A stretch of 64,000 nt of DNA from a virus. The DNA is taken from the IMG/VR virus record IMGVR_UViG_3300035698_022838, positions 62,001 through 126,000 of that record. The stretch is one strand, 5' to 3'. A program made the translations under genes and the position numbers. The notes beneath the pieces are model-generated. The model worked only from the letters and a program-made list of their open reading frames with translations. It was not told the DNA's origin and did no database searches. This document shows positions 1 to 64,000 of the stretch, piece after piece (position 1 is the stretch's first letter; each line of letters starts with the position of its first letter).

Positions 1-2393
1 TCATATCCAGTAAAAGATGTTACTTCTCCTGTCTTATTATTTATATTATTATCATAGACTGGAGAATCAACATATCTAGTTATTGATCCTATCATAGCCA
101 TACCTCCAGTTACTCCTCTTCCGCTTTCAACTTCTATCCAATCACCAGCAGTTATCTTATCAATCTCAGATATGTTAAATGCAACTCTACATAAACCATA
201 GTCAGTTCCACCAGTAAAATTAACAGGTTGACTAACCAAAGATGCATCAATACCTCCGATTTCTAATATACCTGATGTTGAAAATGGAATATATATAGAC
301 CAATAAGCTGGTTCTTCTGTAGGGATTTGACCCATGCTACTTCTTGCAATACATGTATAATAAGCACTATTATAATAAACTATATTATTAGTTTCATAAG
401 TACTTTCCGTTATCCACTGACCAGCATAATTTGGACCAAAAGTATCATAATCGTCAAATACACCAATACTAAATGAATTATTTGGTTTATATCCACTTAA
501 TTTGGATCTTATGATCGAGGTGTCATTATTAGGAACTGAATCCCAAACAACAGTACTTATATCTGATATACATTCACTGAATGAATTTGCAACATCACTA
601 GTTTCACCTTGTATACTATTAAAATAGTGTTCATTATCTATGTTATATGAACTACCTGCTCGCCAACCAACTAATGTTCCACCAAATTCCCCGCTTTTAA
701 CAAGGTCATATCTACCAGTAGAACTATTTATTGTGCCGTTTGGCCAAAATATCTTAAGTACTATTTTATTTGCATAATTAGTAGTATTAAGAAATTTAAT
801 CCCTATATTTGCATATCCGTTTGTTTTCGGTAATAAACCTTTATATGAACCTATAATATCTCCATGTCCTGTAAAACTTAATAAATCTACAGATTTATTT
901 GGAATTACTAAATCACCGGTATCTAATGCTATATTACCAGTTATACCAAATCCAGTACTAGCATATGGGCCATATGTACTATGTGATGGTGTCCAGGTAT
1001 CCCATGATTCAGTTTCAGATAAATAATTCTCTGTTCTCTTTAATGAATAAAAATTATCATTTTTATCAGTTATATAATATAATTTCTGTGCATCATTTAC
1101 ATTAACATCATAAGAACCTGGAATCCAACCAGAAGCACCTTCATAAAATAATCTTACCCCTCCAGTGCTACTTTGATATGACGAAACATTATTATTATAA
1201 TAACCAATATTGTTTCTAGTTGGTTTAGGTTCATTTAGATTGCCTTCCTTATTTTTAAATTCATGGAAATAATTACCATTTAATTTAAACTCTCCAAGAT
1301 CATTTCTAGATACATAACATCCATAATATCTATTGATTGTATATAAATCAGAATCCTTATCATCAAAAAGAAACTCAAGATTAAGTAAATTTGGACAAAT
1401 TATACCATTGCGTTCAAATCCTTCAGTTATTTTTTCTTCAAAATCTGATTGTATAGATGCATTTTCGCTAACAAGATATTCAGATAGAAGTTCACCCTTT
1501 TTAGTAAAAACCCCATCTTTTACACTTATACCATTATAATACGTATATGTATTTTGTTGAAATGAGAAATCGAGTGGGGTTTTAGAATAACCTTCTGCAT
1601 TTATAACAGATCTAATATATTTACCTATTGTCGTTTCAGATCTTAGATCAAAGGTCGATATAACCATCGAATTAGGTAATATTTTACCATTGAAAAGATC
1701 AGGTACATTATCAACATTAGACTTATACTTTAATTCATTCATTTCAACAACTTTACCAGTACCGGAAACTATTGTATATGTTGAATATAACGAATTACCT
1801 TCAAATATTGCATCATTAGTATATTGTATATTTTCACCAAGCTCATTTTTACTATAAAGAATAATAAAATCTTCTATAGAATCTGGATCTTCTATAACCT
1901 TATATTCAACATCACCAGTAATAATTGTCTGGTTTGTTATGTATGGGTAGCTCAACGGACCCGGAACCTTAAATATAACAAAGAATTCTGGAAGTTCATC
2001 TCGAAGCCATAATGGTTGAAAATACCTAAAATTTTCATCATAATTTCTATCTATTAAGGTAGAAGCTCCAGCACCATAGAAAAAATCATATTGATATTCA
2101 AAATTATTTACAGACTGCTTGCTCCCGTCGGTAAACTCTCCAGCCTGGAATATAATATCGTTTGAAATCGAGCCATCAAGAAAAAAACTAAAAAGGTCAC
2201 TCGCATAGCTATCTTCGCCAGTAACTCGAAATTTCTTATATTTTTGATCACTCAGTGTTGGGTTAGCATTCATCGAATTTAACCATACTCCACCACTCGA
2301 ATCGAGCGATATTTTTACGTTACCGGTTAATTTTGGGTTTGTTCTTAATAATCCGAATGATGTATTATAATCAAATAGTCTTGGTGTTGCCAT
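1..2393 (-). CDS. Large virion protein, probable baseplate-periphery or tail-fibre protein (3' partial)
   Basis: The frame opens at ATG 2393 (protein starts MATPRLFDYNTSF) and stays open for 797 codons to the window edge, so the C-terminus is missing. I recognise no named domain. The composition is that of a phage fibre or baseplate protein: rich in Tyr, Asn, Ser, Gly and Thr, no signal peptide, no long hydrophobic segment. A segment near residue 125 (LWLRDELPEFFVIFKVP) is the most compact-looking part; the rest looks like strung beta-rich domains. It begins 10 nt after the stop of the next virion gene, with an A/T-only leader and no Shine-Dalgarno. Its position, last in a row of large structural genes after the baseplate wedge cluster, supports a role in the outer baseplate or fibres. 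The exact role is unknown. Confidence 0.6.
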   Translation of the reverse strand, partial: MATPRLFDYNTSFGLLRTNPKLTGNVKISLDSSGGVWLNSMNANPTLSDQKYKKFRVTGEDSYASDLFSFFLDGSISNDIIFQAGEFTDGSKQSVNNFEYQYDFFYGAGASTLIDRNYDENFRYFQPLWLRDELPEFFVIFKVPGPLSYPYITNQTIITGDVEYKVIEDPDSIEDFIILYSKNELGENIQYTNDAIFEGNSLYSTYTIVSGTGKVVEMNELKYKSNVDNVPDLFNGKILPNSMVISTFDLRSETTIGKYIRSVINAEGYSKTPLDFSFQQNTYTYYNGISVKDGVFTKKGELLSEYLVSENASIQSDFEEKITEGFERNGIICPNLLNLEFLFDDKDSDLYTINRYYGCYVSRNDLGEFKLNGNYFHEFKNKEGNLNEPKPTRNNIGYYNNNVSSYQSSTGGVRLFYEGASGWIPGSYDVNVNDAQKLYYITDKNDNFYSLKRTENYLSETESWDTWTPSHSTYGPYASTGFGITGNIALDTGDLVIPNKSVDLLSFTGHGDIIGSYKGLLPKTNGYANIGIKFLNTTNYANKIVLKIFWPNGTINSSTGRYDLVKSGEFGGTLVGWRAGSSYNIDNEHYFNSIQGETSDVANSFSECISDISTVVWDSVPNNDTSIIRSKLSGYKPNNSFSIGVFDDYDTFGPNYAGQWITESTYETNNIVYYNSAYYTCIARSSMGQIPTEEPAYWSIYIPFSTSGILEIGGIDASLVSQPVNFTGGTDYGLCRVAFNISEIDKITAGDWIEVESGRGVTGGMAMIGSITRYVDSPVYDNNINNKTGEVTSFTGY

Positions 2394-2403
2394 TTTTTAA
2401 TGT

Positions 2404-5400
2404 TTAACCTATGATTCTAGTTGTTGAAAAATTAGGGGAAGAAAGTGTATCATTCTTATATTTACCAGTAACTTGTACATCGAAAGAGAATGGACTTTGA
2501 TTCCTTACTTGTAGATCAACACCTATCTTTTTGGTGTATGTTATATTAGTTGGGTTTCCAGTCGCTCTAAATCCGCCAATATACCCTAGCTTATCAGTAG
2601 CTCTAAATTGGAATATTATAGGAATACTAAGAGAATTAGAATCACCAGATTTCATGAATTTAGAAGCTAATTTTGATGATCCTTCTACTTGTATAGTTGA
2701 ATTATAAGGAGGACCTAGATATAAATAAGATCCGCATGTATATCTGCCAACTAAATATTCATCATCAGCAGTAAACCCTAATTTTTGGGGATACATTGAA
2801 TCCTGTCTGGCTGACGTAGCGCCAGTAACAAAGTCTGTTGTAACAGAAGAATAACCTAATTGACTATAGAAGTTAGATATAGTCGTATCTAACTGAAAAT
2901 GATCAGAGTGCCTGAAATAAGGGTATACTACAATACCACCAGAAAAATCAGGCTTAGTCAATTGCTCAAATGTTAATCCGGTTGTACTTGCTGGATGGTC
3001 TAGATGCATACAGAATTCGCTTAATGTTCCCCCGCCATACCATTCGTACGTACCTGTACCACCAGTACCTGTACCGTCCCATATATTAGAATCTATACCA
3101 GAAGCTGTTGGTACTGTAGTTTGTGTTGGGTCAAATGGTAAAAGTTGACTTCCATTTCTCGGTAAGTCCGAGGAATCGCCTGTATATACATATGATGAAT
3201 TATATGCATTTACCTCATTATAAAGATTTGAATCAAAACCAACACTTTTCCATCTAGGATAAACAAATTGACTATTTGAATTACCAGAAGCATACGGCGG
3301 AGCTTGTCTAAATAATTGGAAAGATTGCTCGTTTGCAGCACCAGTAGAATCAGCAGGCACTATATCAGCATTATTTAAAGATGTTATAGAAATTGGAATT
3401 TCACCATATTTTAAATTTGATGTATAACCTTCAGGTAAAGCATATGATGATGATGTACCAGCAAGAGTATCAAGACCTCCTGTTAAAACAGAAGCCAATT
3501 CAAGTAAACCTGTACCTGAATTAACGATCTTAATTTCATATATCTGAGATGCAATTTTACCAGCATCAGATGTTGTTGGACTAGAATATATTTGATTGTA
3601 ATAACCAGCATTAAGATTTATAGTAGATCCATTAGTTACCAGTTGGGTATTATCATTACTATCAACTAAATAAACTTCAAGTACACCAGTTGCATTACTA
3701 ATAGAAGCATTTAATGAATTAAGTTGGTCTTGTAATTCAGTTATTTTACGGAATAAATCTAAAGGTGCTCCAGCATCATCATAAAAACCACTAGATACTG
3801 ATTCTGAATCCATATAATATTTTTTAGACCCTGCAGTAAATTGTTTACTTAATAAACCATCGATACCTTTAGCAGATAAATCTTTCTGTACTTCTAATAC
3901 TGCTTGGTCTTTAAGATTGGTTGTGATAGTAGTATTAGTAGCACCTACTGTAGCATCAGCAGGAAATGAAATAGTAACAGCATTACTAAAGCTTGACGTA
4001 GTTGGGTTCTCTGGCCAGCCAGCTTCAGAAATAGATTGTATTCTTATCTGTACTCTTTCTCCTTTAGTTATTGGTATATCCAATTGGTTAATCTTCTGTA
4101 CATCTGCATTATCAGTAGATTCCGGTGCCCATTCATAAGTACCAGTATCGCTGTTGTATATCTTTTTACGAACTAAACTTTTTACCTCTACCCAATTACT
4201 AAACGCACCAGTCTTTTTCTGTGTATTTCGATCGATGTATTCAATCTGATCGACAGGAGGTGCTATTCCAGCATCGCTTAGATATCTATATTGTATAATG
4301 AATTGAATTACACTTTGTGGTCCAGTTAAAGGATTTCCCTTAGGATCTGGTATTGGCCAAAATCCTCTTACTCTATATTTAGATTTTACCGCTATTTGTG
4401 GATTTATTACAACAATGGATGTAATAGCAGAAACTGTACTTCCTAGTAAATCCTGTTTTTGTACTCGTTCATTAGTTAGTGAATTAAGATTAGCCTGTAA
4501 TGCAGAAACATTAGTTGCTACTTGTGTACCTTTAAGTGAACTAGCACTTTCCGAAGCTTTATTACCAGCAGGTGCAACAGCAACATCAGACGCATTATTG
4601 ATACGTGATCTAGTTTGTGCTATTGTTTTATCTATTTGGTTTATTTCAGATTGTAATGTTGTTTTTAATGCAACTTTTTCATTTAATGTATCAGCATCTA
4701 CACTCTTTGTTAATTGTTTATTTATTTCTACTACCTTGAAGTTATCAACAGTAATTGTTGGTGCATCAGGTAATACTGAATTTATTGCACTAATTCTTTT
4801 CTCCTTAGCCATACCAAGAAACATTTGACCTAAATCAGCAACCGAGTTTTGATAATATGTCTCTAAAGTTTGTACACCAAATTCAGTATTAATCTTTAGT
4901 TCATTACTATAAAAAACAACACCAGTTGACCAAGTAGATCCAATTACATTGTAATTATCATCAATCTTTTTAAAAAATACACCTTGTCTTTCATCAAAAC
5001 CAACATTTACATGAACATACCTTGGACTAAATTGGGTAGATAATAAAGTTAAAGTATTATTACCAATATTAACTGGTTGATATCCAGAAATCCTTTTTAA
5101 TTGGACAGATGTTTCGTTATTATTAATCGCTGTAATTTTATATCTAGTACCATCTTCAGTCAATAAAATATTATCAACAGCTAAAGATTTTCCGTTTTCA
5201 ACATTAGTAGTTGTATCTGTATATTTAATTGAATTTAATTTGTAATTTCTTCTAGTCTCACTAGTTTCTACTCCGTTAGAATCCGTTATAGTAACTACAT
5301 CATCATAAAATGATGTTACACCAAAATTACCTTTATTTCTTATAGTTCTGAGTGGTAAATCAACATTACTCTCATCGGTAAAATATATAATTCCACCCTT

Positions 5401-5964
5401 AGTTAGCTCATTTATAAATTGACTCTCTGTTAAATCGTTTCTTCCTTTTAGATTTGAATCAAAATAAACTTTCCTTTCTTCAGTATCTGTGTGTGCAATT
5501 ATTCTTTTTACTCTGATTCTATCACTATCATCTGAAATTTGTCCAGTTACATCAAGATCTATGTATAACAATGGGCTTAAGAAACTTTCAAAAAACCAAT
5601 TATCTTTAGTTTCAAATGTACTGGGAACAGCTAAATTTGACAGGGGAATTGGATCTCTTACTGGTTGGGATTTATATATTTGTGAATACGTCCCATCAGG
5701 ATTTCTTACTGTTGCAAGATTATCACCAAGGCCTGAAAGCGATTGTATATTAGAATCTAACCTTTGTATCTGACTACGCATATACGCGTAACCGGGTAAA
5801 CTAGCTAATATAGGAAGTCCACTTTCATCTAAAACCTCTATTTGTACAGTATCATTAGTAGAAGTTGCAACTTCATTTAAGCCATTGATTATCTCAATAG
5901 CATTTTTTTGAAGTCTTAAAAACTGAGCTACTAGTGAACTGATTGAATTTTGTGTACTACTCAT
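2404..5964 (-). CDS. Large virion structural protein, tail fibre/baseplate-associated (1186 aa)
   Basis: No family is recognised with certainty. The protein opens with a helical stretch (LVAQFLRLQKNAIEIINGL), has a second helical coiled region near residues 430-530 (Gln/Asn/Ala rich, around NQIDKTIAQTRSRINN) and otherwise alternates beta-rich segments containing Gly-Thr-Tyr clusters near the C-terminus (GTGTGGTGTYEWYGGG). This fits an elongated trimeric fibre or a baseplate protein with fibre-attachment function. It lies 8 nt after the next virion gene and 10 nt before the partial gene at 1-2393, so it belongs to one cotranscribed series. A short motif, ITSLNNAD, recurs in the neighbouring 736-aa protein, suggesting related domains. 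Which virion part it forms is inference. Confidence 0.6.
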   Translation of the reverse strand: MSSTQNSISSLVAQFLRLQKNAIEIINGLNEVATSTNDTVQIEVLDESGLPILASLPGYAYMRSQIQRLDSNIQSLSGLGDNLATVRNPDGTYSQIYKSQPVRDPIPLSNLAVPSTFETKDNWFFESFLSPLLYIDLDVTGQISDDSDRIRVKRIIAHTDTEERKVYFDSNLKGRNDLTESQFINELTKGGIIYFTDESNVDLPLRTIRNKGNFGVTSFYDDVVTITDSNGVETSETRRNYKLNSIKYTDTTTNVENGKSLAVDNILLTEDGTRYKITAINNNETSVQLKRISGYQPVNIGNNTLTLLSTQFSPRYVHVNVGFDERQGVFFKKIDDNYNVIGSTWSTGVVFYSNELKINTEFGVQTLETYYQNSVADLGQMFLGMAKEKRISAINSVLPDAPTITVDNFKVVEINKQLTKSVDADTLNEKVALKTTLQSEINQIDKTIAQTRSRINNASDVAVAPAGNKASESASSLKGTQVATNVSALQANLNSLTNERVQKQDLLGSTVSAITSIVVINPQIAVKSKYRVRGFWPIPDPKGNPLTGPQSVIQFIIQYRYLSDAGIAPPVDQIEYIDRNTQKKTGAFSNWVEVKSLVRKKIYNSDTGTYEWAPESTDNADVQKINQLDIPITKGERVQIRIQSISEAGWPENPTTSSFSNAVTISFPADATVGATNTTITTNLKDQAVLEVQKDLSAKGIDGLLSKQFTAGSKKYYMDSESVSSGFYDDAGAPLDLFRKITELQDQLNSLNASISNATGVLEVYLVDSNDNTQLVTNGSTINLNAGYYNQIYSSPTTSDAGKIASQIYEIKIVNSGTGLLELASVLTGGLDTLAGTSSSYALPEGYTSNLKYGEIPISITSLNNADIVPADSTGAANEQSFQLFRQAPPYASGNSNSQFVYPRWKSVGFDSNLYNEVNAYNSSYVYTGDSSDLPRNGSQLLPFDPTQTTVPTASGIDSNIWDGTGTGGTGTYEWYGGGTLSEFCMHLDHPASTTGLTFEQLTKPDFSGGIVVYPYFRHSDHFQLDTTISNFYSQLGYSSVTTDFVTGATSARQDSMYPQKLGFTADDEYLVGRYTCGSYLYLGPPYNSTIQVEGSSKLASKFMKSGDSNSLSIPIIFQFRATDKLGYIGGFRATGNPTNITYTKKIGVDLQVRNQSPFSFDVQVTGKYKNDTLSSPNFSTTRIIG

Positions 5965-5972
5965 TTTATTTT

Positions 5973-8183
5973 TTATCCATTATTTGTTAAACTTTTACCC
6001 ACTATATCAACTTGGAAAATTAAATTCTCCACGTTAACACAAACTATATCAATGACAGGAAGATAGTCGTAGGTTACCACATCCGCATTATTTAATGATG
6101 TTATTAATTTTGAATATGCAACATTACTTGGATTAGCTAATGGGAAATCCCCCGTTGCATCAGTAATAAAAACAATATTGAAATCACCAGGTATAACCAT
6201 ATCACCAAAACTAAATCTCATAACCTGACCAGGTCTCCATTTTAAAACAGTATCATCAATTCGAATAATAAGATCTGAGGTTAATGTAATTGGAGTTCCG
6301 TTGTTTATATGCTTTACGTAATTACCAAACTCTGCTAATGTTATAGTATTGGTATCATTGTTTTGTAATGATATTACACCATTCTCTGAACTTATATTAT
6401 AATCCTGATTCAGATTTGATATAGTCACTTGATTTTCTACTGTTCTATCAACTCTAACTCCTTTACCCTCTTTGATTGAATCTAGATTATAAGAAATTTC
6501 AGCAGATGTTTCATTATTTATTATTGCCCTTATTAGCTCATAATTTTGGTTAATAAGTCCCATTACTGATTCTGTATTATTAAATAATGCTTGATTCGCA
6601 GCATATGAATTTTCTAATGCTTCTATCCTTCGATTTAGCATCGAGGCTGTATCAGAAGATAATGCCATATTTTCCAATTCAGAAACTCTATTTGCTAAAG
6701 TAGTGTATATCGCTGCAGCATCATTAAGAGTTCCCGATGAATCTTGTAATACGTTCATGGCATCCATAAACATGGTTAACGAGAAAGAAGAATAGTCATT
6801 AATTGCTTGTTCAACCCCTGTCTGATCTATATCGACATCAAATTTAATATTTAGCTTTAATCCATACGAATTACCATTTAATTTAGTAACTATATTTGGT
6901 TTATATTTTTCAAAACTAGGAATACTATAAATATTACTACCTGATGTTTGTACATCATCTAGGAAAAGTACACCATATAAATTTGTAACATATTCAGTTG
7001 GATCAGCAGGATCATATACATCATAATAAATTAAGACTGCATTAAAACTAAAATCTGCTGATTCTGGAACAGAATTAAATTCTTCTAATGAAGCTATTGA
7101 TGCATCATCAACTATTTCTTTATATGAATCAGGATCGAAATCTATACCGATTGAATCTAATCTAGTCCTTACATATTTTTGGTATCCAGTACCAGTGCCA
7201 CCAAGTGTAGTTTTTTCTAATATAAGTGAAGTTGGATCAGTAAAATATGGATCATTATAATATGTATTTGCAGTATCTCTTGGAGAATACCAATTACCAT
7301 CTCCAGTAGAACCATCTATAGTATCCTCAAATACAACAGTTGGTGAACCTAATACATCATCGTCAAAAATAGCTAAATTAGTAAGTCCACTTGGGTTATA
7401 TTCATCATATGCTCTTCCTGTTAAATATTCTTTATCTAAAGGATCTGTAGGACTATTAGTCCATCCATAATCGGGATAATAATTTTTATCAACAATGTTT
7501 TTGAAAAGTACAGTTGGTGTATTACCATCTTTTGTTGGTACATGAACATATACTTCGGAATAGGTATTATTATTATTCTTTACTGAATTGACAATATCAA
7601 GATTACCAACATATTGGACAACTCTATTATAGGTAGCCCCGGCTAAACCATATGCTCCAGTTGTACCCGTAACTGGGTCCCCCTCGACATAACGTTTTTC
7701 AGTAACTGGTAAATCATTAACAACAGTTATCGTATTCTGATCTAAAGTATCTACAACTTGATCTGAAGATGCTGGTTGATATCTTATTGCTCCGATTTCC
7801 TTCATCCACTTAAAAAATATTCTCTCAGATATATTTTGTGTTAATAAGGAATCATAAGCATCACTACTAAGTATAGTAGTTTCTATATTCAAACAGTAGC
7901 TTTGAAAACTTTGTGAAAAATCTACATTGGCATTACCCGTGATGATATTTCCTGCGCTGGTTGCCAAATCCAAAAATGCGCCATCCGGTGCGTTAAGTTT
8001 AATACTGTTTCCTAAAGGATCACCAGAATTAATATCTGGGATATTAAGAAGTGCAAATTTAGAAAATTTGAACTTATTTACCGAATTATTGAACGTAAAA
8101 GACAAATCTTCAGCAGCAGACGAAAAAGCATAAAATGTTCCGCCCTGTACTTGAAGAGGTCTTATAAATGGGGTTTTTGCCAT
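5973..8183 (-). CDS. Virion structural protein, baseplate/fibre type (736 aa)
   Basis: The N-terminal 150 residues (MAKTPFIRPLQVQGG, later YCLNIETTILSSDAYDS and ERIFFKWMKEIGAIRY) look like a conserved globular domain. It is followed by Asp/Tyr/Thr-rich beta segments, a predicted helical stretch near residues 455-535 (SELENMALSSDTASMLNRR) and a small C-terminal beta domain. No enzyme motif is seen. The C-terminal part carries the motif ITSLNNAD, also present in the 1186-aa neighbour. It starts 20 nt after the stop of the 292-aa fibre gene with an A/T-only leader. I judge it an outer baseplate or fibre protein from composition and position alone. Confidence 0.6.
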   Translation of the reverse strand: MAKTPFIRPLQVQGGTFYAFSSAAEDLSFTFNNSVNKFKFSKFALLNIPDINSGDPLGNSIKLNAPDGAFLDLATSAGNIITGNANVDFSQSFQSYCLNIETTILSSDAYDSLLTQNISERIFFKWMKEIGAIRYQPASSDQVVDTLDQNTITVVNDLPVTEKRYVEGDPVTGTTGAYGLAGATYNRVVQYVGNLDIVNSVKNNNNTYSEVYVHVPTKDGNTPTVLFKNIVDKNYYPDYGWTNSPTDPLDKEYLTGRAYDEYNPSGLTNLAIFDDDVLGSPTVVFEDTIDGSTGDGNWYSPRDTANTYYNDPYFTDPTSLILEKTTLGGTGTGYQKYVRTRLDSIGIDFDPDSYKEIVDDASIASLEEFNSVPESADFSFNAVLIYYDVYDPADPTEYVTNLYGVLFLDDVQTSGSNIYSIPSFEKYKPNIVTKLNGNSYGLKLNIKFDVDIDQTGVEQAINDYSSFSLTMFMDAMNVLQDSSGTLNDAAAIYTTLANRVSELENMALSSDTASMLNRRIEALENSYAANQALFNNTESVMGLINQNYELIRAIINNETSAEISYNLDSIKEGKGVRVDRTVENQVTISNLNQDYNISSENGVISLQNNDTNTITLAEFGNYVKHINNGTPITLTSDLIIRIDDTVLKWRPGQVMRFSFGDMVIPGDFNIVFITDATGDFPLANPSNVAYSKLITSLNNADVVTYDYLPVIDIVCVNVENLIFQVDIVGKSLTNNG

Positions 8184-8203
8184 TTAATTTATATTTTTTT
8201 AAA

Positions 8204-9082
8204 TTATAACCAAGATAGATTAGAAGAACCTAAAACTACCCAAGATCCTTCTTCAGTTCCTGTATCTTTACCTATTCTAGGTTCCCATTGTAATTGTATA
8301 GAAGCCTGATAAGGTCTATTTGGATCAACAGTAATACCAGTTGATGGAAATTCACCATAGGTAGCTACTGTGTTAAAACCAGTATATTCAGTTTGTACCC
8401 CAGTTTTAATAGTTCCTGTTCCACCTTGAGTATTTATAATTGTTATTCTGTGTCCTGCAGGTATATTTGATGCAGTACCCCCTGTTGTACCAACACTTAA
8501 ATAGAATCCACTCTCGCATTGTGCATAGATTATATCATCCAAACCAGTTACAGCATAAGGTGCACCTGTAGTTGTTGAAAATCCACCACCCGTAGTGTCC
8601 GAACCAGCAAAAGGTTGTCCTGAAGTAGCTCCAGCAACTATGAGTGTATTTGTACTTCTAATGCTTCCACCAGAGCCTATTGTAAAAGATGAATTTAATG
8701 TAGTTGCTCCACTAAATATAGAAGATCCACTGAAAGTCGAACTACCAGATTGGGTAAGAGTTCCAGTTAATGTTATTGTTCCGCTAGCACTTAATGCAGT
8801 TGTAGATAGACTAGCAAATGAGCCAGCTCCACTCGAATTAATTTGTGCTAATGCCGTACCTCCGCTTGGTATCATTAAAGAATTAAACTTCCCGGTTTTA
8901 GCAGAGATTCTACCAGTTGACGCCTCAGTTAGATCCAAGATCCCATTAGTCGTATCTAGACTAAAAACGTTGTCATAATTATTTATCCAGTTCTCTAATA
9001 AGGTAATATTAGAATTAATTCTAGTTCTAGAACCAGAGATTCCATCAGAGCCTGACATTGGTGTAGTATTTACTGTTGCCAT
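8204..9082 (-). CDS. Small tail-fibre/adhesin protein (292 aa)
   Basis: A helical N-terminus (SNITLLENWINNY) is followed by a long run of Ser/Thr/Gly-rich short repeats (GTITLTGTLTQSGSSTFSGS and similar, residues about 100-140), then a compact C-terminal beta domain ending in VVLGSSNLSWL. The repetitive hydrophilic middle resembles the triple beta-helix or spiral shafts of phage fibres, and the C-terminal domain would be the tip. It is the first minus-strand gene downstream of a GATATATA promoter candidate at 9108-9115, divergent from phoH. Receptor binding is inferred, not shown. Confidence 0.6.
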   Translation of the reverse strand: MATVNTTPMSGSDGISGSRTRINSNITLLENWINNYDNVFSLDTTNGILDLTEASTGRISAKTGKFNSLMIPSGGTALAQINSSGAGSFASLSTTALSASGTITLTGTLTQSGSSTFSGSSIFSGATTLNSSFTIGSGGSIRSTNTLIVAGATSGQPFAGSDTTGGGFSTTTGAPYAVTGLDDIIYAQCESGFYLSVGTTGGTASNIPAGHRITIINTQGGTGTIKTGVQTEYTGFNTVATYGEFPSTGITVDPNRPYQASIQLQWEPRIGKDTGTEEGSWVVLGSSNLSWL

Positions 9083-9107
9083 TTAATGTATTTATTTTAG
9101 TTTGGAA

Positions 9108-9115
9108 TATATATC
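9108..9115 (-). promoter_or_regulatory. Candidate late promoter core upstream of the 292-aa fibre gene
   Basis: Core GATATATA on the minus strand (context GTGATATATATTCC), 25 nt before ATG 9082, in the 80-nt divergent gap with phoH. The same core stands before ten other minus-strand gene groups in this window. Confidence 0.5.
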
Positions 9116-9162
9116 ACACTACAGCAAAGACAAAAAATTAGATTGAAATTAAATTATAATTT

Positions 9163-9858
9163 ATGGCAAACGGAAAAAGTAAAACTTTTAAACTCACAAA
9201 AAAAGATTTCAGAGACATCTCTCTAACTCCAAACCAAAAGATCTACTCAGACGCAATTTTCAAGAACAAAATAACCTTTTGTTCTGGTCCAGCAGGTACT
9301 TCAAAGACTTTCACAGCATGTTATACCGCATTGCAGATGCTAGCTAAGGGAGAAGTTAAAGAGATAATTCTAACAAAACCAATTCAGGAATCTGGCGAAA
9401 AGCTAGGTAGTTTACCGGGTGATGAAGATGAAAAGGTACGTCCATACCTGGAAAGCTTCATATTAACAATGCAAAAGATAATACCTAAGGAAATGGTTAC
9501 GTTTCTTTTTGCTGATGGTAGGATCTCATTTAGACCATTGGCATATATGAGAGGCGCTACATTTGACGATGCAGTTATGATTCTTGATGAAGCTCAAAAT
9601 TGTGATATGAAGCAAATAATGCTTTATGTTTCAAGGATAGGTAGAGATTCTACTGTTATAGTAGCCGGTGATATTACTCAATATGACATAGCATTCAATA
9701 AAGTTGCTTTACCTAATTTTATCGAAATGGTAAAAGGAATAGACCATGTGGGTATATTCGGGTTTAAAGAAGAAGATATAGTTAGGTCTGAAATCTTAAA
9801 AGTAATAGTCAAAAGATACGAGAAATGGAAATATGATGAATTTAAAAGTAAATCTTAA
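9163..9858 (+). CDS. phoH: PhoH-like P-loop ATPase
   Basis: A 231-aa protein of the PhoH family, a P-loop NTPase fold common in large phages and linked to RNA metabolism or phosphate stress, but with no settled phage role. The Walker A motif is GPAGTSKT near residue 45, where most PhoH proteins have GPAGTGKT. The Walker B region reads VMILDEAQN and a sensor-like segment reads VIVAGDITQYD. The family-typical TKPI and PLAYMRG segments are present. It is one of only four plus-strand genes, has its own 80-nt upstream gap, and ends on a TTAA shared with the stop of the convergent fibre gene. A weak host-type promoter (TTG at 9076-9078, TTAGTTTG at 9097-9104) is possible but not convincing. Confidence 0.93.
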   Translation: MANGKSKTFKLTKKDFRDISLTPNQKIYSDAIFKNKITFCSGPAGTSKTFTACYTALQMLAKGEVKEIILTKPIQESGEKLGSLPGDEDEKVRPYLESFILTMQKIIPKEMVTFLFADGRISFRPLAYMRGATFDDAVMILDEAQNCDMKQIMLYVSRIGRDSTVIVAGDITQYDIAFNKVALPNFIEMVKGIDHVGIFGFKEEDIVRSEILKVIVKRYEKWKYDEFKSKS

Positions 9859-12800
9859 TTCCCAGCAAAAGTATCATCAGGATTATCATCAATCACTATT
9901 CCTGAGCTAAAAGTTATTTTATTTTCATCTATTATAACTTTTTGTTGAGCCAAAAGATCTCTTTGTAAATCTGCCATTTTGGTATTTCTAGTATTGGCAA
10001 GCTCTATGTACCCATAGTCTATTGAATTAACATATTCTGGGTTAGGGTCTCCAGCAGCAGGGATTGATTGATTCACTACTGTTATGAATGCGGGTTTAGA
10101 TGTTTCATATACGTTTCCTTCTGAATCTTCTATAGAATTTATAATTGAATAATATCCATTCTTAGTAAATGTGTATATGAAATATGGTATATTTTTAACA
10201 TCCAATAATATTTCATTATTTGAAGCGTCAGATAAAACCCATCTATTACTATTTTTCCCATATATCTCTGAAGCATAATTACTCATGAAAATAGTAGATA
10301 ACATAGGTACATATAAATTAGAATTTGAATTATGTACGTCAGCCCACACCCAGGCGCCCGATCCAACCTGAGACCTAATATCTCCCATATCCTTTCCTGT
10401 TAACGTTTTGTAGCTTTCCATAATACCTATGAAATTTCCACTAGCTCCTGGGTATGGTAATCCAGTAGGTCCAGTAACTCCACTATTAGATCCAGCAATA
10501 AAAATATCTAAATCATCAGATACTGATAATTTTAGAGTAGCTTGATCTCCAGTAATTCCAGTTGTAGGGAACGTTGAAAAACTATCAATATAAGTTCCAC
10601 TAACATTTCTTTTAATTATAACATGTGCACTACCACTAATACCTGGTGTTTCAGGATAATGAATTGCATTATAATAATCGGTAGTATTTGTAGTATCAGT
10701 TATATCAGATATGGTTGCATTATACACGTCCACGTACGTATCGGGTAAAACCTCGTATGTTGACAATAAGGTATAATATCCTCCTGGGTTTATTGAAATA
10801 GTAGCTAAATTCAATGCACCAGTCAATCCACTAGCTACACTATCATCATTTGGTGTTGGTACTATTGTAGATTCACCAGTGAATAAAACATCAGCATAAT
10901 ATTGATTATCTGATTTATATCCTCTGATTGTATTATACCAAGTATTATATTCAGCTCCAGTAAGTCCAATATTAGCAAGAAATGCCCCGGTAATACCACT
11001 ATTAGAACTATCATTCAACACGAAATATGCATTAGAATAACCTGGATTTGGATGACTTAATATGAAATCACCATTAGTAACATCATAAGTAGAAGTACCA
11101 GTAAGTAAATATGTAAGTCCCTCTGATAATGAATTGACATCATCTAAAGAAGAAGTATTAACGCCAGTCATACCAATACTAAAGGCTTTTCTTATATTCA
11201 ACGAAGCATTAAGATCTATAACCATCCCGCTTCTATTATATGACGTAAGATCATCTAATGGTGTTGAGAAAACAAAAGCATTAACATTATTGAAATCACT
11301 GTTATTTTCATATTCACCGGTTAGTGTGCTTATACCACCTCTAAAATTACTAGTCAGTCTAACTGTATTCTTAGCAACAGAAAGATCACATGCTCCAAAT
11401 TCATAAGGCCCTGAAACACCACTTATTGTATTATTTGGATCATATCCAGATGAAGCACCAGGGAAATGCCTAAAGTTCTTTAAACAGAATTTAGATGCGA
11501 ATTCATCATTTTCAAAATCAATTCCACCATAGCTTATTTCATTACCTAGATCAAAATCTATTTCGGCAAGAAAGAGCGAAACAGTATCTGTTACTACAGT
11601 CATATCAGGTAAATATGCACCACCAGTAGCACTGGTTGGACCATTTTGAATCCATGGATAATTATAGCTTGCAGTTAAACCAGGAGTCGCAATATTAGAG
11701 AATCCAATAGGTCCACCAATAGGACCAGTTACACCAGTAACAGTCATATTACCAGCACCAGGATATTCTGAGCCATAAAGGAATTTACCTGCTTCTATAT
11801 ACCCAGAATATGATCCTAAAATAAAGAGAGAGGAGTCATCTAATGAGGACGCAATCTTTAATGCTTTCGTATCGTATCCGCGAAGTGGTATAGCTCCTCT
11901 AACTTGACCCCCATCATTAAAGAACGCAATAAAACCTATATTATTAAGACCAACGCTAGCAGTCGGGTTTATATTTTCAATTGTATAATCAGTTATTAAG
12001 CTATTTTGTTCACCGAGTGTTATTGTTGATGTTGTTGCATAACCGGTTACAACATTCATATCTCTATATCTGGCAGTAGATGTTATAGTAAAACTACTAG
12101 TATTATTTAACCAAGTATAATCTGGTATTAATTTATTTAATTCACTTTCTGCATATGGTATAATTTCACCATTATTCCAATATTCTTGGTTACCTGCGCT
12201 TTTATCAATTAGATCTTTAAAGTTAACATCTAAAAACATATTTCTTGGATCTAATCCAGGATGCTGTAATGCAATTTTTTTAACGTCATAATCAAGCCAC
12301 GTAGGGGTAGTCCAAGTATATTTACCAGCTTTTGGTATCTTTGCTTCGTCTCCTGTTGAGCCACTTGTAGTTGGTTCATAATACACAAAATTCCAACCAG
12401 TAGCACCTTCATAATTTGATGTACCATAAACATGTGGTATAGTATAATCAAATAAACTAATCACATTTCCGTTAATAATCCATAGATCGTCTTCATAGAC
12501 AGTCAAATCTCCTCTTTGAGACTTATCATTGGATAATAGTATATCAATGACACGATCGTACGGTAATGGCGGCGTAGAGCTGTTATTATACAGAGTAAAT
12601 GTATCACCGTTGAAATGATATAAACCGTTTGTTGTGGTTGGACTATTTAAAGGATTACCTCTTCTAAAGAAAACATGGCCATTTTTTCTTGCTTGTACCT
12701 TTGTTATGCCGTTACCATCCCCTGCAGTCCAATTATAGAACTTTTCATTATCCCAGTATACTAATCCTGCTTGTGTTCCTGCCCAGTATTTACCGCATTC

Positions 12801-13511
12801 ATCAAATGAAAGTGAATAAACTATATCTGAACCAATCCCAGAATTATTTGAATTCAATTTTTTAAGAGTTGGTATTAGTTGGGTACCATCTATCATAGTC
12901 TGAAGATCCAAATGTCCGTCTGGGATTATTTGTAATCCATCATTAGTTGCCATATAGTAATTAAACCCATCAGGCTCACATCTAGCAGTTATTTCATAGA
13001 TATGTGGCCACGTATATCCTGGAGCTACTTCATTCCACAGTTCAGATTTCTTGTCATATCTCCATAGATAACCACCAGTTGCACTAGATAGACCAGTTGC
13101 ACCAGTACCTAATGCTCCATTTAATGGACTAATAAAAGCAAGTATGTCACTGCAATATGGACTAGCATATATTGTAGGTACTTCCCAATTTGGTGATTCA
13201 TCTATAAGATTACCAAATTCGCTAAGTAACCAAGAAGATCCTGTTGCAGCATTAATATTTTCAGCTGAAAAAACAAGAGTTTGATTCAATGTTTCAGAAA
13301 CTGCACAACCAAGCCATTTAGTATCGTCACTATCAATACTTATAGATCTGGTATCTAAATAATATGGTAAATTATCAGGAACAGTAGAATTTGACGCCCC
13401 ATAATAAGTGCTATCAGCTCCATCATATTTAATAAGATCTCTTCCAGCACACCAAATGTTACCAAAAGAATCCAATTTTGCTTGATTTATATAAAATACA
13501 GTACTTGACAT
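9855..13511 (-). CDS. Giant tail-fibre/adhesin with N-terminal propeller-like repeats (1218 aa)
   Basis: The first 360 residues contain repeated blade-like units of the kind seen in two-component-regulator propellers: LDSFGNIWCAGRDLIKYDG, then SFDECGKYWAGTQAGLVYWD and KNGHVFFRRGN with NGLYHFNGDTFTLY. The rest is long, beta-rich, with many Gly-x-Thr-Gly turns (VTGVTGPIGGPIG; NSGVTGPTGLP) recalling collagen-like or loop-rich fibre domains. The C-terminus ends with a helical segment (KMADLQRDLLAQQKVIIDE) that could trimerise. No enzyme motif is found. It is convergent with phoH (shared TTAA) and follows the PKD protein by 12 nt. A receptor-recognition role is inferred. Confidence 0.65.
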   Translation of the reverse strand: MSSTVFYINQAKLDSFGNIWCAGRDLIKYDGADSTYYGASNSTVPDNLPYYLDTRSISIDSDDTKWLGCAVSETLNQTLVFSAENINAATGSSWLLSEFGNLIDESPNWEVPTIYASPYCSDILAFISPLNGALGTGATGLSSATGGYLWRYDKKSELWNEVAPGYTWPHIYEITARCEPDGFNYYMATNDGLQIIPDGHLDLQTMIDGTQLIPTLKKLNSNNSGIGSDIVYSLSFDECGKYWAGTQAGLVYWDNEKFYNWTAGDGNGITKVQARKNGHVFFRRGNPLNSPTTTNGLYHFNGDTFTLYNNSSTPPLPYDRVIDILLSNDKSQRGDLTVYEDDLWIINGNVISLFDYTIPHVYGTSNYEGATGWNFVYYEPTTSGSTGDEAKIPKAGKYTWTTPTWLDYDVKKIALQHPGLDPRNMFLDVNFKDLIDKSAGNQEYWNNGEIIPYAESELNKLIPDYTWLNNTSSFTITSTARYRDMNVVTGYATTSTITLGEQNSLITDYTIENINPTASVGLNNIGFIAFFNDGGQVRGAIPLRGYDTKALKIASSLDDSSLFILGSYSGYIEAGKFLYGSEYPGAGNMTVTGVTGPIGGPIGFSNIATPGLTASYNYPWIQNGPTSATGGAYLPDMTVVTDTVSLFLAEIDFDLGNEISYGGIDFENDEFASKFCLKNFRHFPGASSGYDPNNTISGVSGPYEFGACDLSVAKNTVRLTSNFRGGISTLTGEYENNSDFNNVNAFVFSTPLDDLTSYNRSGMVIDLNASLNIRKAFSIGMTGVNTSSLDDVNSLSEGLTYLLTGTSTYDVTNGDFILSHPNPGYSNAYFVLNDSSNSGITGAFLANIGLTGAEYNTWYNTIRGYKSDNQYYADVLFTGESTIVPTPNDDSVASGLTGALNLATISINPGGYYTLLSTYEVLPDTYVDVYNATISDITDTTNTTDYYNAIHYPETPGISGSAHVIIKRNVSGTYIDSFSTFPTTGITGDQATLKLSVSDDLDIFIAGSNSGVTGPTGLPYPGASGNFIGIMESYKTLTGKDMGDIRSQVGSGAWVWADVHNSNSNLYVPMLSTIFMSNYASEIYGKNSNRWVLSDASNNEILLDVKNIPYFIYTFTKNGYYSIINSIEDSEGNVYETSKPAFITVVNQSIPAAGDPNPEYVNSIDYGYIELANTRNTKMADLQRDLLAQQKVIIDENKITFSSGIVIDDNPDDTFAGN

Positions 13512-13523
13512 TTCTTTATTTGT

Positions 13524-15140
13524 TTATTTATATATGGATCCCCCATAAGTAATTTTTGTTCCATACCCAGCATAATATCCGGAAGTAGATAGATCTAAAG
13601 TTTGTGCTACACCAGTACATGAATTATAACTTCCTATGGTAGCTGCAAATGGTACTATCTCTATAGGCCCACCCAAATCATTAAGTACATTAGAATTATC
13701 TGTAAGCTCTATACTAGTTACCTTTGAATTTTTTATCATTATAGCTATACCATAATAACTACCTGTACCCCCACGGTGTGCTAAATATAAATCAGATGCA
13801 ACTGCTTCTACATAACCGGTTCCACCAGTAACACCAATAGCTATAGCTGTATTTATCATCTCGGCAATTCCAGTTGCTCCTGCTGGATTATCTGCAGTAT
13901 TTTGCATTTTATAAAACGTACCATTTGACGAATTACCAGTTCCTCCATTTGCATCAAAGTCTATACTTGGATTGTCTACACCTGAAGATTGTGTAACCTC
14001 TAACGTCAAAGTATATTTATTTCCTGGAAACCCTGCATCAGTAAAATATTGAGGTGATACTATAAGTGGATTCGAAGTAGTATTGTCATCTGGGTTTTCT
14101 TGATATTCACCGCCACGAGCATACGCTTGTGCACTATGAACTAATGGGTAGGGTGAACTTATAACACTTGTTAAAAGTGCATCAGACCAATTAAAGCTAT
14201 CTGCTAAAATTGTAATATTACCAGTATCCATATAGAATATATTATTCTTCAATCCTGGGGTAAGATAATCTCCTGAATCTATTGCAGTTTCACCAGGACT
14301 ATATAATATATTATTTATACCAATAACACCAGAGATTTCTTCTATCCCGTCCTCAAACGTACTATCACCTGCTAACCCAGTAGCTACTAAAGTACAATCC
14401 TCGTTTGTCGAATGGAAATTACTTATTACCTGTGCTGCTCCGCCACTAGCTCCAACACCAATTTCGAATATTTTATTATTTAATGGTAAACTAGCATCAG
14501 AACCTTTAAATGCGGATAGAGTAACAGAGGAAGCTTGTATATAAGTATTAGCAATACCATCGGTATTTATATAAACAGTTTCAGCTACTCCAATTTTACT
14601 CATGGTAAAATTATCAGATGTTGTGTCGTGAATAAGACCATTTTCCGCAGTAAGTTGGACAGTAACTTGTCTACTATAACCAGGAGGATCTGCAATATCT
14701 GCTCCTTGCACATCAACCCAATCAGACAATTCAAAATTGGTAACATTTTGTGAGGTAGATCCGCTACCTCCAATGTCCCAACTCCACGTATCAGGACTAG
14801 CGAAATCACCGGTTGAGGCATCGGTAAAATTTATAGTTTCAGACATTATTATAGCAGTATCGCTTTTGGTAAAACTAGCAGTTATAGTTGATGGTAAAAC
14901 GTTTATTAGATTAACATAATATGCGTAATCGATAACATTATTAAAATCTGTTATACTTAAGTATGCATTGTATAAACCAGGTGAAGTATATTGGATATTT
15001 GCAGTTGGACCATATGTTTGTATTATTCCTGAGCCTGTCGTAAATACCCAATGATATACTATATATGGGGTAACCCCACCATAGGTTGTATCAGTAAAAT
15101 CTACTGATTGTGATGCGTATATTGTAATTTGATTTGCCAT
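13524..15140 (-). CDS. PKD-domain adhesin, virion surface protein (538 aa)
   Basis: Two tandem PKD-like immunoglobulin folds occupy about residues 5-180: the first reads VDFTDTTYGGVTPYIVYHW with PGLYNAYLSITD, the second INFTDASTGDFASPDTWSWD with a degenerate end VTVQLTAENGL. PKD domains mediate surface or polysaccharide binding in many bacterial and phage proteins. The C-terminal 350 residues are Ser/Gly/Asn-rich, beta-rich and unassigned. It sits between the giant fibre gene and the wedge gene cluster, with 12-14 nt gaps, which fits a fibre or baseplate-decorating adhesin. Confidence 0.65.
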   Translation of the reverse strand: MANQITIYASQSVDFTDTTYGGVTPYIVYHWVFTTGSGIIQTYGPTANIQYTSPGLYNAYLSITDFNNVIDYAYYVNLINVLPSTITASFTKSDTAIIMSETINFTDASTGDFASPDTWSWDIGGSGSTSQNVTNFELSDWVDVQGADIADPPGYSRQVTVQLTAENGLIHDTTSDNFTMSKIGVAETVYINTDGIANTYIQASSVTLSAFKGSDASLPLNNKIFEIGVGASGGAAQVISNFHSTNEDCTLVATGLAGDSTFEDGIEEISGVIGINNILYSPGETAIDSGDYLTPGLKNNIFYMDTGNITILADSFNWSDALLTSVISSPYPLVHSAQAYARGGEYQENPDDNTTSNPLIVSPQYFTDAGFPGNKYTLTLEVTQSSGVDNPSIDFDANGGTGNSSNGTFYKMQNTADNPAGATGIAEMINTAIAIGVTGGTGYVEAVASDLYLAHRGGTGSYYGIAIMIKNSKVTSIELTDNSNVLNDLGGPIEIVPFAATIGSYNSCTGVAQTLDLSTSGYYAGYGTKITYGGSIYK

Positions 15141-15154
15141 TTTTATATATTTAA

Positions 15155-18100
15155 TTAAGGTCCAGTAGCATAAGTAAAACTAACCACTAACGGTGATGCT
15201 GCTCCTGGCATAGTTGCAGGGGGTGCTAAAACCCCTCCTGTACCAGAGAAAGAATTAAAAGTTATTTCAACAGGTTCAGATGTTGTTAATGAGGTTGTTG
15301 CTATAGTAGGTCTTACACGATAGTAAAAATTAGTAATGTTTTCATCTGTTGAATTATTTAGTTGATTTGCAACATCACCCAACGTTAGATACCCTGATGG
15401 ACCATTTATAAATGTTACACCAACAGGAAATGGATATTTTTCTTTTCCTGGACTAACCTTTATATGATCGCCAACCTTCGTAGTATGGATCTCATATCCA
15501 CCTAACCATCCATTATTGTATGAAAAATCATCCCAAGTATGCGCATAAGCTTCATCCCATGTAGACTCATTAAACATATTCCAATTTAGATTTTTTGTAC
15601 CAAAATATCTTATATTACTATTTCCGTCTATATCATCATACGGATCCCAAGGAATATAAGCAGTTCCCCCAGTAATTCCACCAGACAATATAGAATCTAC
15701 TGACACTAAAGTAAGTGAACCGGTTAATGATACAGTTAATACGTCATTGTTACCAATTCCACCTGTTCCGGTATCACTAGCAACATTAATTGTTGCTGGA
15801 GAAACCTCTGGGTTAAATGATTGTGCAAAATAGTCCGGATACAGAGTAACACTATTAATTTCTTGGACAATCGCGTTTACTGTTGCTTGTATATTAGAAC
15901 CTGACGCAGTAGATCCAACATTTCTATTATTTATAGAAACTGTTATTCCTCCACCTCCTGTTACTTTCTGATCAGGTAATACTACAGGATCTAAATAATA
16001 TGCAGTACCTCCAGCAATTGAAGCTGCGCCAGACGTAGTTCCTACCCCATATTCAGGAGACAGTATATATGGAATAGTAAATGAATATCCAGTAGCTCCG
16101 GTGGGTATAGATATATTCCAGGGTTTATTAAGATCGTCAATTGAACCAGTTAAGAATATTTGACTACCTTCTACAAATGAGTGAGGTTCAGTAGTAAAGA
16201 AAAGGCAATAACCATATTGAGAACCTGATGCCCATAAAGAATATGCCTTGGCTATAGATAATATATTCTGAGATATTATAAAATCTCCTGATGCACCAAT
16301 AGGCTCATTATATTTACTAAGTAATAGCTCTTGTCCATTTAATGCATTATTACCATATACAGCAAAATCTAATATAGCCTTTGGTATTTCTTTCGTAATT
16401 TCATTATATGTTTTGCCTTCTGCCGGGGATATCCAAGTAGAATTATAATCATCCCAATCTTTTACTGTTTGGTCCCAAGTATAATTTTCATTTTCCTTAT
16501 ATCTAGTCCATGCATCAATAAGTATTTCCTTTGGTGCTACTTTTATTGTGCTTTTTTTAATTTTAATATTCTTGAAATTAAACGAGTCATATAAATAACA
16601 AGTAACATCATATTCACCAATATATGGTAAAAAATGTGCTAATTTATAAAAATCCTTAGTATACCCACGATATGAAAAATAATATCCAGAACCTACTTGA
16701 TTCTGCGATTTTTCTATGACCCACTCGATCTCATTATATGCTGAAAGATCTATAGAATCCCATGTTAAAGCTTTTGCTGTACTTGTAGTATCAGGAAGCT
16801 CCATAGAATTCCAATCCATTCCCATTTCATCCCATGTCCAATTATCAATTTCGAGTTCAAGTACTACCGGCATTCCAATCGGAGGTTTATACTCCGAACC
16901 GTCTATATTAGTATATATTATTGGATCATTAACATTATCACCTAGATTTTCTAATAAACTATTTTCCTTTAAATAATAATAGTTTGAAATCGCATCAAGC
17001 ATGCTTAGATTCTCTGCTGCTGTGTATTTTTGGCCATTGGTAATTGGGGGTATAATATTACCAAGATCTGAAACGCTGCTATTTACTATATTCATAGCAC
17101 CATTCAGCTTAGTTGTATTCACATCAGAATAGTAATAAATGGTTGCTTGTTCTTGTGGGTTTACGTCAATAGTAACTGTAGCTCCACCTGTTGCACCACT
17201 GTTTGTAACACCTAATGGTAAATTATCACCAGTAAGTCCACTATTGGTACTTAAAACAAAATTATAAGTATCACTATTGATTACAAAGTTGTACCTCTTT
17301 CCTTTGCTTAGATTTAAAGTTTGATTATCCCCGGTTACACCAGCGAATCTAAATACATCACCTGATGGACCTGCTACAGAAACCTCTATGGTTTCTTCAT
17401 TATAATAATTCATTGGTGCCTGTATAGCATCAACACTTTCTCTAGTACCAAAAGCTCTTAAATCCTCAAGAAAACCAAAATCTGGATTCACTTTGAATTC
17501 TAGATCATTTCCAGATTCAATATCAACTCTTTTTAAGGTATCTGTCCATTCTTTAGTATTATAAACATTGAAATAAACACCTTCTCCAGTAATATCAACT
17601 ATTCTAGCATTTAATGGAAGATAACTTTTTTTCAGTCTTTCCTTTAATGCGAATAACTTTACTAATACCTCTTCTTGGGTAAAAGCAAAAGCTTCTGGTG
17701 TTACTGGGTAACCATATGGATCAGTAGCTGTTGATTCAGTATTAATGTCATAATATAAACCAAATAATGCAGTCTTTTTGTATGTTCTGCTAGGAACTAA
17801 GGTATTCTCTGATGAAACATCCAGTACATATTCACCATCTGAATTTGGGCCGTATGTTTGTTCAAGTCTATATTTACCACTATTTTCATTATCTAATACA
17901 TCACTGATTAGTGAAACTTGGTTTGGTATTTTTGTTGATTTATATTTATCTAAAAATATCTTATTTTCTTCAACAGGACGTACGTCTGCTTTAGCATATC
18001 TAAGGTTTAGCCAATATTCTTTTATACGCAAATCTTGGTACCCAAAGAATTTCAAAGCACCAATTAAGCCTTTATAACTACCAATATAAGGAAATATTTC

Positions 18101-19192
18101 CTCACCAGCAACCATAAGTTCCTTTCTCTTTTCGTTGATCTCTAGGTAATCAGGAAGAGGTTCGGCTGGATCATGATCTCTTAATATAGGGGAATCAGTA
18201 CCAAAAAATGCTCGACCCATATTTTGAGTAAGTACATCAAGCCTTTTATCCTCACCTATTACTTGTCCATAGAATAGAATCTCTGCGACTTTTTCGGTGG
18301 TTCCAGACGTAATATCCTCAATTATGAGTTTCCTCTCATATACTTCAGCACCAATATCTGGTGCATTTATAGCAACATTAATACCTAAAGATCTAGAAGG
18401 TGTTCCAGCTTCTGGTGTTACTATATAGCCAGTTGAAAATGTATCTGATGAATTAAGTATAACAGGAATTGTTATATTTTGGTAATTAGTGATTGATGGG
18501 TTTCCATCAATTTCTGGATCTTCCTCATCTATTTTATATGTAAATATGATGTTTGTTACATCAGTAGAACCATAACTATCATTTTCCCACCTAGTTCTCC
18601 ATAATGGAGTATTACTCGAAGCAGTAGCTCCAGTATGTGGTAATCCAACGAAATGTTCACTAGTAACAGAATCTTCAAACTCTTGTATTATGAATATCTG
18701 TTCGTTTTCATATAAACCTGCAGAAACCTCGTCAAAGAAAACAGACCCACTAAAATACCCACCAGGCAAATCTTCACTTATAGTTTCAATATATGCACTA
18801 TTACCATCAGAAATATTAGTAACTCCGGTAATGCTAGAAAATTCAATGCTTACAAGAGCTCCAACCTTATTTATGCCTGAAACAATTCCTTCCAAAACAT
18901 TAGAAGGATGGAATGTAATTTTTAATGTAATTTTTCCACCCTGTGATACTGCATCACTTACCGCAGTTATCCATGGACTTATATCATATCCATTCACATC
19001 ATTTACATTCAGGAATAAAAAATTACTCGAGATTGAATGCAAAGATAGATTACCAGATGTTGAAATCCCACCAATAGGTGCAGATTTATATCTGAAGTTA
19101 TATGTCAAAGGACCAGCAGCAGTAGCTCCAGTATACCCAAAGTTTAAAGGATTTCCCTGCTTATCAAAAAATTTAAGGTGTTTATTAGCCAT
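15155..19192 (-). CDS. Baseplate wedge protein, probably gp7-like (1345 aa)
   Basis: This very long protein follows the gp25/gp6 wedge genes in the same order as T4 genes 25-6-7. A central segment (FPYIGSYKGLIGALKFFGY, then DLRIKEYWLNLRYAK, around residues 370-400) looks like the conserved part found in gp7 and in P2 gpI-type wedge proteins of large myophages. N-terminal beta domains, several Trp-rich stretches (IDNWTWDEMGMDWNSMEL; NLNWNMFNESTWDEAYAHTW) and a C-terminal Gly/Thr-rich region flank it. The Trp repeats are unusual and may be a binding or assembly surface. The wedge assignment rests on order and on that single segment, so it is moderate. Confidence 0.6.
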   Translation of the reverse strand: MANKHLKFFDKQGNPLNFGYTGATAAGPLTYNFRYKSAPIGGISTSGNLSLHSISSNFLFLNVNDVNGYDISPWITAVSDAVSQGGKITLKITFHPSNVLEGIVSGINKVGALVSIEFSSITGVTNISDGNSAYIETISEDLPGGYFSGSVFFDEVSAGLYENEQIFIIQEFEDSVTSEHFVGLPHTGATASSNTPLWRTRWENDSYGSTDVTNIIFTYKIDEEDPEIDGNPSITNYQNITIPVILNSSDTFSTGYIVTPEAGTPSRSLGINVAINAPDIGAEVYERKLIIEDITSGTTEKVAEILFYGQVIGEDKRLDVLTQNMGRAFFGTDSPILRDHDPAEPLPDYLEINEKRKELMVAGEEIFPYIGSYKGLIGALKFFGYQDLRIKEYWLNLRYAKADVRPVEENKIFLDKYKSTKIPNQVSLISDVLDNENSGKYRLEQTYGPNSDGEYVLDVSSENTLVPSRTYKKTALFGLYYDINTESTATDPYGYPVTPEAFAFTQEEVLVKLFALKERLKKSYLPLNARIVDITGEGVYFNVYNTKEWTDTLKRVDIESGNDLEFKVNPDFGFLEDLRAFGTRESVDAIQAPMNYYNEETIEVSVAGPSGDVFRFAGVTGDNQTLNLSKGKRYNFVINSDTYNFVLSTNSGLTGDNLPLGVTNSGATGGATVTIDVNPQEQATIYYYSDVNTTKLNGAMNIVNSSVSDLGNIIPPITNGQKYTAAENLSMLDAISNYYYLKENSLLENLGDNVNDPIIYTNIDGSEYKPPIGMPVVLELEIDNWTWDEMGMDWNSMELPDTTSTAKALTWDSIDLSAYNEIEWVIEKSQNQVGSGYYFSYRGYTKDFYKLAHFLPYIGEYDVTCYLYDSFNFKNIKIKKSTIKVAPKEILIDAWTRYKENENYTWDQTVKDWDDYNSTWISPAEGKTYNEITKEIPKAILDFAVYGNNALNGQELLLSKYNEPIGASGDFIISQNILSIAKAYSLWASGSQYGYCLFFTTEPHSFVEGSQIFLTGSIDDLNKPWNISIPTGATGYSFTIPYILSPEYGVGTTSGAASIAGGTAYYLDPVVLPDQKVTGGGGITVSINNRNVGSTASGSNIQATVNAIVQEINSVTLYPDYFAQSFNPEVSPATINVASDTGTGGIGNNDVLTVSLTGSLTLVSVDSILSGGITGGTAYIPWDPYDDIDGNSNIRYFGTKNLNWNMFNESTWDEAYAHTWDDFSYNNGWLGGYEIHTTKVGDHIKVSPGKEKYPFPVGVTFINGPSGYLTLGDVANQLNNSTDENITNFYYRVRPTIATTSLTTSEPVEITFNSFSGTGGVLAPPATMPGAASPLVVSFTYATGP

Positions 19193-19193
19193 T

Positions 19194-19721
19194 TTAAAAA
19201 ACTCTTCTATTATTAAAAGGTACAGTGTAATTAAATGAATTTCTTATCTGTTTTACACTTTCTATTAAAGCAAAAACAACTTTCTGTAAATAAGATAAAA
19301 TTCCTTCTCTGTCCTGATTTCTGAATATCACATTTGACATTGTCTTTTTGAATATTTGTTCTTTATAATCAAATCCTTCCCTAGCAGTATCATTTATTGA
19401 ATTCTTAACATCGAATAAATTATTTCTTTGATCAAATTGATAATATCTTCTACTCATTTCACCAGGTTTTATTTCATCCATAATAGCTAAATATGTACTA
19501 CCTGATGAACATGGACCATACTTAATTTTCCCAGTAACATCAGTTCGTACTTTTCTATATCCGGTTGAACCTATATTTATTGCTCTTTCTTCTGCTTCAG
19601 CTATTGTAGCATATAAATCATCAGATGATTCAAAGTCACTAGTAAATGTCTTATATTTTGAACCGTTTACAGTATATGAATTTTTATTATCAGGAAAATA
19701 TGGACTAAATTTATTATTCAT
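19194..19721 (-). CDS. Small baseplate-cluster protein of unknown function (175 aa)
   Basis: A 175-aa protein placed between the gp6-like and gp7-like genes, with a 1-nt gap to the latter and 5 nt to the former, so probably translated with them. It has an N-terminal Tyr/Ser-rich half and a helical C-terminal half (YLQKVVFALIESVKQIRNS). No family is recognised. Its position suggests a structural or assembly part of the wedge. Confidence 0.55.
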   Translation of the reverse strand: MNNKFSPYFPDNKNSYTVNGSKYKTFTSDFESSDDLYATIAEAEERAINIGSTGYRKVRTDVTGKIKYGPCSSGSTYLAIMDEIKPGEMSRRYYQFDQRNNLFDVKNSINDTAREGFDYKEQIFKKTMSNVIFRNQDREGILSYLQKVVFALIESVKQIRNSFNYTVPFNNRRVF

Positions 19722-19726
19722 AATTA

Positions 19727-21457
19727 TTACCTATTTTGTGCTATTATTTTCTTTTTAGTATTTGAATTTAATTCATTCAAGAAATTCTTAGGATTAATTG
19801 AGGTAACAGAAATATTCAATGCAGACGGTCTACCATCTATAATTCCATCTACAAAATATGTATGGTTTCTGTCTGCCCAACCACCTCTCATGAGTATAAG
19901 TTCTCCTCTTCCTATGATAATGTCACCATATGAATCCAAGCCTATTTTTTTATTTAACTGTTTAGTGCTTACATTACTTAAATGATCAACAGTTTTGTGA
20001 TACCTTTCATTATCCTCTCCTATAAAATTGAATGAAACTGAATCTACGCCTTCTATACCTTCTATCAATGCAATAATATCAGATTTTGGTATTTTATCTC
20101 TTCTTTGATTAGCTAACATATAATCAGAGATAGAAGACCTAACTTTATCTTTAATTACCTCTGGATCATAACCTTCAAATGTAGACATTGATACATTACC
20201 GATGAATCTCTTAACCTCTGGTTCTATGATTTTTACAACAGTAGTTGCTATCATTTGGCCTGAATCCTCGATTAGGTTTAAAATGGATAGTTTTTGTGAT
20301 ATGCTGAGTAAAAAACTTTCTTCTGGTATGTCAAAATAGTCCTGGTTACTAGTAAGACCTATTGTTACATCAGGTACTAAGAAAATATAGATTACATTAT
20401 CATCATCTAAATATTCATCATCGAATGTTGAAAATGCTTGAATTTGTGAAAATATATTAAACTTATGTAGAAAAATCTCATAATTTTCAGCATTTACAAA
20501 AACAAAAGATCTACTCATTTTAGGAGCAACCAATTTTGTAACTTCTATTGGTTCAGCATCTGCTCCGAAAGATGGATCTAAAATTCCACCTACTGTAATA
20601 TAATTGTCTAAATTAACGACATTCCCAAATAAATCTGTACCACCATCTAAGAATTTGAAAGATAACGTAGTATCACCTCTAGATTGTATATTACCAGCAT
20701 ATCCAGAAGTTTGTAGATATTCAACTGCTATAACACTTCCAGCTTGAGGAATTTTACCAAAGTTTGAATTACCAAAATAAACATCAATACCCTCAGATAT
20801 TCCTGATTTAACTAGAAATCCTTCCTTATTTAATGGTATATCATATAAAGATTCATATTTATTCCATTTATTACCGTTTACATAAACATTAACATAGAAT
20901 TGATCTACTAATGCACCAGATTTAGATGGTACATTAAAACTTTGTAATGCTCTACCTGTACCAGTGAAATTAATTGTTACAAATGCACCTTGCGCAATTT
21001 TAAAGTTAAATGAACTTGCTCTAGTTAAAGGTATTTTTACGTTTGGTGAATTTAATATTAAAGAATATGGTAACCCGTTTTGCAAACATTGCATTCTAGT
21101 ATTGTCCTGTAGCATAATCGCTCCGCCCCCAATATCAGCCTCTTTTAAATTCCATTTAACAGAAACTTCTCCTTGTGCTGCCATACCTCTCCCTGGATCA
21201 TGGCCTGAAATTCTAGCTAAACTTTTTATTGAATGTGCTCTAGTAGCTTCGTTTATGTTTAATTCAGTTATCGAATCCTCTATAAAATAAAGGATAAGTT
21301 GGGATAGATTCTCAAGAACAAATAAAATCTGCCCCCATGCAGAAGATACTGTAAACACATTTCTTGATTGATTATACGTTCTTTGCAGAAACTCGTACGA
21401 ATCACTTAATAATCCTTGTATAAGGATATTATTCTTTTTAAAGATGTTGTTTGCCAT
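19727..21457 (-). CDS. Baseplate wedge protein gp6-like (576 aa)
   Basis: The N-terminal region (SSAWGQILFVLENLSQLILYF, in two parts, then EDSITELNINEATR and SIKSLARISGHDPGRGMAAQG) matches the conserved start of gp6-type wedge proteins of T4-like and larger myophages, which form the continuous ring of the baseplate inner wedge. The later part has the usual mixed domains ending in a Lys-rich tail. At 576 aa it is near the usual gp6 length. It lies directly downstream of the gp25-like gene (5 nt gap), the standard order for these partners. No oddities are seen. Confidence 0.85.
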   Translation of the reverse strand: MANNIFKKNNILIQGLLSDSYEFLQRTYNQSRNVFTVSSAWGQILFVLENLSQLILYFIEDSITELNINEATRAHSIKSLARISGHDPGRGMAAQGEVSVKWNLKEADIGGGAIMLQDNTRMQCLQNGLPYSLILNSPNVKIPLTRASSFNFKIAQGAFVTINFTGTGRALQSFNVPSKSGALVDQFYVNVYVNGNKWNKYESLYDIPLNKEGFLVKSGISEGIDVYFGNSNFGKIPQAGSVIAVEYLQTSGYAGNIQSRGDTTLSFKFLDGGTDLFGNVVNLDNYITVGGILDPSFGADAEPIEVTKLVAPKMSRSFVFVNAENYEIFLHKFNIFSQIQAFSTFDDEYLDDDNVIYIFLVPDVTIGLTSNQDYFDIPEESFLLSISQKLSILNLIEDSGQMIATTVVKIIEPEVKRFIGNVSMSTFEGYDPEVIKDKVRSSISDYMLANQRRDKIPKSDIIALIEGIEGVDSVSFNFIGEDNERYHKTVDHLSNVSTKQLNKKIGLDSYGDIIIGRGELILMRGGWADRNHTYFVDGIIDGRPSALNISVTSINPKNFLNELNSNTKKKIIAQNR

Positions 21458-21462
21458 TCTAT

Positions 21463-21834
21463 TTAACTTACTTTAATTGAAATTGCAGGTCCTGCATTTT
21501 CATTTTTTCTTAGAAAAAAATCTAATACAGCTATATCCCTATTTATACCCTGGTAGAAACTCAAATTGAAATACCCACCCAGCGTACCAAATAAGGGTAC
21601 ATATATCCGCAGATTTTTATATATTTCTGCTTTTAAACTTTCTTCCGAAAGATCTAAGGTAAATATCTTTTCTTCTAAACTCAGACCAAATTTAGGGTCG
21701 CCTAATACCTCACCTTTATTAGTAAGGAGTAGCATTTTTAATTGTCCTATACAAATCTCTACTGGATCTGTAACTTCAACAATGCCCTCTTTATAGTTTA
21801 TATCGTCTGGATCTCTATTATAAATCTCAACCAT
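21463..21834 (-). CDS. Baseplate wedge protein gp25-like (124 aa)
   Basis: The central segment LLLTNKGEVLGDPKFGLSLE and the following KIFTLDLSEESLKAEI are typical of GPW/gp25 proteins, the lysozyme-fold wedge component shared by contractile injection systems. I chose ATG 21834 (MVEIYNRDPDD). An in-frame TTG at 21855 would add seven residues, but it lies inside a hairpin and directly next to the promoter core. The mRNA leader carries a 7-bp inverted repeat whose last base is the A of the ATG. Length is normal for the family. Confidence 0.88.
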   Translation of the reverse strand: MVEIYNRDPDDINYKEGIVEVTDPVEICIGQLKMLLLTNKGEVLGDPKFGLSLEEKIFTLDLSEESLKAEIYKNLRIYVPLFGTLGGYFNLSFYQGINRDIAVLDFFLRKNENAGPAISIKVS

Positions 21835-21855
21835 TGGGAATTTTTTATTTCCCAA
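21834..21855 (-). promoter_or_regulatory. Leader hairpin overlapping the gp25-like start codon
   Basis: On the mRNA strand TTGGGAA and TTCCCAA pair across an 8-nt A-rich loop, and the 3' arm ends on the A of ATG 21834. It could hide the start from ribosomes, or be chance in A/T-rich DNA. Confidence 0.35.
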
Positions 21856-21863
21856 TATATATC
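21856..21863 (-). promoter_or_regulatory. Candidate late promoter core upstream of gp25-like gene
   Basis: Core GATATATA in context AAGGTAGATATATATTGG, 21 nt before ATG 21834, between the repeat-protein gene and the wedge operon. The same GGTAGATATATA occurs 48 nt further upstream before the repeat-protein gene. Confidence 0.55.
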
Positions 21864-21893
21864 TACCTTAAAAAGTACGGGAAATGTGAACAG

Positions 21894-22898
21894 TTAAAAC
21901 CCTAATTCATCTAAGTCAGATAATATATCTAGTTGTTCTTTATATTTTTCTGGAATTATTATATTCTTCCTAACTTCTTTAAAGTTTTCATCGTTCCAAA
22001 TTGACTTGAGCAACATAATGAATTTACCTGGTGTAATTTTTATTTGATGATTTATTTCGTTTATGATACGATGTCCAAATATCTTTAGAAAATTGGATTT
22101 CCAATTATCTATATTATCTTCTATATTATCTTTATCACTACTATGAAGATGTTCATATGGATTTATAAATACATCCAGTAAATCAGAAATACTTTGAACC
22201 CTGACGTTATACATATAAAATTCACCAATTGAGAATTCCGGCAGAAAATGATTGAATACATTATTTATATCTGACCCAAAAGATTCAGGAATTGCATCAA
22301 AATCTATACAATCGTTTATATCTGCATAAATGCGATAGCTTCCTCCAACCTTCTTTGGTCCACCAATTAAAGATATTTTATTACCTGTTGTTTTCATTTC
22401 AAAATTACCTAAGACATGTTCAGGTGCACCTTTGAAATTTTTACCATTAAATCCATCTATTTTATATGACCCTTTTGCATTTTTTCCCGGTACACGGGCT
22501 TCTTTCCCTATTCCTGTTACTATTTTTGGTCCACCAATTAAAGATTTTAATTCACTATTATCCATCTCAATTTCGAACGAACCAACATTATTTGGTGAAC
22601 CAATTAAAGATTCTAGGCTTTCTGTTACTAGAAGGACTAAAGCACCTTTTGTATATTTTGGTATACCATCTAGGTTAGGAACACTAGCATTGAAATATCC
22701 GCTTACATTTCCAAATTTTATTTTTTTTAAAGATTTTTGAGATAGGTTGTAATATGCAGGATCAAAATCTCCATCAATGTCGACTAATTCATTATTTAAT
22801 TTCCATGTACCCTTTATTCTTTTATTTAAGAATTTTTCTAAGGAAGGCTTTAATTGATAATTATTTTCTTCGTATAGGTTTATATGTTTCAATTTCAT
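21894..22898 (-). CDS. Leucine-rich-like repeat protein with CTS-like start, paralogue of the 37428-38324 gene (334 aa)
   Basis: Residues about 65-215 carry repeats around a core of Leu-x-Gly-x-Pro or Ile-Gly-Gly-Pro followed by V-x-G-x-F/Y (for example SLIGSPNNVGSFEIEM, SLIGGPKKVGGSYRIY, FKGAPEHVLGNFEM), the layout of short leucine-rich-like solenoids. The C-terminus (ITPGKFIMLLKSIWNDENF, later IIIPEKYKEQLDILSDL) is clearly homologous to that of the second repeat protein, so they are paralogues. The N-terminus MKLKHINLYEENNY resembles the capsid-targeting-type peptides seen elsewhere here. Function is unknown; protein binding is the usual role of such solenoids. It has its own promoter candidate and is divergent from a nuclease gene. 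Confidence 0.6.
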   Translation of the reverse strand: MKLKHINLYEENNYQLKPSLEKFLNKRIKGTWKLNNELVDIDGDFDPAYYNLSQKSLKKIKFGNVSGYFNASVPNLDGIPKYTKGALVLLVTESLESLIGSPNNVGSFEIEMDNSELKSLIGGPKIVTGIGKEARVPGKNAKGSYKIDGFNGKNFKGAPEHVLGNFEMKTTGNKISLIGGPKKVGGSYRIYADINDCIDFDAIPESFGSDINNVFNHFLPEFSIGEFYMYNVRVQSISDLLDVFINPYEHLHSSDKDNIEDNIDNWKSNFLKIFGHRIINEINHQIKITPGKFIMLLKSIWNDENFKEVRKNIIIPEKYKEQLDILSDLDELGF

Positions 22899-22903
22899 AT
22901 ATT

Positions 22904-22911
22904 ATATATCT
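22904..22911 (-). promoter_or_regulatory. Candidate late promoter core directly before the 334-aa repeat protein
   Basis: Core GATATATA in context AGGTAGATATATAATATATG, only 5 nt before ATG 22898. If real, the transcript would be nearly leaderless, unlike the other copies (19-32 nt). Confidence 0.35.
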
Positions 22912-22943
22912 ACCTAAAATGTGCGAAACATTAAAAAGAAAAT

Positions 22944-22951
22944 GATATATA
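22944..22951 (+). promoter_or_regulatory. Plus-strand GATATATA abutting the nuclease start codon
   Basis: Core GATATATA on the plus strand ends immediately before ATG 22952 (AATGATATATAATG). This is the only plus-strand copy next to a gene and could be chance or a leaderless start. Confidence 0.25.
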
Positions 22952-24259
22952 ATGAAAATACACCAAACTATGAAAGACCTATTAAAAGAGTTAAAGAACA
23001 AAAGAAAACAAGACAATAAAACATTTGGTCCGCTGTTAAATAAAATTAAACATAATAAAGAATGGACAGAATATATTAAACATAAGACCATATTTCTAGA
23101 TAATGTTTATGTTAATATTCCACTGGCGCAAAGATTTTATCATCTATGGTTTAGTATAGATAACATAGAAACTTGTTCTGTTTGTAAAAAACCATTGCAA
23201 TTTAACAAATATGGTAGGTTTTCGGTAGATAGAATTAAACTACATTCAAATTATATACAAACCTGTACTTCAGTTAAATGTTTAATAGAAACAGAGAAAT
23301 TAAAAGGAACTAGAACAGGAAAGGGTTATGCATCACTAATAATCAAAATATCAAAAAATGAAATGTTACATAAAGATATTATCAAAGAAACTGGGTTTCT
23401 AGATAAGTACTATAAAAACATATCAATTTCACAAAGGTTTTATCACATCTATTTTGGGATAGAATTAGAGAAATGTCCACATTGTAATGGATATAGGAAA
23501 TTTAGTTATAAGAATCAATTTTCAATAAACCAAACTGGACATAGAGAAACTAACTACCAAAAATCATGTGGAAATAAGGAATGTTCGATATTAGCAAATG
23601 TTGCATGTTCAAAGAATGGGCTAATTGAGAAACACGGGGTTGATAATATATGGGATATCCCTGGACACAGAGAAAATTTTGAAAAAACCATGATGGAAAA
23701 ATATGGAACTAAATATATGTTTGGAAGCAAACACTTTAAAGAGAAAACACTAGAAAAGATAGAAAAAGATTGGGATGGACTACACCCAACGAAACATAAA
23801 GAAGTACAGGATAAAAAGAAGGAAACTAATATAGAAATATATGGACACGGTTGTGCTTTACAAAACCCGGAAATATACGAAAAACATTTAAAATCATGTT
23901 ATAATTTCAAAAATTACACACTACCAAACGGGGAAATTATACAGATACAAGGCTATGAAAACCTTGCTTTGGATATAATTCTAGAAACTAAAATGACACA
24001 ACTAAAAGATATCATAGTTGATAATATAGAAATTAGGAAAACACTAGGAGATTTTAAATACACGTTAGACAAAAAGGAAAGAATATATTTCCCAGATATC
24101 TATTTAAAAAACCTAAATTTAATAATAGAGGTCAAATCGGAATACACATACCAAAATAAACTAGAAGAGAATATAAAGAAAAAAGAATCTGTTCTTAACA
24201 AAGGAATAAGCTTTGAATTTTGGATCCTTGATAAAGATTCAGATTTAGATAAAATATAA
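22952..24259 (+). CDS. Homing-endonuclease-like protein with duplicated zinc modules and PD-(D/E)xK-like C-terminus (435 aa)
   Basis: Two tandem copies of one module occur at about residues 58-113 and 160-213. Each starts with RFYH(L/I) and F(S/G)I, then CxxC (C75-C78; C175-C178), then a Phe-containing loop and a second Cys pair (C105/C110; C206/C211). This is a likely zinc ribbon pair. Next come the E-K-x-G-V/T segments EKHGVDNIW and EKYGTKYMF of the type found in phage and giant-virus homing-nuclease families. Near the C-terminus YFPDIYLKNLNLIIEVKSEY fits the D...ExK core of PD-(D/E)xK nucleases. The gene is isolated on the plus strand between two minus-strand structural blocks, as expected of a mobile nuclease gene. 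Activity is inferred. Confidence 0.7.
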   Translation: MKIHQTMKDLLKELKNKRKQDNKTFGPLLNKIKHNKEWTEYIKHKTIFLDNVYVNIPLAQRFYHLWFSIDNIETCSVCKKPLQFNKYGRFSVDRIKLHSNYIQTCTSVKCLIETEKLKGTRTGKGYASLIIKISKNEMLHKDIIKETGFLDKYYKNISISQRFYHIYFGIELEKCPHCNGYRKFSYKNQFSINQTGHRETNYQKSCGNKECSILANVACSKNGLIEKHGVDNIWDIPGHRENFEKTMMEKYGTKYMFGSKHFKEKTLEKIEKDWDGLHPTKHKEVQDKKKETNIEIYGHGCALQNPEIYEKHLKSCYNFKNYTLPNGEIIQIQGYENLALDIILETKMTQLKDIIVDNIEIRKTLGDFKYTLDKKERIYFPDIYLKNLNLIIEVKSEYTYQNKLEENIKKKESVLNKGISFEFWILDKDSDLDKI

Positions 24260-24283
24260 CGTAAGTACTTGATTATCAATGGT

Positions 24284-25060
24284 TTAATTCCATTGTAAAA
24301 AATACGAAGGACTATTTTCTGAATTTATCATGTCCATTACTTCCTGAAGCTCTCTTTCACCATCACTTCTAAGTTCAGCTGAATTGACTCTGATACCACC
24401 TGGGAGGTTGTAATCAAAGGCACTAAGTATTCTAGATAATGATATTTTTGCTTTTGCGTAGCAATATCTAACGAATAATTCATCATCATACAATTCATGT
24501 TCGTTAATAGCAACAAAACATCTAATAGCAACATCCATTCCTCCTGAGTCAATTCCATTATTAACTCCGCTAAGTCCAGATCTATTTGGATCTCTACCAA
24601 GTATGGTAAGTTTCTTGCTGTTCTTGTTCCATTTAAAAGCATATGTTTGTAATAAATATGCTTGTGCCAGATCAAAATATGAATACATAACTGTTCTATA
24701 CACAAGATTATCTCCGGTAAACGGAGACAGTAGCAATTCAGAGCCTAGTAATTTAGAGTCTCCAAAATCCCTATCTGGGTTACCAGAAATTCCCATACCA
24801 TTAACTTCTCTCACATCATATACAGTTACTATTTTATCAGGTAATTTAAGCTGTCTAGTATTTCTGAATAGTGGATTTGCAAATAAAGCATTACCTAATA
24901 TGAAAACTCTATCATCAACAGCATATTGATAATTATCATACATGAATAATTTAGCACGTTTTACTATACGGGCGATTTCCTCATCATTTAAGTTATAGGG
25001 AAGAGAACAACTTGCATTAAGTTCATCTTTTATTTCTTGCTCCAGTTCTTCGTATGTCAT
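24284..25060 (-). CDS. Probable virion structural protein of unknown role (258 aa)
   Basis: It starts MTYEELEQEIKDELN and has a helical N-terminal segment (DEEIARIVKRAKLFMYDNY), a central beta part with NPLFRNTRQLKLP, and a helical C-terminus (DELFVRYCYAKAKISLSRIL, then LPGGIRVNSAEL). This pattern is common among neck, head-tail joining or baseplate proteins of large phages, but I cannot assign one. The start overlaps the stop of the amidoligase-like gene by 1 nt (TAATG), so translation is probably coupled. The C-terminal codons form an imperfect hairpin with the region after the stop. Confidence 0.55.
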   Translation of the reverse strand: MTYEELEQEIKDELNASCSLPYNLNDEEIARIVKRAKLFMYDNYQYAVDDRVFILGNALFANPLFRNTRQLKLPDKIVTVYDVREVNGMGISGNPDRDFGDSKLLGSELLLSPFTGDNLVYRTVMYSYFDLAQAYLLQTYAFKWNKNSKKLTILGRDPNRSGLSGVNNGIDSGGMDVAIRCFVAINEHELYDDELFVRYCYAKAKISLSRILSAFDYNLPGGIRVNSAELRSDGERELQEVMDMINSENSPSYFLQWN

Positions 25061-26460
25061 TATTGATAATTTTGATTTTTAAACTTCATCTTAGATATCT
25101 TATTGTTAAGGTCTTTTAGCCTATTATCACTAATAAATCGAGATTGGCGTATCTCATTAAAACCTTTTACCTCTTCAGTCTCTTTACTAACTATAGCATT
25201 TCTACCAATATCAGCTTTCCTAATTACTCCACCTTTAATCTCGCAGTCGATCATCTTTTCTGGTGAATCAATATAACAAGATTCCAATAAATTAGTAAAT
25301 CCAGCTGACGTATCTTTTATTTTACTGTCATATATCTTATTCGAATTAACTACATCACAATTATCAATTTCAGAATTTTTAACATCACAACCATGTAAAT
25401 TACAATTACGTAAATGTGAATTTCTTATTTTGCAATCAACTAGATCTAAATCTTCTAATATAGTTGCATTCTTACATTTTGCACCCTTTAATTGGAATCT
25501 TCCTGTATTAGTATCATAATTAAAGAAAGCATATTTAACATTACCTTCAACAATGATATCAAAAACCTTTTCCCTAATAAAAGGGAAATAAGTTTTTATA
25601 TTTTCTTCGAATCCTTTTAAATCAACTAACAAATGAAAATCTGGGAAGTTTTCAAAGAAGGCTTCAGGATTGGAAAAGCTTCTAACAACTTTGCCGTAAT
25701 CTTTCATCATTTCTTTGAGTTTAGCTAAATCTTTTTGACTGTATTGTCTAGCCCCACTAAGAATATCATATAAGAAAAGTATCATATAATCAACAATTTC
25801 TCTTATCTGTGTAATTTTTTTTTGGTAATCTCTACCACCAAGATATCTTATTTCGATATACCCCTCAGGAACTTTGGTAAAATTAGCACCATAATATTTT
25901 TCATCTGGGATTTTAAATAGACGGCTGTCAATAGTAGATATATTCTCCAATACAGAAAATCTGTTTCTTGGTATAATTCTTTTAACCGATTTCGCATATA
26001 CATTATTTGTTCTGTTACCAAACTTTGAATATATTAATCCTTCATCAACTCCAAGTATAAACTTAAGTTTGTCAAGTTCCTCCATTCTTCCAATCTCTCT
26101 ATTGTCTTTATCGAAGCTTATAGAAAATTGAAATGCACATTTATCAGTAGTCCAACCATTTTTATCGATCCAGATTAATGTTTTTATTAATATTGGGATT
26201 GCTTCTACATATGGGATTGGACCAGTTATTAACTCATTCATTTTTCCACCACCAGAATAATCTGGTTCTAGCTTAAATGTATTTGGAGTAACTGGAACCT
26301 TTGAATGATATTTATCACTCAAAATGATTTTTTTGCCAAGTAATTTAGACAAAGAATCAACGATTCTTCCCCTTACCATATTAGAATAGAATTCAAATTC
26401 GAAGCCTATAACGCCAAAGGAAAGAACCTGTCTTTTATCAAAGTGTGTTTTTTTATTCAT
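25060..26460 (-). CDS. Amidoligase-like (COOH-NH2 ligase) protein with C-terminal pentapeptide-type repeats (466 aa)
   Basis: The N-terminal 280 residues resemble the glutamine-synthetase-fold amidoligases. The opening strand FGVIGFEFEF (E21, E23) fits their G-x-E-x-E motif, KLEPDYSGGGKMNELITGP (D67, S69, E76) fits the acidic second motif, and EGYIEIRYLGGRDYQKK fits the late E-x-R motif. This family is predicted to form amide bonds, often in cell-wall or protein modification. Residues about 330-440 form short repeats with the A/C-x-L/I-x-x spacing of pentapeptide beta-helices (LVDCKIRNSHLRNCNLHGCD). It overlaps the S1-type gene upstream by 8 nt and the next gene by 1 nt. Activity is unproven, and the usual His-x-His segment is replaced by CAFQFSISF. 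Confidence 0.5.
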   Translation of the reverse strand: MNKKTHFDKRQVLSFGVIGFEFEFYSNMVRGRIVDSLSKLLGKKIILSDKYHSKVPVTPNTFKLEPDYSGGGKMNELITGPIPYVEAIPILIKTLIWIDKNGWTTDKCAFQFSISFDKDNREIGRMEELDKLKFILGVDEGLIYSKFGNRTNNVYAKSVKRIIPRNRFSVLENISTIDSRLFKIPDEKYYGANFTKVPEGYIEIRYLGGRDYQKKITQIREIVDYMILFLYDILSGARQYSQKDLAKLKEMMKDYGKVVRSFSNPEAFFENFPDFHLLVDLKGFEENIKTYFPFIREKVFDIIVEGNVKYAFFNYDTNTGRFQLKGAKCKNATILEDLDLVDCKIRNSHLRNCNLHGCDVKNSEIDNCDVVNSNKIYDSKIKDTSAGFTNLLESCYIDSPEKMIDCEIKGGVIRKADIGRNAIVSKETEEVKGFNEIRQSRFISDNRLKDLNNKISKMKFKNQNYQ

Positions 26461-27622
26461 CTTCCGGTTGAGCGAAAATTTTTCCCATTATAGGATCAAC
26501 CTCATATATCAGAACCATTATGGAATCACCAGTCCTAAGGTTTTTATGCTCTTTACCAAGTTTACTAGCTGGTATAAGTGCTAATATTCCAAATGCATCT
26601 AGTTCTATAAGTGCACCATTTTTTCTCTTGTGTTTAACTGTAGCGCATAAAGGCTCGCTTACCCCTTCATCAACTTCAGTTTTCAACTGATAGAGTTTTA
26701 TAGTTTTCTCCATAGGCTCACCAAACGTACATGTAAGTCTATTATCTTCTTTAACCTCTTTAACATAAAATTCGATTTCGTCACCAGTAGTAAACCCAGA
26801 AACAACTTGTCCATCAAATTCAGTCTTATGTATTAATCCTGTATAGACATCTTCCCATTCGACAAAAACCCCGAAATCAGATGTTCCAGTAACATACCCT
26901 TTATATTTTTTAGTAAGATCTAATTCACTTATTTTCTGATCCATTATCTTACCTAAGTATTTTTTATATGAAACTACAAAAATATCCTTTTTAGGTACAT
27001 AACCGTCAATCATTACATATAGTTTTTTCCCAATGTATGATTCAAAATCTGTTATTTTATTAGCTGCTGCCAAAGAACCAGGTAAGAAACATTTGATTCC
27101 TTGCACATCTGCGATATAACCACCCCTATTTACACTCTCGATTGTTGCCTCATATGCTACAGATTCTTTTTGTATTTGTTCAAAGAACTCTAATCTTGTA
27201 CTCTGTATGAAACAATCAATAACAGAACCATAATAGGTTCCCATCGAATCTCTGGTAATTGCTTCAATATTAACACCAACATTTAATTCATTCCAGGTGA
27301 TGCCTAATTTTTCTGCATCTTTTCTTTCTTTTACCAGATCTATATAAACTGTTTGGCCAGAATCAGTTTGTGCCAAAGCTCTATTTTCAGAAAGTTGTGT
27401 CACTTTACATGTATATGATTGTCCATTTATAAGATCTTTGGAAAGTGTTATATTTTCCAAATTTCCACTATAAAGATCATATAGATCTTGGGCATATGGC
27501 TCAGTGCAATAAACTCTATCGCCATGCTGTGTTTCAATCTTTTCGTTTACACCAAATTTGTTGGTTATTCCACTCCAATCGAATTCTTCTAGTGTTACTG
27601 CGGTTTGATTTTCTTTATTCAT
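26453..27622 (-). CDS. S1-domain RNA-binding protein, ribosomal-protein-S1-like (389 aa)
   Basis: Four S1/OB-type units can be seen at about residues 66-142, 155-222, 238-302 and 322-388. The third is canonical: KKYKGYVTGTSDFGVFVEW followed by GLIHKTEF. The second (YEATIESVNRGGYIADVQG, then CFLPGSL and a Y-I-G-K-K turn) is like the ribosome-docking domains of bacterial S1, and the fourth (CATVKHKRKNGALIELD with ALIPASKLG) is also clear. An S1 mimic could help phage mRNAs, which lack Shine-Dalgarno sequences here, to reach the 30S subunit; that role is inference. The gene is first in a three-gene operon behind a promoter candidate at 27651-27658. It is shorter than a typical six-domain S1. Confidence 0.8.
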   Translation of the reverse strand: MNKENQTAVTLEEFDWSGITNKFGVNEKIETQHGDRVYCTEPYAQDLYDLYSGNLENITLSKDLINGQSYTCKVTQLSENRALAQTDSGQTVYIDLVKERKDAEKLGITWNELNVGVNIEAITRDSMGTYYGSVIDCFIQSTRLEFFEQIQKESVAYEATIESVNRGGYIADVQGIKCFLPGSLAAANKITDFESYIGKKLYVMIDGYVPKKDIFVVSYKKYLGKIMDQKISELDLTKKYKGYVTGTSDFGVFVEWEDVYTGLIHKTEFDGQVVSGFTTGDEIEFYVKEVKEDNRLTCTFGEPMEKTIKLYQLKTEVDEGVSEPLCATVKHKRKNGALIELDAFGILALIPASKLGKEHKNLRTGDSIMVLIYEVDPIMGKIFAQPEDE

Positions 27623-27650
27623 TATTTTTATATTAAAAGGTTAATCTTCT

Positions 27651-27658
27651 TATATATC
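27651..27658 (-). promoter_or_regulatory. Candidate late promoter core upstream of the S1-like gene
   Basis: Core GATATATA in context AATAGATATATAAGAAG, 28 nt before ATG 27622, in a 56-nt gap. Confidence 0.55.
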
Positions 27659-27678
27659 TATTCTGAAAAGTAGTTCAA

Positions 27679-28254
27679 TTAAGGAATTAGGTTAACTGTA
27701 TTTTTTATAGTATTTAATGCTTCACCAACATTAATCACACTATTAGGAAGTGGGAAAGAAATATTAATAGCAGCTTGGAGCATTTGCATAAAAACTTGTA
27801 TTAAATTATTTAGTATATTTAATAGTGAATTTTTTTTCTCTTTAAGTGAAAGAACTATAGATGCTGGATTTGGTACTACAACAGGAACTGCGATAACAGA
27901 TGGTAATAAATTCATGGGAGCTATCGTAGCAATCATTGCTTTTATTTGATCCATTCCTGATAATAGTGAAGAATATGAAAGCTTTATCGTAGCAATTTGT
28001 TCATCTATGAAAGTACGCCCGTGGGTTTTTAACGTTTTCTTTAATTCTTCACGTTTTTCTTCACGTTTTTTCTTCTTCTCTTCAGCAGAATCCTCAGAAT
28101 TCTCAGAATCCATAGAATCAAATAGTTCTTTAAATTTTGGATCACGTTCAAGCATCCCCTCTATAACTGTATCGGTATCTAGTCCTGGTATATTTACACC
28201 GCTGTCGCCGAGCTTTACTACCAAATCTTGCATTTCTTCTATCGTTGCTGCCAT
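27679..28254 (-). CDS. Baseplate-cluster protein of unknown function (191 aa)
   Basis: An acidic, highly charged helical segment (residues about 45-85, with EEKKKKREEKREELKKTL) precedes a hydrophobic C-terminal half (IATIAPMNLLPSVIAVPVVV; ILNNLIQVFMQMLQAAINI). It lies 6 nt after the spike gene. The split into a charged coiled coil and a hydrophobic helical region suggests a hub assembly or tape-measure-end chaperone, but I recognise no family. Confidence 0.55.
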   Translation of the reverse strand: MAATIEEMQDLVVKLGDSGVNIPGLDTDTVIEGMLERDPKFKELFDSMDSENSEDSAEEKKKKREEKREELKKTLKTHGRTFIDEQIATIKLSYSSLLSGMDQIKAMIATIAPMNLLPSVIAVPVVVPNPASIVLSLKEKKNSLLNILNNLIQVFMQMLQAAINISFPLPNSVINVGEALNTIKNTVNLIP

Positions 28255-28260
28255 TATATA

Positions 28261-28929
28261 TTATTTAGTTTTAGATACGTTAGAGAGATGATTTGGTGTT
28301 GATGGAATTATAGGCGGACTCGTGGGCGTGCCCGTATTACCCACATGCGTGTGCGAATTGAAAAATGTTTGGAATGTATTCCCTTTTATAACAGATTCTA
28401 TTGCTCTCTCACCAAGTTCTATATTATTTGAATTTACAATAACCTTATTATCTTCCATTCTAACTTGATCGTTACCCATTTCAATAACTACTCTAAGTTC
28501 ACCATCATTCTGTGTATCTAATTGGATCTTAGCATCACCTAATATGAAATTAAGTCCTTTTTCTTTTGTATAGAACAATTGTAATGGTCCGGGTTCTGCA
28601 TCATTATCATAAATAAGAGCATGTGCTCCTTCATATGAATTTTCAATTTCTGCTTTTAAATCAGGAGAGGTATTCCATTCTCCATGATAAACCATTCTAT
28701 AATAGTTTTGGCCATCAAATTCTACAGTAACTACGGAACCAAGCCTAGGAATAGATAGCATACCATTACCTCCTCTACCAAACATTATTCCATTTTTCTG
28801 TGTTGCCCACGGAATATCCTCAGTTTCAATGCCATCAAAAAGACCAAAGACCTTAATCTTAGCTCTTCCTTCTTTTTTAGGATCCTTTATATCTACTACT
28901 TCGCCTATGTATATTCTTGCTGATGACAT
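28261..28929 (-). CDS. Baseplate central spike, gp5/gpV-type without lysozyme domain (222 aa)
   Basis: The N-terminal OB fold (ARIYIGEVVDIKDPKKEGRA, then KVFGLFDGIETEDIPWA and the glycine-rich GRGGNGMLSIPRLGS with VTVEFDG) is typical of gp5/VgrG-type spikes. A short beta-helix follows (residues about 125-185), then the C-terminal apex FFNSHTHVGNTGTP with an His-x-His pair of the kind that binds metal at spike tips. T4 gp5 carries a lysozyme between these parts; here none is present, as in P2 gpV. It sits between the 822-aa tail protein and the 191-aa gene, inside the hub cluster. Confidence 0.85.
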   Translation of the reverse strand: MSSARIYIGEVVDIKDPKKEGRAKIKVFGLFDGIETEDIPWATQKNGIMFGRGGNGMLSIPRLGSVVTVEFDGQNYYRMVYHGEWNTSPDLKAEIENSYEGAHALIYDNDAEPGPLQLFYTKEKGLNFILGDAKIQLDTQNDGELRVVIEMGNDQVRMEDNKVIVNSNNIELGERAIESVIKGNTFQTFFNSHTHVGNTGTPTSPPIIPSTPNHLSNVSKTK

Positions 28930-28934
28930 AAAAA

Positions 28935-31403
28935 TTATTGTTCTTCGTATTCGTCTGGATTATGTGTACCTAAACTAGGATTATATTTACTTGATGATTT
29001 AAGATTTCCTAAGTTTAATGGCTGATCTACTATGAAATCACCAGATGTTTCTGGGTATACACCATCAAAACCTAGTGTTCTATTATCCTTAGATTCTGGT
29101 TGATATACTTTTTCTGGTTTGGTTTCAAAATTACTTTCAGGGGATCTTAATTCACCTCTTGATGATATAATTTTCTTCTCTGGGTATACTGTATCTATGC
29201 TACTAGTTTCAGTATCTATAGGCTTTGTATAAACCCTATCCAATGAAGGTTTACTTGTTATTTTCTCTGGACTATAAACAACATCTTTTTCTAATTTAGT
29301 ATTTAAAACCTCCTCCTTATAAACAGTCTCTTTTGCTAGTTTATCAGTTGGAACTACATCAGGATAAACGTCATCGTTTACTTCTGGATATATTCTATCG
29401 GGTACACCTAAATCACTACCTGGTACATCAGCATAAACATCGTCATTCGGTCCGCTATATACTCTATCAGGTACACCTAGATCGCTACCTGGATTATCTA
29501 AGTAAACATCGCCTGTTGTTTCTGGGTAAACCCTATCAGGTACACCAAGATCACTTCCAGGTACATTAGGATATACGTCCCCTTGTGGTTCTGGATAAAT
29601 CCTATCTGGTACACCCAAATCACTGCCAGGTACATTTTCATACACATCACCTTCTGGTTTTGGATATATCCTTTCAGGTACACCTAGATCACTACCTGGG
29701 TTATTATTATATACGTCATCTTCTACCTCCTGATAAACTCTATCGGGAACACCAAGATCTGTGCCTGGTACATTTTCATACACATCACCTTCAGGCTTAG
29801 CGTAAACTCTTTCCTTAACCCCTAGATCTGTACCCGGTACATTAGGGTATACATCACTTTCATCCTTGCTTATTATTGGATATACTCTTTCCGGAGGTCC
29901 ACCTTCTCCCATTGTTTGAGGATTTGGTAAATTACCTTTAAATATATTATCAATTCCGGTTTCACTAGCACCATTTAGGTAATTTGCAGCATTATTAAAT
30001 AACCCTTTACCATTAGTAGCACTAGTTAATTGTGAAGGGTCCATGGAATAAATATTCCCCATTATACTCTGGTCCAATCCACTTAATGCTGGACTTATAA
30101 ATTGACTGATTCCTTCGTTTATTAAATCAGAAACTGCACCAGAAACAAAATTAGTCAATAATTCTGCACCCATAGATGTAATACTTTCAATATCCAATGT
30201 AGGATCAAGATCCTCTACACTAGTTTGATCCTGGCTATATCCATCAGCAAGTATCAAGGGTTTCTTATCACTTCTTATATTAGGATATTGGTTTTTTATT
30301 CTTACTTTACCAACGTGTATTTTGAATGAGTTTTCCTCTGGTGTAGATGATTCTGCTCCAATATCAACGATAGCTTTTAGTGATGTGCTTTCACTGAAAT
30401 CAAATTCACACTGACTGCATTCATAGATCAAAACTGGTTTTATTCCACTTTGGTCTGCTTGGTTTGACAAAGCATCTCTTTCATTAGATAAGCCTGCACC
30501 TTCTGCAACATTACCAACAAAGCTAGAAAAAGCACTTTGGTCATTTCCACTCCTATTGCTTCCACTGCCAGAACTTTCAATATCATTTTCTATTATGGCA
30601 GCCCCTGGGTTTCTATCTGTACTTATCAATGAACTAAGATCATCTATTACAGAAAGAGCTGTACTAGCTCCAGCTAACCTGCTAGTTTTAAAAAAGTTTC
30701 TTATTTCACCTACAAATATCCACATAGTAAACTTACGAAGATTCCTTGGGACAAGCCATCTCATATTATCAGCATCAAATGTTGCTTGGTTATATAGATC
30801 TTGAAGTGCATTCATTCTAAGATTAAGAGATTCTAGAGTTTTTATAGTTAAATGTTTACCACCAGTCCTTTGATTATCAAAAAAATCTATATCATCATCA
30901 GTTTGAAATCCGCTCTTTGATACCTTATCTAACATATTTAATCCTTCGATCGACTGGAAAAACCACGGGGAATTAGTATTTGTTTCTTTTAGTAATTTTT
31001 GGAATTGCAAAAGTGCATTAGCTCTCTTCTTTTGATTGTTTTTTTGTTTTTCAAAAGCGCCATCTCTTTCCAATAAATAATTATATGCGGAATAATAAAT
31101 TGGGCTATCTCCGTCGCCTCTTTTTAATTCCTCTTCATCTTTATCTCCAACAGATGCTACATATTGTGGTTGTCCGAATGGGTTTAACATAGAAGCCATA
31201 CTAGCACCTTGGGTAGATGTATAATTACCCTTTTTTAATATTGGACTTGGGGGCCAACCATAATTAGAGTTAATTGGTAAAACTCCAAAATCAAATATTA
31301 TTTTAAACCCAAGATATGTCGGATCTTCATTACTTCCCGAATTAGAGAGTTTGAACCCTTTAAGAAAAAGGTTTCTGTTTTTATCTGTAGCTTTAATTCC
31401 CAT
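28935..31403 (-). CDS. Tail/baseplate structural protein with seven 23-residue tandem repeats (822 aa)
   Basis: The N-terminal half has a globular part (YLGFKIIFDFGVLPINSNYG; MRWLVPRNLRKFTMWIFVGE, then YECSQCEFDFSES and FKIHVGKVRI) that looks like a baseplate or tail-tube-end protein, consistent with its place between the hub and spike genes. Residues about 517-677 are seven near-perfect repeats of 23 residues beginning DVYxNVPGSDLGVPDRVYP, plus a decayed eighth copy. After that come spaced V-Y-x-P/E/K motifs to the C-terminus. The repeat region is Pro/Gly/Asp-rich, probably extended and flexible. No enzyme motif is seen. Repeat copy number may vary between strains. Confidence 0.6.
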   Translation of the reverse strand: MGIKATDKNRNLFLKGFKLSNSGSNEDPTYLGFKIIFDFGVLPINSNYGWPPSPILKKGNYTSTQGASMASMLNPFGQPQYVASVGDKDEEELKRGDGDSPIYYSAYNYLLERDGAFEKQKNNQKKRANALLQFQKLLKETNTNSPWFFQSIEGLNMLDKVSKSGFQTDDDIDFFDNQRTGGKHLTIKTLESLNLRMNALQDLYNQATFDADNMRWLVPRNLRKFTMWIFVGEIRNFFKTSRLAGASTALSVIDDLSSLISTDRNPGAAIIENDIESSGSGSNRSGNDQSAFSSFVGNVAEGAGLSNERDALSNQADQSGIKPVLIYECSQCEFDFSESTSLKAIVDIGAESSTPEENSFKIHVGKVRIKNQYPNIRSDKKPLILADGYSQDQTSVEDLDPTLDIESITSMGAELLTNFVSGAVSDLINEGISQFISPALSGLDQSIMGNIYSMDPSQLTSATNGKGLFNNAANYLNGASETGIDNIFKGNLPNPQTMGEGGPPERVYPIISKDESDVYPNVPGTDLGVKERVYAKPEGDVYENVPGTDLGVPDRVYQEVEDDVYNNNPGSDLGVPERIYPKPEGDVYENVPGSDLGVPDRIYPEPQGDVYPNVPGSDLGVPDRVYPETTGDVYLDNPGSDLGVPDRVYSGPNDDVYADVPGSDLGVPDRIYPEVNDDVYPDVVPTDKLAKETVYKEEVLNTKLEKDVVYSPEKITSKPSLDRVYTKPIDTETSSIDTVYPEKKIISSRGELRSPESNFETKPEKVYQPESKDNRTLGFDGVYPETSGDFIVDQPLNLGNLKSSSKYNPSLGTHNPDEYEEQ
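29373..29855 (-). repeat. Seven in-frame 69-nt tandem repeats (plus a decayed eighth to about 29304)
   Basis: Each unit encodes 23 residues starting DVY and containing PG(S/T)DLGV. The first copy starts at 29855 on the minus strand and the seventh ends at 29373. Synonymous differences are frequent, so selection acts on the protein. The eighth (DVYPDVVPTDKLAKETVY) has lost the core. Confidence 0.95.
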
Positions 31404-31426
31404 TAGGGTTTATTATTTTATTATAT

Positions 31427-32929
31427 TTATCCATCAATAAGATTAATTGGAAATGCTTTAGGGAATTTACCTGCACTGTTTAAAACCCAATCTCTTTTCC
31501 TTAAATGTAAAACCTGATACATTCCACGGTGTGCTTCGTATTTTAATTCAATTCCCATTAGTATATAAACGCCAGATAAAAATCTATCAATCACTGGATT
31601 TATAGTTTCTTCTGGTTTTTCGTTATTAGATGCCCCAGTATTTTCTTTTCTTAATCCTTGATCATTTACGTAAATTACAACTGGGATAGCTTGTCCCCTA
31701 TAAATTCCATTATAATATCCATTAGTTTCGATTTTAAGGGTAAATTTATTTAGATCTTCTTTATTGAATTTATTCTGAATCAAAGCCTGTATAAAATTCT
31801 CATGAACTCCGCCAGGACCTTCCTCGTCATTCAGTGAACCATACCAATTTTTTCTAATATCCTTAGAATATTCATTTTCTATCGCTCTACCTTTTTGTAA
31901 AACCATATTTTCACCAACTATTTCAGTAGTTGAGGTTTCTATTGTATAGTTAATATACTTTTCAACTGGATTATCAGTTTTGAATCCATCATCATAGAAT
32001 TGGACTTCTTGTACGTACCCGCGATTATTTGTAATGTTTCCTGCTTGTGAAACTAGAGTATAATTAAGAATATATGTCGGCGAATCAAAAGAGCCTTTTT
32101 CATTTGTTAAAACTAATGGTACATCTTGTAGTGGGTTGTTTATACCAGGAAACAAAGTATCGTTGGCATTTCCGGTACCTAGTCCGCTAATAACTTTTAC
32201 TATTTGTATATAATCTTTAGCAGATAATTGATTGTCTAAATTAATGAAGGTTAAATTATAATATGGGTCTATCCAAGTACCAAAGAAACTTCGATCATTT
32301 TTATATGATCTACTAGTTACTTCTTTTATGAAATCATGAGCTGATAAATTAGGACAAATCCAAGTCATTTCATCATTAAGATTAGCATCATTAGTAGAAA
32401 ATCCAAGGTTTAATAGTTGTGAAACATCAAAAAGAGTGTCATATGATGTTTTTGTTCTGAATGCTTTAGAAACTTCACTATATAGACCTGGAATTTTTGC
32501 TTCACCTAATATACTAAACGTCATACCATTACCATCAGGATCACTTGATTGATTAGATCTAACTGATAATACATTAAAATCCATTCTTATTGGTTTATAT
32601 AACTCAATCCACGATCTAACATATACTGATATTACATCACCATCTTTAGGGTAAGAAACCCCAATAAATAACGAATTCTGCATATCAAATTGAATTCTTA
32701 CAGTAGGTAAAAATCCAGTCATATCAAGATTGAAATATGGCATGAATTTATGTACATAATATCCATTAATAAAAACTACCGGTACATAAGCGCCAAAAGA
32801 TTTTTCATCTGAATCTTGAGCTGCTGGAGCTCCTTCATTACCCCGTCCAGTTCGGTTAGGAACAACTAATTCGTCTAATCTTAATGTAGGTTTAGCTACA
32901 TTTCGTATAATTATTTCATCTGAAGCCAT
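31427..32929 (-). CDS. Probable baseplate hub protein, gp27-like (500 aa)
   Basis: The protein has an N-terminal beta domain (FINGYYVHKFMPYFNLDMTG; GDVISVYVRSW), then TSYDTLFDVSQLLNLGFSTN and WICPNLSAHDFIKEVTSRSY, a pattern I associate with gp27/gpD-type hub proteins, which form the ring that holds the spike. The remainder is beta-rich with a final strand GVYILMGIELKYEA near the C-terminus. It lies between the LysM baseplate gene and the 822-aa protein, two genes upstream of the spike, which is the expected neighbourhood. The family match is by pattern, so confidence is moderate. Confidence 0.55.
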   Translation of the reverse strand: MASDEIIIRNVAKPTLRLDELVVPNRTGRGNEGAPAAQDSDEKSFGAYVPVVFINGYYVHKFMPYFNLDMTGFLPTVRIQFDMQNSLFIGVSYPKDGDVISVYVRSWIELYKPIRMDFNVLSVRSNQSSDPDGNGMTFSILGEAKIPGLYSEVSKAFRTKTSYDTLFDVSQLLNLGFSTNDANLNDEMTWICPNLSAHDFIKEVTSRSYKNDRSFFGTWIDPYYNLTFINLDNQLSAKDYIQIVKVISGLGTGNANDTLFPGINNPLQDVPLVLTNEKGSFDSPTYILNYTLVSQAGNITNNRGYVQEVQFYDDGFKTDNPVEKYINYTIETSTTEIVGENMVLQKGRAIENEYSKDIRKNWYGSLNDEEGPGGVHENFIQALIQNKFNKEDLNKFTLKIETNGYYNGIYRGQAIPVVIYVNDQGLRKENTGASNNEKPEETINPVIDRFLSGVYILMGIELKYEAHRGMYQVLHLRKRDWVLNSAGKFPKAFPINLIDG

Positions 32930-32938
32930 ATCTTAATA

Positions 32939-33523
32939 TTATAATGATGCATCAGGATTTGAGGTTGCATTGGTTACGTCAGGAGCAAGACCTATTACAG
33001 CATTAGTTCTTACTGTTTGTCTTTCACCCTCTTGCATAAAATTAGGAGGAAGAATTTGTGCTGGTGCATTCTTAGCCTTTAGTCTATCCTCTATAAATTT
33101 TTTCCTAGAATCACTAACTTTAAATTTCTTTTGTTCTTGTGCTTTTCTAAACTTTTGATTTGGATTTGAATTATCGTTTCCTTTCTCTATTATACTGGTT
33201 TTGTTCTCTGCAGCATTGTCGAAGGTTGCTTTAGTTGGTACTAAAAGAAAATCGCCAGTATTAATTGAAAATGGATTAGATATTGAATTGAATTTCATAA
33301 CATAGCCAAGATATTTAGGACTAGCAAATATTCGATTCGATATTAGATCTGCCCTCATAACATCATCATCAGTAACCATAATATAATTTTTTATTCTTAC
33401 GTTTACGTTTTTATATGATATTGAGGATCTTGTAAGATCCCATATACCATATTTTTTCCCTTGCATTTCGGGATTTGGGTTGAAAATAGTTTTATTTTTA
33501 ACTAAGGTATCTATATTAAGCAT
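32939..33523 (-). CDS. LysM-type baseplate protein, gp53-like (194 aa)
   Basis: Residues about 65-95 (PKYLGYVMKFNSISNPFSIN followed by TGDFLLVP) have the LysM-like turn found in T4 gp53 and related baseplate proteins: a helix, an N-x-I-x-N-P-F core and a final L-x-V-P strand. The C-terminal half is charged and Asn/Gln-rich, probably disordered (NDNSNPNQKFRKAQEQKKFK). It is 9 nt from the hub-like gene and 14 nt from the 613-aa tail protein. Confidence 0.65.
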   Translation of the reverse strand: MLNIDTLVKNKTIFNPNPEMQGKKYGIWDLTRSSISYKNVNVRIKNYIMVTDDDVMRADLISNRIFASPKYLGYVMKFNSISNPFSINTGDFLLVPTKATFDNAAENKTSIIEKGNDNSNPNQKFRKAQEQKKFKVSDSRKKFIEDRLKAKNAPAQILPPNFMQEGERQTVRTNAVIGLAPDVTNATSNPDASL

Positions 33524-33537
33524 TTTATATTATTTTT

Positions 33538-35379
33538 TTACGAACTACTTTTAGATTCTCCATCTTTAGCATAAGTTGCAGCTAATTGGTCTGCTGCAGT
33601 AGTAACTCCATTCTTATATCTAACTTGTTCACCATCAGTTGTACCTAGACTATTAATTGATTGTTGATTTGCATAGGTATCAAGAACACTTTGATATAAT
33701 CTACCGTCACCTCGATTAAACATACTTTCTATCTCACCTCGTTCCCTATCTCTACCGTGTCTCAATGTAAATGTTGCAACTATTTCGGTTGGAAAATCAT
33801 CAGGACCTAAAACCTCACCAAATTCTATCTTTATCCCGTGACATATCAGGTTACCAATCATTGCTATTGGGTTCATAGGATTTCCTACTACTAAGTGCCA
33901 TTCACCAGTAGGTGCACCAGTTTTTAAGCCTAAAGGAACCTGTATTTCACTTATTAAATTAGTAGATAATGCAAACGTTAAAGCATTTTTAGCTCCTTCA
34001 CTTACACTATCGTCTGTTATCACATCATAAAATTTATTATTAGCAAGTTGTTCTAGTATGGCTTGTAATTGTGAAGAAAGTTCCTGTACCCTTTCTTTAA
34101 GTTCTACAAATTCCTGTCCTTCGGGATCATCCATAGTTTCACCAGATGGTGATGACATATATTTTATTGCTTTTTTAGTCCAAGCAACTGGATCGGTATA
34201 AAATTCCATCAATCCCTCGTTTCCTCCGGGAAATCCAATTGGTGAGAATTCATTATTATATCTCATATCAGGAGTTAAGAACATTCCATAATTTGTACCT
34301 ATACCTAATAAATTACCGATTAAATCGATCATAGCCATTTTAGTATTAACTTCACCAACGGAAGTAAGTTCATAATGGAATTTAATTGCGATTTCATTAT
34401 TTTCATATGTTAATCCCCTACCTCTCATCCATGTCGTATCAACAGTATCGACAGAAGTGTATATGAAATCAGATAGTGGGCCACCAGCCTGTGTCATTTT
34501 ATCTCTTAAAGCATAATTAATTTTTGGTATAGTTACTTCTTCTTGTCCACCTTTAGATATACTAGCTGCAACTTCCATAAGATCACCGAACACAGATAAA
34601 TAACCTCCTTTACCTCCACTTCCTTCAGCAAAAGCTTTTCCTAAAACTGATTTAAAGAAACCCTTATCGAAACCTTCTTGTGTTATAACTTCCTCTTGTC
34701 TTTTTGGTTCCCACTTAATCCCTGCACTAAATCCAATAATCTCATCCAATGTATTATCTGTTGGTCCACCCCACCACGTAACTGCTTGTGCAACTGGCTT
34801 ACCTGCTCCTTGATCTTTATGTTCTGTTGAATTACGAAATCCATCAGGAAGTGATAGATTATCCCGCATTGGAGCAGGAAATCTACGTAATGTAACCATA
34901 TAATTATTTGGTATACTTCCGTAGTATTTACAATATATAAAATCTTTCCAGTGATATGGGGCAGAAGTATTACCTATTATATGATCTGTGTTACTCTCGC
35001 TGACCAATGTCCCTGCTGTTGGATTTCTCGATTTAGCAGAAGAAATTTTCTTATTATATTTTGTTCTTTCGGATCTATAATATTCATCAACAAAAAATTC
35101 ATTACTATCTGCACCTAATGTATAGAAAAGAAATTGTCCATTCTTTGCATCCTCTGCTTTATAAAATCCACCATTATAAAAAAGTGTCCTTGGAGTTGGA
35201 CCTTTCGTAGGATTTGCAGCTCCCTGATTGGAATCTCGTCCAACTAGTTCATTAACGTTTTGTTGAACACTAGCTTCACCACTACCATACTGTTCCTGTT
35301 TTGTTTTTAAAGCGGGATCTTCAGTATTAACCCGTGTTGTAGTTGGAGTAGTTATGTTACCTGGATCATCTTCGGACAT
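33538..35379 (-). CDS. Tail/baseplate structural protein (613 aa)
   Basis: The first 80 residues are polar and probably disordered. Conserved-looking parts follow: WKDFIYCKYYGSIPNNYMVT with LRRFPAP, then WHLVVGNPMNPIAMIGNLIC and IVATFTLRHGRDRERGEIES near the C-terminus. The late segment, a strand pair ending in a charged arm, resembles proteins at the tail-tube end of large myophages, but I cannot separate gp48/gp54 type from other tail proteins. It heads the run LysM protein, hub, 822-aa protein, spike, with 14 nt to the next gene. Confidence 0.5.
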   Translation of the reverse strand: MSEDDPGNITTPTTTRVNTEDPALKTKQEQYGSGEASVQQNVNELVGRDSNQGAANPTKGPTPRTLFYNGGFYKAEDAKNGQFLFYTLGADSNEFFVDEYYRSERTKYNKKISSAKSRNPTAGTLVSESNTDHIIGNTSAPYHWKDFIYCKYYGSIPNNYMVTLRRFPAPMRDNLSLPDGFRNSTEHKDQGAGKPVAQAVTWWGGPTDNTLDEIIGFSAGIKWEPKRQEEVITQEGFDKGFFKSVLGKAFAEGSGGKGGYLSVFGDLMEVAASISKGGQEEVTIPKINYALRDKMTQAGGPLSDFIYTSVDTVDTTWMRGRGLTYENNEIAIKFHYELTSVGEVNTKMAMIDLIGNLLGIGTNYGMFLTPDMRYNNEFSPIGFPGGNEGLMEFYTDPVAWTKKAIKYMSSPSGETMDDPEGQEFVELKERVQELSSQLQAILEQLANNKFYDVITDDSVSEGAKNALTFALSTNLISEIQVPLGLKTGAPTGEWHLVVGNPMNPIAMIGNLICHGIKIEFGEVLGPDDFPTEIVATFTLRHGRDRERGEIESMFNRGDGRLYQSVLDTYANQQSINSLGTTDGEQVRYKNGVTTAADQLAATYAKDGESKSSS

Positions 35380-35396
35380 ATATGTACTAAATTTTT

Positions 35397-35735
35397 TTAA
35401 CCTCTCTCGATAATATACTCAATATCATCTTCAAAGTCAAAATCTAGAAAATGTGCTAGATTATCTATAAACTCATCAGTGATGTTTTTGTATACAATCA
35501 AGATGTCTTCACATCTAGTACTATATATCCCTTGTGTAATTTTCTTACGAACTGCATAATTTATTACGAATTCTGATTCCACAGTTAGATTCTCAGTATC
35601 ATAACCTAAATCCCTTATTATTTTGCCTATATCAACAATATAATAGCAATTGGAACCTGAACAAAACTTGCGTTTTGCCTCTTTTAGAGAATAGGTAGTT
35701 AATGTTATCTTAATGGCTTTCTCGCTATTCGTCAA
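35397..35735 (-). CDS. Hypothetical protein with TTG start (112 aa)
   Basis: No family is recognised. Residues about 18-40 (AKRKFCSGSNCYYIVDIGKI) hold two close Cys; the C-terminus is acidic. The only plausible early start is TTG 35735, which overlaps the upstream gene by 11 nt, so translation may be coupled. It sits just upstream of the 613-aa tail gene. Confidence 0.6.
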   Translation of the reverse strand: MTNSEKAIKITLTTYSLKEAKRKFCSGSNCYYIVDIGKIIRDLGYDTENLTVESEFVINYAVRKKITQGIYSTRCEDILIVYKNITDEFIDNLAHFLDFDFEDDIEYIIERG

Positions 35736-36048
35736 TGTCTATACCCCCTTCTGTTGAAGCCTCTGGCTCCTCTTCAATATCTTTTAAGAAATCAAAAGAT
35801 TCAGTAGTTAAAGTAAGACTTGTATTTTCTTCCTTATTTTTCTCATTTACCCTTTGTTTTTCTTTATTCCTTTTTGTTTCTAATTCTGCATTTTTCACAG
35901 CTTCTAGATGTTGTGTGTGTAATTGCTTACCCATTTGATTGGATCTTCTAATCCGTTCTAGCTTCTCGGTTAAGGTTTCATCTTTTTTAATGTAACCTAA
36001 CTTCTTTGCAATTTGTCTTCTTTGTCTTCTGGATTCTGAATTGGCCAT
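35725..36048 (-). CDS. Small charged hypothetical protein (107 aa)
   Basis: The N-terminus is strongly basic (SESRRQRRQIAKKLGYIKK), followed by a charged helical stretch (NAELETKRNKEKQRVNEKNK) and an acidic C-terminus. This could bind nucleic acid or act as an assembly adaptor, but no family is recognised. It starts on a TAATG overlap with the stop of the Nudix gene and overlaps the next gene by 11 nt. Confidence 0.65.
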   Translation of the reverse strand: MANSESRRQRRQIAKKLGYIKKDETLTEKLERIRRSNQMGKQLHTQHLEAVKNAELETKRNKEKQRVNEKNKEENTSLTLTTESFDFLKDIEEEPEASTEGGIDIDE

Positions 36049-36620
36049 TATATCTCTGTTTTAAAGCCAGTAGATGGCTTAGTATTTGGATCTCCTTGAA
36101 TATCTATACCTAATACATACTTAAAAAGCTTTAAAAATAATCCAGGAATGAAAATATCTTTAGCCTTTACTACGTCATTTGCTGGTATAAATTTGAATTC
36201 TGAATTTTTCTCTTTTTCTGTCCCATCAGTTTTTGGTGTTCCTTTAGTTAAGCCAGTTACATCGACTGCAAAACAAGGTTGTTCATGTGCGATAAATTTA
36301 GAAGATGTAACTGCTCCTAAATAATACCATTTAGTATTATCCTGTGCATCAAATCCACTTTCTTCTAGTAATTCTCTTTTAGCAGTAGATAATAAATCAG
36401 GATCATCAGCATCACTGGTACCAGTAATAACTGCTACATCCATTCCCCCTTCTCTAAATGGGTTTGGTTCTTTAATAACACCTACTGATAACGGTAGACC
36501 ATCATCGTCAGATGTAAAGGGTAAGATTATTACATTCATAAATGTTGTAACTATACCAATCACTCCGTCTCTTTCGACTAGGTTTATTCTATCACTTTCA
36601 AATAATATTTTACTCTTCAT
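36048..36620 (-). CDS. Nudix hydrolase (190 aa)
   Basis: The second half of the Nudix box is clear: LLSTAKRELLEESGFDA matches RE-x-x-EE-x-G, the metal-binding helix that cleaves nucleoside-diphosphate-linked compounds. The upstream G-x5-E half is degenerate (a Pro/Asp-rich TSDADDPD replaces it), so substrate and even activity are uncertain. A central strand set (YYLGAVTSSKFIAHEQPCFA) fits the fold. It overlaps the 216-aa gene by 11 nt and the next gene by 1 nt. Phage Nudix enzymes may act on ADP-ribose, nucleotides or RNA caps; nothing here decides which. Confidence 0.75.
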   Translation of the reverse strand: MKSKILFESDRINLVERDGVIGIVTTFMNVIILPFTSDDDGLPLSVGVIKEPNPFREGGMDVAVITGTSDADDPDLLSTAKRELLEESGFDAQDNTKWYYLGAVTSSKFIAHEQPCFAVDVTGLTKGTPKTDGTEKEKNSEFKFIPANDVVKAKDIFIPGLFLKLFKYVLGIDIQGDPNTKPSTGFKTEI

Positions 36621-37260
36621 TTTCTTCTATATTACTCATAACTGTTGATTCTTTCTTCCTCCCGTAATATTCGCGGATAGTATCACCTAATGCACCTTTT
36701 ATATCTTCTATATCCATACCTTCTGTAATGTAATTAACTATTTCTTCATCAGCATCGTCAAATGAAGCAGTCAATACACCATACAAATTCTTTGTTGGTA
36801 GATTCAATTTTAGATTAAGTGTAACATTAACCCAGTTAGTTTTTTGTTTTTTTAGTAATGTATATATCGGTGAATCTTCGACGGTAGCAGATGAAACTAC
36901 TGTATTTCTTCCCTGTACTACTTGATTAAGGTCTGTAATCGGTTGGTTTAGTTGATTTGGTTGTGACTCTGAATTAATACCATCAAAATCAACTTTGGTT
37001 GCTGGAAACAAATCTATAAACTCATCAAGTAGGGTTAAATTTATTCTTCCACTATCTTTAAATTCAACAAATATCAAATCCCCCTCTGCGGTAACGTCTG
37101 AATACTTTTCCATGTTACCCATGCGGTCACCTTTTTTCCACATGAAATCTTTGGTAGAGAGTTCAGCTTTAATCTCTTCTAAACTTTTATCTTTGAAATT
37201 CATTTTTATTCTTTTTTTATCAGAGAAGTATTTTTCTCTCCATTTTTTAAGCAATCGCAT
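36610..37260 (-). CDS. Hypothetical protein preceded by a rare Shine-Dalgarno (216 aa)
   Basis: It starts MRLLKKWREKYF, has an N-terminal beta part (GDLIFVEFKDSGRINLTLLD), a Gln/Asn-rich linker (QPNQLNQPITDLNQVVQG) and a C-terminal domain (VNVTLNLKLNLPTKNLYGVL, then EEIVNYITEGMDIEDIKGAL). No family is recognised. The start at 37260 is backed by GGAGGA just upstream, which is rare in this window. It begins a small-gene group running into the tail genes, after a 167-nt gap. Confidence 0.6.
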   Translation of the reverse strand: MRLLKKWREKYFSDKKRIKMNFKDKSLEEIKAELSTKDFMWKKGDRMGNMEKYSDVTAEGDLIFVEFKDSGRINLTLLDEFIDLFPATKVDFDGINSESQPNQLNQPITDLNQVVQGRNTVVSSATVEDSPIYTLLKKQKTNWVNVTLNLKLNLPTKNLYGVLTASFDDADEEIVNYITEGMDIEDIKGALGDTIREYYGRKKESTVMSNIEENEE

Positions 37261-37263
37261 TTA

Positions 37264-37269
37264 TCCTCC
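37264..37269 (-). promoter_or_regulatory. Shine-Dalgarno sequence GGAGGA
   Basis: GGAGGA on the minus strand lies 3 nt before ATG 37260. Nearly all other genes here have A/T-only leaders. Confidence 0.6.
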
Positions 37270-37380
37270 AAATAAAGTTGTACAGTTTACTCCTGCGCTA
37301 CGTATTTCTAAATACTATTATGGGTAGCATTCATTACGATTAAGATTTATACAATAAAAAGTTGGTTATGTTCCAATAAA

Positions 37381-37414
37381 TTATACTTTTGTTGCAAATT
37401 TTTGACGTGCGTTA
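37381..37414. repeat. Direct repeat, downstream copy (remnant of a gene 3' end)
   Basis: These 34 nt match 38324-38357 at about 31 positions in the same orientation. On the minus strand they would read NARQKFATKV-stop, versus NARQKFATKA-stop at the end of the intact 308-aa gene. The copy lies outside any gene, just after the 37428-38324 repeat-protein gene, so the two copies flank that gene. Confidence 0.85.
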
Positions 37415-37427
37415 CTCTAATAAACAT

Positions 37428-38324
37428 TTAAAACCCTATAGAACTAAGACCAGACACTAGATCCATTACTTTTTCATATTCCTTAGGAATTATTATATCT
37501 TTTCTAATATCTGCAAAATCTTCATTATTCCACATATCTTTAAGCATTATTATAACCCTACCTGGATTTAACTTAAGTTCTTTATTGAAATAATCAGGGT
37601 CCAATAAACTTAAAATAAGATCACTCGCTCTTTTCTTATCACTAATTTCGATATGGTATCCAGTTTCATAGTAATCAGTATCAATATTTCCATTAAGTAT
37701 ACGTAACCATGTTTCTATATTCCACCCAAATTCTTTATCTGGACGTATTAAAAAAGCATCACATTGAAACATTCCACCAATTTCATTTGGTGCTCCTTTA
37801 AGCGAGATCAAGCTATTACCGAAACACGAAAAATCTCCACCAACTTTATCTGGTGCTCCCTCTAAATTAATTAAATTATTTTCATAACAAAGAAAATCCC
37901 CAGGAACCTCTAGTGGTGCTCCTTTTAGTGTGGCTAGCTTATTGTTGGAGCAATCAAATAGATCACCCATATACTTTTTAGGAGACCCATCTAAAGTAGT
38001 TAGCATATTACTAGAACAATTAAACCATCCACCAACATATTCGGGTGCACAATCTAAAGAAATTAAATCTCTCTCGTAACAATTAAAATGTTCAGTAACC
38101 TGTCCAAATTTTATACCTTTTATCTTTCCAAACCAAACCATCTTTCCCTTGCTATTAGCAAAATCAAAGCTACCCTTTATATCTATAGTTCCATCAAGAT
38201 TTTCTTTCCAGGTTCCTGTTGTGCATTTATTCAGAAAATTAACTTGCCTTTTAGTTAGGTTACTATTTTCTTCAGTTGAATAGTTTTCGTATAATTTTAT
38301 ATGTTTCATATTCATTTTATTCAT
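37428..38324 (-). CDS. Leucine-rich-like repeat protein with CTS-like start, flanked by direct repeats (298 aa)
   Basis: Residues about 85-200 hold five or more repeats of about 20 residues, each with L-x-G/C-AP or L-x-GSP, then V/M-G-G/D-x-F-x-C-x-x-N-x-L (for example LKGAPLEVPGDFLCYENNLI and LEGAPDKVGGDFSCFGNSLI). This is a leucine-rich-like solenoid with regular Cys and Asn positions. The C-terminus (LNPGRVIIMLKDMWNNEDFA; DIIIPKEYEKVMDLV) is homologous to the 334-aa protein at 21894-22898. ATG 38324 overlaps the upstream stop by 1 nt (TAATG); a later ATG at 38309 gives MKHIKLYENY, the capsid-targeting-like form. Function is unknown. Confidence 0.65.
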   Translation of the reverse strand: MNKMNMKHIKLYENYSTEENSNLTKRQVNFLNKCTTGTWKENLDGTIDIKGSFDFANSKGKMVWFGKIKGIKFGQVTEHFNCYERDLISLDCAPEYVGGWFNCSSNMLTTLDGSPKKYMGDLFDCSNNKLATLKGAPLEVPGDFLCYENNLINLEGAPDKVGGDFSCFGNSLISLKGAPNEIGGMFQCDAFLIRPDKEFGWNIETWLRILNGNIDTDYYETGYHIEISDKKRASDLILSLLDPDYFNKELKLNPGRVIIMLKDMWNNEDFADIRKDIIIPKEYEKVMDLVSGLSSIGF

Positions 38325-38357
38325 TATGCTTTTGTTGCAAACTTTTGGCGTGCGTTG
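38324..38357. repeat. Direct repeat, upstream copy (3' end of the 308-aa gene)
   Basis: This copy is the coding 3' end of the 308-aa gene and pairs with 37381-37414. Confidence 0.85.
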
Positions 38358-39250
38358 GTATACATCTCCTCGATATGTGCCTCGGGGATTGTATTCTTTA
38401 ACATTTCCATGACTTGCTTAAGTTCTTTGGATTCTGTTTCGTGTCTAGATTTAATAGTATCTGATGCCTCATCATTTATGTCCCATTTATGATATTTAAA
38501 CAACTGCATCAGATGATCTACAAGGCCTCTTTGTTGTATTTCTGAATCGTGACCTAAACCAACTTTAATTAGATAAGATGTACTTGGACTACTTAATGCA
38601 TCATGTAAAGAATCATGTTCGCACTCATGAACACCACTTTTAGTTCTAAATTTAAAGCATGTTTTTCCACCTTTCTTTTTCATAGTAACAGCTGGATGTA
38701 TTTCATTCTCATTGGTATAAACTCTAAATCCTTTGAATGGATCTAATTTATCTCTTTTAGTTAGTTCTACTTGCATACCATTATCAAGATCAAGTTCATA
38801 TATGCCATTTGAAGTTTCCATAAATGATTTTGAGTTTGATTGTATTCCTAATAAATCACAAAGTATATTTGCATCTTCTTCAATATTATTGATTTTATCA
38901 TCAGACCTAAACATATCTTCTATATAGGATTCTACAAAAGTATCAAATGAATCAGAATTCTCTTGAGTTTTAAACCAATTCATATCAGTTTTAATATTGA
39001 CAACATCAAACTCTGGTGATGATTCATCAATATCACAACATTTTTCTGGTATCGAAACTGAATTGTTTCTGTACTTCATTGCAACATTACCATCATTAAT
39101 ACCATAGGATAAATGCTTCTCTCCTTTCTTAGGTATTCTAATCTTTAACGTATTATCATCTAATGGTCCTATTATACCAATATCACTTTTTCCTTGCATC
39201 TTTGATTCATTTATGCTGGAATATTCAGAAAAATAATATATTTTATTCAT
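38324..39250 (-). CDS. Hypothetical capsid-internal protein candidate with CTS-like N-terminus (308 aa)
   Basis: ATG 39250 (MNKIYYFSEYSSINE) overlaps the upstream stop by 8 nt, a spacing used repeatedly here; an earlier ATG at 39271 would extend far into the previous gene. The N-terminus fits the aromatic-rich peptide ending in INE, with possible cleavage after E15. Residues about 195-240 (VTMKKKGGKTCFKFRTKSG) look like a small beta domain, and the C-terminus is helical (HETESKELKQVMEMLKN). No family is recognised. Its last 11 codons are repeated downstream of the next gene. Confidence 0.6.
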   Translation of the reverse strand: MNKIYYFSEYSSINESKMQGKSDIGIIGPLDDNTLKIRIPKKGEKHLSYGINDGNVAMKYRNNSVSIPEKCCDIDESSPEFDVVNIKTDMNWFKTQENSDSFDTFVESYIEDMFRSDDKINNIEEDANILCDLLGIQSNSKSFMETSNGIYELDLDNGMQVELTKRDKLDPFKGFRVYTNENEIHPAVTMKKKGGKTCFKFRTKSGVHECEHDSLHDALSSPSTSYLIKVGLGHDSEIQQRGLVDHLMQLFKYHKWDINDEASDTIKSRHETESKELKQVMEMLKNTIPEAHIEEMYTNARQKFATKA

Positions 39251-39680
39251 TTTCTCCAAAAAAGACCTCAATTCTAAAATCCTTAGGATTCATAGATTTT
39301 TTCATATCTATAACTGCTTTGGATGGTTTAGATGGTATGAGTTTACTTAATTTTCTACAGTGAACAGAAGAAAGCGGAATATTCTCATCAGGTACAATAT
39401 CTAATTCAATTTCATTAGGTTCATTGGGATAATCATCTGTTTTAATTTCTAGTTCTATATTATTAATCTGGAAATTAATGTCATTGATACCTTTCTTGTT
39501 TCTGTCTATAGAAATTGTATATTCAACCTCACAATCAAGTCCATCTATATCAGAAACTTCAGGTGGACGGTTTATAACATCAACATCTAGATATTCTAAT
39601 TCGCAGGAAAAAGTATATTCGCTAGTAACTTTTTTCTTATTGTCACTATTATATGATTCATAGTCGTAGATTCTCGGCAT
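39243..39680 (-). CDS. Hypothetical protein, acidic (145 aa)
   Basis: It starts MPRIYDYESYNSDNKK and is dominated by Asp/Glu/Ile/Asn strands (CEVEYTISIDRNKKGIND; IELEIKTDDYPNEPNEIEL). No family is recognised. It is first in the group reading into the 308-aa and repeat-protein genes, behind a promoter candidate at 39707-39714, and divergent from the plus-strand gene at 39793. Confidence 0.6.
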   Translation of the reverse strand: MPRIYDYESYNSDNKKKVTSEYTFSCELEYLDVDVINRPPEVSDIDGLDCEVEYTISIDRNKKGINDINFQINNIELEIKTDDYPNEPNEIELDIVPDENIPLSSVHCRKLSKLIPSKPSKAVIDMKKSMNPKDFRIEVFFGENE

Positions 39681-39706
39681 TTCGAATGTTCACTTTTTTT
39701 ATGTAT

Positions 39707-39714
39707 TATATATC
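39707..39714 (-). promoter_or_regulatory. Candidate late promoter core upstream of the 145-aa gene
   Basis: Core GATATATA in context GTGAGATATATAATAC, 26 nt before ATG 39680, in a 112-nt divergent gap. Confidence 0.55.
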
Positions 39715-39792
39715 TCACTCAATTTTTTATTATTTAAAAGTCATCAACAATCCAATATTGTCAATATATAAGACGAATATAAATAGTACACC

Positions 39793-40524
39793 ATGAAAGA
39801 ACTTAAACCCGAATGGTTCATCCAGCATCCAATAGATCAGGAGCATAAGCAGTACATTTTATTAGACTTCTTAAAAAGTGTAAATTCTGATATCAAAAAA
39901 GATGACATCTATCATCCAATCAAAAAGATACTTACGATCATAAATGAAATTTCAATTGCAAAAAAATTTATAAAAGATGGTATGAAAAGAATTGACGTAA
40001 ACCAATCATCAAGAACTAATGATATGTTGGATAAGATTAAAAAAATCCAATTATCACAAGAAGAAAAAATAGAAGTACATGGAATTATAGATTCATCACT
40101 TGACATTCTGTATAAATATGCAGAATTAGGAATGGATTTATGGAAAAACGCAGAAGATCGGATTAGTATATTTGAACTTGATAATCCAATAAATGCAGAA
40201 AGATCTATAGATTTTGGGTTTCTAGTTTTTAGAAATATGGTTAATGACGAATTACTAGCCTATTTCTGGCAAAATGGAAATCTTAATGCTGATGCAGTAG
40301 GTACTGTTATGAAAAAAGTATCTATGATAAATCCACGTTTTTCATTGTCATATGATTTTATAGCACATGAACTAACGCAATCAATAGATATTAATAGTAA
40401 ATTTTCACCAAGAGTAACAATAGTAGAAATTGCAGAAGACTTCGGAGAAGATTCAGTTATAATAAAGATTGCAAAAGAGATCTTTATGAATGAAATGTCA
40501 TCTAATAAAGAAATGGAAAGATAA
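39793..40524 (+). CDS. Hypothetical helical protein (243 aa)
   Basis: One of four plus-strand genes. It is almost wholly helical and charged (SVNSDIKKDDIYHPIKKILT; MLDKIKKIQLSQEEKIEV), with a central segment FGFLVFRNMVNDELLAYFW. There is no signal peptide, membrane segment or known motif. It ends 2 nt from the stop of the convergent glycosyltransferase-like gene. Opposite orientation to the late genes suggests different timing, possibly middle or early expression. Confidence 0.6.
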   Translation: MKELKPEWFIQHPIDQEHKQYILLDFLKSVNSDIKKDDIYHPIKKILTIINEISIAKKFIKDGMKRIDVNQSSRTNDMLDKIKKIQLSQEEKIEVHGIIDSSLDILYKYAELGMDLWKNAEDRISIFELDNPINAERSIDFGFLVFRNMVNDELLAYFWQNGNLNADAVGTVMKKVSMINPRFSLSYDFIAHELTQSIDINSKFSPRVTIVEIAEDFGEDSVIIKIAKEIFMNEMSSNKEMER

Positions 40525-40526
40525 TT

Positions 40527-41198
40527 TTATTTTTTATCTCTCCATACATTATCTATTAAAGAAATACCCTCGTGTTGTGATGCAAGTTTCTTTTTGATTA
40601 TACCAAACCTACGGTTATCCATGGTCCAAAATGCTTCATTAAACCATATATCTGGGCTATCCCAAGATAACTTATCTAATGCATTTAATATAATATTTCT
40701 TGATGATTGAGGTAACATTATACAATGTGCTAATATAATCTTATTTGTTATATAAAAGTCTGGGTAATTATCATCAAATCCAAGTATAGGTGACTGTAAA
40801 AACGTACCAACATGCGTATCTCCCAATGATAGGTATGCTAAATTGTTAAAGTCAGCAAAAGCGATAGCCTCTTCTACCTTTTTAATGAACGTCAAATAAT
40901 CGGTTTCTAATATACAATCACATTCACATAGCATTAAGGCATCAATGTCATCTGTGAAATTATCAATTATTGCTTTCTTAAAAGATTGGAATGCACCATA
41001 GTGTCCAGGTCCATGGTTGGTTGCTTCAGAAAACGTTATTGCAGCAGGATCTTTCCAATCATCGCCATGATATCTCTCATTGAGTTGCATAATATATTCC
41101 ATTCCCGCTTTCGCGCCTAAAGGAGCTAATGATCTAATAGATGCTGTTTCTCTAGCATCATCAGGTTCAGTTAGTATATGTACTAGTTTTATATTCAT
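40527..41198 (-). CDS. Possible glycosyltransferase, GT-A-like (223 aa)
   Basis: I chose ATG 41198 (MNIKLVHILTEPDD); an upstream in-frame TTG at 41216 lies in the terminator T-run. The opening strand, the helix with FQSFKKAIIDNF and then ALMLCECDCILETDYLTF fit a GT-A fold with a D-x-D-like acidic motif (E-C-D). A late segment, DIWFNEAFWTMDNRRFGIIK, resembles acceptor-side loops. Large phages often carry such enzymes to glycosylate DNA, virion or host surface. Donor and acceptor are unknown and the assignment is by pattern only. Confidence 0.45.
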   Translation of the reverse strand: MNIKLVHILTEPDDARETASIRSLAPLGAKAGMEYIMQLNERYHGDDWKDPAAITFSEATNHGPGHYGAFQSFKKAIIDNFTDDIDALMLCECDCILETDYLTFIKKVEEAIAFADFNNLAYLSLGDTHVGTFLQSPILGFDDNYPDFYITNKIILAHCIMLPQSSRNIILNALDKLSWDSPDIWFNEAFWTMDNRRFGIIKKKLASQHEGISLIDNVWRDKK

Positions 41199-41219
41199 TT
41201 TATATTTATACCACAAAAA

Positions 41220-41247
41220 AAAGACAAGTTTCGATAAACTTGTCTTT
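41220..41247 (-). terminator. Rho-independent terminator after the 116-aa gene
   Basis: A perfect 12-bp stem (AAAGACAAGTTT / AAACTTGTCTTT) with a 4-nt loop, followed on the minus strand by eight T. It ends the transcript containing the 231-aa and 116-aa genes. Confidence 0.9.
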
Positions 41248-41269
41248 GTATATACTGATTAAAAAAAAA

Positions 41270-41620
41270 TTATTCGAAATCCTCTAAACTAATAATAGTT
41301 GATTCATTCACTGTACTTTCATTTTCATTAGTGGCGCTACCAGTTTCTGGTAATCCAGGACCTCCAATCGCATTAATATATTCTCTATCTTTACTTGCAT
41401 TATATCCTGGAACTTCTATACCAGCTTTTTCTGGATTAAATATAGCATCTGCATACCCAACCCAATCATAAGCAGGTTCCCTTTTAATTTTATGTAATCC
41501 TGTCCTTTCTTCGCTAGTTTGATTTTCCTTAGAAAGGGGTTTGAAATTCTCATCATGTACCTTTGCTTTGAATTGATCAAAGTCTAGTAATTCTCTTTTT
41601 GAAACGTCGTTTATATTCAT
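41270..41620 (-). CDS. Hypothetical protein, possible internal protein (116 aa)
   Basis: The N-terminus (RELLDFDQFKAKVHDENFKP) loosely fits the aromatic-x-x-aromatic then x-D-E pattern of the candidate targeting peptides, and VNES occurs near the C-terminus. The middle is polar, with YDWVGYADAIFNPEKAGIEV. No family is recognised. It follows the 231-aa internal protein by 14 nt and is closed by a strong terminator. Confidence 0.55.
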   Translation of the reverse strand: MNINDVSKRELLDFDQFKAKVHDENFKPLSKENQTSEERTGLHKIKREPAYDWVGYADAIFNPEKAGIEVPGYNASKDREYINAIGGPGLPETGSATNENESTVNESTIISLEDFE

Positions 41621-41634
41621 AGTTGTATTTTTTA

Positions 41635-42330
41635 TTAATCACCCAAACTTTTACCATCGGTAGTACCTAGTGAATTTTTACTTCCTCCGCCTATAGAACT
41701 TAGCTTATTCATAAAAGTAGTTAATATATTTTCAGGCTCTGCTTGTTTAGAGGTTAATTTAGTTCCCTTCTTTTCCATTTCATCTCTTAGTGTCCTAGCC
41801 ATTTTACTTTTTTCTCCACCATCTAACGATTTTACAAAATCGTCGCCAGTGGTTGGTTTAAAATCACCAAACACACCAAGATAAAAAGCTTCAAGTTTTT
41901 CTCTAAATTCTGCTTTTTTGGTCTCGTTGCTGAACATTTCAGCAATTGTTCTATATAGATAACCAGTTGGATCAATCCCTAAATTCTCAGCAATACCATC
42001 TAAACCTTTTTCAACTAAAAATTCCATAGTAGCATCAGCAGCCTTTGGTGCTAAATATTCTGGTTTTGCTTTTGCACCAAACATAATAGGAACGAAATCC
42101 ATTATAGGTATCTGTTCCACAAAGTTTTGTACTAGTTTACTGAAAATGGAGGTTTCCATTATACCAAGGTGACTAAGAAGAAATGCTGAGATCTTACCTT
42201 TAATAACATCAGTGATTGAATCATACCCTTTACCTAATAGGGTACCAATGTTATCAAACAGACCTTCATCTAATCTAGTTTCTGGATCCAACTTACGAAA
42301 GTCGTTGAAATTCTTTATATTATTATTCAT
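41635..42330 (-). CDS. Candidate capsid-internal protein with CTS-like N-terminus (231 aa)
   Basis: The N-terminus NIKNFNDFRKLDPETRLDEG has the F-x-x-F core and an LDE motif, with possible cleavage after E22. The mature part begins with helices (IGTLLGKGYDSITDVIKGKI, then FLLSHLGIMETSIFSKLVQN), hydrophobic and amphipathic, then ends in a polar Gly/Ser tail. No enzyme motif is seen. It is first behind a promoter candidate at 42351-42358 and cotranscribed with the 116-aa gene. Confidence 0.6.
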   Translation of the reverse strand: MNNNIKNFNDFRKLDPETRLDEGLFDNIGTLLGKGYDSITDVIKGKISAFLLSHLGIMETSIFSKLVQNFVEQIPIMDFVPIMFGAKAKPEYLAPKAADATMEFLVEKGLDGIAENLGIDPTGYLYRTIAEMFSNETKKAEFREKLEAFYLGVFGDFKPTTGDDFVKSLDGGEKSKMARTLRDEMEKKGTKLTSKQAEPENILTTFMNKLSSIGGGSKNSLGTTDGKSLGD

Positions 42331-42350
42331 TAGATAGAATTCTTTTTCTT

Positions 42351-42358
42351 TATATATC
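42351..42358 (-). promoter_or_regulatory. Candidate late promoter core upstream of the 231-aa internal protein
   Basis: Core GATATATA in context GATAGATATATAAAGA, 20 nt before ATG 42330, in the 53-nt gap after the asparagine synthetase stop. Confidence 0.55.
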
Positions 42359-42383
42359 TATCCTTGAATAAATTATTTGGTCT

Positions 42384-43778
42384 TTATTCGGTGTATAAAT
42401 TAACCGCTTTGTATCGATATGCTATCTTATCAGCTTTTATTTGTGGATTCTTGAGAGCTTCTTTTTTCCTGCTTACAATTTCTTCAGGTAATAAAGGACC
42501 AAATGTATCCTTTAATATCTTTTTGTCAGTTCTCCATTCCAAAGGTAAATGTAAAGCAAACCTAATAATATCGAGATTTAAGAATGGACTACGTAGCTCT
42601 AATGTATGTGCCATAGACATCTTATCAAGTCTTGGTAAATGATAATACGTAAGCTCTTCGAAAATGTCGGATTTCTGAGAATCGTATTCGTGGATTCTTT
42701 TATACCCACCAAATGATTCATCTGCACCATCCCCGCTAAGTACAATACGATAACCACCAAATCTTTTCACTGCATCAAACAAATGATATTGAGGAAGAAC
42801 AGATCCTAAATCAATTGGGCTTTCGTTCCATTTCTTATAGATTTCTACGTTCTTGGAATCATCCATATGGTAATCAAGAAAAGATACTTCGGTATCTAAG
42901 TACTTGGATAGTAATTCAACATATTCTCGTTCACCATTTTCAATACTAAACCACCTAACATCTGCTTTCATTTGATGTAAAATAGCAGCAATAATCGATG
43001 AATCTAAACCACCAGAGATCAAAAGTGATATTGGATAGTCTTTTGAAACTAATCTATTCTTAACTGCTTCGAACATTTTACCCCATAACCATTCCATATG
43101 GGTTTCATAGTCTGCTCCAATAAGTTCAGCTATAGGAACATCAAAACCTTTATAATATTCTTTGTAAATATTCTTAAACTCAGGAACATCAATATTATAA
43201 GAATAAATATTATTTGGAATGAATCTTTTGATGTCTGAATACATCGTGCGATCATCAGTATTATATCCCCATTTTCTAATGGTACTAACTAAGGTTTCAT
43301 CCTTAGTAGAATTATCATACACTAAACCTTTAACTTCTGAGCAAACTTCACCCATAGCATTATAATAAAGGCATTTCTTACCAAGTGGATCTGTGAAAAC
43401 TATTAGATCATTAGTATTCGCATCCCATATTGTTATCGCCCAAAAACCATCCCATGTTTGAATTTCTGGTAAAAACATACTACAAAACATTTCAAATGAT
43501 CCACCTTTATATCTTCCAAATAGATTACATAGATATTCTATATCAGATGCAAATTGGCTGGTGTCATAGTTGAATATCTCACCATTAAACATTAGATAAA
43601 TACCAGGGGAAACTTCTTTTGGCTGATTCCATTCATCATGATCTGCAGTTTGAATAGGTAATCTATGATGACATAAAAGAAGATCATTCATAAAAATGGA
43701 GGATTTTTCAGTTCCTCTATGTTTTATTGAGGCTATTCTTTCTTCTGTACCATCTCTGGTAATTATAATTCCGCACAT
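42384..43778 (-). CDS. asnB: Asparagine synthetase, glutamine-hydrolysing (464 aa)
   Basis: Both halves of AsnB are present. The class II glutaminase domain starts with the nucleophile Cys2 (MCGIIITRDG), with HRGTEKSS and MFNGEIFNY. The synthetase domain has the PP-loop LLISGGLDSSIIAA and the later LSGDGADESFGGYKR. The enzyme would convert aspartate to asparagine with glutamine and ATP. Length is a little below cellular AsnB (about 550 aa). It is placed among virion and internal-protein genes, 3 nt after the kinase gene. It may refill asparagine for Asn-rich virion proteins, or amidate another substrate; the sequence does not decide. Confidence 0.9.
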   Translation of the reverse strand: MCGIIITRDGTEERIASIKHRGTEKSSIFMNDLLLCHHRLPIQTADHDEWNQPKEVSPGIYLMFNGEIFNYDTSQFASDIEYLCNLFGRYKGGSFEMFCSMFLPEIQTWDGFWAITIWDANTNDLIVFTDPLGKKCLYYNAMGEVCSEVKGLVYDNSTKDETLVSTIRKWGYNTDDRTMYSDIKRFIPNNIYSYNIDVPEFKNIYKEYYKGFDVPIAELIGADYETHMEWLWGKMFEAVKNRLVSKDYPISLLISGGLDSSIIAAILHQMKADVRWFSIENGEREYVELLSKYLDTEVSFLDYHMDDSKNVEIYKKWNESPIDLGSVLPQYHLFDAVKRFGGYRIVLSGDGADESFGGYKRIHEYDSQKSDIFEELTYYHLPRLDKMSMAHTLELRSPFLNLDIIRFALHLPLEWRTDKKILKDTFGPLLPEEIVSRKKEALKNPQIKADKIAYRYKAVNLYTE

Positions 43779-43781
43779 ATA

Positions 43782-44333
43782 TTAAAATAGTTTTTCAAAT
43801 TGTGTTAATACCTTTGTGTCAAAAGTATTCTGTATAAGGTGTGTCTCAATGTTATATGGATGATTAGCTAAAATGTCCCTGAATTTTTCAGATAGTTCTA
43901 TTTCTTTTTGATTACCATCCCAAGAATCCCAATTGTCCTTAGCCCGCGCAATAGCCCCCGCGACTGGGTTTTGTCCACTCACATGTATAATTCTGCAATT
44001 ATCCAATAGGTTCATATCACAGACTAATTTCAATTGTAGCATTGCTTCATCCTCAGAAATCCGTTCAGTCAAAACACCCCAACTAAAAACGCTTATTATA
44101 CCTCGATCAATAACTAGATTATCTTTTATAATACCATCTCGATTTAGTTGTAATAACATGGATTCCTTACCTAGGGCAAATAGATGAGCTCTTTCATCAT
44201 CATTTATTAAACCCAATCCACTAAACCATTCACCAAAGTCATATCTAAACTTCCTGTGGCCACTCATATTGGAATAATAATTTGCTAGAAAAGATTTACC
44301 TGAGCCTCTAGCACCCTCAAATATTGTTAACAT
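43782..44333 (-). CDS. P-loop nucleotide kinase, dNMP/deoxynucleoside-kinase-like (183 aa)
   Basis: Walker A is FEGARGSGKSFLA at residues 5-17, and LVIDRGIISVFSWG around residue 73 resembles the D-R-x segment of thymidylate or deoxynucleoside kinases. A lid-like basic stretch follows (GAIARAKDNWDSW). This suggests phosphorylation of a nucleoside or nucleotide for DNA synthesis; the substrate cannot be named. It overlaps nothing and precedes asnB by 3 nt. No GATATATA core lies upstream, only the terminator of the internal-protein operon. Confidence 0.7.
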   Translation of the reverse strand: MLTIFEGARGSGKSFLANYYSNMSGHRKFRYDFGEWFSGLGLINDDERAHLFALGKESMLLQLNRDGIIKDNLVIDRGIISVFSWGVLTERISEDEAMLQLKLVCDMNLLDNCRIIHVSGQNPVAGAIARAKDNWDSWDGNQKEIELSEKFRDILANHPYNIETHLIQNTFDTKVLTQFEKLF

Positions 44334-44392
44334 AAATAAATTTACTTTATAATTTTACAACTAAAACCAATAATAATTTCGTCACATATTAA

Positions 44393-44418
44393 AAAAGCAG
44401 GAATTAATTCCTGCTTTT
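44393..44418 (-). terminator. Rho-independent terminator of the internal-protein operon
   Basis: A perfect palindrome of two 13-nt arms (AAAAGCAGGAATT / AATTCCTGCTTTT), followed on the minus strand by T-rich sequence. It closes the four-gene operon 44444-49080. Confidence 0.9.
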
Positions 44419-44443
44419 GTTTCATTTAAAATGAGATATACTA

Positions 44444-46846
44444 TTAATTCTCATTTTTTCTGAGAATTTCAATATTCTTTGATATTGATGGTTTAATATC
44501 ATCTACCTCAGAAATTTCAATTCTTGTTAAATGCTTATCTTTTGCATTTGTAATATACTTTATCTTCTTTAGAGTTTCGCCTACTTTATCAATAGTATTA
44601 TCTTTCATACCATTATTAATCTCATCAAAGCCAATAACTTCTATTCCTGAATTTTCCTTACTTCCGATCTTACTCTTTAGGAAAGTAAGATTTTCTTTAC
44701 TTAATGTTCCTTTTTTACCAAATGTTTTGTTCTTCACAATTGTTTTTAACATTTCAGTTGGTTGGGTTTCGAACTTTTCTGCCATATAATCTAGAGCACA
44801 AACCCAATTTTTATCCTTAGCATCATATGTAATTAAATATGATAATAGTATACAAACATTATAAATAAATCTTAATTCATCAGGATCTAGATTCTCTGGA
44901 TTTATTTTTGAACCAGCTATACTTTTTATTGCCTGGTAAATATCATTAAAATCATCAGGTCTTAAGTAACCTTCTTCTATATCCTCTTTATGTGGTCTGA
45001 TTGCATCCATAACTGAATTGTATGAAATTTCTATATCAGAACCTCCATTCTTTGCCATTCTCATATTATAATCTAATACATCATCCACAAGATTTACTTT
45101 TGATTCCTTTTCCACACCAGCAAAATTCTTATAATATGAGGTATACCATTTACCAAAAGCATTTATATCTTCTTCGTCATCACCATTAATTTCACTATAC
45201 TTTGACCAGTTACATGGCTTATTCACATTAGACTCGGTTCTTTTGGTTGAGTATAATCCACCATTACCATCTTCGTCCTCGATGAAGAAATAAGAATTCT
45301 TTCTGTCACCTCTAACTGCTTCTATCCAGGAACTTAAAAACTCATGCGGGTAAGAACCTTTTAAGCTACCATCATCCCTAAGAAAATCTTCGCTTTCAAC
45401 GTGCTTATTATAACCTTTTGTTCTTAATAGTTTAGCTAGTTTTTCAGCTAATGCTACTTCAGTCTTTGCTGCATGTCCAGGATCATCTGATGATGCTGGT
45501 CCAAGTTCTTCAGAATATTTTTTAATCTCCTCCTCTATCTCATCAGGATCAATGTATGTTGATTCTAACATTTTCATAAATCCGCTAGATTTTAATACAG
45601 ATCTAGATTCACTAATACTAGAATAATATTTCCTTAATTTAGCTAAACTGTCTTTTATAGCATCTTTATCATCTTTTGAAACCTGGTCTAGCTTCAGTAT
45701 AGAATCTAACATTGCTTTGTCGAACTTACCATCGGCATTCTTATTACCTAACGTACCCTGTATGGTCTTAATAGCTACAGAGGTCCCAGCTTCAAATTTA
45801 CCATCTGCTCCACCTCTAGGTGAAAGTAAATTCTTAATAGGTACGTAAGCATTTATTAGGGCCTTCTGTAATGCTTCAATTATACCAGAGCCTTTTAATC
45901 TAGCATCAGCATCTTTATCCCCAATCTTAAGTGGAAAAACCCTATCGTTCATTTTAGATTCTTTTTCCTCTAAATCTTCCCTGATCTTTACCTCTGCTAT
46001 TCCTTCTTGTGTAAATGCTTTAGTAATATAGTCCAATGCATCAGTAAGAATATCATTTAGATCACCAAACTTCTTTCCTAAATCTTCATCTTTTGCAATT
46101 TTCTTCATTATCAATTCAGTTGCCTTAACTTTATATTGACTATATTCTTGCGAAAGATTATCAACTTTCTTCTCTAGTTCAGCTAATGTTTTTCTATCCG
46201 ATTCTTTTATAGTTGCTTTTTCAAGATCCATTGCCTTGGTTTTTTGCTCTAAAGTACTAAATAATCTATTCCAATCTCTACCATAACCATTCTTTGCATC
46301 CTTTCCTTTAGAATCAGATATTAGATTAATCAGAATTTTTTTAAGTCTATCAGCTCTACCATGAAAACCTATCATCAAAGATTCATTTAAGGCTTTTTCC
46401 ATTTCTCTTGCAATAGCATCCATAGTTTTCTGTACCTTATCGCCATTGGATATAAATTTATCTATAATCTTAGCTTCTAAGGATGGATCTAATTCAACAG
46501 CTCTTTTGATTGCATCACCTATTTTATCTATGCTCTCAAGGTATAATTTTTTAATCTCAGCATAACCAGGATCAATCAATTCAACATCAGTAGCATGATC
46601 TTTTATTTTTGCGAGCATACCTTTTACGCTAGATGAATTACCAACATCTTCTATCTTAGATCTAAATGAATCAGGATTTCTATTTTTATTAGAAGCTACA
46701 TCAAAAACTATTTTTTTGAATGCGCTAAGTAATAGCTCATTCGTTTTCGATAATAAATCATTAACGTCTTCGTTTTCGAATAATCTATACGTATCTATAG
46801 AGATCTGTTTTGCAACAGGATTTGTTTTTAAATAGTCGTTTTTCAT
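44444..46846 (-). CDS. Large candidate capsid-internal protein (800 aa)
   Basis: I chose ATG 46846 (MKNDYLKTNP), 1 nt after the previous stop; an upstream frame extension overlaps the 89-aa gene. Near residue 21 RLFENEDVND offers an LFE site, and near residue 165 KALNESLMIGF offers an LNE site, both fitting the protease consensus. The protein is long, charged and helical (KTKAMDLEKATIKESDRKTL; LEEKESKMNDRVFPLKIGD), with a C-terminal region of mixed helices. No enzyme family is recognised. It is last in an operon whose four products all start with targeting-like peptides. Confidence 0.6.
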   Translation of the reverse strand: MKNDYLKTNPVAKQISIDTYRLFENEDVNDLLSKTNELLLSAFKKIVFDVASNKNRNPDSFRSKIEDVGNSSSVKGMLAKIKDHATDVELIDPGYAEIKKLYLESIDKIGDAIKRAVELDPSLEAKIIDKFISNGDKVQKTMDAIAREMEKALNESLMIGFHGRADRLKKILINLISDSKGKDAKNGYGRDWNRLFSTLEQKTKAMDLEKATIKESDRKTLAELEKKVDNLSQEYSQYKVKATELIMKKIAKDEDLGKKFGDLNDILTDALDYITKAFTQEGIAEVKIREDLEEKESKMNDRVFPLKIGDKDADARLKGSGIIEALQKALINAYVPIKNLLSPRGGADGKFEAGTSVAIKTIQGTLGNKNADGKFDKAMLDSILKLDQVSKDDKDAIKDSLAKLRKYYSSISESRSVLKSSGFMKMLESTYIDPDEIEEEIKKYSEELGPASSDDPGHAAKTEVALAEKLAKLLRTKGYNKHVESEDFLRDDGSLKGSYPHEFLSSWIEAVRGDRKNSYFFIEDEDGNGGLYSTKRTESNVNKPCNWSKYSEINGDDEEDINAFGKWYTSYYKNFAGVEKESKVNLVDDVLDYNMRMAKNGGSDIEISYNSVMDAIRPHKEDIEEGYLRPDDFNDIYQAIKSIAGSKINPENLDPDELRFIYNVCILLSYLITYDAKDKNWVCALDYMAEKFETQPTEMLKTIVKNKTFGKKGTLSKENLTFLKSKIGSKENSGIEVIGFDEINNGMKDNTIDKVGETLKKIKYITNAKDKHLTRIEISEVDDIKPSISKNIEILRKNEN

Positions 46847-46847
46847 A

Positions 46848-47117
46848 TTAATAAATATTTGTCTTATCACCAGCGTCTTCTTTAGATAATATTGCATTGG
46901 CAAATCTATTCAAAAGTACTGGCATTTGTGAATATAAAGATGCTTGTTTCTTTAAACTTGCAGCTTCATCAGCAGGAGTTTCTGCATCCTTTCCATTTCT
47001 AACCTCTTCCGAAATCTCTTCCTTCTTAGTATTAATAGCAGCTCTTGCTTCAGTAACATCATTATTTACACTTTCGTCTATATGGAAATCTTCCCATTGT
47101 TTCAATTTATTATGCAT
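46848..47117 (-). CDS. Small candidate capsid-internal protein (89 aa)
   Basis: I chose ATG 47117 (MHNKLKQWEDFHIDES), which overlaps the upstream stop by 8 nt, the same overlap used by other genes here; a TTG at 47129 would add four residues. The W-E-D-F-x-IDE peptide is one of the cleanest copies of the targeting consensus, with cleavage expected after E15. The mature part would be a short Ala/Glu/Lys-rich helical peptide (AETPADEAASLKKQASLYSQ). No family is recognised. Confidence 0.65.
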   Translation of the reverse strand: MHNKLKQWEDFHIDESVNNDVTEARAAINTKKEEISEEVRNGKDAETPADEAASLKKQASLYSQMPVLLNRFANAILSKEDAGDKTNIY

Positions 47118-47994
47118 ATCTTCTAGCAATAGTTATTTTAGTTCTCAAATCCCTAATTTGTTCCATTAGTAATTCTCGAATTTCTTTAATGTCTTTGACG
47201 ATTTGTTCCTTGTCTGCTCCTTCCTTATCACCTTTATCCTCCAGCTTTTCCTTTTCGAGATCTAACGTAACATATCTCTCATTCCTTTCAGTTATAAGAA
47301 AACTTACTAATTTCTTTGCACTTGGCTTATCTAACCCCTGTGCAAATTTAGTAAATTGTGCTGCGTTCATACCTAAAAGAGGATCGATATTAAACTTTTT
47401 CTTACTTTTAGAAGCTGGTTCTATTTCTTTATCTACCTCTTTAGCTTTTTCAAGATCACCGAATCTTTCTCTAAATAATCTATCCTTCCTTTTGGCTTCT
47501 AGTGCTGCAGTTTTATATTTATCGTATAATTCATCAGCAACTGATTCATCAGTTAATTCTTTAGCAAGTTTATACAAAGCTTCTGCCAATTCTGCTTCAA
47601 GTTCAGATTTCTTAAGATTCCAATATGATATAAGTCTTTGGTTACCCTCAGTAATTTTTTCAACCTTATCATCAATTTTATCTACGTCTGCAGTTTTCTT
47701 CTTAAGTAATGCAGTTAATAATTTTTCATTTCGGTCAATCATTCTTTCGAGCTTTTTAATCTCTGCAGCATCACTTTTAGTTTGTGCTTTTTTAATTTCC
47801 AACGAATCTATATCTGTTTGTATTACATTCCACTCATCTGTATATTCGGTTTCAATTTTGGAAATTCTGGAAAGTAAAGCATCTATTTTACCTATAGAAC
47901 CACCGAAATTTGCACTAAGCCAATTTACGATTTTCTCCATTGGTTTAATACCTTCATTTATTTCCTCGTCCCATTCTTTAAATTTCAATAACAT
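47110..47994 (-). CDS. Candidate capsid-internal coiled-coil protein (294 aa)
   Basis: The N-terminus MLLKFKEWDEEINEG has the F-x-x-W core and INE, with cleavage expected after E14. The remainder is almost entirely coiled coil (IEKIETEYTDEWNV-type heptads; LERMIDRNEKLLTALLKKK; ELEAELAEALYKLAKEL), with DPLLGMNAAQFTKFAQG as a possible break. It has no enzymatic motif. It is the second gene of the internal-protein operon, 3 nt after the first. Confidence 0.65.
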   Translation of the reverse strand: MLLKFKEWDEEINEGIKPMEKIVNWLSANFGGSIGKIDALLSRISKIETEYTDEWNVIQTDIDSLEIKKAQTKSDAAEIKKLERMIDRNEKLLTALLKKKTADVDKIDDKVEKITEGNQRLISYWNLKKSELEAELAEALYKLAKELTDESVADELYDKYKTAALEAKRKDRLFRERFGDLEKAKEVDKEIEPASKSKKKFNIDPLLGMNAAQFTKFAQGLDKPSAKKLVSFLITERNERYVTLDLEKEKLEDKGDKEGADKEQIVKDIKEIRELLMEQIRDLRTKITIARRYA

Positions 47995-47997
47995 AAT

Positions 47998-49080
47998 TTA
48001 AGCTAGTTTTTTTATTAGAGTTTTTATTTTATCAACACCAGGTTTACTTATAATTTCAGCAACATCTAGACTTAATCCACTATCCATTTCCTTACCAGTC
48101 AATATCGCATTCTTAATATTACTTAGTATATTAGAAAATCCAGACGAATTAGCAAGTTTCTTATCGATTGATAATTTAGTTTTACCAACTTTTTTATATT
48201 CGTTATATAGATTTTTTAGCATATCAATTTCATTAGCTAAACCTTTAACTTTATTCAAATCAACTTTTGTTGGTTTACCCGAGGTTAAATTCTTCTCTAT
48301 AGCTCTAAGTCTTTCTCTACAGTCTTTTTTTACTATTGTAAATTTTTCCTTAGTTTTTTCTTTCAATAATAAAATAATATCAGCATCTTTTTCTGAAATC
48401 TTCTTTCTGAGATCTGTTATCTTAGTAAGCTTAATTTCACCCATATTTGTTATTTTTGCTGATTTACCGGATACATCAGTTGATGTGTCTTTGATATCAG
48501 CTTCTGCTTTTTCTACTTTTTCCTTAGCTATCTTAACCTCATCAGCATCATAATGCTTAGATTTAATAAGATCATATTCGAATTTAGCAAGTTCATATTT
48601 ATCATCAATTAAACCAGCATCATAGTATTCCTTTCTTCTTGCATTTCCTGCTATAGCTTTATCAAGGATTTTCATACCTTTAGCAATCTGCATTCTTTTA
48701 AGTTTTACGAAAGAATTATATTCCTTTTTCTTAGTTGCTATATCTCTTTGTAATTTTGGTGCTTTGTTATCTTTATCATAACCTCTCCTTTCCTTATATA
48801 CAGCATCTTCTAGTTTTTCAACCTCGTCGTTGATTTTATCCTTTTCTTTAATGATCTCTTTTTCTATACCAATATTACCTTTGCGTATCTCATCAATTAC
48901 ACTGAGCTTAGATAACTTACCAAATACGGTTTTATCTAAAGAATTTTTTAAAGCATCTAATGCCTTTCCTTCGTTTAGACCTTCATATTCTAAATATAGA
49001 TCTACTGATATCGAATCGTTTATAGGTTCTGATAAATCCCTTTCTATTAAAAATTCATTATGATTTAGTATTCTGTCCAT
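47998..49080 (-). CDS. Candidate capsid-internal coiled-coil protein (360 aa)
   Basis: The N-terminus MDRILNHNEFLIERDLSEP has the H-N-E-F core followed by LIE, and a second, stronger site (YEGLNEGKAL) at E37. The mature protein would be a long Lys/Glu/Asp-rich coiled coil (KEIIKEKDKINDEVEKLEDA; KAEADIKDTSTDVSGKSAKI). No family is recognised. It is the first gene after the promoter candidate at 49113-49120 and leads the operon that ends at the terminator 44393-44418. Confidence 0.65.
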   Translation of the reverse strand: MDRILNHNEFLIERDLSEPINDSISVDLYLEYEGLNEGKALDALKNSLDKTVFGKLSKLSVIDEIRKGNIGIEKEIIKEKDKINDEVEKLEDAVYKERRGYDKDNKAPKLQRDIATKKKEYNSFVKLKRMQIAKGMKILDKAIAGNARRKEYYDAGLIDDKYELAKFEYDLIKSKHYDADEVKIAKEKVEKAEADIKDTSTDVSGKSAKITNMGEIKLTKITDLRKKISEKDADIILLLKEKTKEKFTIVKKDCRERLRAIEKNLTSGKPTKVDLNKVKGLANEIDMLKNLYNEYKKVGKTKLSIDKKLANSSGFSNILSNIKNAILTGKEMDSGLSLDVAEIISKPGVDKIKTLIKKLA

Positions 49081-49112
49081 TTTACATTTTTACATTTCTC
49101 TCTAAGTATCTA

Positions 49113-49120
49113 TATATATC
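49113..49120 (-). promoter_or_regulatory. Candidate late promoter core of the internal-protein operon
   Basis: Core GATATATA in context ATAAGATATATATAGATAC, 32 nt before ATG 49080, in a 150-nt divergent gap with the plus-strand glycosidase gene. Confidence 0.55.
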
Positions 49121-49230
49121 TTATTTAAAACACTAAATCGAAGTAGGAATAAAAACAAAAATAACCAATGTTTCATTTTTTTTATACGACGGAATTTATT
49201 ATTTTTATATCACATTAAAACAATAAGATA

Positions 49231-49932
49231 ATGAAAAAGAAAATGTCATATTTATTTTTATTCTTAGCAATCTTCGCACTAACATCATTTCAGAATACAT
49301 ATCGTATTGCTAATAAAGGAGCAAATGTAACACAAAGTATGAAATTCAACGTTATTACTATAGATAAGGATGAGATGGATTTTAGTGTATCTGAAAAAAG
49401 ACCTATTAATGCAGATTTCTACATTAATAGTAATTTCTTTACGACAGGAGCAGATCCTATTGGTTTAGTAGTAATTGATGGTAAAAGAAAAAGTAAAAGA
49501 ACCAAAGGTGGCGGATTTTTCTATGTTGCTAATGGTAAAGCAATGGTAAAAGCAAAACAGTGTCCAACAATAACACAATATGCATCACAAACTATTCTAT
49601 GGGGAATTGATAATGGTAAAAGAAACATAGGATTATGTAAGACTACACATGGAAATCAAATAAGATACCGTACGATAATGGGTGAAAATAAGAAAGGGCA
49701 AATAGTAATTATCTCATCAAATAGATTAGGTAGAGTAACAATAGACGAGATAATCACGTTTGCTGAAAAAGTAGGATTAACCGAAGCAATCCTACTTGAC
49801 GGAGGAACTTCAGTCGATTATAAATTCTCTGGTGAAAATAAAACAGTTTATTTCCAATCAGTTCCTGATATAGGGAAAAAAATGTTTGATATTATAACAC
49901 CAACAACATATATTTGTGGAAATTTTAATTAA
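49231..49932 (+). CDS. Secreted NAGPA/DUF2233-type phosphodiester glycosidase-like protein (233 aa)
   Basis: The N-terminus MKKKMSYLFLFLAIFALTSF is a signal peptide or membrane anchor; no lipobox Cys follows. The body fits the phosphodiester glycosidase (NAGPA/DUF2233) fold: ADFYINSNFFTTGADPIGLV at about 61-80, RYRTIMGENKKGQIVIISSN at about 145-164, and AILLDGGTSVDYKFSG at about 186-201 (the family's L-D-G-G-x-S). Enzymes of this fold remove sugar-phosphodiester groups. An exported copy could act on a periplasmic or surface polymer during infection. It is plus-stranded and convergent with the lysin gene, sharing 4 nt at the stops. Substrate and timing are unknown. Confidence 0.75.
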   Translation: MKKKMSYLFLFLAIFALTSFQNTYRIANKGANVTQSMKFNVITIDKDEMDFSVSEKRPINADFYINSNFFTTGADPIGLVVIDGKRKSKRTKGGGFFYVANGKAMVKAKQCPTITQYASQTILWGIDNGKRNIGLCKTTHGNQIRYRTIMGENKKGQIVIISSNRLGRVTIDEIITFAEKVGLTEAILLDGGTSVDYKFSGENKTVYFQSVPDIGKKMFDIITPTTYICGNFN

Positions 49933-51797
49933 GTAATACATCTAAAAGACTTAATACGCTCAACAACTTCTTTAACATAATTATGTGTTCTTATATCAAC
50001 TTTTGGTTTGTACCACACATCCTCGCTTTTACCATAATTAGGTAAATAATTTTCAACATGTCTATCTGAAACTGTTTTACCATTTTTAAGCGTTTTTCCC
50101 TCGAGCGAACATGAAGCTTTTATATCAGGATCTGAGGTTTCGCAATATTTCCTGATTTTTGTCATACCGCAATTATATGAGCCAATTGCAATATCCAATG
50201 CTGCATTACCAGTACCATATTTAAAATTTGATGATGGTTTATGCTCAGAATATCCAGTCTCAACAGCTTTCTTATATGCTTTCTCTATATACATATATGC
50301 AGCTATTAGTGCACCTTTTAAGGTAAGTATATTTTCTTTTACCCCGAGTTCATCTTTTGTAGTCATTTTCATTTGGGCAGGACCTATTGAAGTACCATAG
50401 CCTACTACAGAAGCAAGTATTTCTGGAACATATATTGACCAATATCTTTTTCCTTTTTCAAAGCTACTTTCTCTTCCTATAATACCTAATGCAACTTTTA
50501 AGGTATCTTTATCATAACCTTGTTCAATTAGATCATCAGCAATATATCCAAATTCTTTATCTGGTAAACATTTATACCTTCTTTCTAATTCTTTATCATT
50601 AAGTTTTTCTAAATCTACACTTTTAATATTTAAAGCTACGTCTAAATCTACATCTAGTTTTTTACTAAAAGCTTTTAAATCACTATCGGTTAAACCTAAA
50701 TCTACTCTTTCAGCCTCGTTCAAAAAAAAATCCTCTGATTCATTCAATAATGGAACTGCTTTAGGTTTTCTTTTAGGTCTCCTAACCCAAGCTATTTTAG
50801 AATGCCCATGGATTTTATTAGCAGGATCAGAATATATCCTGCCATATACATTATGTAAAATCAACGGTACACCATCTTTAATTGCACCAACAATACCAAC
50901 ATGAGTATTCATACCAAATGCATCACCGTTAGTAAGTGTTTTACCAGGGGTAACCTTACCGTCTTTATTGGTAATAAAATATGGTTTACTTCTAAACCCT
51001 TTGTTTTCTCCGCCCCTATAAAGTGCTACCTCGTGATAGTTTGAATCTGGATAAAATAAACCAACAACATCACCTAATTGTAATTTTACATTAGGTTTAT
51101 CTGGGATTAGTTTATCTATTATTTTCTTAGCCTTTTCTACGTATTTTCCTTTATAGACACCACCGCCATTTCTATGTATAGCTCCCCACATAGCAGTAAT
51201 TCTGTTTATCTCATTTTCATCAAGATCAGTAAATGCACTATAAATTCTCTTACCTAATTTTTCATTAGCGTGTGCCAGCCATGCATCACCAACACCATCA
51301 ATATCATCACTGAAAAGGTTAACGAATGAAGCACAACCTATATCTTTATTTATTTTAAATATCAATACTGAATCCTTTGGACTTATTTTATCTGCGTGCA
51401 TTTTTTCTAAATATTCAGGATTAGTATCTTTATTAACTAAAACCGTAGTTGGTATTTCATTAGGACCTATAGGATATGGATCATTAGTGAATGGATCACT
51501 TGCCATAGCAGCTTCATGATCATAGCTAGACTTCTTAGAACCTATTTTAACTCCTATCTTAGCAGCTTTTGGATCTAATTGTGCAGGTGCTCCTTTAGGA
51601 AAATATTTCTTATTAAGTTTGGCTACCGCAGATTTGATCTTTGTGATATCTCTCCAAGATCCCTTTGAGGTCTTCCTTTTAGTTAACCATTTACCATTAT
51701 CAAATTTATAATCCCAGACGGTATCAAAATCCTGATATACTTTTGCTTCTGATACATTTGAATTTGAAAAATCTTTGAAATTTATAGCTTTATCCAT
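49929..51797 (-). CDS. Two-domain peptidoglycan hydrolase: NlpC/CHAP-like plus transglycosylase/lysozyme-like, with CTS-like start (622 aa)
   Basis: The N-terminal peptide MDKAINFKDFSNSNVSEAKV fits the targeting consensus (F-K-D-F, VSE, E17). Residues about 150-340 look like a Cys/His peptidase or amidase: KDIGCASFVNLF (C155), LGDVVGLFYPDSNYHEVALY and GMNTHVGIVGAIKDGVPLIL (H299), then a late HN. Residues about 405-545 look like a lytic transglycosylase or lysozyme: ALGIIGRESSFEKG (E443 likely catalytic), SIGPAQMKMT and AIGSYNCGMTKI. Between the domains LLNESEDFFLNEAERVDL holds two perfect [LI]NE sites (after E353 and E361), so processing could release two enzymes. It has its own promoter candidate and lies after the capsid gene. 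Confidence 0.75.
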   Translation of the reverse strand: MDKAINFKDFSNSNVSEAKVYQDFDTVWDYKFDNGKWLTKRKTSKGSWRDITKIKSAVAKLNKKYFPKGAPAQLDPKAAKIGVKIGSKKSSYDHEAAMASDPFTNDPYPIGPNEIPTTVLVNKDTNPEYLEKMHADKISPKDSVLIFKINKDIGCASFVNLFSDDIDGVGDAWLAHANEKLGKRIYSAFTDLDENEINRITAMWGAIHRNGGGVYKGKYVEKAKKIIDKLIPDKPNVKLQLGDVVGLFYPDSNYHEVALYRGGENKGFRSKPYFITNKDGKVTPGKTLTNGDAFGMNTHVGIVGAIKDGVPLILHNVYGRIYSDPANKIHGHSKIAWVRRPKRKPKAVPLLNESEDFFLNEAERVDLGLTDSDLKAFSKKLDVDLDVALNIKSVDLEKLNDKELERRYKCLPDKEFGYIADDLIEQGYDKDTLKVALGIIGRESSFEKGKRYWSIYVPEILASVVGYGTSIGPAQMKMTTKDELGVKENILTLKGALIAAYMYIEKAYKKAVETGYSEHKPSSNFKYGTGNAALDIAIGSYNCGMTKIRKYCETSDPDIKASCSLEGKTLKNGKTVSDRHVENYLPNYGKSEDVWYKPKVDIRTHNYVKEVVERIKSFRCIT

Positions 51798-51819
51798 CTT
51801 ACTAAATTATTTTATAAAC

Positions 51820-51827
51820 TATATATC
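51820..51827 (-). promoter_or_regulatory. Candidate late promoter core upstream of the lysin gene
   Basis: Core GATATATA in context TTGTGATATATAGTTT, 22 nt before ATG 51797, placed immediately after the capsid terminator. Confidence 0.55.
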
Positions 51828-51831
51828 ACAA

Positions 51832-51862
51832 AAAACCCTAGGTAATTTATACCTAGGGTTTT
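51832..51862 (-). terminator. Rho-independent terminator after the major capsid gene
   Basis: A perfect 13-bp stem (AAAACCCTAGGTA / TACCTAGGGTTTT) with a 5-nt loop, followed on the minus strand by TTTTTTG. It separates capsid from lysin expression. Confidence 0.95.
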
Positions 51863-51890
51863 GATTATATAAGATTTTACTCTTTTACGA

Positions 51891-53594
51891 TTATGCTATA
51901 CCGCCTAATGGGATATTAACATGGAATCCAATATACATTGTTTCTGGATGGAAGCCTGCTTCCACTAGAGCGTATCTAGATTTAACTGCAATCTTAGGAG
52001 ACATTGTACCTTCTGAGATTGTTTGGATTGATTCTGCCATCATATAAGGCATGAATTTTAGACCTGGTTCATCATCACCACCTTTTCTTCCAATAAGTAC
52101 TCTATTATCGTTGAACTTCATGTTTTGATCAACATATACAGTCATACCTGCAAGCGAACCTACTGGGTAAAGTGTACCGTTGTTTTGAGTCAATGTGTTA
52201 GAGAATGGAGCAAAAGTGAACTGAGAAATATCTTGCAATGCACTTGCAACGTTAGCGTTAGTAACGATGAAGTTAGCAGGACCTCTTCTTCCTCTGTTAG
52301 ATACTACGTTAGCAGCAGCTAGAATTCTAGAGAATAATCTTCTTTGTAGAGTTGATAAGTTCTCATATGTTCCTGTAGCAGGGCCAGCAGGAGCACCAGC
52401 AGTACCAACAACGCTTGTAACTGCGTTATCATCTTTACCAATATAAGAAGGTATAGTATAACTACCAGCAGTACCACCAATAACTAGGTTAAGGTTTAAA
52501 AGCTGACCTTCAGTTGTATAAAAATCACTGTGATTTGACCAACCTAAAGCAAATGCTCTAGAAAGGATATGCTTATTAATAGCCTGAGAAACCTCGTTAA
52601 CAAGTGCGTTCTCGATCATAGAAATAACATCGATACCGAATTGCTTGTTAAGGTCTTGGATTTGCTCAGTTGTCACTGAAGCAGCTACTTGGAAAGTGTC
52701 AGCCTCAACGAATTTCGTGAACGTTGAAAGTCCCATTGACTGGTAGTAATTAGTCTCACCATATGCTCTTAACATTGGATTATATGACTTAGTACCGTCA
52801 ACAAATGGTCCTTGCCAGTCGTCAGTATTCTGGAAACCAGCTCCAGAGAAACCTTGAATATGATCTTCAAGTGCTTTTACTAGTTCTGCAGAAGCAGTAG
52901 TACTACCAACTTGAGCTCCGTCAAGTGCATTACCAATCTTAGTTGCTCCACCATCAATAACTGAACCAATTGATTCACCTGCTGTAAGAGCAGTAACTTT
53001 AAATATTGGGTAGCAGTCAATTCTAGAAAGACCAATAAACTCAGTAGTAATATATGCACTAGCTGAAGTTGCATTAGTGATATAGAAAGTTGTACCAACT
53101 ACAAGAAGAGCCATTGATGTTTGAGTAGTAACACGTACTTTGATCATTGTAGGTGCAGCAGCAAGTGCGTCAGCAGCTGTGCTTCCTACGCTTGTTGGAC
53201 TTAATTTTCCACCTGCGTATACGTAATCTAAATAAGATAGTACGCCTGTAGGTCCAGACATTGGGATAACAGGTACGATGTCAAATCCAACAGTCTTCGC
53301 AGCTACCTGAATAGCTAATGGAAGTAATGAAGGAAATTTATCACCTGATCCTTGATTTGATGTGGTATAAAAACCAGCATTTGCGTTACCTGTAGTAGGG
53401 AACGTTGGAGGTGCAACTGCACCCATGCCATTCACAACGTTCAGAGACTGATATGCACCAGCTGATTCGTTTAATGAATGATAATGGCAATACTTAGATA
53501 GCCATTCTTTTTTTTCGGTATCTACGATTCCGGCCTTCTGCTCAATTATAGGAGACCATGTTTCGAAAATTTCCGCTTCGTTAATTAATTTCAT
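51891..53594 (-). CDS. Major capsid protein, gp23-like (567 aa)
   Basis: A T4-type HK97-fold capsid protein. The N-terminus MKLINEAEIFETWSPIIEQK is followed by HYHSLNESAGAYQSLNVV, where LNE (E43) is the expected prohead-protease site, as in gp23, which loses its first 65 residues. Later conserved parts include PLAIQVAAKTVGFDIVPVIP, MSGPTGVLSYLDYVY, LNKQFGIDVISMIENALVNE, NRGRRGPANFIVTN and FHPETMYIGFHVNIPLGG. It is a little longer than gp23 (521 aa). The gene follows protease-scaffold by 19 nt and ends in a strong terminator. The codon choice is less A/T-biased than its neighbours (more CTT, GCA and GTA), as expected for a highly expressed gene. Confidence 0.93.
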   Translation of the reverse strand: MKLINEAEIFETWSPIIEQKAGIVDTEKKEWLSKYCHYHSLNESAGAYQSLNVVNGMGAVAPPTFPTTGNANAGFYTTSNQGSGDKFPSLLPLAIQVAAKTVGFDIVPVIPMSGPTGVLSYLDYVYAGGKLSPTSVGSTAADALAAAPTMIKVRVTTQTSMALLVVGTTFYITNATSASAYITTEFIGLSRIDCYPIFKVTALTAGESIGSVIDGGATKIGNALDGAQVGSTTASAELVKALEDHIQGFSGAGFQNTDDWQGPFVDGTKSYNPMLRAYGETNYYQSMGLSTFTKFVEADTFQVAASVTTEQIQDLNKQFGIDVISMIENALVNEVSQAINKHILSRAFALGWSNHSDFYTTEGQLLNLNLVIGGTAGSYTIPSYIGKDDNAVTSVVGTAGAPAGPATGTYENLSTLQRRLFSRILAAANVVSNRGRRGPANFIVTNANVASALQDISQFTFAPFSNTLTQNNGTLYPVGSLAGMTVYVDQNMKFNDNRVLIGRKGGDDEPGLKFMPYMMAESIQTISEGTMSPKIAVKSRYALVEAGFHPETMYIGFHVNIPLGGIA

Positions 53595-53613
53595 TGTTTT
53601 TTTACAATTTTTT

Positions 53614-55647
53614 TTAAAGCTTACCTTCGAGCGACTTCGCGACCCATGCTAGGTAATCATTTGAATACCCTTGTGGGCTTTTCGTCGTTGCCGACTCTGG
53701 TGTTTCCTGACCTTCGTTCAGTTTCTGAAGTCCGACTGGTTTAGCACCAAGTTGACGAGTTGACCAGAAATTCTTAATTTGGTACTCAGTGTCTAAGTTA
53801 TAGAAAGAAGCTTGAGCAATCACAGATTGCTTTTGTCCCTCATTTAGACCTTCCCAAAGTTCAGAATATGCTGATGGTATTTCATCAATAAATTTGTAAC
53901 CTGATGTTTCAGTGTTTTCTTCGTTTACCGCACTTACGGTCGTTTCTGCTTTTTGTGTTTGAGCAGTAGGCTCGACTTTCGTCTGTGCCTCATTTATATT
54001 ATCTTCAGTCTTTTGTGTTTTGACTGATTCTATCAATGAATCGATTTTATTACCAAGTGATGAATAATCACCTGCAAAACCAGATTCTACTAATTCTACT
54101 TTAGATGCACCTTCTGCGTTTTCTCTTGCGCTTTCATTTAAGGATGGTGCTGCTGTTCCTAATGATTCTGAGATTGATCCAACCTCATCGATATTTGTAT
54201 TCAATTTTTCTGCAATGTAATCTGAATAAGCTATACCTTTATTAAGGCCTTCTGCAATATACTCACTATAAGAAATTCCTTTATTAAGGTTTTCTGCAAT
54301 ATATTCGCTATAATTAATATCATTTTCTAATTTCTCTGCAATATATTCTGAATAAGCTATTCCCTTATCTAAATTCTCTGCCAAGTATTCTGAATATGAA
54401 ATTCCTCTATCTAAATTCTCTGCTAAGTATTCTGAATATGAAATGTTCTTACCAAGATTTTCTCCTAAATATTCTGAATATTGTAAACCATCATCGATTT
54501 TTTCTGCTAGATACTTAGAATAAGAAATGTTCTTATCTACACTTTCAGCAACATATTCTGAATATGAAATTCCTTTATCAACGTTTTCTGCAACATACTT
54601 AGAATAAGAAATATTCTTGTCTAGATTTTCAGCAATATACTTAGAGTAAGAAATACTACTATCTAAATTTTCTGCTAAATATTCGCCGTACTTAATTGCA
54701 CTATCAAGGTTTTCTGCTAGATAACCTGCGTATTTTTCAAGTTTAGTAACCCTTTCTTGTAGGGATATATCTTCAGGTGACGATTCAATGGCTTCGGGGG
54801 ATTCTACCTCAGAAGATTCCGCGACCGCTCCTACTTGTTTCATTTCACTGATCTGTCCTTCGAGTTTACCCATTGCTTCTTTAATAAAAATGGAATATTT
54901 GTTTAACTCTTCAGCAGTTACATATTCTTTGTTAGACTCCATAATGTCGGATTTATTTTTTTCTTGATCAAAAATCTTTTGAAATTCTTCGTTATTCTCA
55001 ACACTATATATCTTTACGTTTGACTCATTTTCGATACCAAAAGACTCATTTATACATTCTAGTGAATTAACCAATGAATTTTTACTCCTTGTTTCCATGA
55101 AATCTGCGTCTAAACCGCAACTTTCATACACTCTTTCAAGTTGTGCATCTGGAAATCCAGGGTCAGCTACTAAGTCATAGGTAAAGATTTTTTTAATCTG
55201 TACTTTCTTATCTGGACCAACATTTCCTGCTGCTCTTGATGAAATAGACAGTGGTATACCCTCGTCTACTAGTTTCTTAGCAATTTGTCCTGCTGGGGTA
55301 TCAAGTAATTTTACCTTAATCTTTAAAACTCTACCAGCCTCGTCATATTCTAGGTTTTCTATAACATGGGAAATATTCTTAAGAGATATGTCAAATTTCT
55401 CAGGGTGATCTAATTCACCAACGAGTCTTTTCTTACTCATTTTGGTTTTAAGATAGTCTAAATGAGGAAGATATTCGCCTTCTTCATAAATCCTTTTGTT
55501 ATTATTCTCTTTACCAAACTGAGCTGCAATACCCTGAAGAATATACTCATCGTTATTCCCAGTCTCTACCTTAGAAACAGTTAAACTGTTGTCTTGCTTT
55601 TCTAAAATAAAGAGTAATTGTTCTTCTATTGATGGAAGCTCTTTCAT
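53614..55647 (-). CDS. Prohead protease (gp21-like) fused to a scaffold region with 13 tandem repeats (677 aa)
   Basis: Residues 20-170 are a gp21-type serine protease of the phage prohead family: RLVGELDHPEKFDI holds the catalytic His (H81), PLSISSRAAGNVG the Ser (S136 or S137), and FTYDLVADPGFPDAQL the closing motif. From about residue 245 the protein is acidic and helical. Residues 305-486 are thirteen 14-residue repeats of type ISYSEYLAENLDKG. The C-terminal 150 residues (EIPSAYSELWEGLNEGQKQS, WSTRQLGAKPVGLQK) look like scaffold. Five [LI]NE sites (INESF, LNESA, INEAQ, two LNEGQ) fit self-digestion of the scaffold, as happens to T4 gp22. T4 has separate genes 21 and 22. Confidence 0.85.
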   Translation of the reverse strand: MKELPSIEEQLLFILEKQDNSLTVSKVETGNNDEYILQGIAAQFGKENNNKRIYEEGEYLPHLDYLKTKMSKKRLVGELDHPEKFDISLKNISHVIENLEYDEAGRVLKIKVKLLDTPAGQIAKKLVDEGIPLSISSRAAGNVGPDKKVQIKKIFTYDLVADPGFPDAQLERVYESCGLDADFMETRSKNSLVNSLECINESFGIENESNVKIYSVENNEEFQKIFDQEKNKSDIMESNKEYVTAEELNKYSIFIKEAMGKLEGQISEMKQVGAVAESSEVESPEAIESSPEDISLQERVTKLEKYAGYLAENLDSAIKYGEYLAENLDSSISYSKYIAENLDKNISYSKYVAENVDKGISYSEYVAESVDKNISYSKYLAEKIDDGLQYSEYLGENLGKNISYSEYLAENLDRGISYSEYLAENLDKGIAYSEYIAEKLENDINYSEYIAENLNKGISYSEYIAEGLNKGIAYSDYIAEKLNTNIDEVGSISESLGTAAPSLNESARENAEGASKVELVESGFAGDYSSLGNKIDSLIESVKTQKTEDNINEAQTKVEPTAQTQKAETTVSAVNEENTETSGYKFIDEIPSAYSELWEGLNEGQKQSVIAQASFYNLDTEYQIKNFWSTRQLGAKPVGLQKLNEGQETPESATTKSPQGYSNDYLAWVAKSLEGKL
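54190..54735 (-). repeat. Thirteen in-frame 42-nt tandem repeats in the scaffold region
   Basis: Each unit encodes 14 residues of type SYSEY(L/I/V)AEN(L/V)DKG(I). Copies differ at many synonymous and some coding positions. The regular aromatic-Glu/Lys-aromatic spacing suggests a solenoid or coiled rod. First unit at 54735 (KYAGYLAENLDSAI), last ending at 54190. Confidence 0.95.
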
Positions 55648-55673
55648 TTGTTGACTTGTAGTTTATTTATTAT

Positions 55674-55681
55674 TATATATC
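55674..55681 (-). promoter_or_regulatory. Candidate late promoter core upstream of protease-scaffold/capsid
   Basis: Core GATATATA in context AAAAGATATATAATAA, 26 nt before ATG 55647, in a 72-nt gap. It would drive protease-scaffold and capsid up to the terminator at 51832. Confidence 0.55.
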
Positions 55682-55719
55682 TTTTTAAATTCAAAGAAAT
55701 TTGGACGTTTTTTTATAGG

Positions 55720-58404
55720 CTATTCATATTTAATACCATTCTCTATACCATTAACAAAATCAACAGCCTCTTTAAATCCCTGATCCCCTGGCTTTATTCT
55801 TATAATACGATCACCTGGTTTTTTATCTCTATTCTTGATTATAACCCTTATTGGTTTATCATTCCTATCATATCTAATTTTAGCAGATGTTATTCTTTTC
55901 CAATCTTGAATTCCTAATTTTTTCTTTAAATCATCACTTGCGAATTCATCGAATACATTTACTCCACCTTCAACATCTTCATCCTTAATTGTTAATGAAT
56001 TCTTTCTTTCCTTTATTCTAACATCACCTTTTGTAGTTTTTATTGCTTCTCCTCCCTCGTCCGCATCATCTTCCCTTTCTATTGGGTCAATTTCTACTCC
56101 ATCCTCTTCATCAGGTCCAACAGGTTTTTTAACCCCGATTTCTATTAAACCATATCTAGGCTCATTTACAGGATCCATTGATGTAACTTCTACCGAAACT
56201 GTAGCATCTTCCTGTGGATTTAAACTATCAACACCAACTTGGAAATATTTATAAGATCCAACTTTGCCACTTTTTTCTGAATTTGCAAAAGATTTTTCCT
56301 TTACCATATATGCAATAACCACAGATTGTGGATAGTCAAGTTCTATTTGTGGTTCCAAATCATCTATGCGTTTAACATATTCATTTGCCCATTCATTTTC
56401 ACTTTTAAATTCTTTTTTCTCTTTACCTTCTTCTTTATCTTCTTCTTCTAAAATAGCATCATTAAAACTATTGAATGAATGTAGTGACTTAGAAAATGCT
56501 ACATCCGATTCATAACTCTCAACTAATTTTGTATTTCTGTCGACAGGAAATAATTCTGCAACATCCATAGCTTCTAATGACTTTTGACCAATCAACGTAC
56601 CACTTACATTTATATCATCCCCATTATCATTTTTATAGTGGAATTCGTATGTAGGTTTAGCACTTCCAGGTACTTTAAATGGACTATCTGGTGCATTATT
56701 ATATGCTTCTTTTATTTTCTCCCAGTCGCCATAACCAGCAAAACCAGTAGGATATGTGTATTCAACAATATCAGGAATTAGAATAGTTTCAAATTCTAAA
56801 TCGTCATTATCTAAATATCCTCTTTCGAAAACATCTGAATTATTAAATGCTAACATTATAAGGTCATTGTCTTTGAGTAGTTTTTCGTAGGATTTTGAGT
56901 TTACATTAGCTAGTATGAAAATTGATTTTTCATCAAACTCACCAATCTTAACAAGACTCATAGTCGTTCTCGTATCATTAGAACCTATTAAACTTCCAAG
57001 TTCTTGTCCAAAATTAGAATTCTCGTCCATTGTCCAACAAACTGTAATTGGTTTTCCAGTTTCAATTTGTGCAGGATTGAATTTCTTATACGCAAAATCT
57101 TTTACCTTAGTATACGTAGGTGCTTGGTTAGAACTAGCCCAATTAAAAATTCGTTGTACTCCACCAACAATTTCAATCGCAGCAGCAACTATCCAACCAA
57201 CAGGATTCGAAGCAAGACCAACTCTTGCAAGAGTTTTAATAGCAACTTTACCTGCTCCTCTAGCAGCAATTTTAGTTATGAGTCTAGCAGTAGTCTTACC
57301 TATAACACCTTTAGTAGCACCAAGTTTAGTAAATGCTGTTCTAGCTGCACCTTGACCTAATTTCTTTCCGGTTTTAACACTATACATAACGCCTCTTCTC
57401 ATAAATGAGCCACCACTTTTTGCACTTGCTTTAGATACTACTACTTTTTTACCACCATTCTTAGCCCAATTTTTAAGTGCTGTCCATCCTGCTTTACCAG
57501 TTTTTCCTGCTTTACTTGTTCCAGCTGCTCCAGCTGTACTCGCTGCTTTACCAAATATTAAATTACCAACTTTTGGGAACGTATGTCTAAATGTATTATA
57601 TGCAAGTTTACCTTTGCCCCAATTATTATAAACACCGCCTACTGCTTTATACATTTTCCATACACTATACACACTAGCCGCACCCCATGCAACTGCCCAT
57701 GTAGCACCAACACCAAGAATAGCAAGTCCTACATCTCGTGAATAATTATTAGTCTTCTCTATGAATGTACCTGGATCATCAATTTTACCTAATGGTATAC
57801 TATGATCTAGATTAGCTAATATAACTGCTCCATTTTCATTAAGGGTTGTTATTCTAACTACTTGTCTAGCAGTTTCATTAGTATTACCTTCACCGTCAAT
57901 TTGATCTATTATTACTCCATATGGTATATTTTTTTCAAGATCTTCTATATTAAGCACATCTTTTATTTCACCAGAATCTCTTAAAGCTTCTATTGCAAAA
58001 CCAAGTTTTATGTATTTTTTAAGTGATTCTTTTGAACCACTAGTATTACCTTCAGCTTCTAATAATTTATGATATTTCTGAAACGATATGAATTTACCAT
58101 CTTCAGTAAGATTAGTTAAATTTTCATTAATAATGCTACCTTTAACAGAATCTCTTGCTAGTAAACTCTCTAATAAACGCTCACTAGAAAAATCTTCATC
58201 ATTTTCAACTGCCTCTGCTTGCCATTCTCTTGGGTTTTTCTCCAACCACTTATTCCAATCTTCTGAGTATGCCCACCATTGGAAATCATTAAAATCAGTT
58301 TCTTCACCCTTTCTATCTAATGGTAATGTCATTATGGGGAACATATTACTCTCACCTTTACTTGATGTTGTATATTTAACACCCTTTTTAAAAACTAAAA
58401 TCAT
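55720..58404 (-). CDS. Large candidate capsid-internal/ejection protein, membrane-active-looking, multiply processed (894 aa)
   Basis: No family is recognised. Three candidate processing sites are seen: SIINENLTN (E94), FQKYHKLLEAEGN (E116) and HSFNSFNDAILEEEDKE (E653); the last two look like internal copies of the targeting peptide. Residues 225-249 (VGLAILGVGATWAVAWGAAS) and 395-421 (ASNPVGWIVAAAIEIVGGVQ) are hydrophobic. Between them lies a Lys/Ala/Gly-rich stretch (KAGKTGKAGWTALKNWAKNG; SKASAKSGGSFMRRG) that could bind DNA or membranes. This mix recalls ejection or pore proteins. The C-terminal part is beta-rich and charged. It follows the nucleotidyltransferase gene by 17 nt and precedes the capsid genes. 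Confidence 0.6.
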   Translation of the reverse strand: MILVFKKGVKYTTSSKGESNMFPIMTLPLDRKGEETDFNDFQWWAYSEDWNKWLEKNPREWQAEAVENDEDFSSERLLESLLARDSVKGSIINENLTNLTEDGKFISFQKYHKLLEAEGNTSGSKESLKKYIKLGFAIEALRDSGEIKDVLNIEDLEKNIPYGVIIDQIDGEGNTNETARQVVRITTLNENGAVILANLDHSIPLGKIDDPGTFIEKTNNYSRDVGLAILGVGATWAVAWGAASVYSVWKMYKAVGGVYNNWGKGKLAYNTFRHTFPKVGNLIFGKAASTAGAAGTSKAGKTGKAGWTALKNWAKNGGKKVVVSKASAKSGGSFMRRGVMYSVKTGKKLGQGAARTAFTKLGATKGVIGKTTARLITKIAARGAGKVAIKTLARVGLASNPVGWIVAAAIEIVGGVQRIFNWASSNQAPTYTKVKDFAYKKFNPAQIETGKPITVCWTMDENSNFGQELGSLIGSNDTRTTMSLVKIGEFDEKSIFILANVNSKSYEKLLKDNDLIMLAFNNSDVFERGYLDNDDLEFETILIPDIVEYTYPTGFAGYGDWEKIKEAYNNAPDSPFKVPGSAKPTYEFHYKNDNGDDINVSGTLIGQKSLEAMDVAELFPVDRNTKLVESYESDVAFSKSLHSFNSFNDAILEEEDKEEGKEKKEFKSENEWANEYVKRIDDLEPQIELDYPQSVVIAYMVKEKSFANSEKSGKVGSYKYFQVGVDSLNPQEDATVSVEVTSMDPVNEPRYGLIEIGVKKPVGPDEEDGVEIDPIEREDDADEGGEAIKTTKGDVRIKERKNSLTIKDEDVEGGVNVFDEFASDDLKKKLGIQDWKRITSAKIRYDRNDKPIRVIIKNRDKKPGDRIIRIKPGDQGFKEAVDFVNGIENGIKYE

Positions 58405-58421
58405 ATTTTCTTTTTTATTAA

Positions 58422-59213
58422 TTATTCGGAATAAATCCTGGAATAAGCTTTAGAAGCTAAATCTATTAGCTTCTCTATATATCCTTCATTTCTGAGCTTT
58501 TTAAAGGCGAGATTACCAATAGAAAGTTCTCCTCCATCGGAAAGTCCTTCCTTTCTCATCTTCTGTATTTTCTCTTTGAGTTTCAGTAACCTATCATAAA
58601 GCTCTTTCGCATCTTTAGGTAGATCCGGAATTAATATAAGTTTAGATTCTAATTTGTTTAAATCAGAAACTATTCCCTCGAATTTTTTATTAACGTCCTG
58701 ATCATCAATATCTGGTGGATTAAATTTAGGTTTTTTAATCCATTTATTTTCTTTTAGCGAATATAAACCAGATGCAACATGAGGTTCTTTAGTATCTTGG
58801 ATATAAAGTTCAACATCATGCCCTCTCATAACTATATCATGTCTTAGATTCCAAATAAATCTAACACCATCTACTGCTGCTTTTGTAACTTTCTTTGGTG
58901 CTTTTATTTTATTCAGGTCAATTAGTACATGTATATCTAAATCTGATTTAGACGTATATGTGTAATTAGCACTAGAGCCGGTTAATTGAATATCATCTAT
59001 TGGGGTAGTACCAAGAATATCATCGAATTTCTCATAGAAATCCTTAGCTATTTTCAAAAGTTTCTTTCTAACTAATGAATCGAAGACCCATTTTACTTCT
59101 CCATCCTTCTTTTTATACCTATCCCAAAATTTTGGATTAAGTTCGTCATTATAGAAGGATCCTATTTTCTTCTCGTTTATAGAGAAATCTTTAAAGTCTT
59201 TTACTGTATTCAC
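58422..59213 (-). CDS. Nucleotidyltransferase-fold protein with CTS-like start (263 aa)
   Basis: The motif TGSSANYTYTSKSDLDIHVL (G79-S80, D91, D93) is the nucleotidyltransferase core hG(G/S)...DhD, and GHDVELYIQD supplies the third acid (E135). The fold transfers NMP to protein, RNA or small molecules. The N-terminus VKDFKDFSINEKKIG is an exemplary targeting peptide with cleavage expected after E14. The start is GTG 59213 (the first codon of the peptide MNTVKDF), supported by the promoter core 19 nt upstream and by the peptide. The C-terminus is helical. Target is unknown; a packaged, injected modifier of host proteins or tRNA, like T4 Alt in logic only, is inference. Confidence 0.75.
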   Translation of the reverse strand: MNTVKDFKDFSINEKKIGSFYNDELNPKFWDRYKKKDGEVKWVFDSLVRKKLLKIAKDFYEKFDDILGTTPIDDIQLTGSSANYTYTSKSDLDIHVLIDLNKIKAPKKVTKAAVDGVRFIWNLRHDIVMRGHDVELYIQDTKEPHVASGLYSLKENKWIKKPKFNPPDIDDQDVNKKFEGIVSDLNKLESKLILIPDLPKDAKELYDRLLKLKEKIQKMRKEGLSDGGELSIGNLAFKKLRNEGYIEKLIDLASKAYSRIYSE

Positions 59214-59216
59214 AAA

Positions 59217-59253
59217 AAAGGATTATTTGGTTTATATATCCAAATAATCCTTT
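59217..59253 (-). terminator. Rho-independent terminator after the 114-aa gene, with promoter core in its loop
   Basis: A perfect 14-bp stem (AAAGGATTATTTGG / CCAAATAATCCTTT) with a 9-nt loop ATATATAAA, followed on the minus strand by T-rich sequence. The stem's last G plus the loop contains GATATATA. Confidence 0.92.
59233..59240 (-). promoter_or_regulatory. Candidate late promoter core inside the terminator loop
   Basis: Core GATATATA in context TTTGGATATATAAACC, 19 nt before GTG 59213, for the nucleotidyltransferase and 894-aa genes. Confidence 0.5.
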
Positions 59254-59276
59254 GAGTTATTCTTATGCTCTATTAT

Positions 59277-59621
59277 TTATGGTGGTCCTGTAGGAAATAG
59301 TGGTTGTCGATATTTATACGTCAGATCACATTTCTTACATGCAACCTTTCCATCTGTGATAATTCCAGAGTGGAACCATTTACAATACTCTAGTTTTATA
59401 TAATTAAGGAATTTAGAAATTGAGGAAGAAATAGTAAATCTAACATACCTATATTTCCAATATTTTATGACGAACCATGAGGTTGGGCTTATTAAACCAG
59501 GAATATTTAAGCCATATTTAATTCCACCATTTCCCCAATCCTTACAATAACTGCACCTACATACTATCCAATCATCACCCCATGTTGATCTACCTTTTAT
59601 ATGAACATCATGCAATATCAT
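59277..59621 (-). CDS. Hypothetical protein with four close cysteines (114 aa)
   Basis: CRCSYC near residue 22 and CKKC near residue 95 could form a zinc ribbon. Between them lies an aromatic stretch (TSWFVIKYWKYRYVRFTISS). No family is recognised. It starts on a TAATG overlap with the 78-aa gene and ends in a strong terminator. Confidence 0.6.
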   Translation of the reverse strand: MILHDVHIKGRSTWGDDWIVCRCSYCKDWGNGGIKYGLNIPGLISPTSWFVIKYWKYRYVRFTISSSISKFLNYIKLEYCKWFHSGIITDGKVACKKCDLTYKYRQPLFPTGPP

Positions 59622-59857
59622 TACTTTACAAAATGTGGTTTATTATCAAATACTTCCCACCATAAATGTCTCCAACCTGGTTGGATATAATGGCTTCTTT
59701 CAGCTTTATTTAATATTCGATGTCCTCCACTTTTACTCACATGTAAATGTGTTGGTTCTTTGATTGTAATAGTCTCACCATCCGGATATTTATAAGTTCT
59801 ATATCTTTCGCTACTAATATCAGTAAATTCTAATCCGCTTTCGTTTCTTAATTCCAT
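59621..59857 (-). CDS. Hypothetical protein (78 aa)
   Basis: The small basic protein has a central EPTHLHVSKSGGHRILNKAE and a final HLWWEVFDNKP. His-rich spacing (HLH, GGHR, SHY) could bind metal or RNA. No family is recognised. It starts 2 nt after the 54-aa gene and ends on a TAATG overlap. Confidence 0.6.
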   Translation of the reverse strand: MELRNESGLEFTDISSERYRTYKYPDGETITIKEPTHLHVSKSGGHRILNKAERSHYIQPGWRHLWWEVFDNKPHFVK

Positions 59858-59859
59858 AT

Positions 59860-60024
59860 TTATGTTGTTTTTAGATCGTTTACAATTTCACTTAAAAGCA
59901 TATAATACATATTTCCCATAGTCATTGCATCATCATTTCCCTCCATCTGCGACTCTAATCCAAGTTTCAACTCTTCAAAACCCTTTAGCTTTTCTTTGTA
60001 TTTTTCTAATAGTAGATTTTCCAT
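59860..60024 (-). CDS. Small hypothetical protein (54 aa)
   Basis: A 54-aa helical protein that starts MENLLLEKYKEKLKGFEELK and ends SEIVNDLKTT. ATG 60024 overlaps the exonuclease stop by 1 nt (TAATG) and the gene ends 2 nt before the next ATG, so it fills the gap exactly, which supports that it is translated. It is a short amphipathic helix pair with four Met near MGNMYYM. No family is recognised. Confidence 0.7.
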   Translation of the reverse strand: MENLLLEKYKEKLKGFEELKLGLESQMEGNDDAMTMGNMYYMLLSEIVNDLKTT

Positions 60025-60731
60025 TATCTAGCTGTTAATATCAAAATGTCAACTACTGCTTTTACATCTCTTTCACAATAATCCTTAATTTGTTCGATTT
60101 TTCCTTCAACCCAATAAGCTTCACTTACCATAGATCCATCCATATCTTCCTTTGGCGACTGTATACCTAGTGAACATGCTAAAAGATCTAAGCTTAAATA
60201 TTTCTGTTGACTCCAACTACCAAAAGCAAAAACTTCAGATGTATCGATATATGCAATCTCCCAAGGTTTTTTACCGAATACCATCAAGTTAGTAGGTACG
60301 GTATGTGATGATTTGGACGTGTAAATTATTCTCTTAGCTATACAAGGTACATCAAAACCTTTAACATTATGTCCAGTGATCTTTAAACCTTTATCTGCGG
60401 CATTCTGTAATACCTTAGCAGTATTCATTAAAATCTCTTCCTCGTTAGCACCATAGAAAGATGTTATTCTAGCACTCTCGTCATGCCATATACCAATTGA
60501 AACACACACTATTCTAGCAAATTCTGGTTCTAAGCTTGCTTTCTCTTTATAGATTTCAGCATTTGTAGCAGTAGAAAATTCAGGATATGCTCCTTTATAA
60601 TACTTACATCTACGATCCCACATTTTGGCTAAACGGGAATTTTCTTTTTCCATTGTTTCGTAATCTGGATAACCTGTTGCGGTTTCAACATCCAAAAACA
60701 AACACTTGTCTAATTGACTCTTGTCTATCAT
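60024..60731 (-). CDS. DEDDy 3'-5' exonuclease, PolB-exo-like (235 aa)
   Basis: The three exonuclease motifs are visible: LFLDVETATG (D14, E16), ITGHNVKGFDVPCIAKR (second motif with Asp), and IKDYCERDVKAVVD (Tyr...Asp, DEDDy type). The domain is like the 3'-5' exonuclease of B-family polymerases, but free-standing, with no polymerase domain. It would trim or proofread DNA 3' ends, or process RNA. It overlaps its neighbours by 1 nt at both ends (TAATG), between the UVDE-like gene and the 54-aa gene, in a nucleic-acid-metabolism group. Confidence 0.88.
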   Translation of the reverse strand: MIDKSQLDKCLFLDVETATGYPDYETMEKENSRLAKMWDRRCKYYKGAYPEFSTATNAEIYKEKASLEPEFARIVCVSIGIWHDESARITSFYGANEEEILMNTAKVLQNAADKGLKITGHNVKGFDVPCIAKRIIYTSKSSHTVPTNLMVFGKKPWEIAYIDTSEVFAFGSWSQQKYLSLDLLACSLGIQSPKEDMDGSMVSEAYWVEGKIEQIKDYCERDVKAVVDILILTAR

Positions 60732-61609
60732 TATTTTTTAAGTTTTTTATTTATAACTATTGGCTTTAGTGACATAGCCTCTGATCTGTATTTAATACAT
60801 GCTTTTTCTTCAACCGGTGAATCTAACAAAACATCCATCTTAAGGCCAAAAGTTGGTATGCGTCTTGTTAGATAGTCTGTTGTTTTAGTACTGAGTATTT
60901 TTCCGCCCTCGTCAATATCATCTGATTCACTATGTATGAATAATGGATTACTATCAAACCACGTAGAGCAACTTAAGAATAAAGCTTCTCTGATGGATAA
61001 ACCACCACTATTGAATCCATGGGCTAGAAATCTAAAACATATTGGTATATTAGTTCTGTAATAAATACCAGACATTAAATCAGTTACTGAAAAAAGACTT
61101 GGTTTGTCATCATTACAAACGATTAGTAACTTTTGGATGAATTTAGGAAGTAATTCAACTTCATCACAGAATCTACTCATGGTTTTCTTACGTGCGCCGT
61201 ACGCGCTCCCGATGCGAATTATTATAGAGGGTTCTTCCACACCAATAGCTTCTAGAAATCCACCCATTAATGTAAGAGTGGTTTTGGTTGTACCCAAACT
61301 TTCTGGTAATTGACTGCCAAGAAAATAAAAAGCTGGTAAATAGAAAACAATTCTATTCCCCTTTCTAATTCTTTGAGTGATATTATTTAACAATTCACTA
61401 TACTCATCATCCTCTTCAACTATAGATACATCAGGAAATGTGATATTTATTGGAAAATTAAAACAAGAAACCTTTAAACCATTTTTATGGTCTAGGTCAA
61501 GTCTTTTGTCTATTATGGTAAGAAATTCTGCTAGAGAATTAATCGGAGGGATCTTAAATAGATCTCTATTAATACATCCTAAATTATTGCTATCTCTACT
61601 TAATATCAT
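60731..61609 (-). CDS. UVDE-like TIM-barrel protein with altered metal site (292 aa)
   Basis: The framework of UV damage endonuclease (UVDE) is visible: NNLGCINRDL and KNGLKVSCFNFPINI at the start; NRIVFYLPAFYFLGSQLPES where UVDE has RLSFHPGQF...L-S; SIIIRIGSAYGARKKTMSRF where it has HxG; LLIVCNDDKPSLFSVTDLMS where it has ENDD; PICFRFLAHGF where it has the D-x-H-H type motif; TWFDSNPLFIHSESDD where it has TW...P-x-H-x-S. Several metal ligands appear replaced: the HPG His by Tyr90, HxG by R132, ENDD by Cys165, and the D by R193. It is therefore probably not a normal UVDE. It is coupled to the exonuclease gene by TAATG. Confidence 0.6.
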   Translation of the reverse strand: MILSRDSNNLGCINRDLFKIPPINSLAEFLTIIDKRLDLDHKNGLKVSCFNFPINITFPDVSIVEEDDEYSELLNNITQRIRKGNRIVFYLPAFYFLGSQLPESLGTTKTTLTLMGGFLEAIGVEEPSIIIRIGSAYGARKKTMSRFCDEVELLPKFIQKLLIVCNDDKPSLFSVTDLMSGIYYRTNIPICFRFLAHGFNSGGLSIREALFLSCSTWFDSNPLFIHSESDDIDEGGKILSTKTTDYLTRRIPTFGLKMDVLLDSPVEEKACIKYRSEAMSLKPIVINKKLKK

Positions 61610-61642
61610 TAATGATTTTAGTAGATAATAGATAGAAAGTTT

Positions 61643-62125
61643 CTAACTTCCTACACCTTCTTGACCTAAAGATGTATTATTATATACCGTTGGTGAATTA
61701 TATACTCCACCAGGCAATTCATTGAACTTAAATTGTGAAATTATTTCTTGATGTCCCTTATCTCCCTTATCAACAAATTCTATGCTATTTGCTTTTAATT
61801 CAATTACTTCCTCTTTATCAGCTTTCTTTGAACTTACTTGGACAAAGTATTTATATGATTTACCATCAGTATTTTTAGCTCTTCTAACTATCATACCAGC
61901 AACCTTTTTATCTGAGTCCATAGGTTCACCTATAACAATATCACCAATCTGGTATTGTGAACCACTATTGGTTCTTTTTACATTTGGATCTGGTCCAACT
62001 GAAGTTCCTAGGTCTTTATATGGCTTATATTGGATTTTAAATATACCATTTGCTCCACCATACCCGTAGGTATCGCCAAAAGTACCAGCATCGAAAAATT
62101 CATTTATATGTTTAATGTGTTTCAC
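61643..62125 (-). CDS. Hypothetical protein with CTS-like N-terminus (160 aa)
   Basis: The N-terminus VKHIKHINEFFDAGTFGD starts with GTG 62125 and contains INE (E9); the K-H-I-K start is shared with the two repeat proteins. The centre (YQIGDIVIGEPMDSDKKVAG; YKYFVQVSSKKADKEEVIEL) is a small beta domain, followed by a polar Asn/Gly C-terminus. No family is recognised. Whether it is packaged is uncertain, because the INE site is very close to the start. Confidence 0.55.
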   Translation of the reverse strand: MKHIKHINEFFDAGTFGDTYGYGGANGIFKIQYKPYKDLGTSVGPDPNVKRTNSGSQYQIGDIVIGEPMDSDKKVAGMIVRRAKNTDGKSYKYFVQVSSKKADKEEVIELKANSIEFVDKGDKGHQEIISQFKFNELPGGVYNSPTVYNNTSLGQEGVGS

Positions 62126-62144
62126 AGAATAGTTTTCTTTTATC

Positions 62145-62152
62145 TATTTATC
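62145..62152 (-). promoter_or_regulatory. Variant promoter core GATAAATA upstream of the 160-aa gene
   Basis: GATAAATA in context TTAGATAAATAGAT, 19 nt before GTG 62125. It differs from the main core at one base and is closer to the T4 late core TATAAATA. Confidence 0.3.
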
Positions 62153-62156
62153 TAAT

Positions 62157-62678
62157 TTATTCCTCAATATTTGAGAGTTTTAGAATATCTCTTATTTTAG
62201 AGGCTATTTCATAGTCTTCTTTACCAAGAGCTTTTTCTAACATACATCTTAAAACTGTGACTTCTGATCCTTCATTGGTTTCTTCTGGAAGAGGTTCTGC
62301 ATTTATACTTGCGGCCATTCTTTGTGGTGCATAAATAACCTCTATACGAGATTCCATGCGAATATCTTCATCATTATATTCAGAATCAGTACCATCATCT
62401 AACCCAAGATCCCAATCTTGATTAAACCAAAATATCATCCATTGACCATAAACAAGTCTAGGCACATCATTATTAATAGCAAATTGGAGTAATATCTTAA
62501 GTTCATTCCTAACATCAGCTTTTGTTAACTTCTTGCTAAAAATCTTTCTTTTTAACCCTGGTATGGTCTCACTACCTTCACCAATACCAAATTTAAACGT
62601 TTTGTGTATTTCGTAGATTGAGTTCCAATCTAAATTGCGGAGTACTTTTGTTATAAGCTTCTGAAAACCCTTTCTCAT
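62157..62678 (-). CDS. Hypothetical protein with a UVR-like C-terminal helix pair (173 aa)
   Basis: The C-terminus CMLEKALGKEDYEIASKIRD followed by ILKL fits the UVR motif of UvrB/UvrC and related proteins (L-x3-L-x6-E-D-Y/F-x-x-A-x3-R-D), a helical hairpin for protein contact. The N-terminal 130 residues (LVYGQWMIFWFNQDWDLGLD) are unassigned. It could couple to a repair or stress partner; nothing else shows this. A promoter candidate lies 22 nt upstream. Confidence 0.6.
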   Translation of the reverse strand: MRKGFQKLITKVLRNLDWNSIYEIHKTFKFGIGEGSETIPGLKRKIFSKKLTKADVRNELKILLQFAINNDVPRLVYGQWMIFWFNQDWDLGLDDGTDSEYNDEDIRMESRIEVIYAPQRMAASINAEPLPEETNEGSEVTVLRCMLEKALGKEDYEIASKIRDILKLSNIEE

Positions 62679-62700
62679 GTATTTGATATATGTTGTGGTC

Positions 62701-62708
62701 TATATATC
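62701..62708 (-). promoter_or_regulatory. Candidate late promoter core upstream of the 173-aa gene
   Basis: Core GATATATA in context AATAGATATATAGACC, 22 nt before ATG 62678. Confidence 0.5.
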
Positions 62709-62710
62709 TA

Positions 62711-63148
62711 TTACTTTGATATGGATCGTAACTGTTCACCGATGGATTTTATCCACTTTTGATATTCTTTAGGGTAGAAAGTTTTTAGCTCATTCATTTC
62801 ACGTTTAGATACCTCAAACCTTTCACATATAAACCTTTCAGTTGCTTCGTCTGGTGTATTTACTTTAGTCTTACCTTTAGTTTTGCTTTTGAGTGTTTTA
62901 GTGAATACCCAACCAGGTGTTCTTTGATATCCTTGTTTTTGTACCATAGGACTTAGGGCACTATGCCACCAATCAATTACAGGTCTGGGAGTAATTTTTA
63001 AATGATTGAATTGATTTGCTTGTAGTGGATATTGGATAGACATGATTCTATTAATCATAAAGAAATTACGAGTCTTATCATATTTAGATACCTTATTCCA
63101 TTCCTTATCGGATTTGAATATTTGTTTTATTACGTCGAAAAGTTCCAT
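62711..63148 (-). CDS. Hypothetical phage protein (145 aa)
   Basis: I chose ATG 63148 (MELFDVIKQIF), 1 nt after the stop of the exonuclease gene; an upstream in-frame start would overlap that gene deeply. Notable segments are TRNFFMINRIMSIQYPLQAN and NHLKITPRPVIDWWHSALSP; the C-terminus is basic then helical (TKTLKSKTKGKTKV; RFEVSKREMNELKTFYPKEY). This has the look of a nucleic-acid-binding or replication-accessory factor, but no family is recognised. It is tightly coupled to the 5'-3' exonuclease. Confidence 0.6.
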   Translation of the reverse strand: MELFDVIKQIFKSDKEWNKVSKYDKTRNFFMINRIMSIQYPLQANQFNHLKITPRPVIDWWHSALSPMVQKQGYQRTPGWVFTKTLKSKTKGKTKVNTPDEATERFICERFEVSKREMNELKTFYPKEYQKWIKSIGEQLRSISK

Positions 63149-63149
63149 A

Positions 63150-64000
63150 TTAAAAATTCTTAAATGGGTCAAATTGTTTAGGTGTTGCAACATTACCTGA
63201 TGTCCAAGGTGTATTTTCTATAATCTTAAACCTATCTAATGTTACTACTCTATCTTCTTTAGAAAGCCCTCTTTTTAGTTCCTCTATCACGTCATCTATT
63301 ACCCATCTAGGTATCACAGTTTTGTCTAACCACATTAATGTATAATTACGTAATAAATTTTGTATTAGTTTTTCTCTATTTTCAGTGCTGTCAATTGCTT
63401 TCAATACTCTTAGTGAAACCCCAGAAACCCACTTTAGAAACTCGTCATTCTTTATTAATTCAATAAAATCAACATCTCGCCAATCAGAATTATCCATAGC
63501 TTCCATGACTTTATCAGATTTTGATGGAGTCATTCTAGTAACTTTTTCCTTTTCTTTTATTACCTCAACAGATTCCCAAACACTAGGTACAGTATCCCCT
63601 TTATCCCCAAGTAGCATTTTCTCAAATATAAACGTTCGGTGATTAACTTCTTGTATAGTAAGATTATTTGAGAATTTTTTTAACTTCTCTCTGTCAAGAT
63701 CCATTACATCACCCATATTAAAAACACTAGCAACACTAGATTTATTAAGATATCTTTTCTCCCAATCCTTAGGTACAGTTAATAAATTATTTTTAGAATT
63801 ATTACTCCATACAACTGTCCAATTATCACCCTTCCATTTTGCTAACTGGTGTAAATCTCTATCACCAGTTATAATTATACAATCTTCACCTTTACTATTA
63901 AAGTAATCTGCCCAGAAATATAATAGATCATCACCCTCTGCACCATTTACTTTTGAATGTATGAATCCCATCGTTTCTAGGTGTTCAGTATATGACGAAA
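63150..64000 (-). CDS. FEN-type 5'-3' exonuclease, T4 RNase H-like (5' partial)
   Basis: The frame is open through the window edge (first residues visible SSYTEHLETMGF), so the N-terminus is missing; the ATG at 63971 is probably internal. NGAEGDDLLYFWADYF and IIITGDRDLHQLA are the acidic metal-binding motifs of the PIN/FEN fold, and MLLGDKGDTVPSVWE is the G-D-x-x-D-x-x-P helix-hairpin-like motif that follows. T4 RNase H removes Okazaki primers and this protein probably does the same. It opens the minus-strand group at the right edge, 1 nt before the 145-aa gene. Confidence 0.85.
   Translation of the reverse strand, partial: SSYTEHLETMGFIHSKVNGAEGDDLLYFWADYFNSKGEDCIIITGDRDLHQLAKWKGDNWTVVWSNNSKNNLLTVPKDWEKRYLNKSSVASVFNMGDVMDLDREKLKKFSNNLTIQEVNHRTFIFEKMLLGDKGDTVPSVWESVEVIKEKEKVTRMTPSKSDKVMEAMDNSDWRDVDFIELIKNDEFLKWVSGVSLRVLKAIDSTENREKLIQNLLRNYTLMWLDKTVIPRWVIDDVIEELKRGLSKEDRVVTLDRFKIIENTPWTSGNVATPKQFDPFKNF

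Follow-up and report, generated by a model that had tools for sequence, protein, structure and literature searches.

In phage T4, the prohead protease gp21 cleaves after the sequence L/I-X-E and propeptides serve as capsid targeting sequences, while the packaged internal protein IPI acts in the cell on restriction enzymes (PMC9026906). For phage P1 DarB, an N-terminal peptide of 30 residues suffices for loading into the head (PMC9024508), which is a parallel for N-terminal head loading although DarB is an antirestriction protein and not a lysin. The heads of phage T7 store the SLT-type enzyme gp16, whose ejection serves to open the wall (PMC8954989). One half of the lysin described here is of the SLT type like gp16, which has no peptidase partner; the proposed role of the lysin, wall opening at infection, is that of the tail lysozyme gp5 of T4, which is part of the baseplate and not head cargo. 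T7 gp16 belongs to the ejectosome of short-tailed phages and is not known to be released by a prohead protease. CwlT-like enzymes join muramidase-type and NlpC/P60 domains; they are bacterial and secreted, their domain order is opposite to that of the lysin and, to our knowledge, they carry no protease sites. In the limited literature searched, wall hydrolases with targeting tags were not found to be reported from the heads of T4-like phages, and none of the known parallels unites protease-split lysins with head targeting.

The window analyzed here comprises 64,000 nucleotides, bases 62001-126000 in a viral record of 162,880 bases, and comes from a T4-like phage, whose capsid protein matches gp23 and whose next gene matches the S80/S77 prohead proteases. 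Its capsid protein shares 39-40% identity with the capsid proteins of Lak megaphages and 47% with that of a 462-kb uncultured phage. The prohead protease (53614-55647) is fused to a long series of repeats of the YSEYLAEN type, as if protease and scaffold were combined in one protein; its counterpart in Tenacibaculum phage PTm1 is annotated as scaffolding protein and protease. The lysin, a protein of 622 aa, is encoded 93 bases behind the capsid gene (Table 1). With T4 and its proteins IPI-IPIII and Alt, this phage has in common a gp23-type capsid, an S77/S80-type protease, short sites ending in glutamate and N-terminal propeptides on the cargo. It differs in that the proposed cargo is a single chain made up of two wall enzymes, with the sites placed between its domains, known T4 cargo not being described as wall-degrading in the literature searched. 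We consider it probable (roughly 0.6) that the lysin is head cargo of the T4 internal-protein kind, comprising two wall enzymes which are cut by the protease and open the wall at infection.

Table 1. Features of the lysin locus and associated genes, in window positions; a slash marks the cleavage position
Feature	Position	Strand	Basis
gp5-like hub without lysozyme domain, 222 aa	28261..28929	-	match to phrog_430 limited to profile positions 16-113 of 868
Inner-head-type protein, N-terminal propeptide EINE/G	47110..47994	-	motif in homologs
Inner-head-type protein, N-terminal propeptide	47998..49080	-	directly after major capsid protein in 63/66 relatives
NAGPA-family phosphodiester glycosidase, exported-type hydrophobic N-terminus	49231..49932	+	PF09992 3e-13, convergent
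Two-enzyme lysin gene	49929..51797	-	full-length fused homolog L147/L166, fused L169
SLT-type transglycosylase domain, residues about 401-622	49932..50597	-	family alignment; sub-cut-off PF01464, weak Foldseek
Inter-domain linker, residues about 344-400	50598..50768	-	low model confidence
Putative prohead-protease site 2, L359-N-E361/A362	50712..50723	-	motif count, matrix rank
Putative prohead-protease site 1, L351-N-E353/S354	50736..50747	-	motif count, matrix rank
Cys/His peptidase domain, residues about 117-343	50769..51449	-	alignment, AlphaFold, LysM/PG_binding_1 in homologs
N-terminal targeting-like peptide, residues 1-17, MDKAINFKDFSNSNVSE/A	51747..51797	-	like tags of relatives' hydrolases; scores weakly
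gp23-type major capsid protein, site SLNE/SAG	51891..53594	-	PF07068 2e-40; motif in 76/77 homologs
Prohead protease (S80/S77), repeat-rich C-terminal part, five sites	53614..55647	-	profile matches, motif

No match was obtained when the lysin was queried against Pfam, PHROGs and PDB sequences, or when phage records were searched by tblastn with the protein whole and in parts. It was likewise not found in 50 related phage records or by peptide-pattern scans, and hhalign of its single domains against the CHAP/SLT profiles of relatives gave nothing. The family was opened by scanning for codons that spell the motif IGPAQMK, which led to contig L135. Its gene 5415-6272 aligns to lysin residues 369-620 (37%), the adjacent gene 6281-7480 to residues 64-340 (35%), and a convergent gene of the NAGPA family is 56% identical to that of the window. 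Further contigs were obtained by profile scans and the three parts were mapped by profile searches, revealing a module which is present in about 14 distinct phages and consists of peptidase, transglycosylase and a convergent NAGPA glycosidase of the exported type. A gp23 gene is shown in ten module contigs, and the capsid gene is of the gp23 type wherever one was detected. In most module phages the two enzymes are products of adjacent separate genes, which in L135/L146 and others lie beside the convergent NAGPA gene with the domain order of the lysin; in three they are fused, namely in the window, L147 (651 aa) and L169 (599 aa), and BLAST aligned L147/L166 with lysin residues 23-621 at 35%. 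The lysin gene is a fusion of two adjacent genes which are separate in most module phages. The NAGPA gene is linked to the lysin enzymes in most module contigs. Most NAGPA copies have an exported-type N-terminus, some resembling lipoprotein signals, and by hydropathy no signal peptide is present on the lysin.

The second half of the lysin carries the marks of family 1 SLT enzymes, a catalytic glutamate in an ES-type motif (RESSF), G-x-x-Q (SIGPAQ) and YN (SYN), and in a ten-member family alignment R442, E443, S470, G472, Q475, N542 and Y607 are conserved. The Pfam SLT profile did not match the window protein; four family members matched PF01464, with E 9e-4 at best, of which the two inspected closely lie below the cut-off, and members of the family match PHROG endolysin and transglycosylase families. 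The Foldseek matches were weak, perhaps because the query was the whole two-domain model. Cell-wall hydrolases and lytic transglycosylases were nevertheless prominent near the top, among them MltF, CD630_03720, Tse3, Slt and a viral LT_GEWL protein (E 0.013, probability 1.00), and a further weak match was to CwlT-like bifunctional hydrolases (PDB 4hpe) at E 0.9. The first half displays the NlpC/P60-CHAP pattern of a cysteine, a downstream histidine (HxGIV) and a third polar residue, as C155, H299 in NTHVGIVG and H315-N316, invariant in four members; in the same four-member alignment H255 and E256 are also conserved. Among family members neither a CHAP nor an NLPC_P60 profile matched, only Amidase_6 at E 0.038 in L169. 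Because no significant profile or fold match was obtained, the peptidase is named NlpC/P60-like and not filed as a member. The family is tied to peptidoglycan by the LysM (5e-23, on the L163 peptidase, judged by its sequence) or PG_binding_1 (1.6e-13) domains found on homologs.

Modelling with AlphaFold gave a pLDDT of 80.5 with a 21-member alignment and 32.9 with the single sequence. In the model with homologs both domains lie mostly above about 85-90, and residues 351-400 have means of about 44-58. By its sequence, then, the lysin is a Cys/His peptidase joined to an SLT-type lytic transglycosylase, with predicted muralytic activity. The two hydrolase domains claimed in the first-pass annotation thus stand, the SLT half through its sub-threshold Pfam and weak Foldseek matches and the peptidase half through its conserved Cys/His/Asn residues and the peptidoglycan-binding domains of homologs, but the latter without a match to an NlpC/P60 or CHAP profile. 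The fragments proposed there (18-353 and 362-622) agree with the modelled domain borders.

The linker reads ...KAVPLLNE/SEDFFLNE/AERVDL, with both putative sites between the domains. The lysin holds two copies of the motif [LIVM]NE[SGA] where shuffles predict 0.07, and the whole contig holds 25 where 10.4 are expected. As a consensus, [LIVM]NE/[SGA] had only been presumed, and it was tested in 80 relatives found through the capsid protein. Among the N-terminal 60 residues it is present in 76/77 homologs of the major capsid protein (shuffled expectation 0.5); for the two inner-head genes that come after the capsid gene in relatives, the corresponding counts are 48/58 and 43/62. At any position of the protein it occurs in 57/57 proteases and 58/60 homologs of gene 44444-46903, while unrelated neighbouring non-head genes are near background; it is a genuine head-protein signal among the relatives. 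A site-scoring matrix, trained on the proteins of relatives only, was applied to the contig proteome, where SEDFFLNE/AER and KAVPLLNE/SED rank 13 and 18 of 50,491 positions; a second-best site this good occurred in 0 of 2,000 shuffles. Shuffle and matrix statistics agree on the two perfect linker sites reported in the first-pass annotation, which lie after E353 and E361, and through them the lysin bears the mark of a T4-type internal protein, a site of the phage's own consensus. The linkers of the other two fusions contain generic [LI]xE sites only, which were not counted because [LI]xE often arises by chance (by a rough estimate about 0.4 per 40-residue linker). The head-cargo reading is favoured since two exact matches to the clade consensus fall exactly in the linker, around which the homolog-aided model folds the domains confidently. 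The linker was also considered as a complete internal targeting peptide, its end SEDFFLNE/A resembling TFDDFLNE/S, but the core matrix gives no support and this remains a suggestion.

A targeting-like peptide had been noted at the start of the lysin. The sequence looks like one, but it scores weakly, with a core shuffle P of 0.07 and a cleavage site which the matrix ranks 91st; the N-terminal peptide shared with head proteins, weak in the lysin, is clear in homologs and in the other hydrolases of relatives. Most of the separate module enzymes start with a short peptide ending in xE, and the SLT gene of L154 starts without an obvious tag. The L158 peptidase and an unrelated lipocalin-like neighbour have only their first 36 residues in common (67% identical), and over its first 28 residues the L160 SLT enzyme matches the L158 peptidase (71% identical); in this sense the peptide is modular. 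In the 50 records of relatives of the window, a targeting-like N-terminus ending in [LIVF]xE was found on 11/11 CHAP and 9/9 non-membrane SLT enzymes (for example MEKLKSFSEFLAE/A and MGKIKSFNEYINE/N), by a tag pattern which was drawn up after viewing these hydrolases and which matches 13/160 contig genes. Six other SLT enzymes of relatives have a membrane anchor and no targeting-like start. The tags on all 20 CHAP and non-membrane SLT enzymes argue for the lysin as head cargo, as do the separate tagged genes and the modular peptides.

Several further proteins are of note. Among relatives of this phage (L092-L118, records G022-G049) a single record can hold as many as three tagged CHAP/SLT hydrolases, and in G035 and G036 a tagged SLT gene lies close to a tagged CHAP gene. 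In the window, a nucleotidyltransferase-like protein (58422-59213) has the head-targeting-like start TVKDFKDFSINE/K and is a possible injected enzyme. Outside the window, the three small proteins encoded at G000 31577-32098, 41653-42177 and 45452-45940 have the tag-like starts DFSNYINE/S, NFIEFINE/A and TFDDFLNE/S, respectively, and are possibly more head cargo. The product of G000 135793-138594, 933 aa in length, contains several protease sites that fit the consensus strictly or nearly so and is perhaps a scaffold or core protein.

In 63/66 relatives the capsid gene and the homolog of 47998-49080 are separated by a median of 96 bases. In the remaining three, a DUF7487-related gene is located at this junction (L046 2053-3852, L059 11808-13526 and L080 11826-13565); the DUF7487 protein of the window is encoded at 22952-24259. 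Since the capsid gene of relatives directly precedes the 47998-49080 homolog, the lysin and NAGPA genes are regarded as an insertion at a junction that takes other genes too. In L157-L159 the module follows the capsid gene at a distance of about 2 kb, in a close run of genes, which also favours head cargo. The untagged L154 SLT gene, the weak tag of the lysin, the generic linker sites of the other two fusions, the drawing up of the tag pattern after the hydrolases had been viewed and a distance of 19-36 kb between the capsid gene and a non-adjoining module in several phages weaken this reading.

The neighbouring exported glycosidase raises the question of a conventional late endolysin module, in which both enzymes would act at lysis with NAGPA (or GH25) and the sites would be incidental. 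The two wall enzymes adjoin that glycosidase, the NAGPA slot of L158 (6727-7404) holds a GH25 lysozyme with a hydrophobic N-terminus, and several of the PHROG families matched by homologs are named endolysin. It is nevertheless an unlikely explanation, given the targeting-like N-termini of most separate enzymes, the strict sites placed exactly at the linker, the position of the lysin in the head cluster and a separate Amidase_2 enzyme in the contig, which has neither tag nor signal and is a candidate for the ordinary endolysin. That candidate and the missing signal peptide of the lysin are further reasons for preferring head cargo. At G000 37181-38425, which lies outside the window, an ORF with a tag (MNEKIKSFENFLLE) is followed, after a single TAA stop, by an Amidase_2 ORF in frame with it. 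A reading of the two as one was rejected, the stop between them being TAA, the main stop of the contig.

The spike had been said to lack the lysozyme domain of T4 gp5, and indeed the match of the gp5-like hub to the hub/lysozyme profile is confined to the N-terminal part of that profile. Such a hub would suit a tail or baseplate enzyme which replaces the gp5 lysozyme and never enters the head, tail-borne wall hydrolases being a common solution in phages. Similarity of the lysin to tail proteins was not found, however, and the prohead-protease sites and the head-cluster position indicate the head, so that we give this possibility very little credence. Among the tail and baseplate genes, window 26453-27622 shows two matches to the S1 RNA-binding domain (PF00575, 1e-15).

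The fusion, the domains, the sites and the linkage are evident from the sequence, and packaging, cleavage, ejection and the compartment of action are inferred. The precursor would enter the prohead with the scaffold, and the prohead protease would trim its N-terminus after E17 and cut the linker after E353 and E361. The mature head would then hold the Cys/His peptidase (about 18-353) and the SLT transglycosylase (about 362-622), and both enzymes would exit before or together with the DNA and breach the wall at infection, making up for the lysozyme that the baseplate hub lacks. The loading of the lysin into the capsid and its cleavage into two enzymes, as first proposed, appear well supported, if indirectly, by the site statistics, the position behind the major capsid gene, the tagged two-gene forms and the 20/20 tagged hydrolases, but not by the lysin's own weak tag. 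The enzymes may act at genome entry and may take the place of the gp5 lysozyme. Packaged IPI of T4 works inside the cell against restriction enzymes (PMC9026906), and wall action would therefore need release in the periplasm. By the same precedent the lysin could be cargo for the host cytoplasm or another task rather than for wall opening at entry, which is improbable in view of the LysM and PG-binding domains of homologs, as these indicate intact peptidoglycan as the substrate.

More broadly, and at slightly less than even odds, large gp23-type relatives may encode several wall-opening enzymes per genome as head cargo that the protease releases, instead of a baseplate lysozyme; in a few lineages a two-enzyme polyprotein would be split during head maturation, its linker a doubled site and possibly a relic of the targeting peptide of the second enzyme. 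If the head-cargo reading is true, long-tailed phages would have another way to breach the wall, in which the enzymes are kept in the head and set free by the maturation protease instead of being fixed to the baseplate, and a phage polyprotein would be divided by the prohead protease into two working enzymes. Proteins left blank by standard searches would gain testable names, and targeting peptides might serve to load proteins into very large phage heads.
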